Shown here one piece after another: positions 1-46,784 of a stretch of 46,784 nucleotides of DNA. The position numbers were made by a program, and so were the translations under genes. Source of the DNA: an uncultured SAR86 cluster bacterium (GTDB lineage: Bacteria; Pseudomonadota; Gammaproteobacteria; Magnimaribacterales; D2472); NCBI GenBank assembly GCA_902602185.1, contig CACKPV010000001.1:1-46784 (forward strand). The letters are read 5' to 3'. Each line of letters starts with the position of its first letter. Position 1 is the stretch's first letter. The notes under the pieces are model-generated. The model had not been told where the DNA came from. It did not search any database and worked only from the letters and a program-made list of their open reading frames with translations.

Positions 1-383
1 TCATGATTTATTATTTGATTATCTGAGGGATTCTCAAACTTATTTATAAAAGAGATGTCGGGAGTAAGCATTTTTGTTTTCAAATCACTTTTGAGTCTTT
101 GAATGACTTGATCTTGTTTTTTAAAATCTTTATTGTAAAAAGAATTTGCATATAGTTTCATTGATTTTGATTCAACAATTACTGGAAAGTCCTGGGGAAA
201 TTTAATTTGAATCATCCTTAATTGTGGTGTTCCTCTAAGTAAAAAAGGGAACTCATAGATATTCCACAAATCATATCCATAAAATTGAGAAATCAAATTT
301 TTTGGTCTCTTCATTTTAGTTAAAATTTTTGCTGCAGGAACTCCTTCCAGAGACTTATTTTGTCCAAGATGAACTGTTTTCAT
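1..383 (-). CDS. queF: NADPH-dependent 7-cyano-7-deazaguanine reductase QueF, 3' part cut by window edge
   Basis: QueF reduces preQ0 to preQ1 in queuosine biosynthesis, in the cytoplasm. About 127 N-terminal codons are visible, and the gene runs off the left edge of the window. Translating the complement from ATG at 383 gives a product with GYDLWNIYEF near residues 36-45 and the motif VESKSMKLYANSF near residues 69-81. From memory this matches the N-terminal half of the long E. coli-type QueF, where the ESKS..KLY..SF motif helps bind the substrate. The catalytic Cys and Asp lie beyond the edge or outside what can be checked here. The ATG overlaps the stop of the yadH homologue by 4 bases (ATGA), so it is the last visible gene of a translationally coupled run. 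Identification is by recalled family motifs and is strong. Confidence 0.9.
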   Translation of the reverse strand, partial: MKTVHLGQNKSLEGVPAAKILTKMKRPKNLISQFYGYDLWNIYEFPFLLRGTPQLRMIQIKFPQDFPVIVESKSMKLYANSFYNKDFKKQDQVIQRLKSDLKTKMLTPDISFINKFENPSDNQIINH

Positions 384-1162
384 TCACGTATTCCAACACC
401 TTTGTTGAGAAGATAAAGACATATTATGAAAAATATCACAATAAATGCTGTCATCATTAGAAGTGAAAGTATTATGGAAACATCACTTATGCCAAGCATC
501 CCTTCCCTGAAAGTATTAACAACATAAAGCATAGGATTAACCTGGGATATTGACTGCCACAAAGGAGGAAGCATTTTAATAGAGTAAAAAACTCCTCCTA
601 AATAAATCAAAGGAGTCAGCACAAAAGTTGGAACTATTGCAATATCATCAAAACTATCAGCATATATTGCATTTATAAACCCTAGTAGAGAGAACATAAT
701 TGAAGTTAATATTAAAACCAAAATAGTGAGACTATAACTATGAATTTGTAATGATGGTTCAAAAATAATGCTCACGATAAAGACAATAATCCCAACTAAA
801 ATAGCTCTCACAACACCTCCGATAACGTACCCCAAAAGTATTGCCCAATTTGGCATAGGAGAAATCAAAAGTTCTTCAATAGCACGTTGAAACTTCACCC
901 CATAAAATGATGAAACAACATTTGAGTAGGCCGCAGTTATGACTGCCAGCATTATGAGACCAGGAATCATGAAATGAATGTATTTTAAACCCTCAGAAAC
1001 ACTCCTATCGATGTTATTTCCTATCACTTCACCAAATATTACAAAATAAAGAGCAGTGGTAATTGCAGGTGGAACAAGAGTTTGAATCCAAATTCTCAAG
1101 AAGCGACGCAATTCTTTTTGAGAAAGTGTTAATAATGCCCAAAAAAGTTCTTTATTACTCAT
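380..1162 (-). CDS. yadH: ABC-2 type transporter permease, YadH family
   Basis: Inner-membrane permease of an ABC-2 exporter that pairs with the YadG ATPase encoded just upstream. The substrate is unknown in the family. I chose the ATG at 1162, giving 260 aa (E. coli YadH is about 256). It overlaps the end of yadG by 8 bases, whereas an ATG at 1213 would add 17 residues that YadH lacks. Visible features are RIWIQTLVPP at residues 23-32, a VPGL/IPGLIM-type helix near 66-75, the GVKFQRAIEELL segment at 88-99, and VLTPLIYLGGVFYS near 181-194, all close to E. coli YadH as I remember it. About six hydrophobic helices are present. The stop overlaps the queF start by 4 bases. Confidence 0.9.
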   Translation of the reverse strand: MSNKELFWALLTLSQKELRRFLRIWIQTLVPPAITTALYFVIFGEVIGNNIDRSVSEGLKYIHFMIPGLIMLAVITAAYSNVVSSFYGVKFQRAIEELLISPMPNWAILLGYVIGGVVRAILVGIIVFIVSIIFEPSLQIHSYSLTILVLILTSIMFSLLGFINAIYADSFDDIAIVPTFVLTPLIYLGGVFYSIKMLPPLWQSISQVNPMLYVVNTFREGMLGISDVSIILSLLMMTAFIVIFFIICLYLLNKGVGIRE

Positions 1163-2078
1163 CTTTTTCCTTAACAAGATTGATAAAAAGTTCTTCAAGA
1201 CGATTTTGCTCATTACGCATTGATTTAATTTTTATGCCTTTTTCAGATAATTCATTAAATAATGTATTTAAGTCATCTTTATCAGTTAAAGTTGCCATCA
1301 ATGTTTTTTTATCACTTAACGTTAAGTTGAAATTCGTTGATTTGGGTAAAGTATCAATTGGAGATTCTAAATCTAAAACAAAACTTTGGACTGAGAGTCT
1401 GCTCAATAACTCTTTCATATTAGTATCTTCAACAATTTCTCCGTGATCAATAATTGCGATATTTTTACAATGTTGCTCAGCTTCTTCAAGATAATGTGTT
1501 GTTAAAATGATGGTAGTACCATTTTGATTAATTGAAGATAAGAATTCCCACATTTCTCTTCTCAGTTCAATATCTACTCCAGCAGTTGGCTCATCAAGTA
1601 TTAAAAGTTTTGGCTCATGAACCAATGCTTTTGCAATCATCAGCCTCCTTTTTTGACCTCCTGAAAGATTTCTTGCTTGATCATCTCTTTTATTCCAGAG
1701 GGCAAGTTTTTTTAAAAGTTTTTCAGTTCTTTTAACAGCAATCGAATATGGTATTCCATAAAATCCTGCTTGTGTTAGAACGATATCTGAAACTTTTTCA
1801 AATTGCGAAAAGTTAATTTCTTGGGCAACAACTCCAAGATAACTTCTAGCCTTTGGAAAATTATCATCAATATCAATGTCAAAAATTTTAACAACTCCAG
1901 ATGTTTTGTTCACAATTGAACTCAAAATACCAATTGTTGTAGATTTGCCAGCACCATTGGGACCTAATAAGGCAAAAAAATCACCTCTTTCAACATTTAA
2001 GTCTATCCCTTTCAGAGCTGCTACTTTATTTTTATATACCTTTTTAAGATTTCTTATTTCTAATGCAAATTCAGTCAT
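1155..2078 (-). CDS. yadG: ABC transporter ATP-binding protein, YadG family
   Basis: Cytoplasmic ATPase that drives the YadH-type permease encoded immediately downstream. At 307 aa it matches the length of E. coli YadG (308). Walker A GPNGAGKST is at residues 39-47, the Q-loop glutamine near 86, signature LSGGQKRR at 138-145, Walker B LLILDEPTAG at 158-167 and the switch histidine in TTHYLEE near 195. The C-terminal tail SMRNEQNRLEELF also resembles YadG. The start codon overlaps the stop of the preceding transporter gene by 8 bases and the stop overlaps yadH by 8, so translation is probably coupled. Substrate is unknown. Confidence 0.92.
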   Translation of the reverse strand: MTEFALEIRNLKKVYKNKVAALKGIDLNVERGDFFALLGPNGAGKSTTIGILSSIVNKTSGVVKIFDIDIDDNFPKARSYLGVVAQEINFSQFEKVSDIVLTQAGFYGIPYSIAVKRTEKLLKKLALWNKRDDQARNLSGGQKRRLMIAKALVHEPKLLILDEPTAGVDIELRREMWEFLSSINQNGTTIILTTHYLEEAEQHCKNIAIIDHGEIVEDTNMKELLSRLSVQSFVLDLESPIDTLPKSTNFNLTLSDKKTLMATLTDKDDLNTLFNELSEKGIKIKSMRNEQNRLEELFINLVKEKDE

Positions 2079-3411
2079 CGATTGTCTCAGATGAAGTTAA
2101 TAATAGACTTAAAACAATTCCAATACTTATGCCAATCCAGGGAGAAGAAAATGCTATAAATACTGCTGTAATGAATGCAATAGCCATGTCCGTATGCTTC
2201 TTAACAAGTGACATTGCAATGTATGAACAGGCTAAACCGGTTAATATAAGAGTAACACCAAGAGCAATAATCATAAGGGGTTTCATGAGTGTTACGAAAG
2301 GCAAGAAGATGAAGACAAGAGGAATGCCCATCAAATAATATGACCCAATTCCATCAAATAAAGATTTCATAACTTTTGGTCCTTGTTTCCACCTCTCTAC
2401 CACAATGACATGAACTCCTGTCCAAAGAGCTCCCTGAGTTGGAAAGAAGGGATTAACCAGTGCACCAACTAAGTTTCTGATACCAACACTGTTGTGAGAT
2501 CTATTAATATCTATATTTATTTTTTCATCAGTCCTGTATCTTTGTCCATCTTTTAAAATTTCTGTTCCAGTTAAAAAATCACCAAATAGTAACAAATACC
2601 CAATAAACACTAGTGGAAATACTTCCAAAAATACTGACAGTGGAGGCAGACCAATCATGATTGGAGAAGTTTTTTGGAATACGGCTGCAACTGGAGGAAA
2701 TTCAAATCCATACTCCAACTCAAAAGTTAACTCTCCTGTAAAATATCCAACAAATGCTGCGATGATAAATCCCGGCAGTAACCCAAGTGAACTGATAATA
2801 TTCAAAACTTTAGATTTACTTGCTAAAGTTTTGAATGGTTCAGAGAAAGTAGTAATAGTACAAACTACTAAAGCTGAAATCATCGAGTAAGGCGCTATAC
2901 CAATGTATCTATCAAATTCACTGAAAAAGATTTGGTCAAATGCTGCAAGAGCTGCACCTAGAATAATTCCTGATTTAAGTGCATTAGGAACCTTTTCGGT
3001 AATTAATTTTCCCAATCCTGATAAACCTAATACTAAAATAATGAGAGTAAATTCAATGCACATTGCTATCATGTAATGGAAGGCTTCTACTCGATAAATA
3101 CCATCATAAAACCCCTTAGAAATTAAAAATGTTATAACTAAGGGTAAAGCAGGCGTCACCCATCCAGGAGCAAGTGGCTCACCAAATATTATTGGCCCAG
3201 CTGTTATAAGAAAACTTGCAATAAAACAACAAGCAACAGCCTCTGGAAAGTTCAGACCCAAAGCCATAACAATTGGTGCTCCTGCAAAAGCTGTTGCTCC
3301 AGAAATAACAAGTCCCTGTAAGAATTCACTAGGTAAGAGTGTCAGATGGATAAAAGGTATCCTCAATGTAAAAGGACCCCAATTTATACCTTTTTGTTTT
3401 TTGTCAATCAT
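2071..3411 (-). CDS. Putative multi-span transporter, SLC23/SLC26-like (UraA fold suspected)
   Basis: A 446-aa integral membrane protein with roughly 12-14 hydrophobic segments. A GEPLAPGWVTPALPLV segment near residues 77-92 and a second-half GDFLTGTEILKDGQRY segment near 276-291, each followed by helices, suggest the two-repeat (7+7) architecture of nucleobase (NCS2/SLC23) and sulfate (SLC26) carriers. I do not recognise a specific subfamily and cannot assign a substrate. There is no signal peptide; the soluble N-terminus is about 15 residues. The gene lies between a VWA protein (4-base overlap, ATGA) and yadG (8-base overlap), so it is co-expressed with the MoxR/VWA pair. It may be a purine, pyrimidine or anion permease, or an uncharacterised DUF family with the same fold. 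Confidence 0.6.
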   Translation of the reverse strand: MIDKKQKGINWGPFTLRIPFIHLTLLPSEFLQGLVISGATAFAGAPIVMALGLNFPEAVACCFIASFLITAGPIIFGEPLAPGWVTPALPLVITFLISKGFYDGIYRVEAFHYMIAMCIEFTLIILVLGLSGLGKLITEKVPNALKSGIILGAALAAFDQIFFSEFDRYIGIAPYSMISALVVCTITTFSEPFKTLASKSKVLNIISSLGLLPGFIIAAFVGYFTGELTFELEYGFEFPPVAAVFQKTSPIMIGLPPLSVFLEVFPLVFIGYLLLFGDFLTGTEILKDGQRYRTDEKINIDINRSHNSVGIRNLVGALVNPFFPTQGALWTGVHVIVVERWKQGPKVMKSLFDGIGSYYLMGIPLVFIFLPFVTLMKPLMIIALGVTLILTGLACSYIAMSLVKKHTDMAIAFITAVFIAFSSPWIGISIGIVLSLLLTSSETIDD

Positions 3412-4583
3412 TTTGATAAATCTGTCATAGCTGTTTCAAGACCTTTCAAAGTTAAAGCATACATTCTTTGATCAAAGGCATCCCTAATAATACAAACGGA
3501 AGAAGTATAATCCCAATGATCATCTGGAACTGGGTTCAACCATGCAATCTTTTCAAAATGATCAGATAACTTTTTTAACCAGACAATTCCGGGTTCCTCA
3601 TTCCAATGCTCAATACTGCCTCCAGAATTGGTAATTTCATAGGGAGCCATAGTTGCATCTCCCACAATAATAACCTTATAGTCAGAAGAAAATTTATTTA
3701 TGAGTTCCTGCATTGGATACCTTTCTTGAGTCCTTCTTTTATTGTCCTTCCATACAGTTTCATAAATGCAATTATGGAAGTAAAAGTATTCCAAATTTTT
3801 AAGTTCAGTTTTAATTGCAGAGAATAATTCCTCACACAATCTTACATAAGGATCCATAGATCCACCAACATCAAAAAAGATCAAAACTTTAACAGCATTA
3901 GTTTTTTCAGGGACCATATTGATATCTAAAATACCACCATTTTTTGCAGTAGATTTAATCGTATTTGGCATATCTAATTCGAGATTATTGCTTTGGCGAA
4001 CAAACTTTCTTAATCTTCTCAATGCCATCTTGATATTTCTAGTTCCGATCACAAGGGAATCATCAAGATTCTTGTATTGTCTTTGCTCCCAAACCTTAAC
4101 AGCTTTTTTACCACCCCCACTGCCACCAACACGAATACCTTCAGGATTCTGACCAGAGTTTCCAAATGGAGAAGTCCCTCCTGTTCCAATCCATTTATCT
4201 CCTCCTTGATGCCTTTCCTTTTGCTCTTCAAAGCGTTTTTTGAATTCTTCTAATAGTTTTTCAAGCCCACCCAAGGTCTTAATTTTATTTAATTCTTCTT
4301 CTGTTAATTGCTTTTCAAATTCTTTTCTTAACCAGTCTTCTGGTATTAATGCTTGAAAGATATCTTCAAGTTTATTCATACCCTTAAAATAAACTTCAAA
4401 TGCTTTATCAAACTTGTCATAGTATTTTTCATCTTTGACCAAGAGAGATCGAGAGAGATAATAAAAATCATTCATATCTGCATGAACTATCTTTGCATCT
4501 AGTGCAGCAATTAGGTCTAAAAGTTCTCTCAGCGAGCATGGAACTCCAGATGATTTGACTGTATTGAATAGATTAATAAGCAT
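3408..4583 (-). CDS. CoxE-like von Willebrand factor A domain protein
   Basis: Cytoplasmic VWA protein that typically partners a MoxR AAA+ ATPase in metal-cofactor insertion or complex assembly. The 391-aa product has a helical N-terminal part (about 1-125), a Gly-rich linker (about 127-158) and a VWA fold from about 230. The MIDAS loop reads DVGGS at 238-242, where the classical form is DxSxS, so the first serine is glycine. A later VGDATMAP at about 307-314 supplies the metal-site Asp/Thr region. There is no signal peptide or transmembrane helix. The start overlaps the MoxR stop by one base (TAATG) and the stop overlaps the transporter start by 4 bases. The client complex is unknown; no CO dehydrogenase or methanol dehydrogenase genes are visible nearby. 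Confidence 0.85.
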   Translation of the reverse strand: MLINLFNTVKSSGVPCSLRELLDLIAALDAKIVHADMNDFYYLSRSLLVKDEKYYDKFDKAFEVYFKGMNKLEDIFQALIPEDWLRKEFEKQLTEEELNKIKTLGGLEKLLEEFKKRFEEQKERHQGGDKWIGTGGTSPFGNSGQNPEGIRVGGSGGGKKAVKVWEQRQYKNLDDSLVIGTRNIKMALRRLRKFVRQSNNLELDMPNTIKSTAKNGGILDINMVPEKTNAVKVLIFFDVGGSMDPYVRLCEELFSAIKTELKNLEYFYFHNCIYETVWKDNKRRTQERYPMQELINKFSSDYKVIIVGDATMAPYEITNSGGSIEHWNEEPGIVWLKKLSDHFEKIAWLNPVPDDHWDYTSSVCIIRDAFDQRMYALTLKGLETAMTDLSK

Positions 4584-5437
4584 TAATTTGAATCAGAAGA
4601 ACTTCTTCTTGTCATAAAAGCTAGTCTTTCAAGAAGCTGGACATCTTGTTCATTTTTTAGAAGGGCTCCATAAAGAGGAGGAATTGCTTTTGAGGAATCT
4701 GCATTTTTTAATATCTCATCAGGAATATCGTCTGATAATAAAAGTTTAAGCCAATCTATCAATTCTGAAGTTGATGGTTTTTTCTTAAGTCCAGGAATTT
4801 TTCTAACTTCAAAAAAAATATCTAATGCATCTTTAACTAATTTATTTTTAACTTTTGGATAATGGACATTTACTATTTTTTGCATTGTGTCCCTATCTGG
4901 AAAATTGATATAGTGAAAAAAACATCTTCGTAAGAATGCATCAGGTAATTCTTTCTCATTATTTGAAGTAATTATAATAATAGGTCGGTGCTTAGCTTTT
5001 ATTGTTTGATTTGTCTCGTAACAAAAAAACTCCATTCTATCTAACTCTTGAAGAAGGTCATTAGGAAATTCAATGTCTGCTTTATCTATTTCATCAACAA
5101 GAAGAACAACTTGTTCATCAGCTTCGAATGCTTCCCACAACTTGCCTTTATTTATGTAATTAGAAATATCCTTTACCCTTTCATCACCAAGTTGAGAATC
5201 TCTTAGCCTAGTCACTGCATCGTATTCATATAATCCCTGGGAGGCTTTAGTGGTAGATTTTATATGCCATTCAATAAGGTTTTTGCCTAATGATTTAGCA
5301 ACCTCGATTGCTAGTAGTGTTTTTCCAGTTCCTGGCTCACCTTTAATTAATAATGGTCTCTCCAAAACAACAGATGCATTGACTGCCATGCTGAGATCTT
5401 CTGTTGAAACATAGTTTTTTGTTCCATTAAATTTCAT
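4583..5437 (-). CDS. MoxR-family AAA+ ATPase
   Basis: AAA+ chaperone-like ATPase of the MoxR group, expected to act with the VWA protein encoded immediately downstream. The 284-aa product has Walker A GEPGTGKT at 33-40, Walker B VLLVDEIDKAD at 111-121, and a sensor-1/arginine-finger region ITSNNEKELPDAFLRRC at about 156-172. The start ATG at 5437 has a good AAGGAAA Shine-Dalgarno about 5 bases upstream. The gap to the thioesterase gene is 10 bases and the stop overlaps the VWA start by one base, so the three genes look co-transcribed. Known MoxR proteins help mature enzyme complexes such as methanol or CO dehydrogenase. The client here cannot be read from the sequence. Confidence 0.92.
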   Translation of the reverse strand: MKFNGTKNYVSTEDLSMAVNASVVLERPLLIKGEPGTGKTLLAIEVAKSLGKNLIEWHIKSTTKASQGLYEYDAVTRLRDSQLGDERVKDISNYINKGKLWEAFEADEQVVLLVDEIDKADIEFPNDLLQELDRMEFFCYETNQTIKAKHRPIIIITSNNEKELPDAFLRRCFFHYINFPDRDTMQKIVNVHYPKVKNKLVKDALDIFFEVRKIPGLKKKPSTSELIDWLKLLLSDDIPDEILKNADSSKAIPPLYGALLKNEQDVQLLERLAFMTRRSSSDSN

Positions 5438-5447
5438 AATATTTCCT

Positions 5448-6311
5448 TTACTTAAGAAGATGAGGTAACTTATCTTCAGACTTTAATATTCTAGTGAGCT
5501 GTCTACTAGTTGCAACTAAATTTTCATTTAAATCCCAAATAATACAGTCTTGCTCAAAAAAACCTTTTTTTAAATCTTTTGCTTGAACATCCATAAATAA
5601 TTTCTCAGTTGTTGGTATTTGTCTAATATTGGTTGTTAAACTAAGTGTTGGGACCCATCCCAAAGCACCATATTTATTCATGACAACAGGAGGGAAAAAA
5701 TCTGAATAAAATGCTAAGACGAACTGATTAGGCTTGCCCCCTGACATTTCTACAAACCCAGAGCATCTTGCTGCCTCATTTTGATCGGCATTTTCTTTTA
5801 ACCACCAAGCATGTTTTTTGTAAATACTACAGTCAACTTGCTTTACAAAATTTGGTGTATAACCAAGACCTTTTAAATCATAGTTAAAATCAACAAAATC
5901 GTCTCTATCAAAGTTAAAAATATTAGGTGGTTGTGTTGAGATATCATCAACTCCTTTCATATAGTTAAAATCTGAGCAAAGACCTGTCATAGCACATGTT
6001 ATTTTTCCATCTTGTATTAATTTTACTTGACCTACTGAAGATCCCTTACTTATCCTTAATGTTTCAACTGAAATCTTTACTATAGCTGGATCTGTTCTAT
6101 CTAGATAATGAGTATTTAAATTAATTGCATGTTCATGTGGCAAAACATTTAATAATGCCTTTTGCATGACTGCCATTAAATAACCACCATGAGGAGTTCT
6201 TCCAACAAAATAGTTTTCATCTGGCATCAATTCAAATACAGACACATTCTCATCATTTGATCCAATTTCTTTTAAATCTATTGCTTTTTGAAAGTTATTA
6301 AAGTTATTCAT
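5448..6311 (-). CDS. Thioesterase-family protein (double hotdog, acyl-CoA thioesterase-like)
   Basis: Probable acyl-CoA thioesterase that hydrolyses CoA thioesters in the cytoplasm. The 287-aa length fits a tandem-hotdog (TesB/4HBT_3-like) protein. The first hotdog shows GRTPHGGYLMAVMQKAL at about residues 37-53, the usual loop plus central helix of the fold, and LDRTDPAIVKISVETLRISKGSSVGQV-type strands follow at about 70-96. The second half contains a WVPTLSLTTNIRQIP strand pair at about 219-233. The TesB-type catalytic Asp/Thr/Gln set was not verified. It is the first gene of the leftward run that includes MoxR and VWA and diverges from tatD across 48 bases. No clear Shine-Dalgarno precedes the ATG. 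Confidence 0.75.
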   Translation of the reverse strand: MNNFNNFQKAIDLKEIGSNDENVSVFELMPDENYFVGRTPHGGYLMAVMQKALLNVLPHEHAINLNTHYLDRTDPAIVKISVETLRISKGSSVGQVKLIQDGKITCAMTGLCSDFNYMKGVDDISTQPPNIFNFDRDDFVDFNYDLKGLGYTPNFVKQVDCSIYKKHAWWLKENADQNEAARCSGFVEMSGGKPNQFVLAFYSDFFPPVVMNKYGALGWVPTLSLTTNIRQIPTTEKLFMDVQAKDLKKGFFEQDCIIWDLNENLVATSRQLTRILKSEDKLPHLLK

Positions 6312-6359
6312 AATTAATTTAGTTGATTATTGTAATAGATAAGTTTCTAATTAACTAAA
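6312..6359. promoter_or_regulatory. Divergent thioesterase/tatD intergenic region with imperfect palindrome
   Basis: The 48-base AT-rich gap carries an inverted repeat: TTTAGTTGATTA at 6318-6329 and TAATTAACTAAA at 6348-6359, 12 bases per arm with one mismatch and an 18-base spacer. The right arm ends immediately before the tatD ATG. It could be an operator or paired promoter elements for both genes. AT-rich sequence makes chance repeats common, so this is tentative. Confidence 0.3.
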
Positions 6360-7154
6360 ATGATGAAATACTTCGATATTGCATGCAACCTCTCAAGTGA
6401 AAGATTTGATGGAAAGAGAGATTTTGTAATCAAACATGCCCTTGAAAATAATGTCAAAAAGATAGCAATAATTTGTTCATCTATCCAAGAAGTTGAACGT
6501 ATACACAATCTAAATTTAAGATTTAAAGATACCACCTGTTTTACAATAGGAACACATCCCCACTATGCAAATCAATTTAGTGAAAAAGATATAAACGAGC
6601 TAAATCTGCTTTGTCAGAAATATCAACCGGATGCAATTGGAGAGACAGGATTAGATTTTTTTAGAAATTTATCATCAGTGAATGAACAAAAGTTTGCTTT
6701 TCAGGAACAAATAAAAATAGCTATTGAGTTTAATTTACCTCTCTTCCTTCATCAAAGAGATGCTCATGAACCTTTCTTGGAAATTCTTGATGAGTATATA
6801 AGTGAAATTGATAAGGGTGTTGTTCATTGTTTCACAGGTACAAAAAAACAACTCTTTGATTATTTGGACAGAGGTCTGTGGATTGGGCTCACAGGATGGA
6901 TTTGTGATCATAGAAGAAATAAAGCTCTGCGGTCAGCAATTAAGCATATTCCTCTTGATAGGCTTATGATTGAAACAGATTGTCCGTATTTAATCCCGAA
7001 GAATCTTGAAAATAAGATCATGGGGAATACAAATTTGTCAGGATATTTATCACATATTTTAAAAGACATAGCCGAATTAATTGGAAAGGATGAAGAAGAT
7101 CTCTCGTTGCAAATTTTTGAAAACTCACTCAAGTTTTTTAATCAAAAAATTTAG
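6360..7154 (+). CDS. tatD: TatD-family metal-dependent DNase
   Basis: Cytoplasmic 3'-5' exonuclease of the TatD family (TIM barrel, two-metal site), linked to DNA repair and turnover. The 264-aa product resembles E. coli TatD itself rather than YcfH or YjjV. It begins YFDIACNLSS without the HxH motif, as E. coli TatD does, and has GTHPHYA at about residues 61-67, AIGETGLDFFRN at about 88-99, the LHQRDAHEPF motif near 124-133, VHCFTG near 149-154, and GLTGWICDHRR near 168-178. IETDCPYLIP near 198-207 carries the conserved metal Asp. Starts at 6360 or 6363 (ATGATG) are both possible. The 3' end overlaps the convergent CoA transferase by 17 bases. Confidence 0.9.
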   Translation: MMKYFDIACNLSSERFDGKRDFVIKHALENNVKKIAIICSSIQEVERIHNLNLRFKDTTCFTIGTHPHYANQFSEKDINELNLLCQKYQPDAIGETGLDFFRNLSSVNEQKFAFQEQIKIAIEFNLPLFLHQRDAHEPFLEILDEYISEIDKGVVHCFTGTKKQLFDYLDRGLWIGLTGWICDHRRNKALRSAIKHIPLDRLMIETDCPYLIPKNLENKIMGNTNLSGYLSHILKDIAELIGKDEEDLSLQIFENSLKFFNQKI

Positions 7155-8238
7155 GATTCAGATTAAATTTTTTAGCAATTGATTCATTATGCTCTCCGTT
7201 TGTGAGAGAGTTATGCTGAATATTTGAGACTGTCTTTGAAAACCTAGGAGAAACATTTGGTTGAATCACTCCATCTACTTCAATAAAGGTTGATCTAGAT
7301 TTATTTTGAGAATGCTGAACTGATTCTTTGAAATCTAAAACAGGTGTTACGCAAGCATCAGTTCCCTCAAATAAATCTTCCCAGTGATCTCTGGTGTTAG
7401 AAATAAATATTTTTTCAAGTTTCTTTTTAAGCTGAGGCCACAAATCTTTATTGAATTGATAATTGAATTCTTCATCTTTGATTTTTAATTTTTCAAGGAA
7501 TATTTTGTAGAACTTTTCTTCAATACATCCAACTGCAATATATTTTCCATCTGAACACTCATATGTGGAGTAGAAGTGTGCTCCACCATCAAGTAAATTT
7601 GAACCTCTGCTTGCTGACCAAAAATCTGAATGATCAAAAGCAAAAAATAAACTCATTAAAAGTGCAGAACCATCTGTCATGGCAGCATCAACTACTTGAC
7701 CCTCACCAGTTTTTTTTGAATGCAAAAGAGCACTTAATAAACCAACAGCTAACATCATAGCTCCTCCTCCATAATCACCAACTAGATTCAAAGGAATTGA
7801 TGGTTTTTCATCTTTTTCTCCAATTGAGTTTAGTACTCCAGTTAAAGATATATAGTTGATGTCATGACCAGCAATTTTTGATTTAGTTCCATATTGACCC
7901 CATCCTGTCATTCGACCATAGACTAAACCAGGATTTATTTGCAACAATTTATCAGGTCCCAATTGAAGTTTCTCCATTACACCCGGACGATAACCCTCAA
8001 AAATACCGTCCACTTGTTGAATAAGCTTATATAACTGTTTAAGACTATCTTTATTTTTTAAATTAAAGGTAATTAATTTCTTTGAACGATCAGTAATCAG
8101 CTCCCCTGATGTACCTTTAGATTCTGGTCTATTAATTTTAATCACCTCAGCACCAAGGTCTGCCAACAACATTCCACAAAAAGGACCTGGTCCAATTCCT
8201 GCAAATTCTAATATGGTGATATCTTTTAGTGGTCCCAT
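7138..8238 (-). CDS. Alpha-methylacyl-CoA racemase-like CaiB/BaiF family protein
   Basis: Family III CoA-transferase fold. The subgroup is alpha-methylacyl-CoA racemase, which interconverts 2R and 2S methyl-branched acyl-CoAs so that they can enter beta-oxidation. The 366-aa protein opens with GPLKDITILEFAGIGPGPF, the usual AMACR N-terminus. It keeps the GHDINY histidine (H125) and the NLVGDYGGG aspartate (D155), which correspond to the catalytic His/Asp pair of the mycobacterial enzyme as I recall it. The start has an AGGA element overlapping the stop of the upstream RND gene, which ends 9 bases earlier. The neighbouring acyl-CoA genes (thioesterase here, glutaryl-CoA dehydrogenase further along) fit a lipid or branched-acid degradation role. 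A CoA transferase is the alternative. Confidence 0.85.
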   Translation of the reverse strand: MGPLKDITILEFAGIGPGPFCGMLLADLGAEVIKINRPESKGTSGELITDRSKKLITFNLKNKDSLKQLYKLIQQVDGIFEGYRPGVMEKLQLGPDKLLQINPGLVYGRMTGWGQYGTKSKIAGHDINYISLTGVLNSIGEKDEKPSIPLNLVGDYGGGAMMLAVGLLSALLHSKKTGEGQVVDAAMTDGSALLMSLFFAFDHSDFWSASRGSNLLDGGAHFYSTYECSDGKYIAVGCIEEKFYKIFLEKLKIKDEEFNYQFNKDLWPQLKKKLEKIFISNTRDHWEDLFEGTDACVTPVLDFKESVQHSQNKSRSTFIEVDGVIQPNVSPRFSKTVSNIQHNSLTNGEHNESIAKKFNLNPKFFD

Positions 8239-8247
8239 TATACAATC

Positions 8248-10683
8248 CTAATTAAAAGCCCTCATTTTTTCCATCATTATGGGAAGTAATAAGATTGTAC
8301 AAAAGAAAGCGCATTGGAGAGCAATAGCAGTGAAAATACCAAATAGAATGGTTGGTATAAAATTGGAAACTGAAAAAATCAGAAATCCAATTGATATTGT
8401 GAAAGCAGTATAAAAAATTGCTTTTCCAATAGTCTTATTTGCTAGATCATTTGCCATTTTATAATCCTTACAAATTTTAAAATTTTCTCTGAATTTGTAC
8501 ATGTAGTGAATTGTGTTATCCACAGCCATGCCAACACTAATCGATGCAACTGTTATTGTCATAATATCCAAAGGAATTTTAAATAACCCTAGCAATCCTA
8601 AAACAGAAACAGCAACAAATAAATTAGGAATAAGGCCAATAAGGGCTAATTTAATTGAGCGAAATAAAAATATAAACATTAAACCAATTACAAAAAAAAC
8701 AATAATTAAAGAGTTATATAGAGAAGAAAATAATGATTGGAGCATATTGTTGTATAAAACAGCCAACCCAGTGATTTGGAAAGAATGCATGGGAAGATCA
8801 AATTTTGTTTGCAAATCCTGATTTAAATTCTTAATTAAATCATTACGATTAATTGTAGAGGAACTTTCAAAAATTCTAGTAGAGATCCTGACAATTGAAT
8901 CATCTTCGTTTATATATGAGTTGAGAATTGTTTCTTTGATATCATCTGGTAATACTGATCTTAAAAGAGCTAGTTCTAGCTCATTTAAATCTTTATTATC
9001 ATTTATCTTTCTAGCAAGTTTAATTCCACTTGCAACACTCAAAACTTTGCCAATTTCTTTATTGCTTTCAAGATAATCATGAATTGACTCAACTTTATTT
9101 AATGTAAAAGAATTCCACCAATATCCTGAGGATGAGCTATTCTCATCAAAAAATAAGTCATCATCAAAAAAATCATCCTCAATATCAGAGTAATCTCCAA
9201 GTTCTAACTCTGGTTGAAATAAAATAACATCTAAGGTTGCAGTTCCTCCTAACTTCTCATCTAGAGTTGTCATTCCTTGAAAAATTTCAGTTGATGGTTT
9301 GAAATAATCAATGAATTTATTTTCTACTTTCAAATAAAATAACCCCGAAAACATCACTGAAAAAAATATTAAAAATAAGAAAGTGATTTTATTACTATGG
9401 TTTACAACTAACTCTGTTAATTTTTTTAAGAAATTTTGAACAAAGTGCAGTTGATTAGATTGGCTGGGTAATAAAATTTGCATTCCGATCGGTAAAAAGA
9501 TGAACGAAAAAAGATATGCAATTGAAATGCCAACTGCCATCATCTTTCCAAATTCAATAACAGGCTTGATATCACTTAATGTAAGAGAAATAAAAGCTGC
9601 TATTGTAGTTGCCACTGCGAGGAAACATGGAAATGCCATCTGCATAAGAGATGTTTGAATTGCTTCTGTCTTTTCTTTGTTCTTATTTATAACTTCAATA
9701 TATCTCTCAATAATATGCACACTTATAGATATAGTCAGGATAAGAAGTAAAGCAATAAAATTAGAAGAAACTACACTTATTTTCCAGTTAAAATAGCCCA
9801 TAATTCCTGAAGTTACACACAGCACCAACAAGCAATTTAAGAGAATTAAGAAAGCTATTTGCCAACTTTGAAAAAAAACTAAAAGGATTAAGGCAAACAT
9901 TAGGAAAGCTGCAATGCCAAATGATTTAAGATCTGATTGAATAAAACTTATCATGTCATTAGCAATCATGGCAGGTCCACCAAGATACAAATCAGCAAAA
10001 TCTGAATTATTCACTAAAACTTCTCTTATCTTTGCAATTAACTCTTTTTCATTCTTTTGAATATCTTGAGAAATTTTTTTGATAGATTCATTAACTAATT
10101 CAAACTTTACTTTATCAATAATTTTTCCATCTGATGTATAAAGTTCATAACGTTTTTGAACTAAATCATCATAGGTATTGTTTCTTTCCAAAAGTATTTG
10201 GAATGCAGTTGTTGAAGCATCATTGCTTATTATTAATTGATTATAAATAGGGTTAGAAATAATCTCATTTTTAGCAAGTTCTAAATCTATCTCTGGGTCA
10301 TCTATATACTTAAAATTATTATTTATTTCAGTAAGAGGAACTTTAGGTTGTTCCAATATTGGAGCATCTATAATTGAGAGGACACTCTCTATACCCTTAA
10401 TTGAAGTAATCTCATCTTGGAGCGCCTTTATCCTCTCAATAACAGGAACTGAAAAGATAGGTTCAAATGTTTGAATTGTAACAATTAAGAAATCAGAATC
10501 ATTGAAGATATTTCCTGATTCTCGATATGTTTTTAAGTCGGGATCATTTTCTAAAACAAGTGAGTCCGAAGAAGCATCTAGATCAAAATTTTTAATCCCA
10601 GGAAGAGCTCCCAAAACTAAAACTAAAGTAAAAAAAAATAGTTTAATTGGATTTGATATTATAAATTTAAAGAGTGCAGACAT
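8248..10683 (-). CDS. RND-superfamily (MMPL-type) exporter
   Basis: An 811-aa inner-membrane protein with the duplicated six-helix layout of MMPL/RND exporters: helix 1 at about residues 11-30, a first periplasmic domain at about 35-250, helices 2-6 at about 253-405, helix 7 at about 433-452, a second periplasmic domain, and helices 8-12 from about 665 to the end. Conserved short periplasmic motifs such as LGGPAMI (about 234) support this. The second periplasmic domain has an acidic, Phe-rich insert followed by a Ser run at about 497-520. Substrate is unknown; relatives move lipids or hydrophobic compounds. It starts directly after the bolA stop (TAAATG), so the two are translationally coupled. 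Confidence 0.85.
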   Translation of the reverse strand: MSALFKFIISNPIKLFFFTLVLVLGALPGIKNFDLDASSDSLVLENDPDLKTYRESGNIFNDSDFLIVTIQTFEPIFSVPVIERIKALQDEITSIKGIESVLSIIDAPILEQPKVPLTEINNNFKYIDDPEIDLELAKNEIISNPIYNQLIISNDASTTAFQILLERNNTYDDLVQKRYELYTSDGKIIDKVKFELVNESIKKISQDIQKNEKELIAKIREVLVNNSDFADLYLGGPAMIANDMISFIQSDLKSFGIAAFLMFALILLVFFQSWQIAFLILLNCLLVLCVTSGIMGYFNWKISVVSSNFIALLLILTISISVHIIERYIEVINKNKEKTEAIQTSLMQMAFPCFLAVATTIAAFISLTLSDIKPVIEFGKMMAVGISIAYLFSFIFLPIGMQILLPSQSNQLHFVQNFLKKLTELVVNHSNKITFLFLIFFSVMFSGLFYLKVENKFIDYFKPSTEIFQGMTTLDEKLGGTATLDVILFQPELELGDYSDIEDDFFDDDLFFDENSSSSGYWWNSFTLNKVESIHDYLESNKEIGKVLSVASGIKLARKINDNKDLNELELALLRSVLPDDIKETILNSYINEDDSIVRISTRIFESSSTINRNDLIKNLNQDLQTKFDLPMHSFQITGLAVLYNNMLQSLFSSLYNSLIIVFFVIGLMFIFLFRSIKLALIGLIPNLFVAVSVLGLLGLFKIPLDIMTITVASISVGMAVDNTIHYMYKFRENFKICKDYKMANDLANKTIGKAIFYTAFTISIGFLIFSVSNFIPTILFGIFTAIALQCAFFCTILLLPIMMEKMRAFN

Positions 10684-10980
10684 TTATCTCACGCAATCTG
10701 GTGTTTTAAAATCAAGATTTTCTTCCTGCGCTTCTTCTCTAGTAAGAGTATGAAGAGACAAAGCATGAATTCTCTGCATTAAATCGTGCACTGAAAGATA
10801 TACCTTTTTGTGCCTTTCTAATTGTGATTTCCCAATAAAATCATTTGAAATAATAATAACCTTAAAGTGAGATTGTGCACCTTTTGGGACGTTATGTTTA
10901 AAACTCTCATCAATAACTTTCAAGGTATCAACATCAAAAGATTTTTCAATAATTTTGGTTAATTCTTTTTTAATGTTCAT
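10684..10980 (-). CDS. bolA: BolA-family protein
   Basis: BolA-type protein (98 aa), a small class-II KH-like fold involved in iron-sulfur trafficking with monothiol glutaredoxins and in morphology or stress responses. The family core is visible: SHFKVIIISNDFIGKSQLER at about residues 37-56, then RHKKVY and the HALSLHTLTREE segment at about 74-85 that carries the conserved histidine. It sits immediately upstream of the RND exporter, its stop touching that start codon. It diverges from the ELM1-like gene across 43 bases. No obvious Shine-Dalgarno precedes the ATG. Confidence 0.9.
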   Translation of the reverse strand: MNIKKELTKIIEKSFDVDTLKVIDESFKHNVPKGAQSHFKVIIISNDFIGKSQLERHKKVYLSVHDLMQRIHALSLHTLTREEAQEENLDFKTPDCVR

Positions 10981-11023
10981 AATATAGGTATATTTTATTT
11001 GAAATTCACCAAGAAGTAATCCT

Positions 11024-11959
11024 ATGAAAATTTTATGGCTAAAAGATCAAAAAGTTGGTCATGAAAAACAAGTGCTTGCAATCTTAAAGAGGTTGCAGGA
11101 AAAAATTCCTAAAATGGAACTCATTGAAATTGATGTTAATATTTCTTTTATAAAAAATCTTTTATTATTTTTATCAAAAATACATCCCAGCATTTCTCTA
11201 AAACCAGATGTAATTATTGGAGCAGGTACAGGAACTCATCTTGAAATGCTTCGCATTAAACAAAAATTTAATAATGAACCAAAAATTATTTGTGTAATGA
11301 AACCGTCTATCTTTTTGAAACAATTCGATTTAGTTTTTGCTCCCAGACATGATTTTAATAATGAAATTCCAAAAAATGTCTTCGTGTATCAAGGGTCTAT
11401 TGTTGAGCCAAAAATCTATGATGATTTAGATGATAATATTTTAGTTTTAATTGGTGGTGAGAATAAACACTTCCCCTTCTGCATTGAAAAAATTCTTAAT
11501 CAAATAAAATTTATCGAGAGCAATAATGAATTTACGAACAAAAAAATACTAATTTTTAATTCAAGAAGAACACCCGAAAAATTAAATACAGTTTTAAAAG
11601 ATTGGTCTAAACAATCTAATAATTTAAATTTTATGGATTATCAAAATAGTGTTTCTTTATCAAACTATATGGGAAAAAGCTCCTATACTTTCGTAACTCC
11701 TGATAGTGTAAATATGATTTTTGAATCACTATCTTCTTTGAGCAAAACCTATGTATTTAGTACCGACACTCAAAATGATACAAAAGTAACCAAACTTATC
11801 AAGAATTTAGTAAATAATAATTCTTTGGGCTGCATTGAAAAAAATGATTTTCCAAAAGATAGTTATTTCATAAAACATCCACAGTTAAATTTGGTACTAA
11901 ATGAATTGAAAAAAATAGTTGATCATTTTTTGAACTTTTTACAAAAACAAAATTTCTAA
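11024..11959 (+). CDS. ELM1-like (mitochondrial fission ELM1 family) protein, probable glycosyltransferase-fold
   Basis: A 311-aa protein of the ELM1/DUF1022 family. It starts MKILWLKDQKVGHEKQ with the family's nucleotide-sugar-like fold, has DVIIGAGTGTHLEM near residues 63-76, FAPRHDFN near 104-111, and a second-half VTPDSVNMIFESLS segment near 224-237 that resembles the donor-binding region of GT-B glycosyltransferases. Bacterial homologues often sit in cell-envelope polysaccharide loci, but no reaction is established to my knowledge. A GT4 glycosyltransferase follows 5 bases downstream on the same strand, which supports an envelope-glycan role. The start has a weak AGAAG upstream. Confidence 0.75.
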   Translation: MKILWLKDQKVGHEKQVLAILKRLQEKIPKMELIEIDVNISFIKNLLLFLSKIHPSISLKPDVIIGAGTGTHLEMLRIKQKFNNEPKIICVMKPSIFLKQFDLVFAPRHDFNNEIPKNVFVYQGSIVEPKIYDDLDDNILVLIGGENKHFPFCIEKILNQIKFIESNNEFTNKKILIFNSRRTPEKLNTVLKDWSKQSNNLNFMDYQNSVSLSNYMGKSSYTFVTPDSVNMIFESLSSLSKTYVFSTDTQNDTKVTKLIKNLVNNNSLGCIEKNDFPKDSYFIKHPQLNLVLNELKKIVDHFLNFLQKQNF

Positions 11960-11964
11960 TAAGC

Positions 11965-12945
11965 ATGAGAATTTGTCACTTTTTATCAAGCAAAAGTTTT
12001 GCAGGCATTGAACAATATGTTGATGAAATTTCGCAACAACAGTCTAAAGATAATGAGGTAATCATTGTTTGTGGTAGAAAAATACTTAGTAAATTCAATA
12101 AAAAGAATGTCTCTTTATTGAGTTTTTCAAGTCTTGGAAGAAATTCACCAATTGGTCAAATACGCCTTGCATTTCTATTAAGACAAATAAATCCTGATGT
12201 TATTTTTTCTCATGCTTCTAAACCAACTATTATGATAAATCGAATTAAACGACTTTTTAATTTTAAGCATATTGCCTGCTTACATGGTATAAAAAGTAAC
12301 CTTAAACATTTCCAAAAAGCTGATTTAATTATTGCCGGATCAAATCAAAGCATTTCATCCTTAAAAGGTTCAAACTTTAAAGTTATTCACAATTGGGCAC
12401 TTGAGCCCATAAATTACAACTCCTCTTCTCGAAAAGAATACTTTTTATCTATTGGAAGATTGGTAGAGGAGAAAGGTTTTGATCTCTTAATTGATGCTTG
12501 GAAAGAGATTAATGATCGTTTAATTATTATAGGTGATGGTCCTTTAAAAAAGGCTCTTCAAACACAAATTAAAAAAACCAATCAAGAGGATAAAATAATA
12601 ATAAGCCCTTCTGTTTCAAAACAAAATTTAGATGAAATTTATAGTAAGGCTAAGATGTTAATTATCTCATCACGCAGAGAAGGAGGTCCCAGAGTTGCAT
12701 TAGAGGCATTGGTTAGAGGGTTAAAAGTAATTTCTACAGATGTTGGTCACATGAATTCAATATTAGAAAAGCAATTTCTCTGCAGGAGAAATGATTTAGA
12801 AGCATTAAAAAAATTAATTTCAGATTCGTTTGAGTCTTATGAGGAAATTGATCAGTCAGAAGCATTCTGTAAAGTTAAAAAGAATTTCACAATTGAAAAT
12901 GCAAACCAACAACTATCTGATGCAATTAATTCTTTAACAATTTAG
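11965..12945 (+). CDS. Glycosyltransferase family 4 protein
   Basis: A 326-aa GT-B fold glycosyltransferase, likely cytoplasmic at the inner membrane. The C-terminal GT4 domain has the hallmark IGRLVEEKGFDLLIDAW near residues 158-174, IIGDGPLKKAL near 186-196, and an EGGPRVALEALVRGLKVI segment near 241-258 that carries the conserved E-x7-E type motif. The N-terminal acceptor domain begins MRICHFLSSKSFAGIEQYV. Acceptor and donor sugars cannot be read from the sequence. It follows the ELM1-like gene by 5 bases, and its 3' end overlaps the convergent GT4 gene by 20 bases. The role is probably lipopolysaccharide or another surface glycan. Confidence 0.85.
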   Translation: MRICHFLSSKSFAGIEQYVDEISQQQSKDNEVIIVCGRKILSKFNKKNVSLLSFSSLGRNSPIGQIRLAFLLRQINPDVIFSHASKPTIMINRIKRLFNFKHIACLHGIKSNLKHFQKADLIIAGSNQSISSLKGSNFKVIHNWALEPINYNSSSRKEYFLSIGRLVEEKGFDLLIDAWKEINDRLIIIGDGPLKKALQTQIKKTNQEDKIIISPSVSKQNLDEIYSKAKMLIISSRREGGPRVALEALVRGLKVISTDVGHMNSILEKQFLCRRNDLEALKKLISDSFESYEEIDQSEAFCKVKKNFTIENANQQLSDAINSLTI

Positions 12946-14008
12946 AGTACAAGTCTATTGTTTCAGATGTCATTCTGGAAACCGTAAAAATATTCTCAGA
13001 TGGTTGCAAATCCTTATTTTTAATTAATTTCTCAACAGTTTCTTGGAGTTGTATGACATCATTTAGTTTTACTAAACCTTCTGGAAATAGTGTTGATAAA
13101 ATCTCATTGGCACCTCCATGGTCCCATGCCACGACATTGGTTCCACAACTAATTGCTTCAATCATAGTTCTACCAAATGGTTCTGGTGAGGAAGATAAAT
13201 TAAAAACTAAATCTGAAAATTTATAAATATTGGAGATGTCATTCCTCGAATCAGTAAAAATTATTTTGTTTTCGCATTTGAGTTTAGCTATAAGAAATTT
13301 TAATTCTTTTAAATATCTTTTTTTTGATTTAGAAACTGGTCCAACAATTAATCCAATGAAAGTGTCATCAAGTTGACTTAAAAGTTTTACAAATGTATCA
13401 ACTCCCTTCCATCTTGTAATTCTAGTAGGCATGGTTAAAATTTTCTTATCTGCTACTGATGGAAATTGTTTTAAAAAAGAAATAATCCATTCTTTATCAA
13501 GAGGATTGTTATTAAAAATATTCATATCACATCCTCTTGGAATAACAGTAATTTTTTCATTAGGAATTTTATACTTTAATTGCATATATTCTTTTACAGT
13601 CTCTGAAATGGCAATACTATGATCAGTAAAAGACATTACTTGCGAATAAGTAGGGAAACTGTATAAACCATGAAAGGTAGAGACACAAATAGGTTTATTT
13701 TTTAATTTCTTTAAGGCAAAAAAATTAACCCATGCAGGCATCCTCGATCTAACATGGACAATATCTGGAGAAATATCCTCAATATGTTTTGCAAGTTCAG
13801 AACTTAAAAAAAAGGTTTTTAAACTCTTTTTATGAATTGGCATTGAAACATGAGATGATCCATTCTTCTCTAGTTGAGAAACTAATCTACCTCCATTAGA
13901 GATGACAAAAGATTTGTGGCCTTCTTCAACAAGTATTTTTGCTAAATCAATTGTACCCCTCTCAACTCCACCAATATTTAACTCGGGCAAGAGTTGAAGA
14001 ATTTTCAT
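12926..14008 (-). CDS. Glycosyltransferase family 4 protein, last gene of the TonB/ABC run
   Basis: A 360-aa GT-B glycosyltransferase. The N-terminal domain starts with MKILQLLPELNIGGVERGT, a classic GT4 opening with the GG(V)E glycine loop. The C-terminal domain shows PTRITRWKGVDTFVKL near residues 195-210, the conserved LS.SPEPFGRTMIEAISCGTNVVA segment near 274-297, and an IVGPV strand near 221-225. It is unlike the convergent GT4 gene in detail, so it is not a recent duplicate. The start overlaps the stop of the FtsX-type permease by one base (TAATG), so it is translationally coupled to the ABC exporter genes. Convergent 3' overlap with the other GT4 gene is 20 bases. Substrates are unknown. 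Confidence 0.85.
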   Translation of the reverse strand: MKILQLLPELNIGGVERGTIDLAKILVEEGHKSFVISNGGRLVSQLEKNGSSHVSMPIHKKSLKTFFLSSELAKHIEDISPDIVHVRSRMPAWVNFFALKKLKNKPICVSTFHGLYSFPTYSQVMSFTDHSIAISETVKEYMQLKYKIPNEKITVIPRGCDMNIFNNNPLDKEWIISFLKQFPSVADKKILTMPTRITRWKGVDTFVKLLSQLDDTFIGLIVGPVSKSKKRYLKELKFLIAKLKCENKIIFTDSRNDISNIYKFSDLVFNLSSSPEPFGRTMIEAISCGTNVVAWDHGGANEILSTLFPEGLVKLNDVIQLQETVEKLIKNKDLQPSENIFTVSRMTSETIDLYSKLLKN

Positions 14009-15234
14009 TATTCGTATCTTAAGGAGACAGCTGGATCAAGTTGTGCTGCTCTTCGTGCAGGCCAAATACCAAAAAATAGTCCTACTGCTGCTGCAAAACC
14101 CAATGATCCTAATATAGCACTGATAGGAATGTAGAAAGGCCAATCAGTATCTCCAAAAGTTGAAGCAAAATATGAGAAGATATACACCAATAATGATCCA
14201 AATAAAACTCCAATAATTCCCCCCAAGACACACAATAGGACTGCTTCAACAATAAATTGAAGCATTATTACTTTATTAGTTGCTCCCAATGCTTTTCTTA
14301 GTCCAATTTCTCTTGTCCTCTCAGTGACAGATACAAGCATAATGTTCATAACTCCGATTCCTCCTACTAAAAGACTGATAGAAGCAATCCCTGTTAGTAA
14401 GGCAGTAAAAATAGCAGTTGCCTGTCTCTCAAGATCTCTGTATTGAAACCAATCATTGATTCTAAAATCATTCTCTTGACCGGGACCAATGTCATGTTGA
14501 ACCCGCATAACACCCTCTATATATAACATTGCCTCTTCAACATTTGCGTCATTTGGAATTTTAACCATGATAGACCTTAAATTTTTCGATCCAAAAATTC
14601 TGGCACTTGCAGTCATTAAAGGTACATAGACTTCATCATCTGGTGATTCCCAGCCCTGCGAGCCTCTACTTTTTAACACCCCAATTACTTTATATGGGAT
14701 GCCATTAATCATTAATTCATTATTGAGCATTGCTCTATATGAGGTTTTTAATTCTTTGGGAACATCTGCTCCGATCACAACTACTCGTTCACGAGCAAGA
14801 TCTTCTTTCTCAGAAAAACTTCTACCATGCTCAATCTCGAAATCTCTTACGTCAAAAAAATTTGACCAATATGCACCAACATTTGCATTAAAATTGGCAT
14901 TACCAAATTGGATTTGCCGTCTTTCTTTCATCTCTGCTGAAACTTCCCATTCAAAATCTTCAAAGTTTCTCAATGCAGTAGCATCCTTAATTTCAATAGG
15001 AACCCAATCTCTTTTAACTCCTCCTCTATTTCTTTGTCCAGATCCAACCCACAAAATCCTACCACCCAAAGTCTGTATTTCTTCCTCTAAGGCTTTTTGA
15101 GCTCCCGCACCTATGCTGAGCATTGCTATTACTGAAGCAATGCCGATCACAATTGCCAGGGCTGTCAAGATTGTTCTGACGGGATTACCTCTGAGGGAGG
15201 CAAGAGATGTAAAAATAATTTCAGAAAGCAGCAA
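14008..15234 (-). CDS. MacB/LolE-like ABC transporter permease (FtsX family)
   Basis: Inner-membrane permease of a tripartite-type ABC exporter. At 408 aa it has the MacB_PCD plus FtsX plan: a first helix at about residues 22-42 preceded by LRGNPVRTILTALAIVIG, a periplasmic core domain at about 45-270, then three helices beginning with the ASISLLVGGIGVMNIMLVSVTERTREIGLRKALGA region near 283-317, which holds the conserved cytoplasmic loop. Unlike E. coli MacB it has no fused ATPase; that function is the separate gene at 16434-17114. The start is TTG at 15234 (reads MLLSEII), 6 bases after the adaptor stop, with only a weak Shine-Dalgarno. The product probably exports a peptide, lipid or drug. 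Confidence 0.87.
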   Translation of the reverse strand: MLLSEIIFTSLASLRGNPVRTILTALAIVIGIASVIAMLSIGAGAQKALEEEIQTLGGRILWVGSGQRNRGGVKRDWVPIEIKDATALRNFEDFEWEVSAEMKERRQIQFGNANFNANVGAYWSNFFDVRDFEIEHGRSFSEKEDLARERVVVIGADVPKELKTSYRAMLNNELMINGIPYKVIGVLKSRGSQGWESPDDEVYVPLMTASARIFGSKNLRSIMVKIPNDANVEEAMLYIEGVMRVQHDIGPGQENDFRINDWFQYRDLERQATAIFTALLTGIASISLLVGGIGVMNIMLVSVTERTREIGLRKALGATNKVIMLQFIVEAVLLCVLGGIIGVLFGSLLVYIFSYFASTFGDTDWPFYIPISAILGSLGFAAAVGLFFGIWPARRAAQLDPAVSLRYE

Positions 15235-15240
15235 GTTTAA

Positions 15241-16434
15241 TTAACCCCAAGACTTTACTCTTTGTCTAAATCTTTCCTGTCTATCTACAAGTCCTTTGCT
15301 CGGCAGTACAAAAACAGAATCTCCTTTGTTTAATCCCTCTTTAATTTCAACTCGAGAAAGATCTGATATTCCTATTTCTACCCATGCCATCTCAGGTTCA
15401 ATACTTCCTGATTTAAATACAATAAACTTTGTAAAATTTTCACCGATAACTTTTTTTTCTAAAAATTTATCAACTTTCTCTTTGCTAATTCCCAATATTT
15501 CAGCACCTGAATAAACATCTTTTCTAGTTCTCAAAGCTCCTGTTGGTGCGGATAAAGCAACATCTTTATCTACAACTTGAATGACAACATCTGTATTCAT
15601 TCCGAGTAATAAAAGATTGTCTTTATTATCAATATCGATGAGTACTGGAAAGATAGTAACTCCTTGTTCTACACGAGCAAGAGGCTCAATTTTTGAAACC
15701 GTACCTGAAAAGACCTCTTCTCTAAAAGCACTAACTCTGATGGAAACATTTTGTCCAACTGAAACCTTACCAATATCAATCTCATCAATAAATGCTCTTA
15801 TTCTGACTTTGGATAAATCTGCCATTTGCATGAGAAGAGTTCCTCCACCTACTGCAGTTGTTGGAGAGGATATTACCTGTCCTACTTCAACTGGTCTTGA
15901 AATTATAGTCGCGCTTAAGGGTGACTTTACAAGAGTGTCATCGAGTGAAATTTTTGCATTCTCAACATTTACCATGGATCGAACATGCTGAGATTTAGCA
16001 GATGCAAAACTTTCTTGAATTTCTTCGAAATTTTTGTCGGCAATACTTCCTTCATTATGCAAGGCAGTCCCTCTTTCCAGTTGAGCAGATGCATTTGTAA
16101 GTCGAACTTCTGCAAGACGTAGGTCAGCTTCTGCTTGATCTAAAATATTCTTTGGTGTTCTTTGATCAATTCTTGCTAAGATCGATCCCTTCTCAACAAA
16201 ATCACCAACCTCAGCAGGTAAATCCAAAATTTCTCCAGATGCTTTAGATTTGATTTCAACAGAATAAATTGCTTCTACCTCACCAGAAGCTTCAATAGTT
16301 AAATCTAATTTAGAAGGCTCAACCGGTTTCTTTTGATAATAAGTAAATGAATCATCTGAACTTGAATCACCACCGCAACTAACTAGAAATAAAACAAGTG
16401 GCAAGAATAATATGTATTTGGTAATGTTATTCAT
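15241..16434 (-). CDS. MacA-like periplasmic adaptor lipoprotein (HlyD/MFP family)
   Basis: Periplasmic adaptor that links the FtsX-type permease to an outer-membrane channel. The 397-aa protein begins with a lipoprotein signal peptide: the lipobox LVSC puts the acylated cysteine at residue 20, and CGGDSSSD follows it. The barrel-sandwich/lipoyl half is at about 48-75 (SIEVEI-like strand and GDFVEKGSILARID), a coiled-coil hairpin is at about 78-140, the second lipoyl half LVKSPLSATIISRPVEVGQ is at about 155-175, and beta-barrel and membrane-proximal domains follow. No outer-membrane TolC homologue is in the window. The ATG overlaps the ATPase stop (TAATG). Confidence 0.87.
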   Translation of the reverse strand: MNNITKYILFLPLVLFLVSCGGDSSSDDSFTYYQKKPVEPSKLDLTIEASGEVEAIYSVEIKSKASGEILDLPAEVGDFVEKGSILARIDQRTPKNILDQAEADLRLAEVRLTNASAQLERGTALHNEGSIADKNFEEIQESFASAKSQHVRSMVNVENAKISLDDTLVKSPLSATIISRPVEVGQVISSPTTAVGGGTLLMQMADLSKVRIRAFIDEIDIGKVSVGQNVSIRVSAFREEVFSGTVSKIEPLARVEQGVTIFPVLIDIDNKDNLLLLGMNTDVVIQVVDKDVALSAPTGALRTRKDVYSGAEILGISKEKVDKFLEKKVIGENFTKFIVFKSGSIEPEMAWVEIGISDLSRVEIKEGLNKGDSVFVLPSKGLVDRQERFRQRVKSWG

Positions 16435-17114
16435 TAGTTTCTATGATCAGACTCAACAAGGCCATCTTTAACAGTGATAACTCTTTCGGTTTGATCAGCA
16501 ATCGATTTTTCGTGTGTGATTATTATAATAGTTTGTCCTTTTATATGCAGCTCCTTAAATAAACCCATAATGTCAGCTCCGGTTTTTGAATCAAGATTAC
16601 CTGTGGGTTCATCAGCAAAAATTATACTAGGTTCATTCACCAATGCTCTTGCAATTGCTACTCGTTGTTGCTGACCTCCAGATAACTCAGAAGGTTTATG
16701 ATCCATCCTATCTTCTAACCCAACTCTGCTCAGAGCAAGTTTTGCCTTTTCAATAGCAGACTTTTTGTCAAATCCCGCATAAGACAGAGGTAGAAGCACA
16801 TTTTGCAAAGCTGTATTTCTTGCTAAAAGATGAAAAGATTGAAATACAAACCCAATTTTTTTATTTCTAATTTCAGCAAGCTCATCGTCTGTTAGTGATG
16901 CAACCTCATTATTATCAAGAGAATAAGATCCTGAAGTTGGGGAATCCAGACATCCAATTATATTCATTAATGTGGTTTTTCCAGAACCAGATGGCCCCAT
17001 AATTGAAATAAACTCACCCTGATTAATTGAAAAGGACATTTGTTTGATAGCTTTGATAGTTTGGTTTCCAATAGCAAAGTGTTTTTGCAAATCACTAACT
17101 TCGATTAATTTCAT
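16434..17114 (-). CDS. ABC transporter ATP-binding protein, MacB/LolD type
   Basis: ATPase subunit of the MacAB/Lol-type exporter (226 aa, normal for a stand-alone LolD/MacB-NBD). Walker A GPSGSGKT is at 40-47, the Q-loop FVFQSFHLL near 88-96, signature LSGGQQQR at 144-151, Walker B IIFADEPTGNLD at 164-175 and the switch histidine in IIITHEKS near 202. It is followed by the adaptor (1-base overlap) and the permease. Its start lies 4 bases after the stop of the TPR protein, so the exporter genes continue directly from the TonB gene run. The substrate is unknown. Confidence 0.92.
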   Translation of the reverse strand: MKLIEVSDLQKHFAIGNQTIKAIKQMSFSINQGEFISIMGPSGSGKTTLMNIIGCLDSPTSGSYSLDNNEVASLTDDELAEIRNKKIGFVFQSFHLLARNTALQNVLLPLSYAGFDKKSAIEKAKLALSRVGLEDRMDHKPSELSGGQQQRVAIARALVNEPSIIFADEPTGNLDSKTGADIMGLFKELHIKGQTIIIITHEKSIADQTERVITVKDGLVESDHRN

Positions 17115-17118
17115 TTAA

Positions 17119-18333
17119 CTAACCGGCAGTTGATTTAAGATAATTTATGTAATCCAACCATGGTTCTACGACATCCTCTTTACCAAGATCTCTTGCTTTG
17201 GATAGATAGTTAACTGCTTGGTCGAGTTTCTCAAGTTCAATGAAGCAAATGCCAATAAAATACTCAATTTGACCCTCTTCTTCCTCCCATCCATTCTCTT
17301 GAGCTGACAAAAAAGCATCAATAGCTTTTTGCCACCTACTTAAATTGAGCTCAATTTGCCCAAGTCGGTATGAAAGTTGAGGGTTCTCCGATAGTTTTGA
17401 AGCCTCTGTCAGTATATCTGCTGCCCTTAAATATTCTCTAGATGAGGAATAAGCATTTGCTAATGTTTCAAGATTATCAGCATTTCGTTCAATTACTTTT
17501 CTTTTTAATCCCATATTGATAACTTTTGAAGCCTCAATTGGAACCTCCTTGTACATATAAAAGTTTGCTAACAGCAAATAATCATTCTCTTTTTCAAGCA
17601 AATTTTGTGTAAGTCCAAACTCTAAAGAGGATAGGGATTCGACTTCAAAATCCAACTCAGAAAACATTGCACCCATTTGTTCAAGATATTTTTTTTCTCT
17701 TGGGTAATTTCTCACAAGGTCCTGTGAAGTAGATAATGCCAATGAAAAATCTTCAAGTTTGTAATGTAAAGCAAATTTTAACTCATACCATGATTTAACA
17801 AAGATATTAGAATTTTCTACAGCTTCTGTAATATAAGCAACAGCTGGCTCAAACTCATCTAACTGAGAATAACAAATTGCAATTAGTGCAACACCTTTTG
17901 GAGTTAACTCATAATTTCTTCTTTTTCCCTTGTCATACCAATCCAAAAGATAATTTAAAGCTTTTTGATAATCTCCATTAGATGCAATAATTTGAGAGAT
18001 AACATAATACAAATGATGCTCATCTCTATCTTCTAAAGCTCTTTTTCTCAGAGACCATTCTAAAAACTTTAGACCTTCATCCGGTCTATCCTGTTGAATC
18101 AGAAAGAAACCATAATTTTTAAGAATGATTGCATGATCAAAAGACCTTGATGGCCAATATTCATTAACCATCTCAAGATAATCTTCTTCAGCTTCAGCAA
18201 ACCTTCCCTCGGCAATTTTCGCATCAATACTGAGTAATTCGTAATAAACCCAAGATTTCAGAGTATTGTTTCGATTTTGTGCATCTGTTAAAAATGGGAT
18301 AATTAGTAAGATTGCAAAAATATATTTCTTCAT
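17119..18333 (-). CDS. Periplasmic TPR protein of the TonB2/TtpC system
   Basis: A 404-aa exported tetratricopeptide-repeat protein. A signal peptide is visible (KKYIFAILLIIPFLTDAQ, cleavage near residue 19), followed by about nine TPR-like helix pairs, for example AEGRFAEAEEDYLEMV near 39-54, ASNGDYQKALNYLLDW near 113-128 and ENPQLSYRLGQIELNLSRW near 318-336. Vibrio and Shewanella TonB2 clusters carry a TPR gene after tonB2 that supports TonB function; position and topology here match that. Its ATG overlaps the tonB stop by 4 bases (ATGA). The exact partner is not shown by the sequence. Confidence 0.8.
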   Translation of the reverse strand: MKKYIFAILLIIPFLTDAQNRNNTLKSWVYYELLSIDAKIAEGRFAEAEEDYLEMVNEYWPSRSFDHAIILKNYGFFLIQQDRPDEGLKFLEWSLRKRALEDRDEHHLYYVISQIIASNGDYQKALNYLLDWYDKGKRRNYELTPKGVALIAICYSQLDEFEPAVAYITEAVENSNIFVKSWYELKFALHYKLEDFSLALSTSQDLVRNYPREKKYLEQMGAMFSELDFEVESLSSLEFGLTQNLLEKENDYLLLANFYMYKEVPIEASKVINMGLKRKVIERNADNLETLANAYSSSREYLRAADILTEASKLSENPQLSYRLGQIELNLSRWQKAIDAFLSAQENGWEEEEGQIEYFIGICFIELEKLDQAVNYLSKARDLGKEDVVEPWLDYINYLKSTAG

Positions 18334-18959
18334 AGCGTAAACTCAATAGTTGTCAGTCCCCTTTGTTTTACAGCAACACCACCGGAAACTCTTGGTTTAA
18401 ATTTCCATTTTAATACAGCTTGGATCGCAGCTGCATTAAATATTGTAGATGGACTAGCTTCTCTAATTTTTGCTGAAAGAACATTTCCAGATTCATCAAC
18501 TAAAAGTTCAACAATAACATAACCTTCTCTTCCCTCCAGCAATGCTTTCCTTGGATACCTTGGTGAAATCCTTACCAAAGGAATCAAACCTCCATCAGAA
18601 ATAAATTGACCTCCTCCTACTAGGGCTCCGTCAGTATCTATAGGCATATCAATATCAGGGAGATTGATGTCAAGTTTAGGTGTAGGTAGTTTTTTCAGTT
18701 CAGGTTGCTCCAATTCAGGAGGTGGTGGTCTTTTAGGTGGAGGTGGTTTATCAGGTAACCTTCGATCTCTTTCGTTTAAAGTATCGTCTTTTTTAATTCT
18801 AATAAAATCAACCATTTGTCTATCTTTAAGTGCATTTAAATCAAGGTCACCTGGTTTGATTAACATATACATAAATATAAATAGAAGGAAGGATACTAAT
18901 GCTCCCCCGGATATAAAAAATAAATTCTTTTTAATCTTTTTCTGCTGCAATTGAGACAT
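18330..18959 (-). CDS. tonB: TonB2-type energy-transducing protein
   Basis: Energy-transducing protein that spans the periplasm and contacts TBDTs. From ATG at 18959 it is 209 aa. A GGAG Shine-Dalgarno lies about 8 bases upstream; a TTG at 18974 is less likely. A single N-terminal helix is at about 12-34, a Pro/Glu/Lys-rich linker at about 69-96 (DKPPPPKRPPPPELEQ), and the TonB C-terminal domain from about 125 with SPRYPRKALLEGREGYVIVEL-type core, ending WKFKPRVSGGVAVKQRG and a beta strand. The short linker is typical of TonB2. It overlaps exbD by 29 bases. It probably serves the three TBDTs in the window as well as others. Confidence 0.93.
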   Translation of the reverse strand: MSQLQQKKIKKNLFFISGGALVSFLLFIFMYMLIKPGDLDLNALKDRQMVDFIRIKKDDTLNERDRRLPDKPPPPKRPPPPELEQPELKKLPTPKLDINLPDIDMPIDTDGALVGGGQFISDGGLIPLVRISPRYPRKALLEGREGYVIVELLVDESGNVLSAKIREASPSTIFNAAAIQAVLKWKFKPRVSGGVAVKQRGLTTIEFTL

Positions 18960-19332
18960 TTTGAACTCCAGCAAGCCTAACTTGATCCATGGTTTCTACT
19001 AAAAGACCTGTTTTAGAATTTTGATCAGCTTGGATTATTACAGAACCTTCAGGATTTTCAGCTTTGAGTCTTTCAACATTAGCTCTAACTGCCCTCAGAT
19101 CAATAAGTCTTTTATCAATATAAATTTCATTATTTTCTGTAATTGCAATTAAGATATTTCCTCTTTCATCAGCAACTGCAGTTGAAGCATTTGGTCTGTT
19201 AACCTCTACTCCAGTTTCTTTAATAAAAGTTGTCGTGACAATAAAGAAGATCAACATAATGAAGACGATATCCAGCATCGGAGTAATATCAATTGTCGAA
19301 TCTTCAGCTGGTCTTTTTCTTCTTCTAATCAT
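18931..19332 (-). CDS. exbD: ExbD biopolymer transport protein (TonB2 system)
   Basis: Inner-membrane component of the proton-driven ExbBD motor (133 aa). It has one N-terminal helix carrying the essential aspartate in the DITPMLDIVFIMLIFF segment, near residue 21, and a periplasmic domain ending in LAGVQNVSIAAEKD. The start ATG overlaps the exbB stop by 8 bases and the tonB gene begins 29 bases before its stop, so exbB-exbD-tonB are tightly coupled. The length matches ExbD2. Confidence 0.95.
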   Translation of the reverse strand: MIRRRKRPAEDSTIDITPMLDIVFIMLIFFIVTTTFIKETGVEVNRPNASTAVADERGNILIAITENNEIYIDKRLIDLRAVRANVERLKAENPEGSVIIQADQNSKTGLLVETMDQVRLAGVQNVSIAAEKD

Positions 19333-19852
19333 TATCGAAAACTTTAATCCTTCTTGTAGTCTTTGTATTAATGTATCTTTCTAAGAATGTTATAGCAAAT
19401 AATCCAGATATAGAAATAACCAAACCAGTCATTGTCGGAAGAGTTGCTTTTGAAACTCCTGAAGCCATTGCTCTAGGGTTTCCAGTTCCTGTAAAGGCCA
19501 TGACATCAAAAACTTCAATCATTCCTGTAACGGTTCCAAGGAGCCCAAGTAATGGACAAAGGGCAACCAAACCTTTAATTTGATTAATATTTTTATTTTT
19601 TGAGAGTGTGATTTCAGCTAAAAACATTTTTTTTATTTTCTGATTGGTCCAATTGTCTGCAGTAATCATATTTTGATAAGAGATAAAAGATTCATTAATT
19701 TCGTCTTTAAGTAAATATTTATAAAAAAAGAATCTTTCTGTCAAAAGAATCCACATATACAAGGCAACTATAAACAGAACTATTAATACATAACCACCCT
19801 GATTAATATAAGTTGCAAAAAGTGTAAAAGGCAGAAAAAGATAATAAAACAT
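19325..19852 (-). CDS. exbB: ExbB-type proton channel protein (ExbB2)
   Basis: Second MotA/TolQ/ExbB protein of the cluster, 175 aa with three hydrophobic helices. The first is at about residues 20-36; the channel helices carry ALCPLLGLLGTVTGMIEVF near 96-114 and MTGLVISISGLFAITFLERY near 140-160. This is the short ExbB2 that assembles with ExbD around TonB. It overlaps the upstream ttpC gene by one base (TAATG). Confidence 0.93.
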   Translation of the reverse strand: MFYYLFLPFTLFATYINQGGYVLIVLFIVALYMWILLTERFFFYKYLLKDEINESFISYQNMITADNWTNQKIKKMFLAEITLSKNKNINQIKGLVALCPLLGLLGTVTGMIEVFDVMAFTGTGNPRAMASGVSKATLPTMTGLVISISGLFAITFLERYINTKTTRRIKVFDND

Positions 19853-21207
19853 TATATCTCTTTAGCAGCTACCTTCCCTATTGCTTGCTCTTCAATAATT
19901 TGGATAATTTCTCTGCTCCTAGTATCCAGTTGGTTGTGAACAAATAGAAGAGGTACGGCAGTTATTAAACCAAGCATGGTTGTTACTAATGCTTGTGAGA
20001 TACCATCAGCCATTAATTTAGGATCTCCAGTACCAAATAAAGTAATTGCTTGGAAAGTTTCAATCATACCTATAACCGTTCCTAACAAACCTAACAAAGG
20101 TGCAACAGCAGCTAATAGTTTTATAGTACTTAGATTTTTTTCATATAAAGGACCTATTTTGGAAAGTACAGCCTCAATTTTAGTTTCAACTTGCTCAAGA
20201 TTTGATGAGTTTTTATTGGATATAATTTCCTCTATTTCTTTTAATGGAGTGGCATCAGTGAAGACACCAGAAGATAATTCGGCATCCAATACTTTTTTAC
20301 TATCAAATAGGTATCTAAACCTCATGGCACCCATTATCAAACCAGCTAAAAGAATAACTAAAATAAAATAACCTACAATTCCACCCTGATTAACTCTTTC
20401 AACAGCACCGGGATTTTGTAATATCAAAGACAACAATGAGCCACGAGTAGGATCAATCTGAAATTCAGCATAACCACTCTCAGCAATTTCATTTAAACCT
20501 CTTAGACTTGATCTAGATCCTGGAGGATTCTTTTGCAAAAACTCCAATGCTTGCTCTTCGGGAATAAATCTTAGATAAGTGCGATCAGCAACAGCGTTGA
20601 ATTGACCAACTCTAATAACTTGAGTTGTGGTAGATGAGCCACTTGTATCAAAAACATCATAATTAAAAGATGTGACTTTCCCAGATTCATACATTTCATT
20701 GAGAAGTTCGTACCAAAGTTGCTCTAATTCAGATACTTTAGGCAGTGCCTTCCTTTGAGCAAGTTCACCCAAAAATGCTTCCCGATTAGGAAATTGCAGA
20801 TTAGTTAATGATTGATTAAAGTTACTTTTTGCATCGCCACTGATTTGTCTTACGACACCAAAAGTCTCCCCTAATGTTCCAACTTTTAAATTAAGTTGCT
20901 CTTCAAGATCAGATAATCTTTTGTCATTATCTTCAAAAGTCTTTGTAAGCACCTTCTCTCTATTCTTCTCTTTTGTTAAAAGCCATCTTGCATCGTTTAG
21001 AAGTTTTTGCTGTCTTGCTTTGTTTGCAAGAAAGTCGTCAAGTCTTTTTTGATCATCCTTAGTTCTTAAAGTAGAGCTATCTTTGACTAAATCTAAAAGA
21101 ATCTCAATATCGGTAGGTGGTTGTACTACCACTTCGGATTCATCTTGAGAGTGCAACATAGGCACACAAAGCAATATAGGAAGGATTAGATTTCTAATTT
21201 TCATCAT
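19852..21207 (-). CDS. ttpC: TtpC-type ExbB/TolQ protein with N-terminal periplasmic extension
   Basis: Larger ExbB-family protein (451 aa) of the TtpC type, required with ExbB2/ExbD2/TonB2 for siderophore or other uptake in Vibrio. It has a signal peptide (ILPILLCVPMLHSQ, cleavage near residue 21), a long periplasmic, coiled-coil-prone region at about 25-270, then helices at about 275-295 and two channel helices, AAVAPLLGLLGTVIGMIETFQA near 366-387 and LVTTMLGLITAVPLLF near 408-423. The start may be at 21207 or 21204 (ATGATG). It overlaps the DUF3450 stop by 14 bases. The symbol is used by analogy with Vibrio. Confidence 0.9.
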   Translation of the reverse strand: MMKIRNLILPILLCVPMLHSQDESEVVVQPPTDIEILLDLVKDSSTLRTKDDQKRLDDFLANKARQQKLLNDARWLLTKEKNREKVLTKTFEDNDKRLSDLEEQLNLKVGTLGETFGVVRQISGDAKSNFNQSLTNLQFPNREAFLGELAQRKALPKVSELEQLWYELLNEMYESGKVTSFNYDVFDTSGSSTTTQVIRVGQFNAVADRTYLRFIPEEQALEFLQKNPPGSRSSLRGLNEIAESGYAEFQIDPTRGSLLSLILQNPGAVERVNQGGIVGYFILVILLAGLIMGAMRFRYLFDSKKVLDAELSSGVFTDATPLKEIEEIISNKNSSNLEQVETKIEAVLSKIGPLYEKNLSTIKLLAAVAPLLGLLGTVIGMIETFQAITLFGTGDPKLMADGISQALVTTMLGLITAVPLLFVHNQLDTRSREIIQIIEEQAIGKVAAKEI

Positions 21208-21970
21208 ACGAAGTTAACGGTATTGTTATTAATGTTGGTGGTGCTTGTTTTAGGGCAATCTTAAGGCCATCAACAGTTGCTCTTTTAATGGTTCCAGAAG
21301 ACGGTTCCCATGTATTGGTTGTTTTATTCCAATATCCAGCTTTATCACCATTAGTAGTCACAAACATAAGTGCGACTCTACCAATCCTTAAAAAATCAGC
21401 ATTAAAGTTTTCACCATCAAAATCTATAGAGGATCGATATGCCTCAATAGTCCTGCCATAATCTGTTTCAATTTGATACGCTTCGGTAATTTTTCTAAAT
21501 TTTTCTGACGTAGAAACATCACCACGGTCTAAAATGTCTTTAAGGTTTTTGACACGAGATGTTCTCTCATCTTTTAAAAAAGGGGCATCTAAGAGTATAA
21601 ACTTTTCTAAGGCATCAACCATTTTCAACATCAGAGGAATCATATTTATATTAATGTTATCCAACTCATCAATTTGATTGATGATAGATGCAATTTCCTC
21701 TTCCTGTGAAGCTATAATTCTCTCAAGTTGATCATTATAAAGTTTGAGATTTTCATATTCTTTGAATGTATCTTTATAATCAAATTCAATTAATCTTGTT
21801 TCTTCACTTAACTGGTCTAACTCTTTTTGATTTTGTGCACCTGAATTGAGTGAATTAGTTGAAATATCTAGGGATTCTCCTAGGTTATCTGGTTGTGGAG
21901 TTTCTTGGGCATTTAGCAAAAATGGAGCTAAGAAAAGTACCCAATAAAAATTATTAATTTTAATGTTCAA
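21194..21970 (-). CDS. DUF3450 protein, first gene of the TonB2 operon
   Basis: Periplasmic protein of the DUF3450 family that regularly precedes ttpC in TonB2 clusters. From TTG at 21970 it is 258 aa: a hydrophobic signal segment FYWVLFLAPFLLNAQ ends near residue 22, followed by a long coiled-coil region at about 30-120 (heptad-rich, many Glu, Leu and Ile) and a C-terminal alpha/beta region. I prefer TTG at 21970 over TTG at 21988 because GAGGGA lies just upstream as a Shine-Dalgarno and gives a normal signal peptide; a -10-like TATAAT also lies just upstream. The role is unknown beyond its genetic link to TonB2. Confidence 0.82.
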   Translation of the reverse strand: MNIKINNFYWVLFLAPFLLNAQETPQPDNLGESLDISTNSLNSGAQNQKELDQLSEETRLIEFDYKDTFKEYENLKLYNDQLERIIASQEEEIASIINQIDELDNININMIPLMLKMVDALEKFILLDAPFLKDERTSRVKNLKDILDRGDVSTSEKFRKITEAYQIETDYGRTIEAYRSSIDFDGENFNADFLRIGRVALMFVTTNGDKAGYWNKTTNTWEPSSGTIKRATVDGLKIALKQAPPTLITIPLTSYDEN

Positions 21971-21990
21971 TGTTCCCTCGGTGGACAAAT

Positions 21991-21996
21991 ATTATA
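21991..21996 (-). promoter_or_regulatory. Possible -10 element for the DUF3450-ttpC-exbBD-tonB operon
   Basis: On the minus strand TATAAT lies 20 bases before the TTG start, giving a leader of about 14 bases that contains GAGGGA. No convincing -35 is present; the upstream DNA is the poly-T of the TBDT-1 terminator. The operon may instead depend partly on read-through of that terminator. Confidence 0.3.
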
Positions 21997-22008
21997 TTAG
22001 AAAAACAT

Positions 22009-22039
22009 AAAAAAAGGCAGCTAATGCTGCCTTTTTTTT
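22009..22039 (-). terminator. Rho-independent terminator after TBDT-1
   Basis: A perfect 6-bp stem GGCAGC/GCTGCC (22016-22021 and 22026-22031) with a 4-base TAAT loop is flanked by A and T runs on both sides, so it can work in either direction. On the minus strand it follows the TBDT-1 stop at 22052 and precedes the DUF3450 start at 21970. Confidence 0.9.
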
Positions 22040-22051
22040 ATAATGATTTTA

Positions 22052-25000
22052 TTAGAATCTCATCTGGAAAATCACATCAACTGCAGGTCCAAGAATTGGA
22101 TAAAAATTCCTGTTAACAGCTGTGAAGTCATATGATGAGTTACCATAAGCAGCATCTTTATCAGGTAGTGAATCCAAACAATTACTACATGTTAAACCTA
22201 CATACATATCATCAGTGATGTCGTAGTAAACACCAGCATTAACAGGCATGTAAGGACTTAACTTGGTATTTTCAACCGCATTCACGTGACCGATTCTGCT
22301 AATTGAAATAGATGCACTCCAGTCTCTCAAGTTCCAGGATGTAGTTACAACCTGTCTAGAACGTGGGACATATGCAGAGTTCATATAGTCAAATCGTGAC
22401 TCACCTTGACTTTCTGCTTGCTTAAGAGCTAACTGATTTGAACCTCTGAGTGAGAAATTAAAATCACCAGCTGTATCAGTTACTAAGGTATACCTCATGG
22501 ACCAGTCAGCACCTTGATATTCCTGACTAGCAATGTTCAAAGGTTGATCATATACCGCAAAAATACCTGGAACTGCATTAGGGTCTGTTAATTCTAGACC
22601 ACCGGCAGGTTTACCATCCCTAATAATACTGTCATAAATTGATTGACAATATGAACCAGAGTAAATTGGCGCATTATCAATTGGTGAACCAGCTGCTTGA
22701 GCATAACAATATGCTTCATCAAGCAAGATTGCTGATGTACTTCTATCGGAAACGATATCTTGAAGAATAACTTTATAAAAATCTAAAGTCATTGAGAATC
22801 TTTCGATTGGTGACCATACAACACCAAGAGAGGATGAGTATCCTGATTCATCTTTAAGATTTGGGTTACCTCGAGTATAAGCTTCTATGTTAATGACATC
22901 ATAACCTTGAGCACCACAGTTAATTACTGAACCAGTAACTAACCAACATTGATAATAGTCAATACCACTAGCAAATCCTTGGGTCTCATCGATAAATGCT
23001 TGTTGCATATCTGGAGCACGGAATGATTCAGACCAACCACCACGAACAAGAACATCTTCATTCGGACGGTATTCGAAGTTCATACCAACAGTAGTTCTGT
23101 CAACATTCACAACTCTATCATCATATTTATCTTTACGAGCCGATAGAGAAACAGCAAACTCAGAAGTGAGAGGTAGTCTTAACTCACCACCAGCAGCATA
23201 TCTATCTCTAGATCCACCACTATCGACATAACCAGTACCCCAAACAAGGCCATCAACAACATTTGAAGATGGGAATACGTCGTATCCAGTATCCTGATAT
23301 TCAGCTACAAGTGCAAAACCAATTGGTCCACCTGCTAGCATTCCGAATTCACCAACTAAAGATGCTGTTGCAAAATCAGAGAAAGATTCAGCACTGTCTC
23401 CAGCATCAAGTCTATAGTTTTCATAATCAAAGTCAGCACCACTAAAGAACCACTCATCATTGAAACATGTTGGTTGACCCCACAAGAATGCTCTAATGTA
23501 AGCATAGTAAGGATCGGTTGCTGGATCAAATCCACCAGCCCAGTAACCACCATCGATTAATTGCTGAGCATCCATAACACATGGATTACCCAAAGCATCA
23601 TTTCCACCAATATTAAAATAAAGATCGTTCATTTTTTGATCGTCCCAAAGTCTACTTGTTGACTCTGAGTCATATTCATTGGTTGTATAGGAAACATCAT
23701 ATTCCCAACCGTTTTCAAGGACTCCACGAATACCAACATCAATTGTTGTTGAAGTTTCTTCGTAAGCATTATCCCATGTTGGGGGAGCAAACATTTTATA
23801 ACCAAGTCTGTCAGCAACCCACATGGTTCCACCAGTAACAGGGTTAGGAACACCTAATCCTTGTGGTCCATAATTAGAATAACCAACAACCCATGGTCCT
23901 GGTGAGTTAGCTACACCACCACCGGCAGGATAATAAAAACTTGCAAAGTATTGACCTGTAGTTTCAGTGTCAAATTGCATAGCTTTAAAGTACAGTTCGG
24001 AATTTTCACTTAAGGTATATGCACCTGAAAAGAAAATGGACATGTTATCTCTTTCGTTGAAAATAGTACTTGGTGGTTGTACTGGCCACAAACAAGCATT
24101 TCCAACTCTAGTAGCATCAGGGTCATATGCTTGGTAATTGTTTTCAACAGCACCGGGAACATTTGTAGTTGTACTACAAGTCCATCCCATTAAGTTACCA
24201 TCAGGACCAGCTATTGTGCTCGGACCGTGTCTAACATAACCTCTAGCATCGGTTGCATAGTAAGAACCATAGGAAAATGCAGCCCACCATGGAACTCCAA
24301 CACCTTCTGGATTTCCTTTGCCGTCGTCGTAGTTATCGTATTCATCTCTGTCTTGAGATGTAAGAGGATCTAAATGTCTAAATTCGGCAGCAACAGTCCA
24401 AGTAAGTCTGTCCATAACTCCACCAGTTGTAAATTCAACTGCATATTCTTGACCAAATCCGTCTCTGGATTCGACATATTCACCAGCAACCACTCTAATA
24501 GTTGATTCTTCAACTCCTTCGACAAGCACAACGTTAATAACACCAGCAACAGCATCAGAACCATAAATGGATGAAGCACCAGCAGTTAGAATTTCTATTC
24601 TTTCAACTGCAGCTAATGGAATCGATGCCCAGTTAAATGATGCTGAGTTTGAGTTATATGGAAATGGATAGTCTGCCATTCTTTTACCATTCACAAGAAC
24701 TAGAGTTCTTCCTGGTCCAAAATCACGCAAGTCTACGACCTGGTTAGCAGGTGTAAATCCAGCCTGAAAGTTCTCACCACTAACTTCACCGATGGCTTGT
24801 GTCAGATTAGATACAGTTTCATAAACTGTGCCATAACCAGCAGCATCAATATCTGCACGAGTGATAACAGTAATAGGAGTTGCACCTTCAATATCGACTG
24901 TTTTAATTCTTGAACCTGTTACTGTAACTCGACCAACGTCTTCGACATCCTCGTCTTCGTCGGCTTCATCAACCTCTACAGATTCAACTGTTTCTTCTAC

Positions 25001-25096
25001 AGAATCAACTTCATCTACAGTCTCATCAGCATATGAAAATGATGAAAAAGACAATGTAAACATGAAGAAAATTACATAACTAAATAATTTTTTCAT
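22052..25096 (-). CDS. TonB-dependent receptor 1 (outer membrane)
   Basis: A 1014-aa outer-membrane receptor importing an unknown large substrate. A signal peptide (MKKLFSYVIFFMFTLSFSSFSYA) ends near residue 23, then an unusually acidic stretch of about 30 residues (about 24-53). The TonB-box-like RVTVTGSRI follows near 56-64, the plug domain at about 70-200 contains LRDFGPGRTLVLVNGKRMADYP and AAVERIEILTAGASSIYGSDAVAGVINVVL, and a 22-strand barrel ends VIFQMRF with a terminal Phe. The start has a GGGGA Shine-Dalgarno. It is divergent from an S9 peptidase, hinting at peptide-derived substrates, and directly upstream of the TonB2 operon. Its own terminator follows. Substrate is not readable. 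Confidence 0.95.
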   Translation of the reverse strand: MKKLFSYVIFFMFTLSFSSFSYADETVDEVDSVEETVESVEVDEADEDEDVEDVGRVTVTGSRIKTVDIEGATPITVITRADIDAAGYGTVYETVSNLTQAIGEVSGENFQAGFTPANQVVDLRDFGPGRTLVLVNGKRMADYPFPYNSNSASFNWASIPLAAVERIEILTAGASSIYGSDAVAGVINVVLVEGVEESTIRVVAGEYVESRDGFGQEYAVEFTTGGVMDRLTWTVAAEFRHLDPLTSQDRDEYDNYDDGKGNPEGVGVPWWAAFSYGSYYATDARGYVRHGPSTIAGPDGNLMGWTCSTTTNVPGAVENNYQAYDPDATRVGNACLWPVQPPSTIFNERDNMSIFFSGAYTLSENSELYFKAMQFDTETTGQYFASFYYPAGGGVANSPGPWVVGYSNYGPQGLGVPNPVTGGTMWVADRLGYKMFAPPTWDNAYEETSTTIDVGIRGVLENGWEYDVSYTTNEYDSESTSRLWDDQKMNDLYFNIGGNDALGNPCVMDAQQLIDGGYWAGGFDPATDPYYAYIRAFLWGQPTCFNDEWFFSGADFDYENYRLDAGDSAESFSDFATASLVGEFGMLAGGPIGFALVAEYQDTGYDVFPSSNVVDGLVWGTGYVDSGGSRDRYAAGGELRLPLTSEFAVSLSARKDKYDDRVVNVDRTTVGMNFEYRPNEDVLVRGGWSESFRAPDMQQAFIDETQGFASGIDYYQCWLVTGSVINCGAQGYDVINIEAYTRGNPNLKDESGYSSSLGVVWSPIERFSMTLDFYKVILQDIVSDRSTSAILLDEAYCYAQAAGSPIDNAPIYSGSYCQSIYDSIIRDGKPAGGLELTDPNAVPGIFAVYDQPLNIASQEYQGADWSMRYTLVTDTAGDFNFSLRGSNQLALKQAESQGESRFDYMNSAYVPRSRQVVTTSWNLRDWSASISISRIGHVNAVENTKLSPYMPVNAGVYYDITDDMYVGLTCSNCLDSLPDKDAAYGNSSYDFTAVNRNFYPILGPAVDVIFQMRF

Positions 25097-25269
25097 AATA
25101 AACTTCCCCGTTTATTTTATTTTTTACTACGACTTATCCTCTTAAAACAAGCCTCCAGACGATTATATTGACATATATTTCAATGATTGCAAGCATTTGC
25201 TTAATTTTTTAAATATAATATGAATGTAAAATTTATTAACCAACTTTTTTAAAAATTAAGGAAATTCTA
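25097..25269. promoter_or_regulatory. Divergent TBDT-1 / S9 peptidase promoter region
   Basis: This 173-base gap is AT-rich. On the minus strand a TATAAT at 25162-25167 has TTGCAA upstream at an overlong spacing of about 19 bases, giving a leader of about 60 bases for TBDT-1. On the plus strand a TATAAT at 25214-25219 precedes the peptidase ATG by about 50 bases, but its -35 is weak. No Fur-box-like palindrome was recognised. Confidence 0.35.
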
Positions 25270-27360
25270 ATGAAATCTAGATTTATTCTTCCAATCTCAT
25301 TTTTTTATTTATTAGCATTGAGTGCTGTTTCGATTGAGGCCAAACAAATACCTCTTGAAAAACTTATATGTTACGGAGAAGGTTCAAGTGTATCCATATC
25401 TCCTGATGGCAAATTTTATGCCTCAATGGTTCCTTCAGGTGAGGTAAGTTGTGATATTACCGATCCCGAAGAAGATCTTGCAGTGCCTGTTTTGGTGGTC
25501 ATTAATCTTGAAACAATGGAACCAAAACTTTACTCAGGTACACAAATTAATAATAGAGTTACCAGTGCAACTTTCCTTAATAACGAACAATTACTTATTC
25601 GTCGCTCTTGCCAGGTTGGTGCTGGCGATCAATTTAATGCTGATTGTTATTCTCTTTACGTGTTAGATGTAACTACTGGTAAAAGAGAATTAATTCTTGC
25701 AGCAAAGCAAACAAGTAGAGGTCAGGGAGCAAGAATTCCTCAACTATTTGATGTGATGCCTCAGTATCCAAATAAAGTTTTGGTAACCATTAATCGTATG
25801 CCACAGTTTACCTATAGATATCGAGATTTGTATTGGTTAGATCTTGAAACTAAGGAAACAACTAAAATTGCGGAAGTACCTACAATCGATAATGAACAAT
25901 TTTCTGGCTGGATGGTTGATCATGAAGGTAACGCAAGAGGATTCTCAACTAGTCATGATGCTGGAAGAGATAGAAAACCAAATTCTGCTAAAGATGGATT
26001 ATATACCTACTTTTATATGATGGATTCTAAAACTGGCAATTATAAAAGGATGCAATCATGCAAACATCAAGAACCTTGCTTATATCCACTAGATTTTGAT
26101 CTAGATAACAGACATGTTTTTGCAGTCGGGCAAGCAGTTCTAGCAGATGGAACTCTTGATCCTGATTGGGAATATACTGATACGAATGCTTTGTGGCTTT
26201 ATGATTCAGAAACAGGAAAAGTAGTAGAAAAAGTTTTTCATGATAAGAAATATGATTTTTCAAACCCTCGACAAGGTTACTCAGATGGGTATGTTTTAAT
26301 CGATCGAGTTAATAAGAAATTACTTGGCTTATCTTATTATGCCGATAAAAGAAAATACGTTTATTACGATCAAGGTTATGCAAACCTGCGGGAGTCTGTG
26401 AAGGCAACTTTCCCTGAAAAAATCGTAAGTATAGTGCCAAATTCAGATCTTACTAAAGTAATCATAAATACATCCTCTGAAAAAGATCCAGGCACAGGAT
26501 ATTTTTATGATGTTTCAAAAGGCAAGATAGAGTTCATTGCTTCTTATGCCCCTTGGTTGCAGGATTATGATTTAGGCTCAACTTATCCTTTTGAATTTAC
26601 TGCAAGGGACGGAGTTGAGTTAATGGGATACTTAACTCTTCCACCTGGATATAAAAAAGGTGACAAAATTCCATTTATCTTACATCCTCACGGAGGGCCA
26701 AATGCTAAAGATAGATTTGGTTTCAACCCTGAGGTACAAATTTACGCAACAAGAGGATATGGTGTTCTTCAAATTAATTACAGAGGCTCAGTTGGATTCG
26801 GTTTAAAAGAAATGAAACTAGCAAATAAACAATGGTCTCTTGCCATGCATGATGATCTTCTTGATGGTTTATTTTGGGCAAATGATCAGGGCTATGTAAA
26901 TATGGATAAAGTCTGTATTTCAGGAGCAAGTTATGGTGGTTATTCTGCGATGGTCGGGATTACTAAAAATCCTGATATATTTAAGTGTGCCATAAACTAT
27001 GTTGGAGTAGTTGACCTATACACATTATATGATGACAAACAATGGATGTTTGCTGACATGGGTAGACCACAACAGCATATTGAAATGGGTGACCCTAATA
27101 CCGAGAGGGATATTCTGGAGAATGCTAGTCCAATTAACTATGTAAATAATATTAAGGGTGATCTCTTTGTTATTCATGGAAGAAGAGATAGGCAAGCATC
27201 ATATGAACAAGTTCTACAATTAAAAAGAGCTTTGGAAAGTGCTGATATTGATTTTGAATACATGATCAAAGGAGATGAAGGTCATGGATTTTATTCAGAA
27301 GCAAATAATTTAGAATTATATGAAAGAATGATTAGTTTCTTGGAAACTAATTTAAATTAA
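25270..27360 (+). CDS. Secreted S9-family serine peptidase (prolyl oligopeptidase family)
   Basis: Serine peptidase of clan SC, family S9, 696 aa, with a signal peptide ending near residue 24 (LSAVSIEA), so it is likely periplasmic or surface-located. A beta-propeller part fills about 30-420 and the alpha/beta-hydrolase domain about 440-696. The triad is visible: Ser554 in GASYGGYS, Asp640 in HGRRDRQ and His672 in GDEGHGF. The oxyanion region HPHGGP is near 472-477. It diverges from TBDT-1, so both may belong to a peptide-scavenging unit. The stop overlaps the convergent gcdH stop by 4 bases. Acylaminoacyl-peptidase is a possible subtype. Confidence 0.92.
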
Positions 27361-28511
27361 AAAGCACTGGAGCCAGTTTGTTCTTGTCCCATTATCAGGG
27401 CATGTATGTCATGCGTGCCCTCATAAGTATTAACAGCTTCAAGGTTCATCGAGTGTCTGACAACATGATATTCATCAGCAATACCATTGCCTCCATGAAT
27501 ATCTCTTGCAGTTCTGGCAATATCTAGAGCTTTGCCGCAATTATTTCTCTTTATCATTGAAATCATAACTGGTTTTGCTTTTCCTTCATCAATTAGTCTG
27601 CCAACTCTCAAAGCCATCTGTAACCCAGATGAAATTTCAGTCTGCATGTCAGCAAGTTTCTTTTGAATAAGTTGCTTGGAAGCAAGTGGTTCACCAAACT
27701 GTTGTCTTTCCTGAACATATTTGAGGGTTTGCTCCCAACAAAATTCAGCTGCTCCCATTACACCCCATGCAATACCATATCTTGCCGAATTAAGACATGT
27801 AAAAGGTCCTTTAAAACTCTGAACTTCAGGCAGCACTCTGTCTTCAGGTACAAAAACATTGTCCATAAAAATCATGCCGGTTGCAGATGCTCTCAAAGCA
27901 AATTTTCCATCTATGTGTGGTGTACTCAAGCCCTTGGAATCTCTTTCAACAATAAATCCTCTTAGCACACCCTGCTCATCCTTTGCCCAGATAATGCAAA
28001 GATCTGCAATTGGTGAATTTGTTATCCAGGTTTTTGAACCTGATAATGAAAAGCCACCCTCGACTTTCTTTGCAATAGTTTTCATACTTGCTGGGTCAGA
28101 ACCGGCATCCGGTTCAGTTAGGCCAAAACAACCAACGATAGTGCCGGTTGCCATACTGGGGAGATAATGTTCTTTTTGTTCTTCAGATCCAAAATTGTAA
28201 ATAGCATACATTGCTAGTGATGATTGCACGCTAAAAGCTGATCGATAACTTGAATCCACTCTCTCAATCTCTCTTGCTATTAATCCATATGCAACATTAT
28301 TAACTCCAGAACATCCATAGCCATGAAGATGCGGTCCTAGTAATCCTAGTGAACCTAACTCTCTATAGATTTCTTTATTAAAAACTTCGTTTCTATTTGC
28401 ATCTTGAATGCCTGGCATTAAAGCTTTTTCACAATAATCCCTTGCTGTTTTTTGAACTGCCAACTCCTCTTCGGTAAGTTGCTCATCAAGCAATAAAATG
28501 TCGTTTAGCAT
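27357..28511 (-). CDS. gcdH: Glutaryl-CoA dehydrogenase
   Basis: FAD-dependent acyl-CoA dehydrogenase of the glutaryl-CoA type (384 aa), which oxidises and decarboxylates glutaryl-CoA to crotonyl-CoA in lysine, tryptophan or glutarate degradation. Supporting motifs are the [15 protein letters not shown] segment near 90-104 typical of [17 protein letters not shown] near 128-140, the FAD-binding [11 protein letters not shown] near 338-348, and the catalytic Glu364 in [12 protein letters not shown]. It is preceded by the Smr-like gene (14 bases apart) and convergent with the S9 peptidase. It is not part of a visible full lysine-degradation cluster. Confidence 0.88.
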
Positions 28512-28525
28512 GTGAGTATTATAGA

Positions 28526-28759
28526 TTAAATTTTTTCAATTCTGAGTAAACCAAAGCGAATAGTTGAAAATTTTATATTATTATTTTGAAGTGTGTTTCC
28601 CACTATCTCAATCATCTTTGAGCTGTTTCCACAAATTATTATTAACGGCAGTAGATTTTGATATTTATAAATAAAGTCGATGACAATGTCATCGACTAGA
28701 TAATGCCTCACTCCATGCAGATCAAGATGTGTTATCCCCTTTTCTTCAAAAGTTTTCAT
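28526..28759 (-). CDS. Small Smr-domain-like protein
   Basis: A 77-aa protein with [22 protein letters not shown] near residues 12-33, the LDLHG opening and alpha-helix of the Smr (small MutS-related) fold, and a [17 protein letters not shown] strand-helix near 37-53. The usual HGxG loop is replaced by CGNS, so catalytic or nucleic-acid-binding function is uncertain. It precedes gcdH in the same direction and diverges from tdk across 22 bases. The ATG at 28759 lacks a Shine-Dalgarno. A stand-alone Smr-like nuclease or a degenerate relative is the best reading. Confidence 0.6.
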
Positions 28760-28781
28760 AAGGCATTATAATTATATTGTA
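28760..28781. promoter_or_regulatory. 22-base divergent promoter between Smr-like gene and tdk
   Basis: On the plus strand TATAAT at 28767-28772 lies only 9 bases before the tdk ATG, and a similar AT-rich element faces the Smr-like gene. Neither start has a Shine-Dalgarno. The spacing suggests leaderless or near-leaderless transcripts if these elements are real. Confidence 0.35.
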
Positions 28782-29369
28782 ATGGCAAAAGTTCATTTTT
28801 TTTATTCAACTATGAATGCTGGGAAATCCACTGCTCTTTTGCAGTCAAACCACAACTATCAAGAAACTGGAATGCATACTATTTTGTTCATTCCAAAAGA
28901 AGATGTCTCTAAAAATTCAGGCTCTATAAAATCTCGAATTGGATTGAAAGCTCCAGCTGTTGTTCTTGACAAAAAAATGAATCTTTTCAATTTTGTAAAA
29001 GATAAAGATGCCGTTCAAAAAATTGATGCAGTTCTAATTGATGAAGTTCAGTTTTTAAATAAAAAACAAGTCAATGAGGTTTGTAAAGTTGCTGATCTTT
29101 TAGATATTCCTGTTATGTGCTATGGCATTAGAACAGATTTTAGAGGAGAATTATTTGAAGGGAGTTCCTCTTTGCTTGCGTTGGCTGACAAGTTAGAAGA
29201 ATTAAAAACCATTTGTACTGAATGTAATAGGAAAGCAACCATGGTGATTCGTTTGGATAAAGATTCAAAAGTAGTTACATCTGGTAAACAAATTTTAATT
29301 GGTGGAAATGAAACCTATAAAGTTCTTTGTAGAAAACATTTTAACGAAATGACAAAACTTCTAGATTAA
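28782..29369 (+). CDS. tdk: Thymidine kinase (Tdk, type II)
   Basis: Cytoplasmic enzyme of pyrimidine salvage that phosphorylates thymidine with ATP. At 195 aa it is slightly shorter than E. coli Tdk (205). It shows the P-loop STMNAGKST at 9-17, DEVQF at 87-91 with the magnesium/catalytic acidic region, the YGIRTDFRGELFEGS lasso near 114-128, and a zinc site made of Cys145, Cys148, Cys183 and His186, all at the expected spacing. The 3' end overlaps the convergent amidohydrolase by 4 bases. Confidence 0.95.
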   Translation: MAKVHFFYSTMNAGKSTALLQSNHNYQETGMHTILFIPKEDVSKNSGSIKSRIGLKAPAVVLDKKMNLFNFVKDKDAVQKIDAVLIDEVQFLNKKQVNEVCKVADLLDIPVMCYGIRTDFRGELFEGSSSLLALADKLEELKTICTECNRKATMVIRLDKDSKVVTSGKQILIGGNETYKVLCRKHFNEMTKLLD

Positions 29370-30616
29370 TTATTCTTGTAGACTCTGCCCTCTTTCATGA
29401 CAAAAGCAATATTTTCCAAAGTTCTAATATTTGTTAGAGGATTTGACCTTACTCCAATAATATCTGCATCAAATCCAGGTTCAATTATCCCCACATTATT
29501 AATTCCAAATAAGTCGGCAGTTTGTATTGTTGCAGCTTGAATAGCCTCTAAATTTGTCATGCCCCATTCCACCATGTAAGCAAATTGTCGGGCATTCTGT
29601 CCATGGGCAAAAATTCCAGCATCAGTACCAAAAGAAATCTTAGCTCCTAAACTATGAGCATTTGCAAAGTTTTCTCTTTGTTTTCTTCCAACTGTTCTCT
29701 CTTTCTCCAGAGATTCCTCTAAGATACCTTTTTCTGCACCTTCACCTAAAATATAATCTGATACGAAAATATCCATTGATAAAAAAGTACCTTTTTCAAT
29801 TGCAAGCAATGTTGTTTCAGTATCTATAAAACTTGAATGCTCAATTGAGTCAGCCCCAGCTATTATCGCAGCTTTTATACCTTCTAATCCGTGAGCATGT
29901 GCAGCAACCTTCATGCCATGATTATGTGCTTCGTTCACAATTGCTTTCATTTCATCAAGTGTAAATTGTTTAGCATTGACATCTGTATTTCGGGACATTA
30001 CTCCACCTGTTGCACAAAATTTAATAAGATCAGCTCCATACTTTCTGTTGGTGCGAACCATTTTTCTTGCTTCCCATGGACTATCTACAACTCCTTGTCC
30101 TTGAATATCAAATTCTGGAGGGAATAAATTTGTATCACAATGCCCACCGGTTATTCCTAGGGCTGGTCCAGAAACCAACATAGATGGTCCTGGAACTACG
30201 CCAGCATCGATTGCTCTTTTTAGAGCAACATCTGCATAATAACCAGCACCAACATTTCGAACTGTAGTAAAGCCAGCCATCAAAGTTTTACTTGCATTTT
30301 CGACTCCATAAATGGTGTCTAAATAGGATGACTCCGATATAGATTCATAACCTTTGGATTCAGTATTACCGATTAGATGAACATGACTATCCATAAGTCC
30401 AGGCAGAAGAATTAAATCAGGCAATAAAATTTCATTTGCATTCTCTGTATTAAATTGACCTATCTCTTTGATTTTGCCGTTTTCAATTAATAAGTCAGCC
30501 ACCACCAATTCACCAGAAATAACATCGAGAAATGCTTTTGGTTTAAGGATCACAACCTCAGAAAAACTCATAGGAGTTAACAACAAAAATAGCAAGATTG
30601 AAAAAATAAATCTCAT
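29366..30616 (-). CDS. Exported metal-dependent amidohydrolase
   Basis: Amidohydrolase-superfamily enzyme (416 aa from ATG 30616), similar to imidazolonepropionase-like and Xaa-Pro/Xaa-Arg peptidase members of cog1228. The ATG at 30616 is preferred to a TTG at 30637 because it gives a clean signal peptide (RFIFSILLFLLLTPMSFS) 4 bases after the previous stop. Metal ligands are visible: HVH at 78-80, Lys199 (carboxylated in relatives) in LIKFCATGG, His240 in HAHG, His260 in IEHSS, and Asp in GTDAGIF. The likely location is the periplasm. It may release amino acids from dipeptides or other amides. It is the last gene of the sixA/tRNA run. Confidence 0.88.
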   Translation of the reverse strand: MRFIFSILLFLLLTPMSFSEVVILKPKAFLDVISGELVVADLLIENGKIKEIGQFNTENANEILLPDLILLPGLMDSHVHLIGNTESKGYESISESSYLDTIYGVENASKTLMAGFTTVRNVGAGYYADVALKRAIDAGVVPGPSMLVSGPALGITGGHCDTNLFPPEFDIQGQGVVDSPWEARKMVRTNRKYGADLIKFCATGGVMSRNTDVNAKQFTLDEMKAIVNEAHNHGMKVAAHAHGLEGIKAAIIAGADSIEHSSFIDTETTLLAIEKGTFLSMDIFVSDYILGEGAEKGILEESLEKERTVGRKQRENFANAHSLGAKISFGTDAGIFAHGQNARQFAYMVEWGMTNLEAIQAATIQTADLFGINNVGIIEPGFDADIIGVRSNPLTNIRTLENIAFVMKEGRVYKNN

Positions 30617-30620
30617 TTGT

Positions 30621-31331
30621 TTAGCCACAATGCCCAATAAAATCTTTGATAATCATCTTATCATATTTGGTATTCAAAAATTCTGGATGCCATTGAACTC
30701 CAACACACCATTTATGCAAATCATGTTCAATACCCTCTACAACTCCGTCTAAAGCTATAGCATTTAGTTTTATGTTTTCACCAAGTCTGTTGACTGATTG
30801 ATGATGAGAGCTATTTGTCCAGATTAAATCAGTGTTTAAGATTTCAGATAATTTGGTCTTACTTTGGATTTTCACTTCATGACTCACTTCGTTGGCAGGA
30901 TTATGTTGTTCATGTTGAATAGCAGTTTGAAAATTTGCATTTATATCTTGAAATAAATCACCCCCACACCCTACATTTATAAGTTGCTCTCCTCCGCAAA
31001 TACCTAATATTGGTTTGTCGAATTCAAAAAATTTTTGAAAAATTTGTAACTCAAAATTTGTTCTTTCCGGTTTAATTCCTCTAGTTCCATTTATTTCCTG
31101 ATTATAAATTTTTGGGTCGATATCAAAATCTCCGCCAGTCAAAACTATACCATCAAGTTTTTTTACAAATGAGTTAATTAAATCTTTATCATGATATAAG
31201 GGAAATGGAATACCACCACATGAAATTAATGAAGAAAAATAATTTTCTCTAAGTAAATAAGAAGGGTATTTAGAAAAGTTATTTGAAGTCTCATAATCAA
31301 GAACAACACCTATAACAGGTTTAGAAGACAT
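30621..31331 (-). CDS. Class-I glutamine amidotransferase-like hydrolase (peptidase C26, PuuD-like)
   Basis: Gamma-glutamyl hydrolase-type enzyme of family C26 (236 aa from ATG 31331). The nucleophile elbow GICGGEQ has Cys112, and the WHPE motif supplies His215 and Glu217, so the Cys-His-Glu triad is complete. The N-terminal segment KPVIGVVLDYE and TGGDFDIDP near 65-73 are typical of PuuD (gamma-glutamyl-GABA hydrolase) relatives. The substrate is not determined. I chose ATG 31331; it overlaps the stop of the membrane-protein gene by 11 bases. The amidohydrolase follows 4 bases later. Confidence 0.88.
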   Translation of the reverse strand: MSSKPVIGVVLDYETSNNFSKYPSYLLRENYFSSLISCGGIPFPLYHDKDLINSFVKKLDGIVLTGGDFDIDPKIYNQEINGTRGIKPERTNFELQIFQKFFEFDKPILGICGGEQLINVGCGGDLFQDINANFQTAIQHEQHNPANEVSHEVKIQSKTKLSEILNTDLIWTNSSHHQSVNRLGENIKLNAIALDGVVEGIEHDLHKWCVGVQWHPEFLNTKYDKMIIKDFIGHCG

Positions 31332-31809
31332 TATTTTGCCTCCTCCATATAATAAACCACTGGATAATAATTGTTGAAGTACAGGCAATAGTAAAGATAA
31401 GATAATATCTTAAATTTATAGGGTCATCGACAGCTATGTTCATTGGATTAGAAAGTGGTAGCCTTTTATTTACTTCAGCTATTCCAGGGATTAAGTGAAA
31501 TAGGACACTTCCTGTATAGCAAGCAGCTTGAATATATCTAGATAAACCTAAAATGTCATATTTTTCAGATATTACTCCAAGTAGAATAGCTAATATAGTA
31601 AAGATTGCTAAAAGGTGAGCAAGATTAAAACCCCCATTTTTATAAAGCATTAGAGCTGTGGAAGCAGTGATTAGAGTTGCAACAACATAATATTTTCCAG
31701 CTATATTAGAAATAGATATAAATCTCTGGATTGCAATTATTGCAGCAGCTAAAAGGATTGCAAATGAGCCAAGCACAGTATGTATCCACCCAATAAATGA
31801 TATCTCCAT
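31321..31809 (-). CDS. Four-helix membrane protein, unknown function
   Basis: A 162-aa inner-membrane protein with four hydrophobic helices (about residues 8-27, 40-55, 63-80 and 130-153), a histidine in the first helix (WIHTVLGSF) and one in the third (NLAHLLAIF). I do not recognise it firmly; the layout recalls DUF2306-like proteins. It has a good GGGAG Shine-Dalgarno and starts 16 bases after the 3' end of tRNA-Ala. Its stop overlaps the start of the C26 hydrolase gene. Confidence 0.7.
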   Translation of the reverse strand: MEISFIGWIHTVLGSFAILLAAAIIAIQRFISISNIAGKYYVVATLITASTALMLYKNGGFNLAHLLAIFTILAILLGVISEKYDILGLSRYIQAACYTGSVLFHLIPGIAEVNKRLPLSNPMNIAVDDPINLRYYLIFTIACTSTIIIQWFIIWRRQNNVF

Positions 31810-31825
31810 TTTTCTCCCTATAAAA

Positions 31826-31901
31826 TGGTGGAGCCAAGGGGGATCGAACCCCTGACCTCAACGCTGCCAGCGTTGCGCTCTCCCAGCTGAGCTATGGCCC
31901 C
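31826..31901 (-). tRNA. tRNA-Ala, anticodon GGC, CCA encoded
   Basis: Reading the complement from 31901 gives GGGGCCATAGCTCAGCTGGG and the complete cloverleaf. The acceptor stem GGGGCCA pairs with TGGCTCC, followed by discriminator A and an encoded CCA ending at 31826. The anticodon stem CAACG/CGTTG holds loop CTGGCAG (anticodon GGC), and the T-loop GTTCGATCC is intact. It closely resembles E. coli tRNA-Ala(GGC). It is embedded between sixA and a membrane-protein gene on the same strand and overlaps the last 10 bases of sixA. Confidence 0.97.
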
Positions 31902-32392
31902 TTTAAACTTTTTGGTGTAATAAAGTTTATTTCATCTGCAACTAACTTAGCAATATTTTTCCAACTATCTTGAAAAGCAATTGAAGCAAGTCCACATGTA
32001 GGAAATTTAGAAATAGTTTGTTTTGATAATTGCTCAAACACATTATGCATGGATGGGTTATGACCAATAATCATCAAAGAGGAGATTTCTTCGTTGCTTA
32101 ACTGAATTAAATTAAGCACAGTTTCTTTGGAAGCATGGTATAGCTCATCTTTAAAAAAAACCTTTTCACTGGTTACAATATCCTTAAGTGAAATTTCTAG
32201 TGTCTCTTTTGTCCGTGCAGCTGGACTTGATAAAATAATGTCAGGCATGATCTTATGAATTTTTAAAAATTTGTTGAGCAATCCAGCATCATTTTGTCCC
32301 TTCGAAGCAAGTGGTCGATCAAAATCAATTTGGTACATATTTGTCCAACTAGATTTGGCATGTCGGAGTAAAAAAAGTGTTTTGGGTGACAA
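31892..32392 (-). CDS. sixA: SixA-like histidine phosphatase
   Basis: Phosphohistidine phosphatase of the SixA branch of the histidine-phosphatase superfamily (166 aa). RHAKSSW with catalytic His11, SSPAART near 55-61 and IIGHNPS with His111 are all present. SixA in E. coli dephosphorylates histidine-phosphotransfer proteins; the target here is unknown. The start is TTG at 32392, one base after the stop of the DUF305-LVIVD gene. Its last three codons and TAG stop lie inside tRNA-Ala, so the tRNA sequence supplies the stop codon. Confidence 0.88.
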   Translation of the reverse strand: MSPKTLFLLRHAKSSWTNMYQIDFDRPLASKGQNDAGLLNKFLKIHKIMPDIILSSPAARTKETLEISLKDIVTSEKVFFKDELYHASKETVLNLIQLSNEEISSLMIIGHNPSMHNVFEQLSKQTISKFPTCGLASIAFQDSWKNIAKLVADEINFITPKSLKGP

Positions 32393-32393
32393 A

Positions 32394-34559
32394 CTAGTTT
32401 TTGGAAACTAAAGGTATTTGTTGTTGAGGATTAAATAATCGTTGAGGCCCTTGTACAGGTAATGCTTTTGAGGCTGCATCGATTTCGTCCTCCGATAAGA
32501 ACTGACTAGGAAGTAGTTTGAATACATCAAGGCCCCTCGTGATCTCTGTTGCATATATATAACCTTCATAATAATAAGCAGACCAATATCCACCAGTAAT
32601 TAATTCGTCCTCACTGATTGGGCCCCTATCAAAATAACCTATCTCCACCGGATTTGAAGAGTCAGTAAAATCCATCACAGAAATACCACCTTGATACCAA
32701 GCTTGGACAAAAATATCTCGGTCAGGAATGGGGATGATGGATCCATTATGAGCAACACAATTTTCAGTCTCAAGTTGAGGAGCTGGCATTTTATAGTGGC
32801 TTTGAAATACTAATTTTTGGTCTTTGATATCATAAATTGCATCAGCGCCCCAGTTCAAGGGGTCCCATGCACGACATCTGGGTCGACCCCCACCACCCCA
32901 TTCATCGGTAAAAAGAACTTTTGAACCATCATTATTAAAAGTTGCTGAATGCCAATAGGCAAAGCCTTTATCACTAACTACATCGAGTCGTTTGGGATTA
33001 TATGGATCAGATATATCAAACAAGATTCCATTTCCTGAACATGCACCAGCAGCAAGTTTTTTGGTTGGAAATATGGTTATGTCATGGCACTCATCGGTAC
33101 GACTTGTATCTTGGGTATCATCACCATGATCACCTCCAGTCCACAAACCACCCAAAGCTCCAGTTAATTCATCAGCAAATACGGTTGGACTACTTACTAT
33201 TTTGGAATCTTCTGGATTCTCGATAGGGATTTCAATAATGTCGATTCTAAATAATGCTGTTCGATTATCTCCTGCAACATTTCCTATACACTGCTCTAAC
33301 TCTTCTTCATCTCTTACACTAGAAGTTCCTGAATTGTATACCAAAATTTTTCCATCATTAGTTCTTTGATTTACGACAGAGTGAGTATGCGATCCTCTGC
33401 ATGTCTGAACCAGACCTACTTGTTGTGGATTTTTAATATCACTAATATCAAAGATTCTTAAGCCTCTAAATCTAACTGGATTTGGTTCAGAATTAATACC
33501 CTCCAGACCACAGTCAACTCTGCCCCTTGTTTCTTCAACAGACATAATTAAAAGATTTCCAACAATTGAAATATCACCTTGCCCACCAGGGCAGACCACT
33601 GATACTAAAAGTTCGGGTTTATCTTTCTTGGAGATATCATAGATATTAAAACCATGATAATTTCCAGCAATCAAAAAATTATTTTGAAAAGCCATATCAG
33701 TATTTGAGAAACTCAACATTGGAGACCGACGACCACGAGATGCCATTTCGGTTGACTTAACTTCATCTGAATCATCACTTAAATCTTCAGCATTTCTTTC
33801 GGTAAGATTGTTTGGGTCAAAAAAACCAACCGGTTTTTTTAGTGATGCTACCAATTCAAGATTTAAGATTGCTTCATCGGCATGATACAAGCCTCCAGCC
33901 AGTCCTGCTCGGGGGTCAGCTGAGATTTCAGTTAAAAGAATATTCATTCTCTCTATTTCAACTGCTTGATCATTAACCAAATCTGAAACGAACTCATTCA
34001 TGACAGGATCATAAGCGGCACCCCTAAATTTAGATAACTCAGAAACCATTTCAATGGCACCATCATGATGAGCAACCATTAATTCAAGAAATAATTGATC
34101 AAAACTATTGCCTAAACTTGCAGCAAGCTCCTCTAATTGTTCTTTAGTAGCCATCCCTTTCATGGAATGATGAGTATGGTGACGAGAATGCGTCATTTCA
34201 TCTCTTTCTTTTAACCAATTTTCCATAAAATTAATTTCATCGTCTTGAGAAACTTTAATACGTCCAGCTAAATCAATAATTGTCGGAGAATTTGTTCTTC
34301 CATCAACTAAATTAGACATCATAATAGCCTGATTATGATGGATTATCATGCCTTGCATGAAATTAACATCAGCTGAAGTATATAAAGTGTTTGCTATGTC
34401 TGTGGCTTGTTCAGGGGTTAAATTTTTTGACTCAATTCCTGGAATATTTGGTTGAATAATTGGGGGTTGATCAGCAAGCAGTGGACAACTGATGAAAACA
34501 AAACAAGACAGAGTTTGTATAATAAATTTATTCAGCAAAATGTCTTTCTTGATCGTCAT
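32394..34559 (-). CDS. DUF305 and LVIVD beta-propeller fusion protein, exported
   Basis: A 721-aa exported protein. A signal peptide ends near residue 29 (FISCPLLA). The DUF305 region at about 45-215 is four-helical and His/Met-rich: MQGMIIHHNQAIMM near 68-81, SRHHTHHSMKGM near 124-135 and LMVAHHDGAIEM near 160-171, consistent with copper or other metal binding in relatives. The rest, about 270-700, is an LVIVD-repeat beta-propeller (for example NNFLIAGNYHGFNIYDISKK near 290 and FDISDIKNPQQVGLV near 380). I would expect a periplasmic or surface metal-related role. The start overlaps dksA by 32 bases. No domain-level search was possible. Confidence 0.82.
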   Translation of the reverse strand: MTIKKDILLNKFIIQTLSCFVFISCPLLADQPPIIQPNIPGIESKNLTPEQATDIANTLYTSADVNFMQGMIIHHNQAIMMSNLVDGRTNSPTIIDLAGRIKVSQDDEINFMENWLKERDEMTHSRHHTHHSMKGMATKEQLEELAASLGNSFDQLFLELMVAHHDGAIEMVSELSKFRGAAYDPVMNEFVSDLVNDQAVEIERMNILLTEISADPRAGLAGGLYHADEAILNLELVASLKKPVGFFDPNNLTERNAEDLSDDSDEVKSTEMASRGRRSPMLSFSNTDMAFQNNFLIAGNYHGFNIYDISKKDKPELLVSVVCPGGQGDISIVGNLLIMSVEETRGRVDCGLEGINSEPNPVRFRGLRIFDISDIKNPQQVGLVQTCRGSHTHSVVNQRTNDGKILVYNSGTSSVRDEEELEQCIGNVAGDNRTALFRIDIIEIPIENPEDSKIVSSPTVFADELTGALGGLWTGGDHGDDTQDTSRTDECHDITIFPTKKLAAGACSGNGILFDISDPYNPKRLDVVSDKGFAYWHSATFNNDGSKVLFTDEWGGGGRPRCRAWDPLNWGADAIYDIKDQKLVFQSHYKMPAPQLETENCVAHNGSIIPIPDRDIFVQAWYQGGISVMDFTDSSNPVEIGYFDRGPISEDELITGGYWSAYYYEGYIYATEITRGLDVFKLLPSQFLSEDEIDAASKALPVQGPQRLFNPQQQIPLVSKN

Positions 34560-34932
34560 TTATAAACTTGATGTCTGCACAAAATTCAGCAGTAGGACGA
34601 ATGATTAATCTTTCAAGACCAATAGGCTCGCCAGTTTCAAGACAATATCCATATTCCCCAGATTTAATTCTTCGCAATGCTTTATCAATTTTTTTAACCA
34701 ACTTAGATTTTCTATCAACAATTCGCAAATAAAGTTGGGAATCAACTTCAAACGATGCTCTGTCAGCTTCATCTTTACACTCAGGAGGAATTCTTAATCT
34801 TTCTCTGGCATCCTCAATTTCTGAAATAGCCTCTTGCTTTTGATCTACCAATTGAGATTGGAAATACTCTAACTGATCAGAATCCATATATTTTTTTGCA
34901 GGCATTCTTAATAGTTTAGCTTTAGTTAACAT
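34528..34932 (-). CDS. dksA: DksA-family RNA polymerase-binding protein with two-cysteine zinc site
   Basis: DksA family transcription factor (134 aa) that binds the RNA polymerase secondary channel and works with ppGpp. The coiled-coil tip DEADRAS at residues 54-60 keeps the tip Asp57 and Ala59. The zinc-finger region has Cys97 and Cys118, but the partner positions are Thr100 and Ile121, so only two of the four usual cysteines are present. This resembles redox- or zinc-starvation-type variants such as DksA2. An in-frame ATG at 34905 gives a shorter start. The gene has its own promoter-like element upstream and overlaps the DUF305 gene by 32 bases. Confidence 0.85.
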   Translation of the reverse strand: MLTKAKLLRMPAKKYMDSDQLEYFQSQLVDQKQEAISEIEDARERLRIPPECKDEADRASFEVDSQLYLRIVDRKSKLVKKIDKALRRIKSGEYGYCLETGEPIGLERLIIRPTAEFCADIKFINDDQERHFAE

Positions 34933-34964
34933 ATATTTTAAAATTGATAAAAAAGAAGGTGGTT

Positions 34965-34993
34965 ATTAGACATTAAAATTAAAGATTTTTCAA
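34965..34993 (-). promoter_or_regulatory. Sigma-70-like promoter for dksA
   Basis: On the minus strand TTGAAA at 34988-34993 and TCTAAT at 34965-34970 are separated by exactly 17 bases, each matching five of six consensus bases. The leader to the dksA ATG would be about 26 bases. The remaining 34933-35101 gap shows nothing else I can support. Confidence 0.5.
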
Positions 34994-35101
34994 CATAAAA
35001 AAATAAAACTTTTTATTACAAAAGAAGGGTAAAGGATATGATTGTTTGAATATTTTTTGAGGCAAAAATCGGTATTCAAAATTGGAATCTTAAATTGAAT
35101 A

Positions 35102-36085
35102 CTAGTCCCAAAAACCTCTTTTAAGATTTTTCAGTGCTAGATCAGCCTTAAGCTCATCAGAAGCAAAACCCAGAGCATCTACCCTTTTTAAAACTGCCTT
35201 TAGAACAACGTCTTTATCACCTTTGAGTTTATCAGATGCATACTCTAATGCCATCCCATTATTTTCAATTGCAGCAAGTACAATATCTTTATCATTTTGA
35301 AGCTTTTTTGGTAACTCTTTTAACATCCAACCATTATTTTTAATTGTAGCAATGATTATGTCTCTATCCTGTTTGAGTTTATTATCAGCATGCTTATAGC
35401 TATGAGAATCTTGCTTGACTGCAGCTAACACCACTTCTTTATCTTTCTTTAATCTGTCTGAAGCATATTGGAGGCACTCATCGTTATATACCCTATCCTT
35501 TACCGCGGCTAAAACAACATCTTTATCATCTTTTAGTTTATCTGTGGCAGCTTCCAACATGTTTCCATGTGTGCTGACAATCTCCATTACAAAGTCTTTA
35601 TCTTCCCGTAATTTTTTGGATGCAAAACTCAACCAGCCTTTTAAAGCAACTTCTCTATCTTCTCTGAGCTCATCAGAAGCAAACTGGAGAACGCTAGGAG
35701 CATTCCAGTGATTTAAGGCAGCTAAAACAACCTCTTTGTCTGCTTTCAATTCGTCAGAGACATGTTCTAGTAACCACCCTTCTTGTTCTACTGCGAGCAA
35801 AACAATCTCTTTATTACCCTTTAATCTATCTGAAGCTGATTTAAAAAAGTCTAATTCATAGCCTTTAAAATTATTGCTTGTTAATGCTTCTTTAAGAACA
35901 TCCTCATCATCCCTTAGTTCATCAGAAGCAAACTGAAATGCATTGGGTTGGTTCTTGACAGCTGCAATAACTACATCTTTATCAGCAGAATAATCCTTAA
36001 GACCTTCAAGTGCTGCACCATCATGAGCAACACGCATGATTGCTATTTCTTTGTCACTATAAAACTCAGATTTACAATTAATCAT
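35102..36085 (-). CDS. DUF4116 repeat protein
   Basis: A 327-aa cytoplasmic-looking protein built almost entirely from about a dozen repeats of 22-27 residues. The consensus resembles KDVVLAAVK followed by a variable linker and YASDKLKxDK; examples are KDVVIAAVKNQPNAFQFASD near 36-55 and KDIVLAAIENNGMALEYASD near 267-286. These match DUF4116, a helical-repeat motif common in protists and some bacteria. There is no signal peptide. It may be a scaffold or binding protein; function is unknown. Its ATG overlaps the preceding unknown gene by 8 bases, so they are co-expressed. Confidence 0.8.
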   Translation of the reverse strand: MINCKSEFYSDKEIAIMRVAHDGAALEGLKDYSADKDVVIAAVKNQPNAFQFASDELRDDEDVLKEALTSNNFKGYELDFFKSASDRLKGNKEIVLLAVEQEGWLLEHVSDELKADKEVVLAALNHWNAPSVLQFASDELREDREVALKGWLSFASKKLREDKDFVMEIVSTHGNMLEAATDKLKDDKDVVLAAVKDRVYNDECLQYASDRLKKDKEVVLAAVKQDSHSYKHADNKLKQDRDIIIATIKNNGWMLKELPKKLQNDKDIVLAAIENNGMALEYASDKLKGDKDVVLKAVLKRVDALGFASDELKADLALKNLKRGFWD

Positions 36086-36515
36086 AATTCTTTAAACATT
36101 CAGAGAAGGCATATTGCTTCATATGATATCTCCATACATCAGCCCCATCATCAATCACTTCATAAATTCTGAGATAAAAGTTAGATTTTGCTAAGTCAAG
36201 TTGGTCAGAAGATTCACTCAAGAGTTCTCTGCCAGATACACTTTCAAAAAAATTACTGAAACAGTTTTTTATTTCATCAAATACATCGGGCCACATCGAA
36301 CCCTCACCACTCATTATAATGCTCTCTAAATCATAGATGGCAGACTTACATTCCACTACAAAATCTTTTGTACCCCTCAACTCAGCACCATTTTTTGAAA
36401 AAAGATGAATATCCCAATCCATGCGACATTCAGAATATACTTCTTTTGGTGGGTCATAGCTAAACTCTTTTAGAGCTCCATCTAGTGCTTCTTGGATTTT
36501 TTCTTTTATTGTCAT
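36078..36515 (-). CDS. Unknown 145-aa protein upstream of DUF4116 gene
   Basis: The ATG at 36515 begins MTIKEKIQEALDGALKEFS. A longer reading frame start at 36632 is rejected because it would cross the TBDT-2 terminator. The product is acidic, helical-looking (EALDGALKEFS near 8-18, YDLESIIMSGEG near 80-91), without a signal peptide or membrane segment, and I recognise no domain. It overlaps the DUF4116 gene by 8 bases; the pair probably acts together. An unusually long unread stretch (36516-36596) separates it from the terminator and could hold its promoter. Confidence 0.55.
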   Translation of the reverse strand: MTIKEKIQEALDGALKEFSYDPPKEVYSECRMDWDIHLFSKNGAELRGTKDFVVECKSAIYDLESIIMSGEGSMWPDVFDEIKNCFSNFFESVSGRELLSESSDQLDLAKSNFYLRIYEVIDDGADVWRYHMKQYAFSECLKNYD

Positions 36516-36596
36516 GAATTTATTAAAGATTAAATTGAAGAATATGTAAAGATGATTAGTTGAGATAGGATTCTTAGTTATTTCAAAGAAAAAAAA

Positions 36597-36614
36597 GGGG
36601 GCTAAAAAGCCCCC
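36597..36614 (-). terminator. Rho-independent terminator of TBDT-2
   Basis: A perfect 7-bp stem, GGGGGCT (36597-36603) and AGCCCCC (36608-36614), with an AAAA loop. On the minus strand it is followed by a T-run (complement of the A-run before 36597). It lies 21 bases after the TBDT-2 stop and before the start of the unknown 145-aa gene. Confidence 0.92.
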
Positions 36615-36635
36615 TATTTTGATATTGCTCAAATA

Positions 36636-39600
36636 TTAATATGAATAATCTATTGATATGTGAATATATCTTCCAAAAGCATCGAAATACCCAGGGAACG
36701 TATTACCATTTCCAGGAGCAGTTCCTGCATCTGAAGTATAGCCAGGCTCCTTATCAAATAAATTATTGACACCAAATGTGACTGACATATTGTCATTAAC
36801 TGAATAGATAGCTGTTGCGTCGACATATGTGAAAGAATCGAAATCCATGCTATTTGCATTTAAATCAGTTGTTTCACCAAGATATCTTATTCCAACAATC
36901 ACATCTGTATCATATTGAGTCTCTAAACCTACTGTATAGGCACCACTGAATTCTGGAAGAGGGTTTTTACCACAAGATCCACCCCAGTTTCCTGCACACT
37001 CGATTGATGATTCTCCAGGAATCTCAATTAGAGAAGCAGAATCAAGGAGAGTGCTTACACCTGTGAAAACCATAGGCCCAAAGTTAGTATCCATTTCATA
37101 ATCAAAGATAATATCAATACCAGTTATTGATTCTTCTGAAATGTTGGTAGTTTGAGTACTAATATAGCCTCCAGTTCTCCATAGGGAACCATCATCTGGT
37201 CTTCTATTAATAAGATTACAAAAGGCAGCTGCACCTGTTTCGATACATTTATCTAATGCAGTTTTAGCTGAGACAGTACCAATTCCATCCTCAACAGTAA
37301 TGTCGAAGTAATCCAGTGTCAGAGTTAAACCATCAACCGGTGTCAAAACGGCACCAATTGTAAAAGATTCAGACTCTTCAGGTTTAACATTAACATTACC
37401 ACCAGATAAAATATTGTATTGGTCTGCAGGTGATTTCAAGTCACTGCCATAATTATCAGCACTTAAACCAGTCAAAGCACATTGTGCTTGAGTTGCAGTT
37501 GGAGGTGCTCCTGTATCGGGATCTGTTCCACAAGGATCATAATCAAGATCAACAAGGCCAAAACCAACACCTTCATATAATTCAGCAAGGTTGGCATGGC
37601 GTTGAGCTGATTGGACAGAAGCTCTTAAAGAGACTTTATCATTTAGTGTCCAATATGCACCAACTTTGTATGAAGTAGTATCATTTCCAGTTGAATATTC
37701 AGCAGATCTAAATCCAGCATCCATACTTACTGCATCAGTAATAGGTATACCAAACTCAACAAACATTTCTTCAACATCATATTCACCACCCAGTGGTAAA
37801 GTTGCCCCTCCAGAACCAGCTCTATCGCCAGTTCTGCTAGGTAAATCTGGTCTAAAGTCAGATGATAGTTCTCTATTCTCAAAACCAGCAACCATTGAAA
37901 CAGCGCCGGGTGCACCTGGCACTTCAAGATTGAGGTTACCAGCAACATATGCTGTGAAAGTTGTTTGTTCACCATCACCATGAATATATGTTGTATTTGC
38001 AATATAATTCTGCAGATCTTGACCACCATCTCTTACACCATCGATGCCACCATCACCAGCTGTACCACCTTGGAATAAGTTGTAAGGAAGACATGATGAA
38101 TCCGTACCATTTAAAACTGAGACACATGTTGGAACTCCATTCACTGAAATAACATCAATAGCTCTATTTATGTTTGTTACCGATAAATCATTTCTATATT
38201 CATTACTGTAATTAACAACAGAAGTTTGATAGTAAACATCATACGACCAATTATCATTAATATCTCCACGAACACCGACTGTGTTAGTAAAACTCTTGTA
38301 CATAAAAATTGACTGCCTGGGATTTCCTTCTACATTTCTTTTATAAGAAGTCAGAGGAGCCCTAAAATCAATAATAGTGTTCCCATTAGCATCTGCAGTG
38401 CCGATACCTAATTGAAGTCCAGAAATATATGCCAAAGCCTCGGCACCAGAGGCAAAATCAGGAGCATGATCTCCAGACATACCAACATAGTCGCCACAAA
38501 TTGTTTGATAAATCTGTGATGATAGAAGTGGGTTATAACAAGGAATTGATTCTATATTTCCAAATGTACCTGAATAAGCAATCTGGGCATTAGATTCAGA
38601 TTTCATGAACTGCGAATCTACATAAACCTCAGCTTTATCTGAAACTTCATACTTACCAAAAAAGCCAGCATTCAGTCTGTCATCTGGCCTTTGAAAAAAG
38701 TTAGTTGGATTATAGTTGTATGCCTGTCCTGCTCTTGGAACAAATTCATCCCCTAATAATTTCCAATCAACTCTTGGTGTTCTCCCATTTTCATCGACAA
38801 CACCATCAACTCTAGAGAAGCCCATTGAATTATAGGCACCAAAATCTGCCCATCTTCCAGGAGGAATTGTTCCTGAACCTCCACAACCACTTGCTCCAGA
38901 TCTTAAAGCACAAGCACTTATATCATACTCACCTTGGAGAATTGGTTTAGTGTCAGTATGTTCCATATAGGCAACTACATTACCTTTTCCTCCGTTGATT
39001 TCACCACCAAAAGCTACAGAAACCTTTTCAGTCTCTCCGGTTGTTACATCTTTAGGTGCTAAAGCATAGTCATATGATGCTACTAAATCTCTTAGAGAAC
39101 TATTATCATTTTTATGTTGATAAAGACCCGTATAGAAACTGGTTTTCATTCCTACAAATTCATCATCCAAAATGAAGTTTACAACTCCAGCAACCGCGTC
39201 TGATCCATAGATGGATGAAGCACCACCAGTTAAGACTTCTACTTTATCTAACAGCAAAGTTGGAACAGTATTTAAATCAGCACAGTTTCCACCACCAGTT
39301 GTACCAGAAACCATTCTTCGACCATTCAGAAGAACCAATGTTCTAGAACATCCTAAATTTCTTAAATTAGCAGTAGCAGTTCCAGAAGCACCATTGGAGT
39401 TAGTAATTGATTGTCCAGCCGATAATTGAGGAAGATCATTTAAATAATCTTCGACTCTTGTTATCCCTCGCACTAACAATTCCTCTCCATCTACACTTGT
39501 GATCTGCGATGAACTTGTTACGTTTGGATCTACAATTCTGGTTCCTGTAACCACTACTTCTTCAACATCGTCTTGAGCAATTGCAGAAAAAGGTAGAAAC

Positions 39601-39650
39601 AGAAGTGAACATGCAAAACCAAACAATATAGTTAGTTTTAAATTTTTCAT
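36636..39650 (-). CDS. TonB-dependent receptor 2 (outer membrane)
   Basis: A 1004-aa TBDT. A signal peptide ends near residue 25 (LLFLPFSAIAQ), then DDVEEVVVTGTRI near 27-39 with the TonB-box-like EEVVVTG. The plug has LRNLGCSRTLVLLNGRRMVSG and LDKVEVLTGGASSIYGSDAVAGVVNFILD near 95-160, and the barrel ends in SIDYSY. A Cys-rich GCGGSG loop and other extracellular loops are present. The start ATG has an AAAGGGGAG Shine-Dalgarno. It diverges from fabI. The substrate is unknown; this VTGTR/plug type is common in marine gammaproteobacteria and resembles TBDTs for polysaccharide, peptide or vitamin uptake. Confidence 0.95.
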   Translation of the reverse strand: MKNLKLTILFGFACSLLFLPFSAIAQDDVEEVVVTGTRIVDPNVTSSSQITSVDGEELLVRGITRVEDYLNDLPQLSAGQSITNSNGASGTATANLRNLGCSRTLVLLNGRRMVSGTTGGGNCADLNTVPTLLLDKVEVLTGGASSIYGSDAVAGVVNFILDDEFVGMKTSFYTGLYQHKNDNSSLRDLVASYDYALAPKDVTTGETEKVSVAFGGEINGGKGNVVAYMEHTDTKPILQGEYDISACALRSGASGCGGSGTIPPGRWADFGAYNSMGFSRVDGVVDENGRTPRVDWKLLGDEFVPRAGQAYNYNPTNFFQRPDDRLNAGFFGKYEVSDKAEVYVDSQFMKSESNAQIAYSGTFGNIESIPCYNPLLSSQIYQTICGDYVGMSGDHAPDFASGAEALAYISGLQLGIGTADANGNTIIDFRAPLTSYKRNVEGNPRQSIFMYKSFTNTVGVRGDINDNWSYDVYYQTSVVNYSNEYRNDLSVTNINRAIDVISVNGVPTCVSVLNGTDSSCLPYNLFQGGTAGDGGIDGVRDGGQDLQNYIANTTYIHGDGEQTTFTAYVAGNLNLEVPGAPGAVSMVAGFENRELSSDFRPDLPSRTGDRAGSGGATLPLGGEYDVEEMFVEFGIPITDAVSMDAGFRSAEYSTGNDTTSYKVGAYWTLNDKVSLRASVQSAQRHANLAELYEGVGFGLVDLDYDPCGTDPDTGAPPTATQAQCALTGLSADNYGSDLKSPADQYNILSGGNVNVKPEESESFTIGAVLTPVDGLTLTLDYFDITVEDGIGTVSAKTALDKCIETGAAAFCNLINRRPDDGSLWRTGGYISTQTTNISEESITGIDIIFDYEMDTNFGPMVFTGVSTLLDSASLIEIPGESSIECAGNWGGSCGKNPLPEFSGAYTVGLETQYDTDVIVGIRYLGETTDLNANSMDFDSFTYVDATAIYSVNDNMSVTFGVNNLFDKEPGYTSDAGTAPGNGNTFPGYFDAFGRYIHISIDYSY

Positions 39651-39737
39651 ATACTCCCCTTTTAAAAGTATTTTTTATTAATAAGTCACAAAATTGTAAC
39701 AATGAAAATATATTAACATTTATATTGATAACCAAAC

Positions 39738-39767
39738 AAATTTATTAGCCTATAATGTTATAAATTT
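39738..39767. promoter_or_regulatory. fabI promoter with overlapping inverted repeat
   Basis: A perfect 8-bp inverted repeat, AAATTTAT (39738-39745) and ATAAATTT (39760-39767), surrounds a -10-like TATAAT at 39751-39756 on the plus strand, 23 bases before the fabI ATG. A TTGATA at 39725-39730 is a possible but overspaced -35. The rest of the 129-base TBDT-2/fabI gap shows nothing else clear. It may be an operator. Confidence 0.35.
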
Positions 39768-39779
39768 TTTAAAAGAATT

Positions 39780-40553
39780 ATGCTGAAGGGGAAAAAATTT
39801 CTAATTACTGGTGTTGCCAACAAATTTTCAATTGCAACTGGTATTGCAAAAGCCATGCACAATAATGGTGCTGAACTGGCATTTGCTTACCAAAACGAGA
39901 GATTATTGAGAAATCTCAAACCAATTGCTGAAAGTCTTGATTCTAATATGCTTATTGAATGTGATGTATCTAGTGACCAGTCAATCGAACAAATGTTTAC
40001 TAAACTCAAAGAAAGCTGGGATTCATTTGATGGTTTCGTTCACTCAATCGGATTTGCTCCATCTGATCAATTGGAAGGAGATTTTACCGAGGTGACAACC
40101 AGAGAGGGCTTTAAAATTGCCCATGATATTAGTTCATATAGCTTAACTGCTCTTGCAAAAGCTGCATTGCCTTATTTAAACAATGACTCAGCAATTCTCA
40201 CACTTACTTACCTGGGATCGATTCAAACTTTACCCAATTACAATGTTATGGGCCTTGCTAAAGCAAGTTTAGAGGCAAACACAAGGTTTCTTGCTGCCTC
40301 CCTTGGTGATAAAGGTATTCGTGTAAATGCTATATCAGCAGGTCCCATCAAAACACTAGCTGCTTCAGGTGTGAAAAATTTCAGGTCTATGCTCGAAAAT
40401 TATGCTGAAAAAGCTCCTCTTGGTCGAACAGTCACAACAGAAGAAGTTGGAAACGTGGCCGCATTTCTTTGCTCAAATTTAGCAAGTGGTATTACAGGTG
40501 AAATCACTTTTGTTGATGCTGGTTTCAATATTGCTGCCCTTCCTGTTAAATAA
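39780..40553 (+). CDS. fabI: Enoyl-[acyl-carrier-protein] reductase [NADH] FabI
   Basis: The last reduction of the type II fatty acid elongation cycle, in the cytoplasm. At 257 aa it closely follows E. coli FabI as I remember it: [20 protein letters not shown] near 4-23 for NAD binding, CDV near 61-63, [11 protein letters not shown] near 88-98, [15 protein letters not shown] near 107-121, the Tyr144 and Tyr154/Lys161 catalytic set in TYLG and [12 protein letters not shown], and [14 protein letters not shown] near 184-197. The segment [12 protein letters not shown] near 221-232 is standard. It is followed 9 bases later by a thiolase-like gene in the same direction. Confidence 0.97.
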
Positions 40554-40562
40554 TTCTTTAGC

Positions 40563-42011
40563 ATGAGTGAGACACCAGTCTTAATTGGTCTGAGCTCTTT
40601 TCAAGAAAAAGGATCTTTTGATGATCTCAATGAAGCTCTTCACTTGATGGATCATGCAGCAAAAGATGCTATCGATGATTGCGGTAATCCTGAAATCATT
40701 AACTATATTGATGAAATTAGAGTGCCCAAAGGGTTTTGGAAATATCGTGATCCCGGGCGATGGATTGCTTTAAATAATAGCATAAATAGTTCTGCTAAAA
40801 CTTACGTTACAAAAATTGGGGTGCTCCAGCAGAATCTAATCAATTCAGTATGTCAAAACATTCAAAAAGGAAAAATTAATGCAGGATTAATCATTGGTGC
40901 AGAGGCACGTTACAAAAAACTTAGAGCACAAATTGAACAAAAAGAGTTTAATGAAACTCCCCTTTTGGAAAATCCAACAGTCTATCAAAAAGCCGATGAT
41001 GTTTTGTATCTTGATGAGGAGTTTAATCATCTTGGAGGAATGGCAGTTGGATATTATGCAATTATTGAAACCGCAATAAGAAAATATTTAAATAATTCCC
41101 CAAAAGATCATGATAAAAAAATATCTGAACTTTATTCTAAATTTTCAAAAATAGCTGCCAAAAATAATGAGGGATGGATTAGTGATGATTTATCCTCAAA
41201 AGATATTGCAACTCCTTCCAAAAAAAATCCGCTGCTTGCATATCCCTATAACAAATATCATTGTACTAGCTGGAATGTGAATCAAACTGCAGCATTGATT
41301 ATTTGTAGTTCAAACTTAGCGGACAGACTTCAAATTGCTGAAGAAAAAAGAATCTATCCTCTGGTTTCTTTTGAAAATAATCACATGATTCCTATTTTGC
41401 AAAGACCAAAATTATATGAGTCTCAGGGCTTATCATTAGGTTTTAAAAAGATGAAGAAGTATTTAGAAGAAACCAATGAGAAGATTGAAACCATGGATCT
41501 TTACAGTTGTTTTCCATCTGCGGTAGAAATGTTTCAAAAAGAACTGGATAATTCTGAGTGTTTTCCAACGATCACAGGTGGGATGTCCTTTGCAGGAGGC
41601 CCTCTTAACAGTTACGTTTTACAGTCAACAGCTCAACTTTTGAAAGCCATTAGAAAAAATGAGTTTTCCTGTGGGTTAATCACAGGGGTTTCTGGAATGT
41701 TTACAAAACAATCTGGTTGCATCTGGTCTAAAAACAAAGCAAAACCCTATCTTAACTTTGATGTTACTCAAGAAATTATTGATAAGGAAATCCCAGTACC
41801 TATCTCACAAAATAGAATTGGGGTGGCTTCAATTGTTGGTTATACTGTATTGCCTACTGACAACAATATGCTTACAGCTGTTGTTTATGCTGAAGATAAA
41901 AGTGGGAGAAAAATTTTGAAATCCTTGGATAAAAGCTTTATCCAATCTTTAATGGAGGAAGAATGGGTTGGAAAAGAAATACATTTCGAAAATGGCTTTG
42001 TAGTTTTATAG
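40563..42011 (+). CDS. Thiolase-superfamily protein, acetyl-CoA acetyltransferase-like (SCP2-thiolase-like)
   Basis: A 482-aa thiolase-fold protein. PVLIGLSSFQ near 5-14, IIGAEARYKKL near 110-120, the second-half MDLYSCFPSAVEMFQ near 311-325, TGGMSFAGGPLNSYVLQS near 337-354 and LITGVSGMFTKQS near 369-381 match the SCP-x/SCP2-thiolase-like group. I do not see the N-terminal CxS nucleophile motif of classical thiolases before IIGAEA, so activity as a conventional thiolase is uncertain. It may be a thiolase-like lipid-handling protein. It lies 9 bases after fabI and its 3' end contains the start of the M20 gene. Confidence 0.72.
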   Translation: MSETPVLIGLSSFQEKGSFDDLNEALHLMDHAAKDAIDDCGNPEIINYIDEIRVPKGFWKYRDPGRWIALNNSINSSAKTYVTKIGVLQQNLINSVCQNIQKGKINAGLIIGAEARYKKLRAQIEQKEFNETPLLENPTVYQKADDVLYLDEEFNHLGGMAVGYYAIIETAIRKYLNNSPKDHDKKISELYSKFSKIAAKNNEGWISDDLSSKDIATPSKKNPLLAYPYNKYHCTSWNVNQTAALIICSSNLADRLQIAEEKRIYPLVSFENNHMIPILQRPKLYESQGLSLGFKKMKKYLEETNEKIETMDLYSCFPSAVEMFQKELDNSECFPTITGGMSFAGGPLNSYVLQSTAQLLKAIRKNEFSCGLITGVSGMFTKQSGCIWSKNKAKPYLNFDVTQEIIDKEIPVPISQNRIGVASIVGYTVLPTDNNMLTAVVYAEDKSGRKILKSLDKSFIQSLMEEEWVGKEIHFENGFVVL

Positions 42012-43408
42012 TTATTTTTTTTAATTATGATATCTCAAGCTCGCAAATCGATGAAAGCATTGCTAAACATAAACAAAATTTTGAAAATGTTGCTCTAACA
42101 ATTTGGGATCATGCTGAACTAGGATATCTAGAATCTAAAAGTTCAGATTTATTGAAAACTACTTTACAAAATAATGGTTTCTCGGTTACAAATAATGTAG
42201 CCAATATACCTACAGCTTTCATTGCAGAATACGGCAACAATGGTCCTGTTATAGCAATCCTTGGAGAATTCGATGCTCTTCCTGGCCTAGCTCAAAATGC
42301 TGTTCCTTATAAAGATAACACTGATTTATCTTCATCAAACGGGCATGCCTGTGGGCATCATTTATTCGGAGCAGCTTCTGCTTGGGCTGCAGTTGCAGTC
42401 AAAGAGTGGTTGGAAGAATCTGGAGTAAAAGGTATTGTCAGGTTTTATGGCACCCCTGCTGAGGAAGGTGGTTCTGGAAAAGTTTACATAGCAAGAGAAG
42501 GTTTTTTTAATGATGTAGACATTGTTTTACATTGGCATCCCAGCAGTGCAAACTCAGCTAACGCAAGAACCTCAAATTCTAATAAATCGGGAAAATTCAC
42601 TTTTAGAGGAATTTCAGCACATGCTGCTGGCTCTCCTGAAAAAGGAAGGTCAGCTCTTGATGGTGTTGAAGCTATGAACATGATGGTGAATATGATGCGT
42701 GAGCATATCCCCCAAGAATCACGCATTCATTATGTTATTACCAAAGGAGGATTAGCACCAAATGTTGTCCCTGATCTGGCACAAGTTTATTACTATGTGC
42801 GTCATCCTAAAATGCATATGGTTGATGAACTTTTTGAGAGGGTGGTTAAGATTGCAGAAGGAGCTGCTCTGGGTACTGGCACTACAATGGATTATGAAGT
42901 TATGCATGGGAATTATTCCTTACTGCCGAATGAAACATTACAAAAAATACTTCATGCTAATTTAAAAAAAGAAGGTGGGATTCAATACACTGATGCTGAG
43001 AATGAATTTGCAAAACAAATTTATCAAACTCTCATTGCTCCAAGCACAGAATTGGGATCTCAAGAATTTGTTGAAGATTATCAAGTCACCCACTCATACG
43101 GATCAACTGATGTTGGAGATGTGAGTTGGTTAGTTCCTACTGGAGAAATTAGAGTAGCAACTTGGGTTCCAAGTACTCCAAGCCACTCTTGGCAAGCAGT
43201 TGCATCTGGAGGAATGAGTATAGGATTAAAAGGAACTGAATTGGCTGCAAAAGTGCTTGCCAAAACTGCAAGAGATATCTTTTTAGATCCTGCAATCATT
43301 AAAGATGCTTCAAAAGAATTAACCCAAAGACAGGGAAAGGATTTTGTTTACTATCCGTTGCTTGGAGACAGAGAACCACCACTTGACTATCGACTCATTT
43401 CAAATTAA
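41963..43408 (+). CDS. M20-family amidohydrolase, AbgB-like
   Basis: Zinc-dependent peptidase/amidase of the M20D branch (481 aa), related to AbgB, which cleaves p-aminobenzoyl-glutamate. Metal-site motifs are GEFDALPGL at 101-109, GHACGHH at 127-133, the catalytic TPAEEGGSGK at 164-173, and His190/His192 in LHWHP. A hydrophobic N-terminal segment (WLCSFIVIFFNYDISSS) suggests export to the periplasm. The start at 41963 has a strong GGAGG about 5 bases upstream and lies 49 bases inside the thiolase-like gene. It is followed by TBDT-3, suggesting uptake and hydrolysis of an amide-linked compound. The exact substrate is unknown. Confidence 0.88.
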   Translation: MGWKRNTFRKWLCSFIVIFFNYDISSSQIDESIAKHKQNFENVALTIWDHAELGYLESKSSDLLKTTLQNNGFSVTNNVANIPTAFIAEYGNNGPVIAILGEFDALPGLAQNAVPYKDNTDLSSSNGHACGHHLFGAASAWAAVAVKEWLEESGVKGIVRFYGTPAEEGGSGKVYIAREGFFNDVDIVLHWHPSSANSANARTSNSNKSGKFTFRGISAHAAGSPEKGRSALDGVEAMNMMVNMMREHIPQESRIHYVITKGGLAPNVVPDLAQVYYYVRHPKMHMVDELFERVVKIAEGAALGTGTTMDYEVMHGNYSLLPNETLQKILHANLKKEGGIQYTDAENEFAKQIYQTLIAPSTELGSQEFVEDYQVTHSYGSTDVGDVSWLVPTGEIRVATWVPSTPSHSWQAVASGGMSIGLKGTELAAKVLAKTARDIFLDPAIIKDASKELTQRQGKDFVYYPLLGDREPPLDYRLISN

Positions 43409-43488
43409 AAATAATTCTTTGAGAATTTGATAATAAACTCCAAATTTGTTTAGATATAAGGGTATTTTTTTAAATAAAGGGGAATTTT

Positions 43489-46446
43489 ATGAAATTTAGA
43501 AATTTTTTCTTACTAGCACTGCTTATGCCAGTTGCAACAGTATTCGCACAAGAAGATGCCGAAGCTATTTCAGATGTTGAAGAAGTAGTTGTAGTTGGTT
43601 CACAGATTAAAGGTGCATCAATTACAGGAGCTCTACCTGTATCAGTAATCTCAGCAGAAGAAATCGATGCCCTCGGTGTTGATTCTGGTGATGATTTACT
43701 TGAAAACATCGCAGAAAATGGCATGAACATGTTTAACGAAGCAGAAAATATATCCGGAGGTGTTAACTCAGCTCGAGGAGATATCGGCGCTTACAACCTC
43801 AGAAACATGGGAACCGGAAATACACTAGTTCTTCTCAATGGAAGACGTTTGGTGAATTCACCTGGTTATCAAACAGAATATATTGGTGGTGACTTTGTGC
43901 CTGCAATGACAGTAAATTCAAACCTCATTCCAGTATATGGTCAAGAGAGATTAGAAATCCTAAGGGATGGAGCATCTGCTATTTATGGTGCTGATGCGGT
44001 TGCTGGTGTTGTAAATCATGTTCTTCAAAGTGATTTTGAAGGATTCATGATCAGAGGAAAAAGGCAGCAATATGATCATTTCATGGCTGAAGATACTACT
44101 GTAACAGCAAAGTTTGGAATGGACTTTAATAATGGTGCTACTAATGTAGGTGTATTTTTCGATCATTATGATCGAGGCAAAATAAGAGCAATGGAAGATG
44201 AAAGATGGGGTGCTGGTGATTTAAGACCTTTAATCCCTCAGTTTCTTGGCGCTGACTCTCCATGGATTGACAACAGTAGATTTAGAAACACCTCTGCTAA
44301 TAGTTTGTATGGTCAATTTGATATGGTTAGCAGCTCGACTTCAATTCCTGGCACCCAATATGACAGAGTATGGACAGATAGTTCAGGTGAATTTGAAATG
44401 TTCCCAATGGGAGATGAAAGATGTACTAATCGGGGCAATCCCCTTTATGATACAGGTTACGGAACCTGTATAGCTCCCGATGGTAACGGTACGATAAGAT
44501 ATAATTTCTCTACTCAAAGAGATGTTCGATCTGAACTTGAAAGACAAAATATCCTGATGTTTATTAATCATGAATTAGCAGGAGGTGCTGAAGCATTTAC
44601 TGAATTAGGTTTCTATCAATCTGATTCTCAGATGGATAGGCATGCATCTTATGCTTTTACTTCATCTAAACACAGAGTTGGTCCCGATAACTATTGGTTA
44701 AATCAGATGCTTTATAATGGCGATGCGGTTTTTGGCGGACAACAGCTATATATTGATTTCTATCGATATGCTGAAAAACCCAGAGATGTAAATGTTGAAA
44801 AAGAGACATACCGTTTCCTTCAAGGTTTAAGAGGTTCAACTGGGAAATGGGATTGGGAAATGGCATACCTAAATTCAGAAGCAAAATCTGATGATGTCAC
44901 CCATAACAGAGTTTCGAACAACCTTTTGAAAGAAGCATTATTTGATTCAACACCAAATGCTTACAATCCATTTGCTGGTGGAGATCCAGCTGGTTTTGAG
45001 AGAATTGCAGTTAGTGTTTATAGAAAAGGTGTCAGTTCACTTGAAATGTTTGATTTTAAGATGTCAACTCCTGATTTATTTGAAATGCCTGCTGGATCAG
45101 TAGGACTCTTACTTGGTTTTGAATGGAGAAATGAGGAGGTTATTGATGATAGAGATCCTCGTCTTGATGGAACCATTCCTTATACTGATTACGAAGGAGA
45201 TACTCATCCATACGTTTCAGATGTTGTAAATTCCTCTCCAACGAATGATGTCTTTGGACAAAGAGAAACAACATCCTTGTTGGCAGAGCTCTCCATTCCT
45301 TTAATGGAAAATATGGATATGCAGCTTGCTTTACGTCATGAGGATGCTTCTGATTTTGAATCAAACACAGTTGGCAAACTTGCACTAGGTTATAGACCAA
45401 CTGATTGGTTACTAGTCAGAGGTTCAACTTCAACTTCATTCAGAGCACCGAATATTATTCAAATTAATGAAAAAATTGTGGCACGAACAGGAAGTAGATA
45501 TGACTATGTCTACTATCATGTTGCAGAAATTCTTGGCTTAGATCCCGATGAGGATGTTATTGACTATTATGGTTCAATGCAAAGAGTTGCCAGCGGTGCT
45601 GAAAACTTGAAAGCTGAAGAGTCTACAAATACCTCATTTGGTATTGTTTTAGAACCTTTAGATGGCTTAACTATCACTGCTGATACTTGGTCAATTGAAA
45701 AAGAAAACACTATTGGTCTTTTTGGAAGAGCAAATCATACTACGTATGACCTATTGCTCAATCTTTTAAATGGCGGAAATGATTGTGCTAACTTTGTTGG
45801 TAATTCAGCTGTTGTTAGAGAAGATCCAGACCAAGATGTAATCGACCTTTTCGCAGGATCAGGATTATGTCCTGTAGGTCCAGTTAGATATGTAAATGAT
45901 AACTATATCAACCTTGCAACTAGAACAATCGAAGGAACTGATATTGGTGTTTACTATAATTTTGAGACTAGTTTTGGTGACTTTAGTCTTCGTTATATTG
46001 GGACTTATATTGATTTATTTGATCAAACTCCTGATGGTGACTACAGCACTTTAGTGTCTGCTCAACAAAGTGGACTATTGGATCAGTCAATACCTCTTGA
46101 AGGTTTTGGTGATCTTTTAGGTCTAGATGGAAACTATGATGAAAAACATACTTTAAGAGCTACTTGGCGTAATGGACCCTGGCAGGTAACTACCTCAAGT
46201 CTTACCAAAGGTGAGTTTTATCAGGACAGTCTGACTTTAAGTGATGGAACTCGTTTTGAAATTCCAAGCATGACAACCCACAACCTCACTGTCGCATATT
46301 ACTTTGACAGAGCTCGAGTTAAATTGGGTATTAATAATGTTGAGGATGAAAGAGCTCCATTAGCAGATAGATATTTTGGTTATTATGCTGATGCGCACCA
46401 AGACTATGGTCGATACTATTATCTTGATGTTCGGATGAGCTTCTAG
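43489..46446 (+). CDS. TonB-dependent receptor 3 (outer membrane)
   Basis: A 985-aa TBDT. A signal peptide ends near residue 21 (LLMPVATVFAQ), and the TonB-box-like EEVVVVGSQI follows near 31-40. The plug has YNLRNMGTGNTLVLLNGRRLVN near 101-122 and RLEILRDGASAIYGADAVAGVVNHVL near 154-179; the barrel ends YLDVRMSF with a terminal Phe. The Shine-Dalgarno AAAGGGGAA resembles those of the other two TBDTs. It lies 80 bases after the M20 gene, probably with its own promoter, and is followed by a strong terminator. The substrate is unknown. Confidence 0.95.
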   Translation: MKFRNFFLLALLMPVATVFAQEDAEAISDVEEVVVVGSQIKGASITGALPVSVISAEEIDALGVDSGDDLLENIAENGMNMFNEAENISGGVNSARGDIGAYNLRNMGTGNTLVLLNGRRLVNSPGYQTEYIGGDFVPAMTVNSNLIPVYGQERLEILRDGASAIYGADAVAGVVNHVLQSDFEGFMIRGKRQQYDHFMAEDTTVTAKFGMDFNNGATNVGVFFDHYDRGKIRAMEDERWGAGDLRPLIPQFLGADSPWIDNSRFRNTSANSLYGQFDMVSSSTSIPGTQYDRVWTDSSGEFEMFPMGDERCTNRGNPLYDTGYGTCIAPDGNGTIRYNFSTQRDVRSELERQNILMFINHELAGGAEAFTELGFYQSDSQMDRHASYAFTSSKHRVGPDNYWLNQMLYNGDAVFGGQQLYIDFYRYAEKPRDVNVEKETYRFLQGLRGSTGKWDWEMAYLNSEAKSDDVTHNRVSNNLLKEALFDSTPNAYNPFAGGDPAGFERIAVSVYRKGVSSLEMFDFKMSTPDLFEMPAGSVGLLLGFEWRNEEVIDDRDPRLDGTIPYTDYEGDTHPYVSDVVNSSPTNDVFGQRETTSLLAELSIPLMENMDMQLALRHEDASDFESNTVGKLALGYRPTDWLLVRGSTSTSFRAPNIIQINEKIVARTGSRYDYVYYHVAEILGLDPDEDVIDYYGSMQRVASGAENLKAEESTNTSFGIVLEPLDGLTITADTWSIEKENTIGLFGRANHTTYDLLLNLLNGGNDCANFVGNSAVVREDPDQDVIDLFAGSGLCPVGPVRYVNDNYINLATRTIEGTDIGVYYNFETSFGDFSLRYIGTYIDLFDQTPDGDYSTLVSAQQSGLLDQSIPLEGFGDLLGLDGNYDEKHTLRATWRNGPWQVTTSSLTKGEFYQDSLTLSDGTRFEIPSMTTHNLTVAYYFDRARVKLGINNVEDERAPLADRYFGYYADAHQDYGRYYYLDVRMSF

Positions 46447-46463
46447 TCTTGTTTGTTTGTAAA

Positions 46464-46489
46464 GGGGAGCATATGCTCCCCTTTTTTTT
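46464..46489 (+). terminator. Rho-independent terminator after TBDT-3
   Basis: A perfect palindrome, GGGGAGC (46464-46470), ATAT loop, GCTCCCC (46475-46481), followed by eight T residues at 46482-46489. It starts 18 bases after the TBDT-3 stop. Confidence 0.95.
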
Positions 46490-46497
46490 CTTAAAAG

Positions 46498-46784
46498 ATG
46501 GCAATAAAAAAAAGAGGTTTTTGGATAGGAATAGCAATATTTTTGTTAATTTTGCTGCTCCCTGCCCCATCTGGTTTAAACGAAACTGCTTGGACTGTAG
46601 CTGCAATTGCAATGCTGATGGTTTGCTGGTGGGCAACTGAAGCAATACCTATTCCGGTAACATCTTTAATTCCCCTTGCATTATTTCCCCTGCTTGATGT
46701 CACTGATATTCAATCAGCTGCAAACCCTTATGCGAATAAAAATATTTATTTATTTCTTGGTGGTTTTTTAATAGCTTTATCAAT
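46498..46784 (+). CDS. SLC13/DASS-family anion symporter, N-terminal part, cut by window edge
   Basis: About 95 N-terminal codons are visible. The product starts MAIKKRGFWIGIAIFLLILLL and includes WWATEAIPIPVTSLIPLALF near residues 46-65, the conserved segment of SLC13/DASS (CitT, SdcS-like) sodium-coupled dicarboxylate or anion carriers. NKNIYLFLGGFLIALS closes the visible part near the first helix hairpin. The ATG is 8 bases after the TBDT-3 terminator T-run, so the gene needs a promoter inside or downstream of that region, or read-through. The substrate is unknown. Confidence 0.85.
   Translation, partial: MAIKKRGFWIGIAIFLLILLLPAPSGLNETAWTVAAIAMLMVCWWATEAIPIPVTSLIPLALFPLLDVTDIQSAANPYANKNIYLFLGGFLIALS

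Follow-up and report, generated by a model that had tools for sequence, protein, structure and literature searches.

Organisation of the locus

The window analysed here, i.e., the whole stretch of 46,784 nt, belongs to an uncultured SAR86 cluster bacterium (GTDB lineage Pseudomonadota; Gammaproteobacteria; Magnimaribacterales; D2472) and covers positions 1 to 46,784, forward strand, of contig CACKPV010000001.1 in assembly GCA_902602185.1. Its open reading frames include ten genes, all on the minus strand, at 12926–21988. The first six encode a TonB complex: ttpB (DUF3450, domain match and sequence; 21194–21988), ttpC, for a long ExbB-like protein (profile matches; 19852–21207), exbB (19325–19852), exbD (18931–19332), tonB (18330–18974) and a TPR protein (domain match; 17119–18333), which is TtpD by position and type on the basis of the available part of PMC6957404. 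The following four encode an exporter: a MacB/LolD-type ABC ATPase (16434–17114), a MacA-like periplasmic adaptor with the lipobox LVSC (Cys20; 15241–16434), a MacB-type permease (MacB_PCD and FtsX domains) whose ATPase is encoded apart (14008–15234) and, as last gene of the operon, a GT4-type glycosyltransferase (PF13439, PF00534 and gene maps; 12926–14008), which is missing in the gene maps of some relatives. Our own domain and profile searches agreed with the family assignments made in the earlier note.

The genes overlap by 14 (DUF3450/ttpC), 1 (ttpC/exbB), 8 (exbB/exbD), 44 (exbD/tonB), 4 (tonB/TPR), 1 (ATPase/adaptor) and 1 (permease/glycosyltransferase) bases, and are separated by 4 bases between TPR and ATPase (17115–17118, minus strand) and by 6 bases between adaptor and permease. 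The tight run on one strand, with gaps of 6 bases or less, was therefore borne out for all ten genes; of the statement that the systems are fused, adjacency stood, while no proteins are fused. Two starts are probably over-long, that of tonB, for which the ATG at 18959 is likelier, and that of DUF3450, for which we prefer the TTG at 21970, after GAGGGA.

The natural unit goes past the end given in the earlier note. Upstream of the DUF3450 gene, a terminator-like hairpin (22009–22038, minus strand) is followed by the gene of a TonB-dependent receptor (TBDT; 22052–25096, minus strand), a divergent promoter region (25097–25269) and the gene of an S9 (prolyl-oligopeptidase family) peptidase with a signal-like N-terminus (profile matches; 25270–27360, plus strand). 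An acyl-CoA dehydrogenase gene, recognised from the gene maps of relatives, forms the outer flank (27357–28511, minus strand).

In 246,784 bases of the same genome, 103 of the 165 same-strand neighbour pairs had gaps of 6 bases or less, and one run, of 13 genes, exceeded the ten-gene one; dense packing is thus usual in this genome and we rejected the tightness of the run as evidence by itself. What is above chance is the recurrence of the TPR-ATPase junction across SAR86 genera, observed repeatedly in the gene maps of relatives by the kind of neighbourhood survey that had been proposed. At 17114–17119 of the window, where a promoter or terminator might have divided the run, four bases leave no space for either. 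Terminator-like hairpins were found in 45 of 47 gaps between TBDT and DUF3450 genes and in none of 43 TPR/ATPase gaps (G085 is counted in these figures and in the palindrome figures by locus given below).

Comparison with known TonB and MacAB systems

According to the available part of PMC6957404, the Ttp order in V. vulnificus is ttpB-ttpC-exbB-exbD-tonB-ttpD, and the TonB3 operon is headed by an outer membrane receptor. The claim that the SAR86 layout is of a known TonB2 type was thus confirmed: as far as that text describes the Vibrio TonB2 and TonB3 systems, the same six genes occur in the same order on one strand, DUF3450 first and TPR last. The receptor heading the SAR86 cassette recalls TonB3 in particular, though a terminator-like hairpin intervenes. 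Unlike the Vibrio Ttp systems as described there, the SAR86 cassette precedes an ABC exporter, carries a divergent S9 peptidase gene and has a hairpin after the TBDT gene. Among the 12 best 19-mer matches to a Fur box in the window, none lay at 25097–25269 or at the DUF3450 start, the best (15/19) being at 1856. In the same source, Fur-type control is described for Vibrio TonB2 and TonB3 is apparently not iron-regulated, so the missing Fur box does not exclude membership of the Ttp group.

The exporter resembles MacAB-TolC in its MacB_PCD/FtsX permease (MacB 5gko, E 4.3e-56), its MacB/LolD-type ATPase and its MacA-like adaptor, which matches MacA chains in the PDB and scores 144.2 bits with TIGR01730 (cut-off 94.9) and, short of the cut-off of 342, 79.3 with the MacA equivalog model. 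It differs from MacAB-TolC in having ATPase and permease as two genes, a lipoprotein-like adaptor and an attached glycosyltransferase. Both ATPase and permease fall below the NCBIfam cut-off for full-length MacB (966 bits), because each covers part of the model; a split MacB is described in the available part of PMC11481552. One OEP/TolC-type open frame was found in the available sequence of the window's genome and the exporter, which would expel a compound from the periplasm, is probably TolC-dependent, most likely with this protein as its partner.

Apparent exchange and separate histories of the uptake cassette

We refer to the S9 peptidase, the TBDT and DUF3450-ttpC-exbB-exbD-tonB-TPR, roughly 10 kb bounded by the acyl-CoA dehydrogenase and ATPase genes, as the cassette. 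Among the matches listed, it was present in 43 of 80 places, missing in 27 and unresolved in 10 (79 of 107 family genomes, most of the SAR86 genomes compared being incomplete); the count used 54 ttpC rows, picked by eye among the matches listed, and left out rows judged to be a second TonB set. In these 80 places the cassette comes or goes as one unit at one site, and where it is missing the acyl-CoA dehydrogenase gene precedes the ABC operon. In some g7 and g9 genomes the same gap is filled by another gene, for a 151-aa F420H2_quin_red protein. An apparent TBDT before the ABC genes in another SAR86 family (f2) was rejected, as the upstream 758-aa gene encodes an FGE-sulfatase/hydrolase protein (G052).

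By identity, the ATPase, adaptor (MFP), permease, GT4 and GTb of the window are closest to its own genus, and S9 through TPR are closer to genus g8 than to the own genus; the acyl-CoA dehydrogenase barely separates g1 (81–82%) from g8 (78–81%). In tree tests, for which the groups were picked after inspecting identities and from which G085 (apparently a mixed bin) and L064 (identical to a g5 row) were left out, the cassette data rejected a single g1 clade (p 2.9e-49) and the exporter data rejected a grouping of the window with g8 (p 3.4e-52). These tests reject one shared history of cassette and exporter; in another tree G085 and G036 were left out and G019 and G052 uncounted.

Two separable modules therefore meet in the ten-gene run, a more constant exporter and an exchangeable uptake cassette. 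Versions of the latter seem to have been transferred whole from one SAR86 genus to another, the block being bounded by the S9 end on one side and the TPR/ATPase junction on the other. Marine bacteria have flexible genomic islands of the replacement type, in which sequence-divergent versions are swapped as a block between constant flanks. The SAR86 cassette is similar in that differing versions are exchanged as a block between constant flanks, but differs in being one uptake system with a nearly constant gene order.

A shared palindrome and the possible coupling of uptake and export

The earlier note had suggested a functional link between uptake energy and export. Adjacency alone does not carry it: the cassette occurs or is missing as a whole, the two histories differ and dense packing is usual. 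What speaks for a link is a palindrome of 18 bp, TGTMAAGTNNACTTKACA, found in relatives at the S9/TBDT promoter, at the exporter and before tolC. Of the 36 genomes covering both places, 9 have it at the S9/TBDT promoter as well as at the exporter junction, and 17/59 exporter upstream regions contain it with 0–1 mismatch. None of 3000 random windows contained it at 3 or fewer mismatches, and a reversed-pattern control gave 0 sites in 61 genomes. The palindrome precedes tolC in ten genomes viewed, where a divergent GyrB/ParE-type gene also faces it, and in twelve genomes viewed it lies before a gene pair, the first for a membrane protein and the second a small HTH gene (Cro/CI-type, HTH_3); some copies adjoin genes without envelope role (epimerase, DUF3604). 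We considered a SoxR- or TyrR-like box and set this idea aside, since the neighbour that recurs is of the HTH_3 family. The simplest reading makes the HTH protein, by position alone, the candidate regulator of one small regulon, which in several relatives would comprise both modules, tolC and the membrane-protein/HTH pair.

Seven of the eight genomes of the window's own genus that we examined carry the palindrome at the junction, the sole exception being the window itself, where it is missing from both the junction and the TBDT/S9 promoter region. In those relatives the site is operator-like and the exporter likely has a separate start. In the available sequence of the window's genome, neither the exact palindrome nor the HTH gene of the pair was found, and for this reason transcription would there probably reach the exporter by read-through out of the TonB operon, which would probably be the only source of coupling between the modules. 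G007, of the same genus and with the window's cassette type, keeps the exact palindrome before tolC, and its best match at the S9/TBDT promoter has 3 mismatches; the loss may therefore be local rather than a loss of the regulator.

We consider it fairly probable that the locus combines a MacAB-type exporter with an uptake cassette that is optional, the two being controlled together in some members of the family; judged from these sites, uptake and export look co-controlled there although their histories are separate. Even adjacent modules do not always share control, since the palindrome was absent from the exporter in all 18 g5 and all 11 g6 loci, despite the same junction, and from the cassette in 22 of 23 g5 loci. 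These loci, together with the separate histories, the presence/absence of the cassette, the F420H2_quin_red gene in the same gap and the usual dense packing, would also suit a positional accident, in which the cassette has settled at a place that tolerates insertions, ahead of an exporter unrelated to it, and transcription of the two together would be without functional significance. This explanation is appreciably less probable, given that one and the same rare palindrome stands at the promoters of both modules and at tolC in g1 and g8 (in g3, at the promoters of both modules), and given the contrast between the junctions and the hairpins that follow TBDT genes.

We regard as unlikely, though deserving mention, that the receptor takes up a metal chelator which the exporter recycles. 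In P. aeruginosa, such handling, with import and export of one ligand, has been proposed for PA2911-PA2914 with PA4063-PA4066, and the available part of PMC11481552 describes there a single regulator governing TBDT uptake and a split MacB exporter; TBDT uptake is paired with a split MacB exporter at the SAR86 locus too. The receptor plug of the window also resembles CirA and FepA, a similarity that is generic. In that description, however, the Pseudomonas pair consists of two separate, Zur-controlled operons with an ABC importer, whereas the SAR86 modules are adjacent and have a TonB complex and a peptidase. Moreover, the 12 best Fur-box matches (Fur boxes only) all lie away from the cassette promoters, and the S9 gene at the cassette edge suggests peptides, as do the genes for S9, M16 and S49 peptidases that neighbour the palindrome. 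A single dedicated machine, in which TonB energy and export work only together, would explain the tight run and the conserved, terminator-free junction, but is very improbable and, as stated, rejected by the empty sites (27 among the matches listed) and discordant trees, whose conflict sits at the junction, with G018 having tonB directly before the ATPase gene and TPR beside S9 on another contig, and the gene content of cassette-less SAR86 suggesting a working exporter there.

Within the preferred reading, an exporter with an optional cassette under partly shared control, our working idea is that the receptor, with its own Ttp-type TonB complex, would import a peptide-like ligand, which the S9 peptidase may cleave, products or excess being expelled; the exporter substrate is possibly a peptide. 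The S9 protein scores 43.2 of the 400 bits of a lasso-peptide isopeptidase model, below the cut-off. A complete import-cut-expel circuit, with a membrane-linked HTH regulator over receptor, TonB complex, exported peptidase, MacAB-type exporter and TolC, and an uptake half swapped like an allele so as to change the compound handled, would be an attractive but rather doubtful extension. The available part of PMC11582366 counts SAR86 among the bacterial groups that are most abundant in surface ocean waters. Which compounds its many TonB receptors take up is for the most part unsettled, and a concrete handle is offered by a receptor that has a TonB complex of its own, is replaced together with it en bloc and, in some lineages, shares one control site with exporter and tolC.

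The literature matches listed included no publication dealing with the present SAR86 locus or with how it is controlled. Eight of the 143 genomes of the class, besides that of the window, had DUF3450 and MacB-type permease matches, on different contigs, a weak comparison with contigs of any length. Among 77 MacB-type loci outside SAR86 (55 with a length of at least 15 kb), a single one, L090 from Rhodocyclales, had tonB-exbB-exbD immediately ahead of MacAB in the same orientation; in two (L130 and L141) such TonB-system genes lay within the locus on the opposite strand, and another (L091) contained a TBDT.

Gene run and transcription across its junction

Ten genes lie on the minus strand at 12926-21988 of the window, with neighbours that overlap or are at most 6 bases apart, and 4 bases separate the stop of the TPR gene from the start of the ABC ATPase gene. 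This arrangement and the gene families named in the earlier note were confirmed by the gene calls and by family searches, respectively, the latter identifying DUF3450, a long ExbB-like TtpC, ExbB, ExbD, TonB_C and a TPR protein in the uptake half, and a MacB/LolD-type ATPase, a MacA-like adaptor (MFP) with a lipobox, a MacB_PCD/FtsX permease and a GT4 glycosyltransferase in the exporter half. Outwards, the unit extends to a TonB-dependent receptor gene (TBDT, 22052-25096) and a divergent S9 peptidase gene with a signal-like start (25270-27360); the genes from S9 to TPR form the cassette, or TonB block. The order DUF3450-ttpC-exbB-exbD-tonB-TPR, named in the earlier note as a known TonB2 layout, is the same as in the Vibrio vulnificus TonB2 operon, in which, in the available text of PMC6957404, the DUF3450 gene is called ttpB2 and the TPR gene ttpD2; in the TonB3 operon of the same species an outer-membrane receptor gene comes first (same text). 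The tight packing of the run is not special for this genome (1.09 Mb in 12 contigs, ~82% complete): in 246,784 of its bases the gap was at most 6 for 103 of 165 same-strand neighbours, and one run of 13 genes exceeds the 10 here. By its three nearest named matches, all SAR86 records, the window belongs to SAR86.

Contig 2 of the window's genome, G000, carries another DUF3450-ttpC-exbB-exbD-tonB-TPR set (186659-191802, L173), whose TPR protein is longer (490-aa frame) and which has no exporter next to it; gene maps of eight other SAR86 genomes, from families f1, f2 and f3, show sets of this kind. At 380-5437 of the window, genes for an ABC-2 permease and an ATPase, a 446-aa gene of unknown kind, and VWA and AAA ATPase genes form one tight run.

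A terminator-like hairpin was present 3' of the TBDT gene in 45 of 47 loci and in none of the 43 TPR/ATPase junctions scanned; thus, in the loci seen, the TonB operon can run into the exporter, and in some members of the family transcription of the exporter probably also begins at a controlled site of its own. Simple scans of window positions 12000-23000 returned 27 promoter-like sites versus 43.1 expected and 5 terminator-like sites versus 5.3 expected and, being no higher than expected, are uninformative, except for a strong hairpin at 22009-22038.

An optional cassette with a separate history

A gene-neighbourhood survey revealed that the TPR-ATPase junction recurs in relatives, as an optional cassette site. 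The permease turned up at 80 places in 79 of the 107 genomes of the window's family, and these places were joined with the positions of ttpC (54 rows, among the matches listed) and of the acyl-CoA dehydrogenase gene of the outer flank (ACAD). A place was called filled when the TonB block (~10 kb) lay between ACAD and the exporter, or directly before the exporter where the contig ends early, and empty when the block was absent and no more than 2.5 kb separated ACAD from the permease. Among the ttpC matches listed, at least 43 of the 80 places were filled (genera g5 19, g6 9, g1 7, g8 4, g7 2, g3 1, g10 1), 27 were empty (g9 19, g7 5, g6 2, g2 1) and 10 fell in neither class; of these, genomes G008 and G020 are filled and G019 is empty by their gene maps. 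The exporter tree, for the 56 rows with an assigned state, requires no fewer than four changes between presence and absence of the cassette. No permease was on the contig for 10 of the 54 ttpC rows among the matches listed, nine of them at a contig end and the other in G126; in G018, the ATPase gene comes straight after tonB, and S9 has the TPR gene beside it on another contig.

In cassette-less g7 and g9 genomes, a 725-755 aa gene stands directly before ACAD and the exporter (L156, L161, L163, L169, L224, L225, L226, L227), and it is a TonB-dependent receptor in both loci tested, L156 and L161. Some empty genomes carry a 151-aa F420H2_quin_red family gene in the ACAD/ATPase gap (L161:8106-8561), which therefore accepts more than one kind of insert.

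By identity, the ATPase, adaptor, permease, GT4 and neighbouring GT of the window are nearest to its own genus, g1 (e.g. MFP, ~80% to g1 versus ~64% to g8), whereas all cassette genes compared, from S9 to TPR, are nearer to g8 than to seven other g1 genomes (e.g. TPR, 38-39% to other g1 versus 56-62% to g8); ACAD discriminates poorly (81-82% versus 78-81%). In both cassette genes compared, G007, also of g1, is of the same type as the window. The cassette tree placed the window with g8 and other g1 with g6, whereas the exporter tree kept g1 together (41 rows). In tree tests on 39 rows, based on quick trees and on groups picked after the identity comparison, the cassette data rejected a single g1 clade (p 2.9e-49) and a single g6 clade (p 2.4e-45), and the exporter data rejected window plus g8 (p 3.4e-52) and a clade of two g6 and four g5 genomes, as the cassettes would suggest (p 5.6e-78). 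G085:C5 (L202) is labelled g7, yet its cassette and exporter closely match g5 genomes, with near identity in sequence; G085 is probably a mixed bin.

A palindrome at the exporter and cassette promoters

An 18-bp palindrome, TGTMAAGTNNACTTKACA, occurred with 0-1 mismatch in 17 of 59 regions upstream of the exporter ATPase gene, and in none of 3000 random 260-base windows under 4 mismatches. Exact copies, 1-4 sites each, were present in 27 of 37 genomes of the window's family versus 1 of 24 others; the reversed pattern had no match in these 61 genomes. Scored at up to 1 mismatch, the exporter site was found in g1 (7/8, the exception being the window), g3 (1/1), g8 (3/3), g9 (5/6) and g7 (4/4 empty, 0/2 filled), and not in g5 (0/18), g6 (0/11), g2, g4 or g10 (0/1 each); among the three named loci, it was present in L063 and L065 and absent from L064. 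In G017, G072, G078 and L065 it lies behind ACAD, before a small 151-aa gene preceding the ATPase gene. The divergent S9/TBDT promoter, scored at up to 2 mismatches, carried the palindrome in g1 (5/7), g3 (1/1), g6 (9/9), g8 (3/3), g5 (1/23) and g7 (0/2), counts that take in G009 and G030, where the sites are inside over-long S9 reading frames. Both sites were present in 9 of 36 genomes covering both places. The remainder of the same loci (1,075,585 bases) held 15 sites with 3 mismatches, none with 1-2 and one exact, the latter in G128, at the TBDT promoter, with S9 outside the sequence covered.

In 10 genomes viewed, the palindrome also stands in the gap that separates divergent TolC-type and GyrB/ParE-type genes (OEP confirmed by Pfam for three), and, in 12 genomes, before genes for a ~150-residue membrane-spanning-looking protein and then a ~65-residue HTH protein (HTH_3 confirmed for four); from its gene position, the latter is a candidate regulator acting at the palindrome. 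In 1-2 genomes each, it precedes an RND pump pair or an S9, M16 or S49 (SppA-type) peptidase, or lies beside an epimerase, a DUF3604/Band_7 gene pair, a PQQ_2-type or a thioredoxin-like gene; given the latter four, the envelope/peptide theme is a tendency, not a rule. The loci with RND efflux pairs and S9, M16 and S49 peptidases next to it are L261, L270, L327, L335 and L336.

In the window's genome (all 1,092,018 bases, searched as stretches) the best match had 2 mismatches, no HTH match was found, and no palindrome precedes the TolC gene, which is 82% identical to that of G004; since the assembly is incomplete, these absences are not proof of true loss. G007, with the window's cassette type, kept the tolC site, but its match at the cassette has as many as 3 mismatches. 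At G000:C1:76135-78801 (L184), a thioredoxin-like, a 110-aa and an S49 (SppA-type) gene stand together, lacking the FMN_red-family and membrane-protein/HTH genes of the corresponding place in g8 and g9 relatives.

The earlier note had taken the tight run to suggest a functional link between uptake and export, an interpretation that is partly supported: adjacency alone does not carry it, the site being optional and the packing normal, and the palindrome that cassette and exporter share in relatives, which the window itself lacks, is the better evidence.

Proposed working and known parallels

The receptor and TonB complex would import a ligand, which the S9 peptidase, whose nearest solved relatives are aminoacyl- and dipeptidyl-peptidases, may cut, and the MacAB-type exporter with TolC could remove the product or excess ligand. 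The best-described parallel that we found is PA2911-14 and PA4063-66 of Pseudomonas aeruginosa, where, in the available text of PMC11481552, Zur controls both the TBDT uptake genes and a split MacB exporter, with proposed import and export of pyochelin-cobalt. TonB receptors are abundant in SAR86, annotated chiefly as cirA and fepA, plus fiu, fecA and btuB (available text of PMC11582366). An independent TonB/MacAB adjacency was observed in a Rhodocyclales MAG (L090:5050-11173), where tonB-exbB-exbD lies directly upstream of a MacA/fused-MacB pair on one strand.
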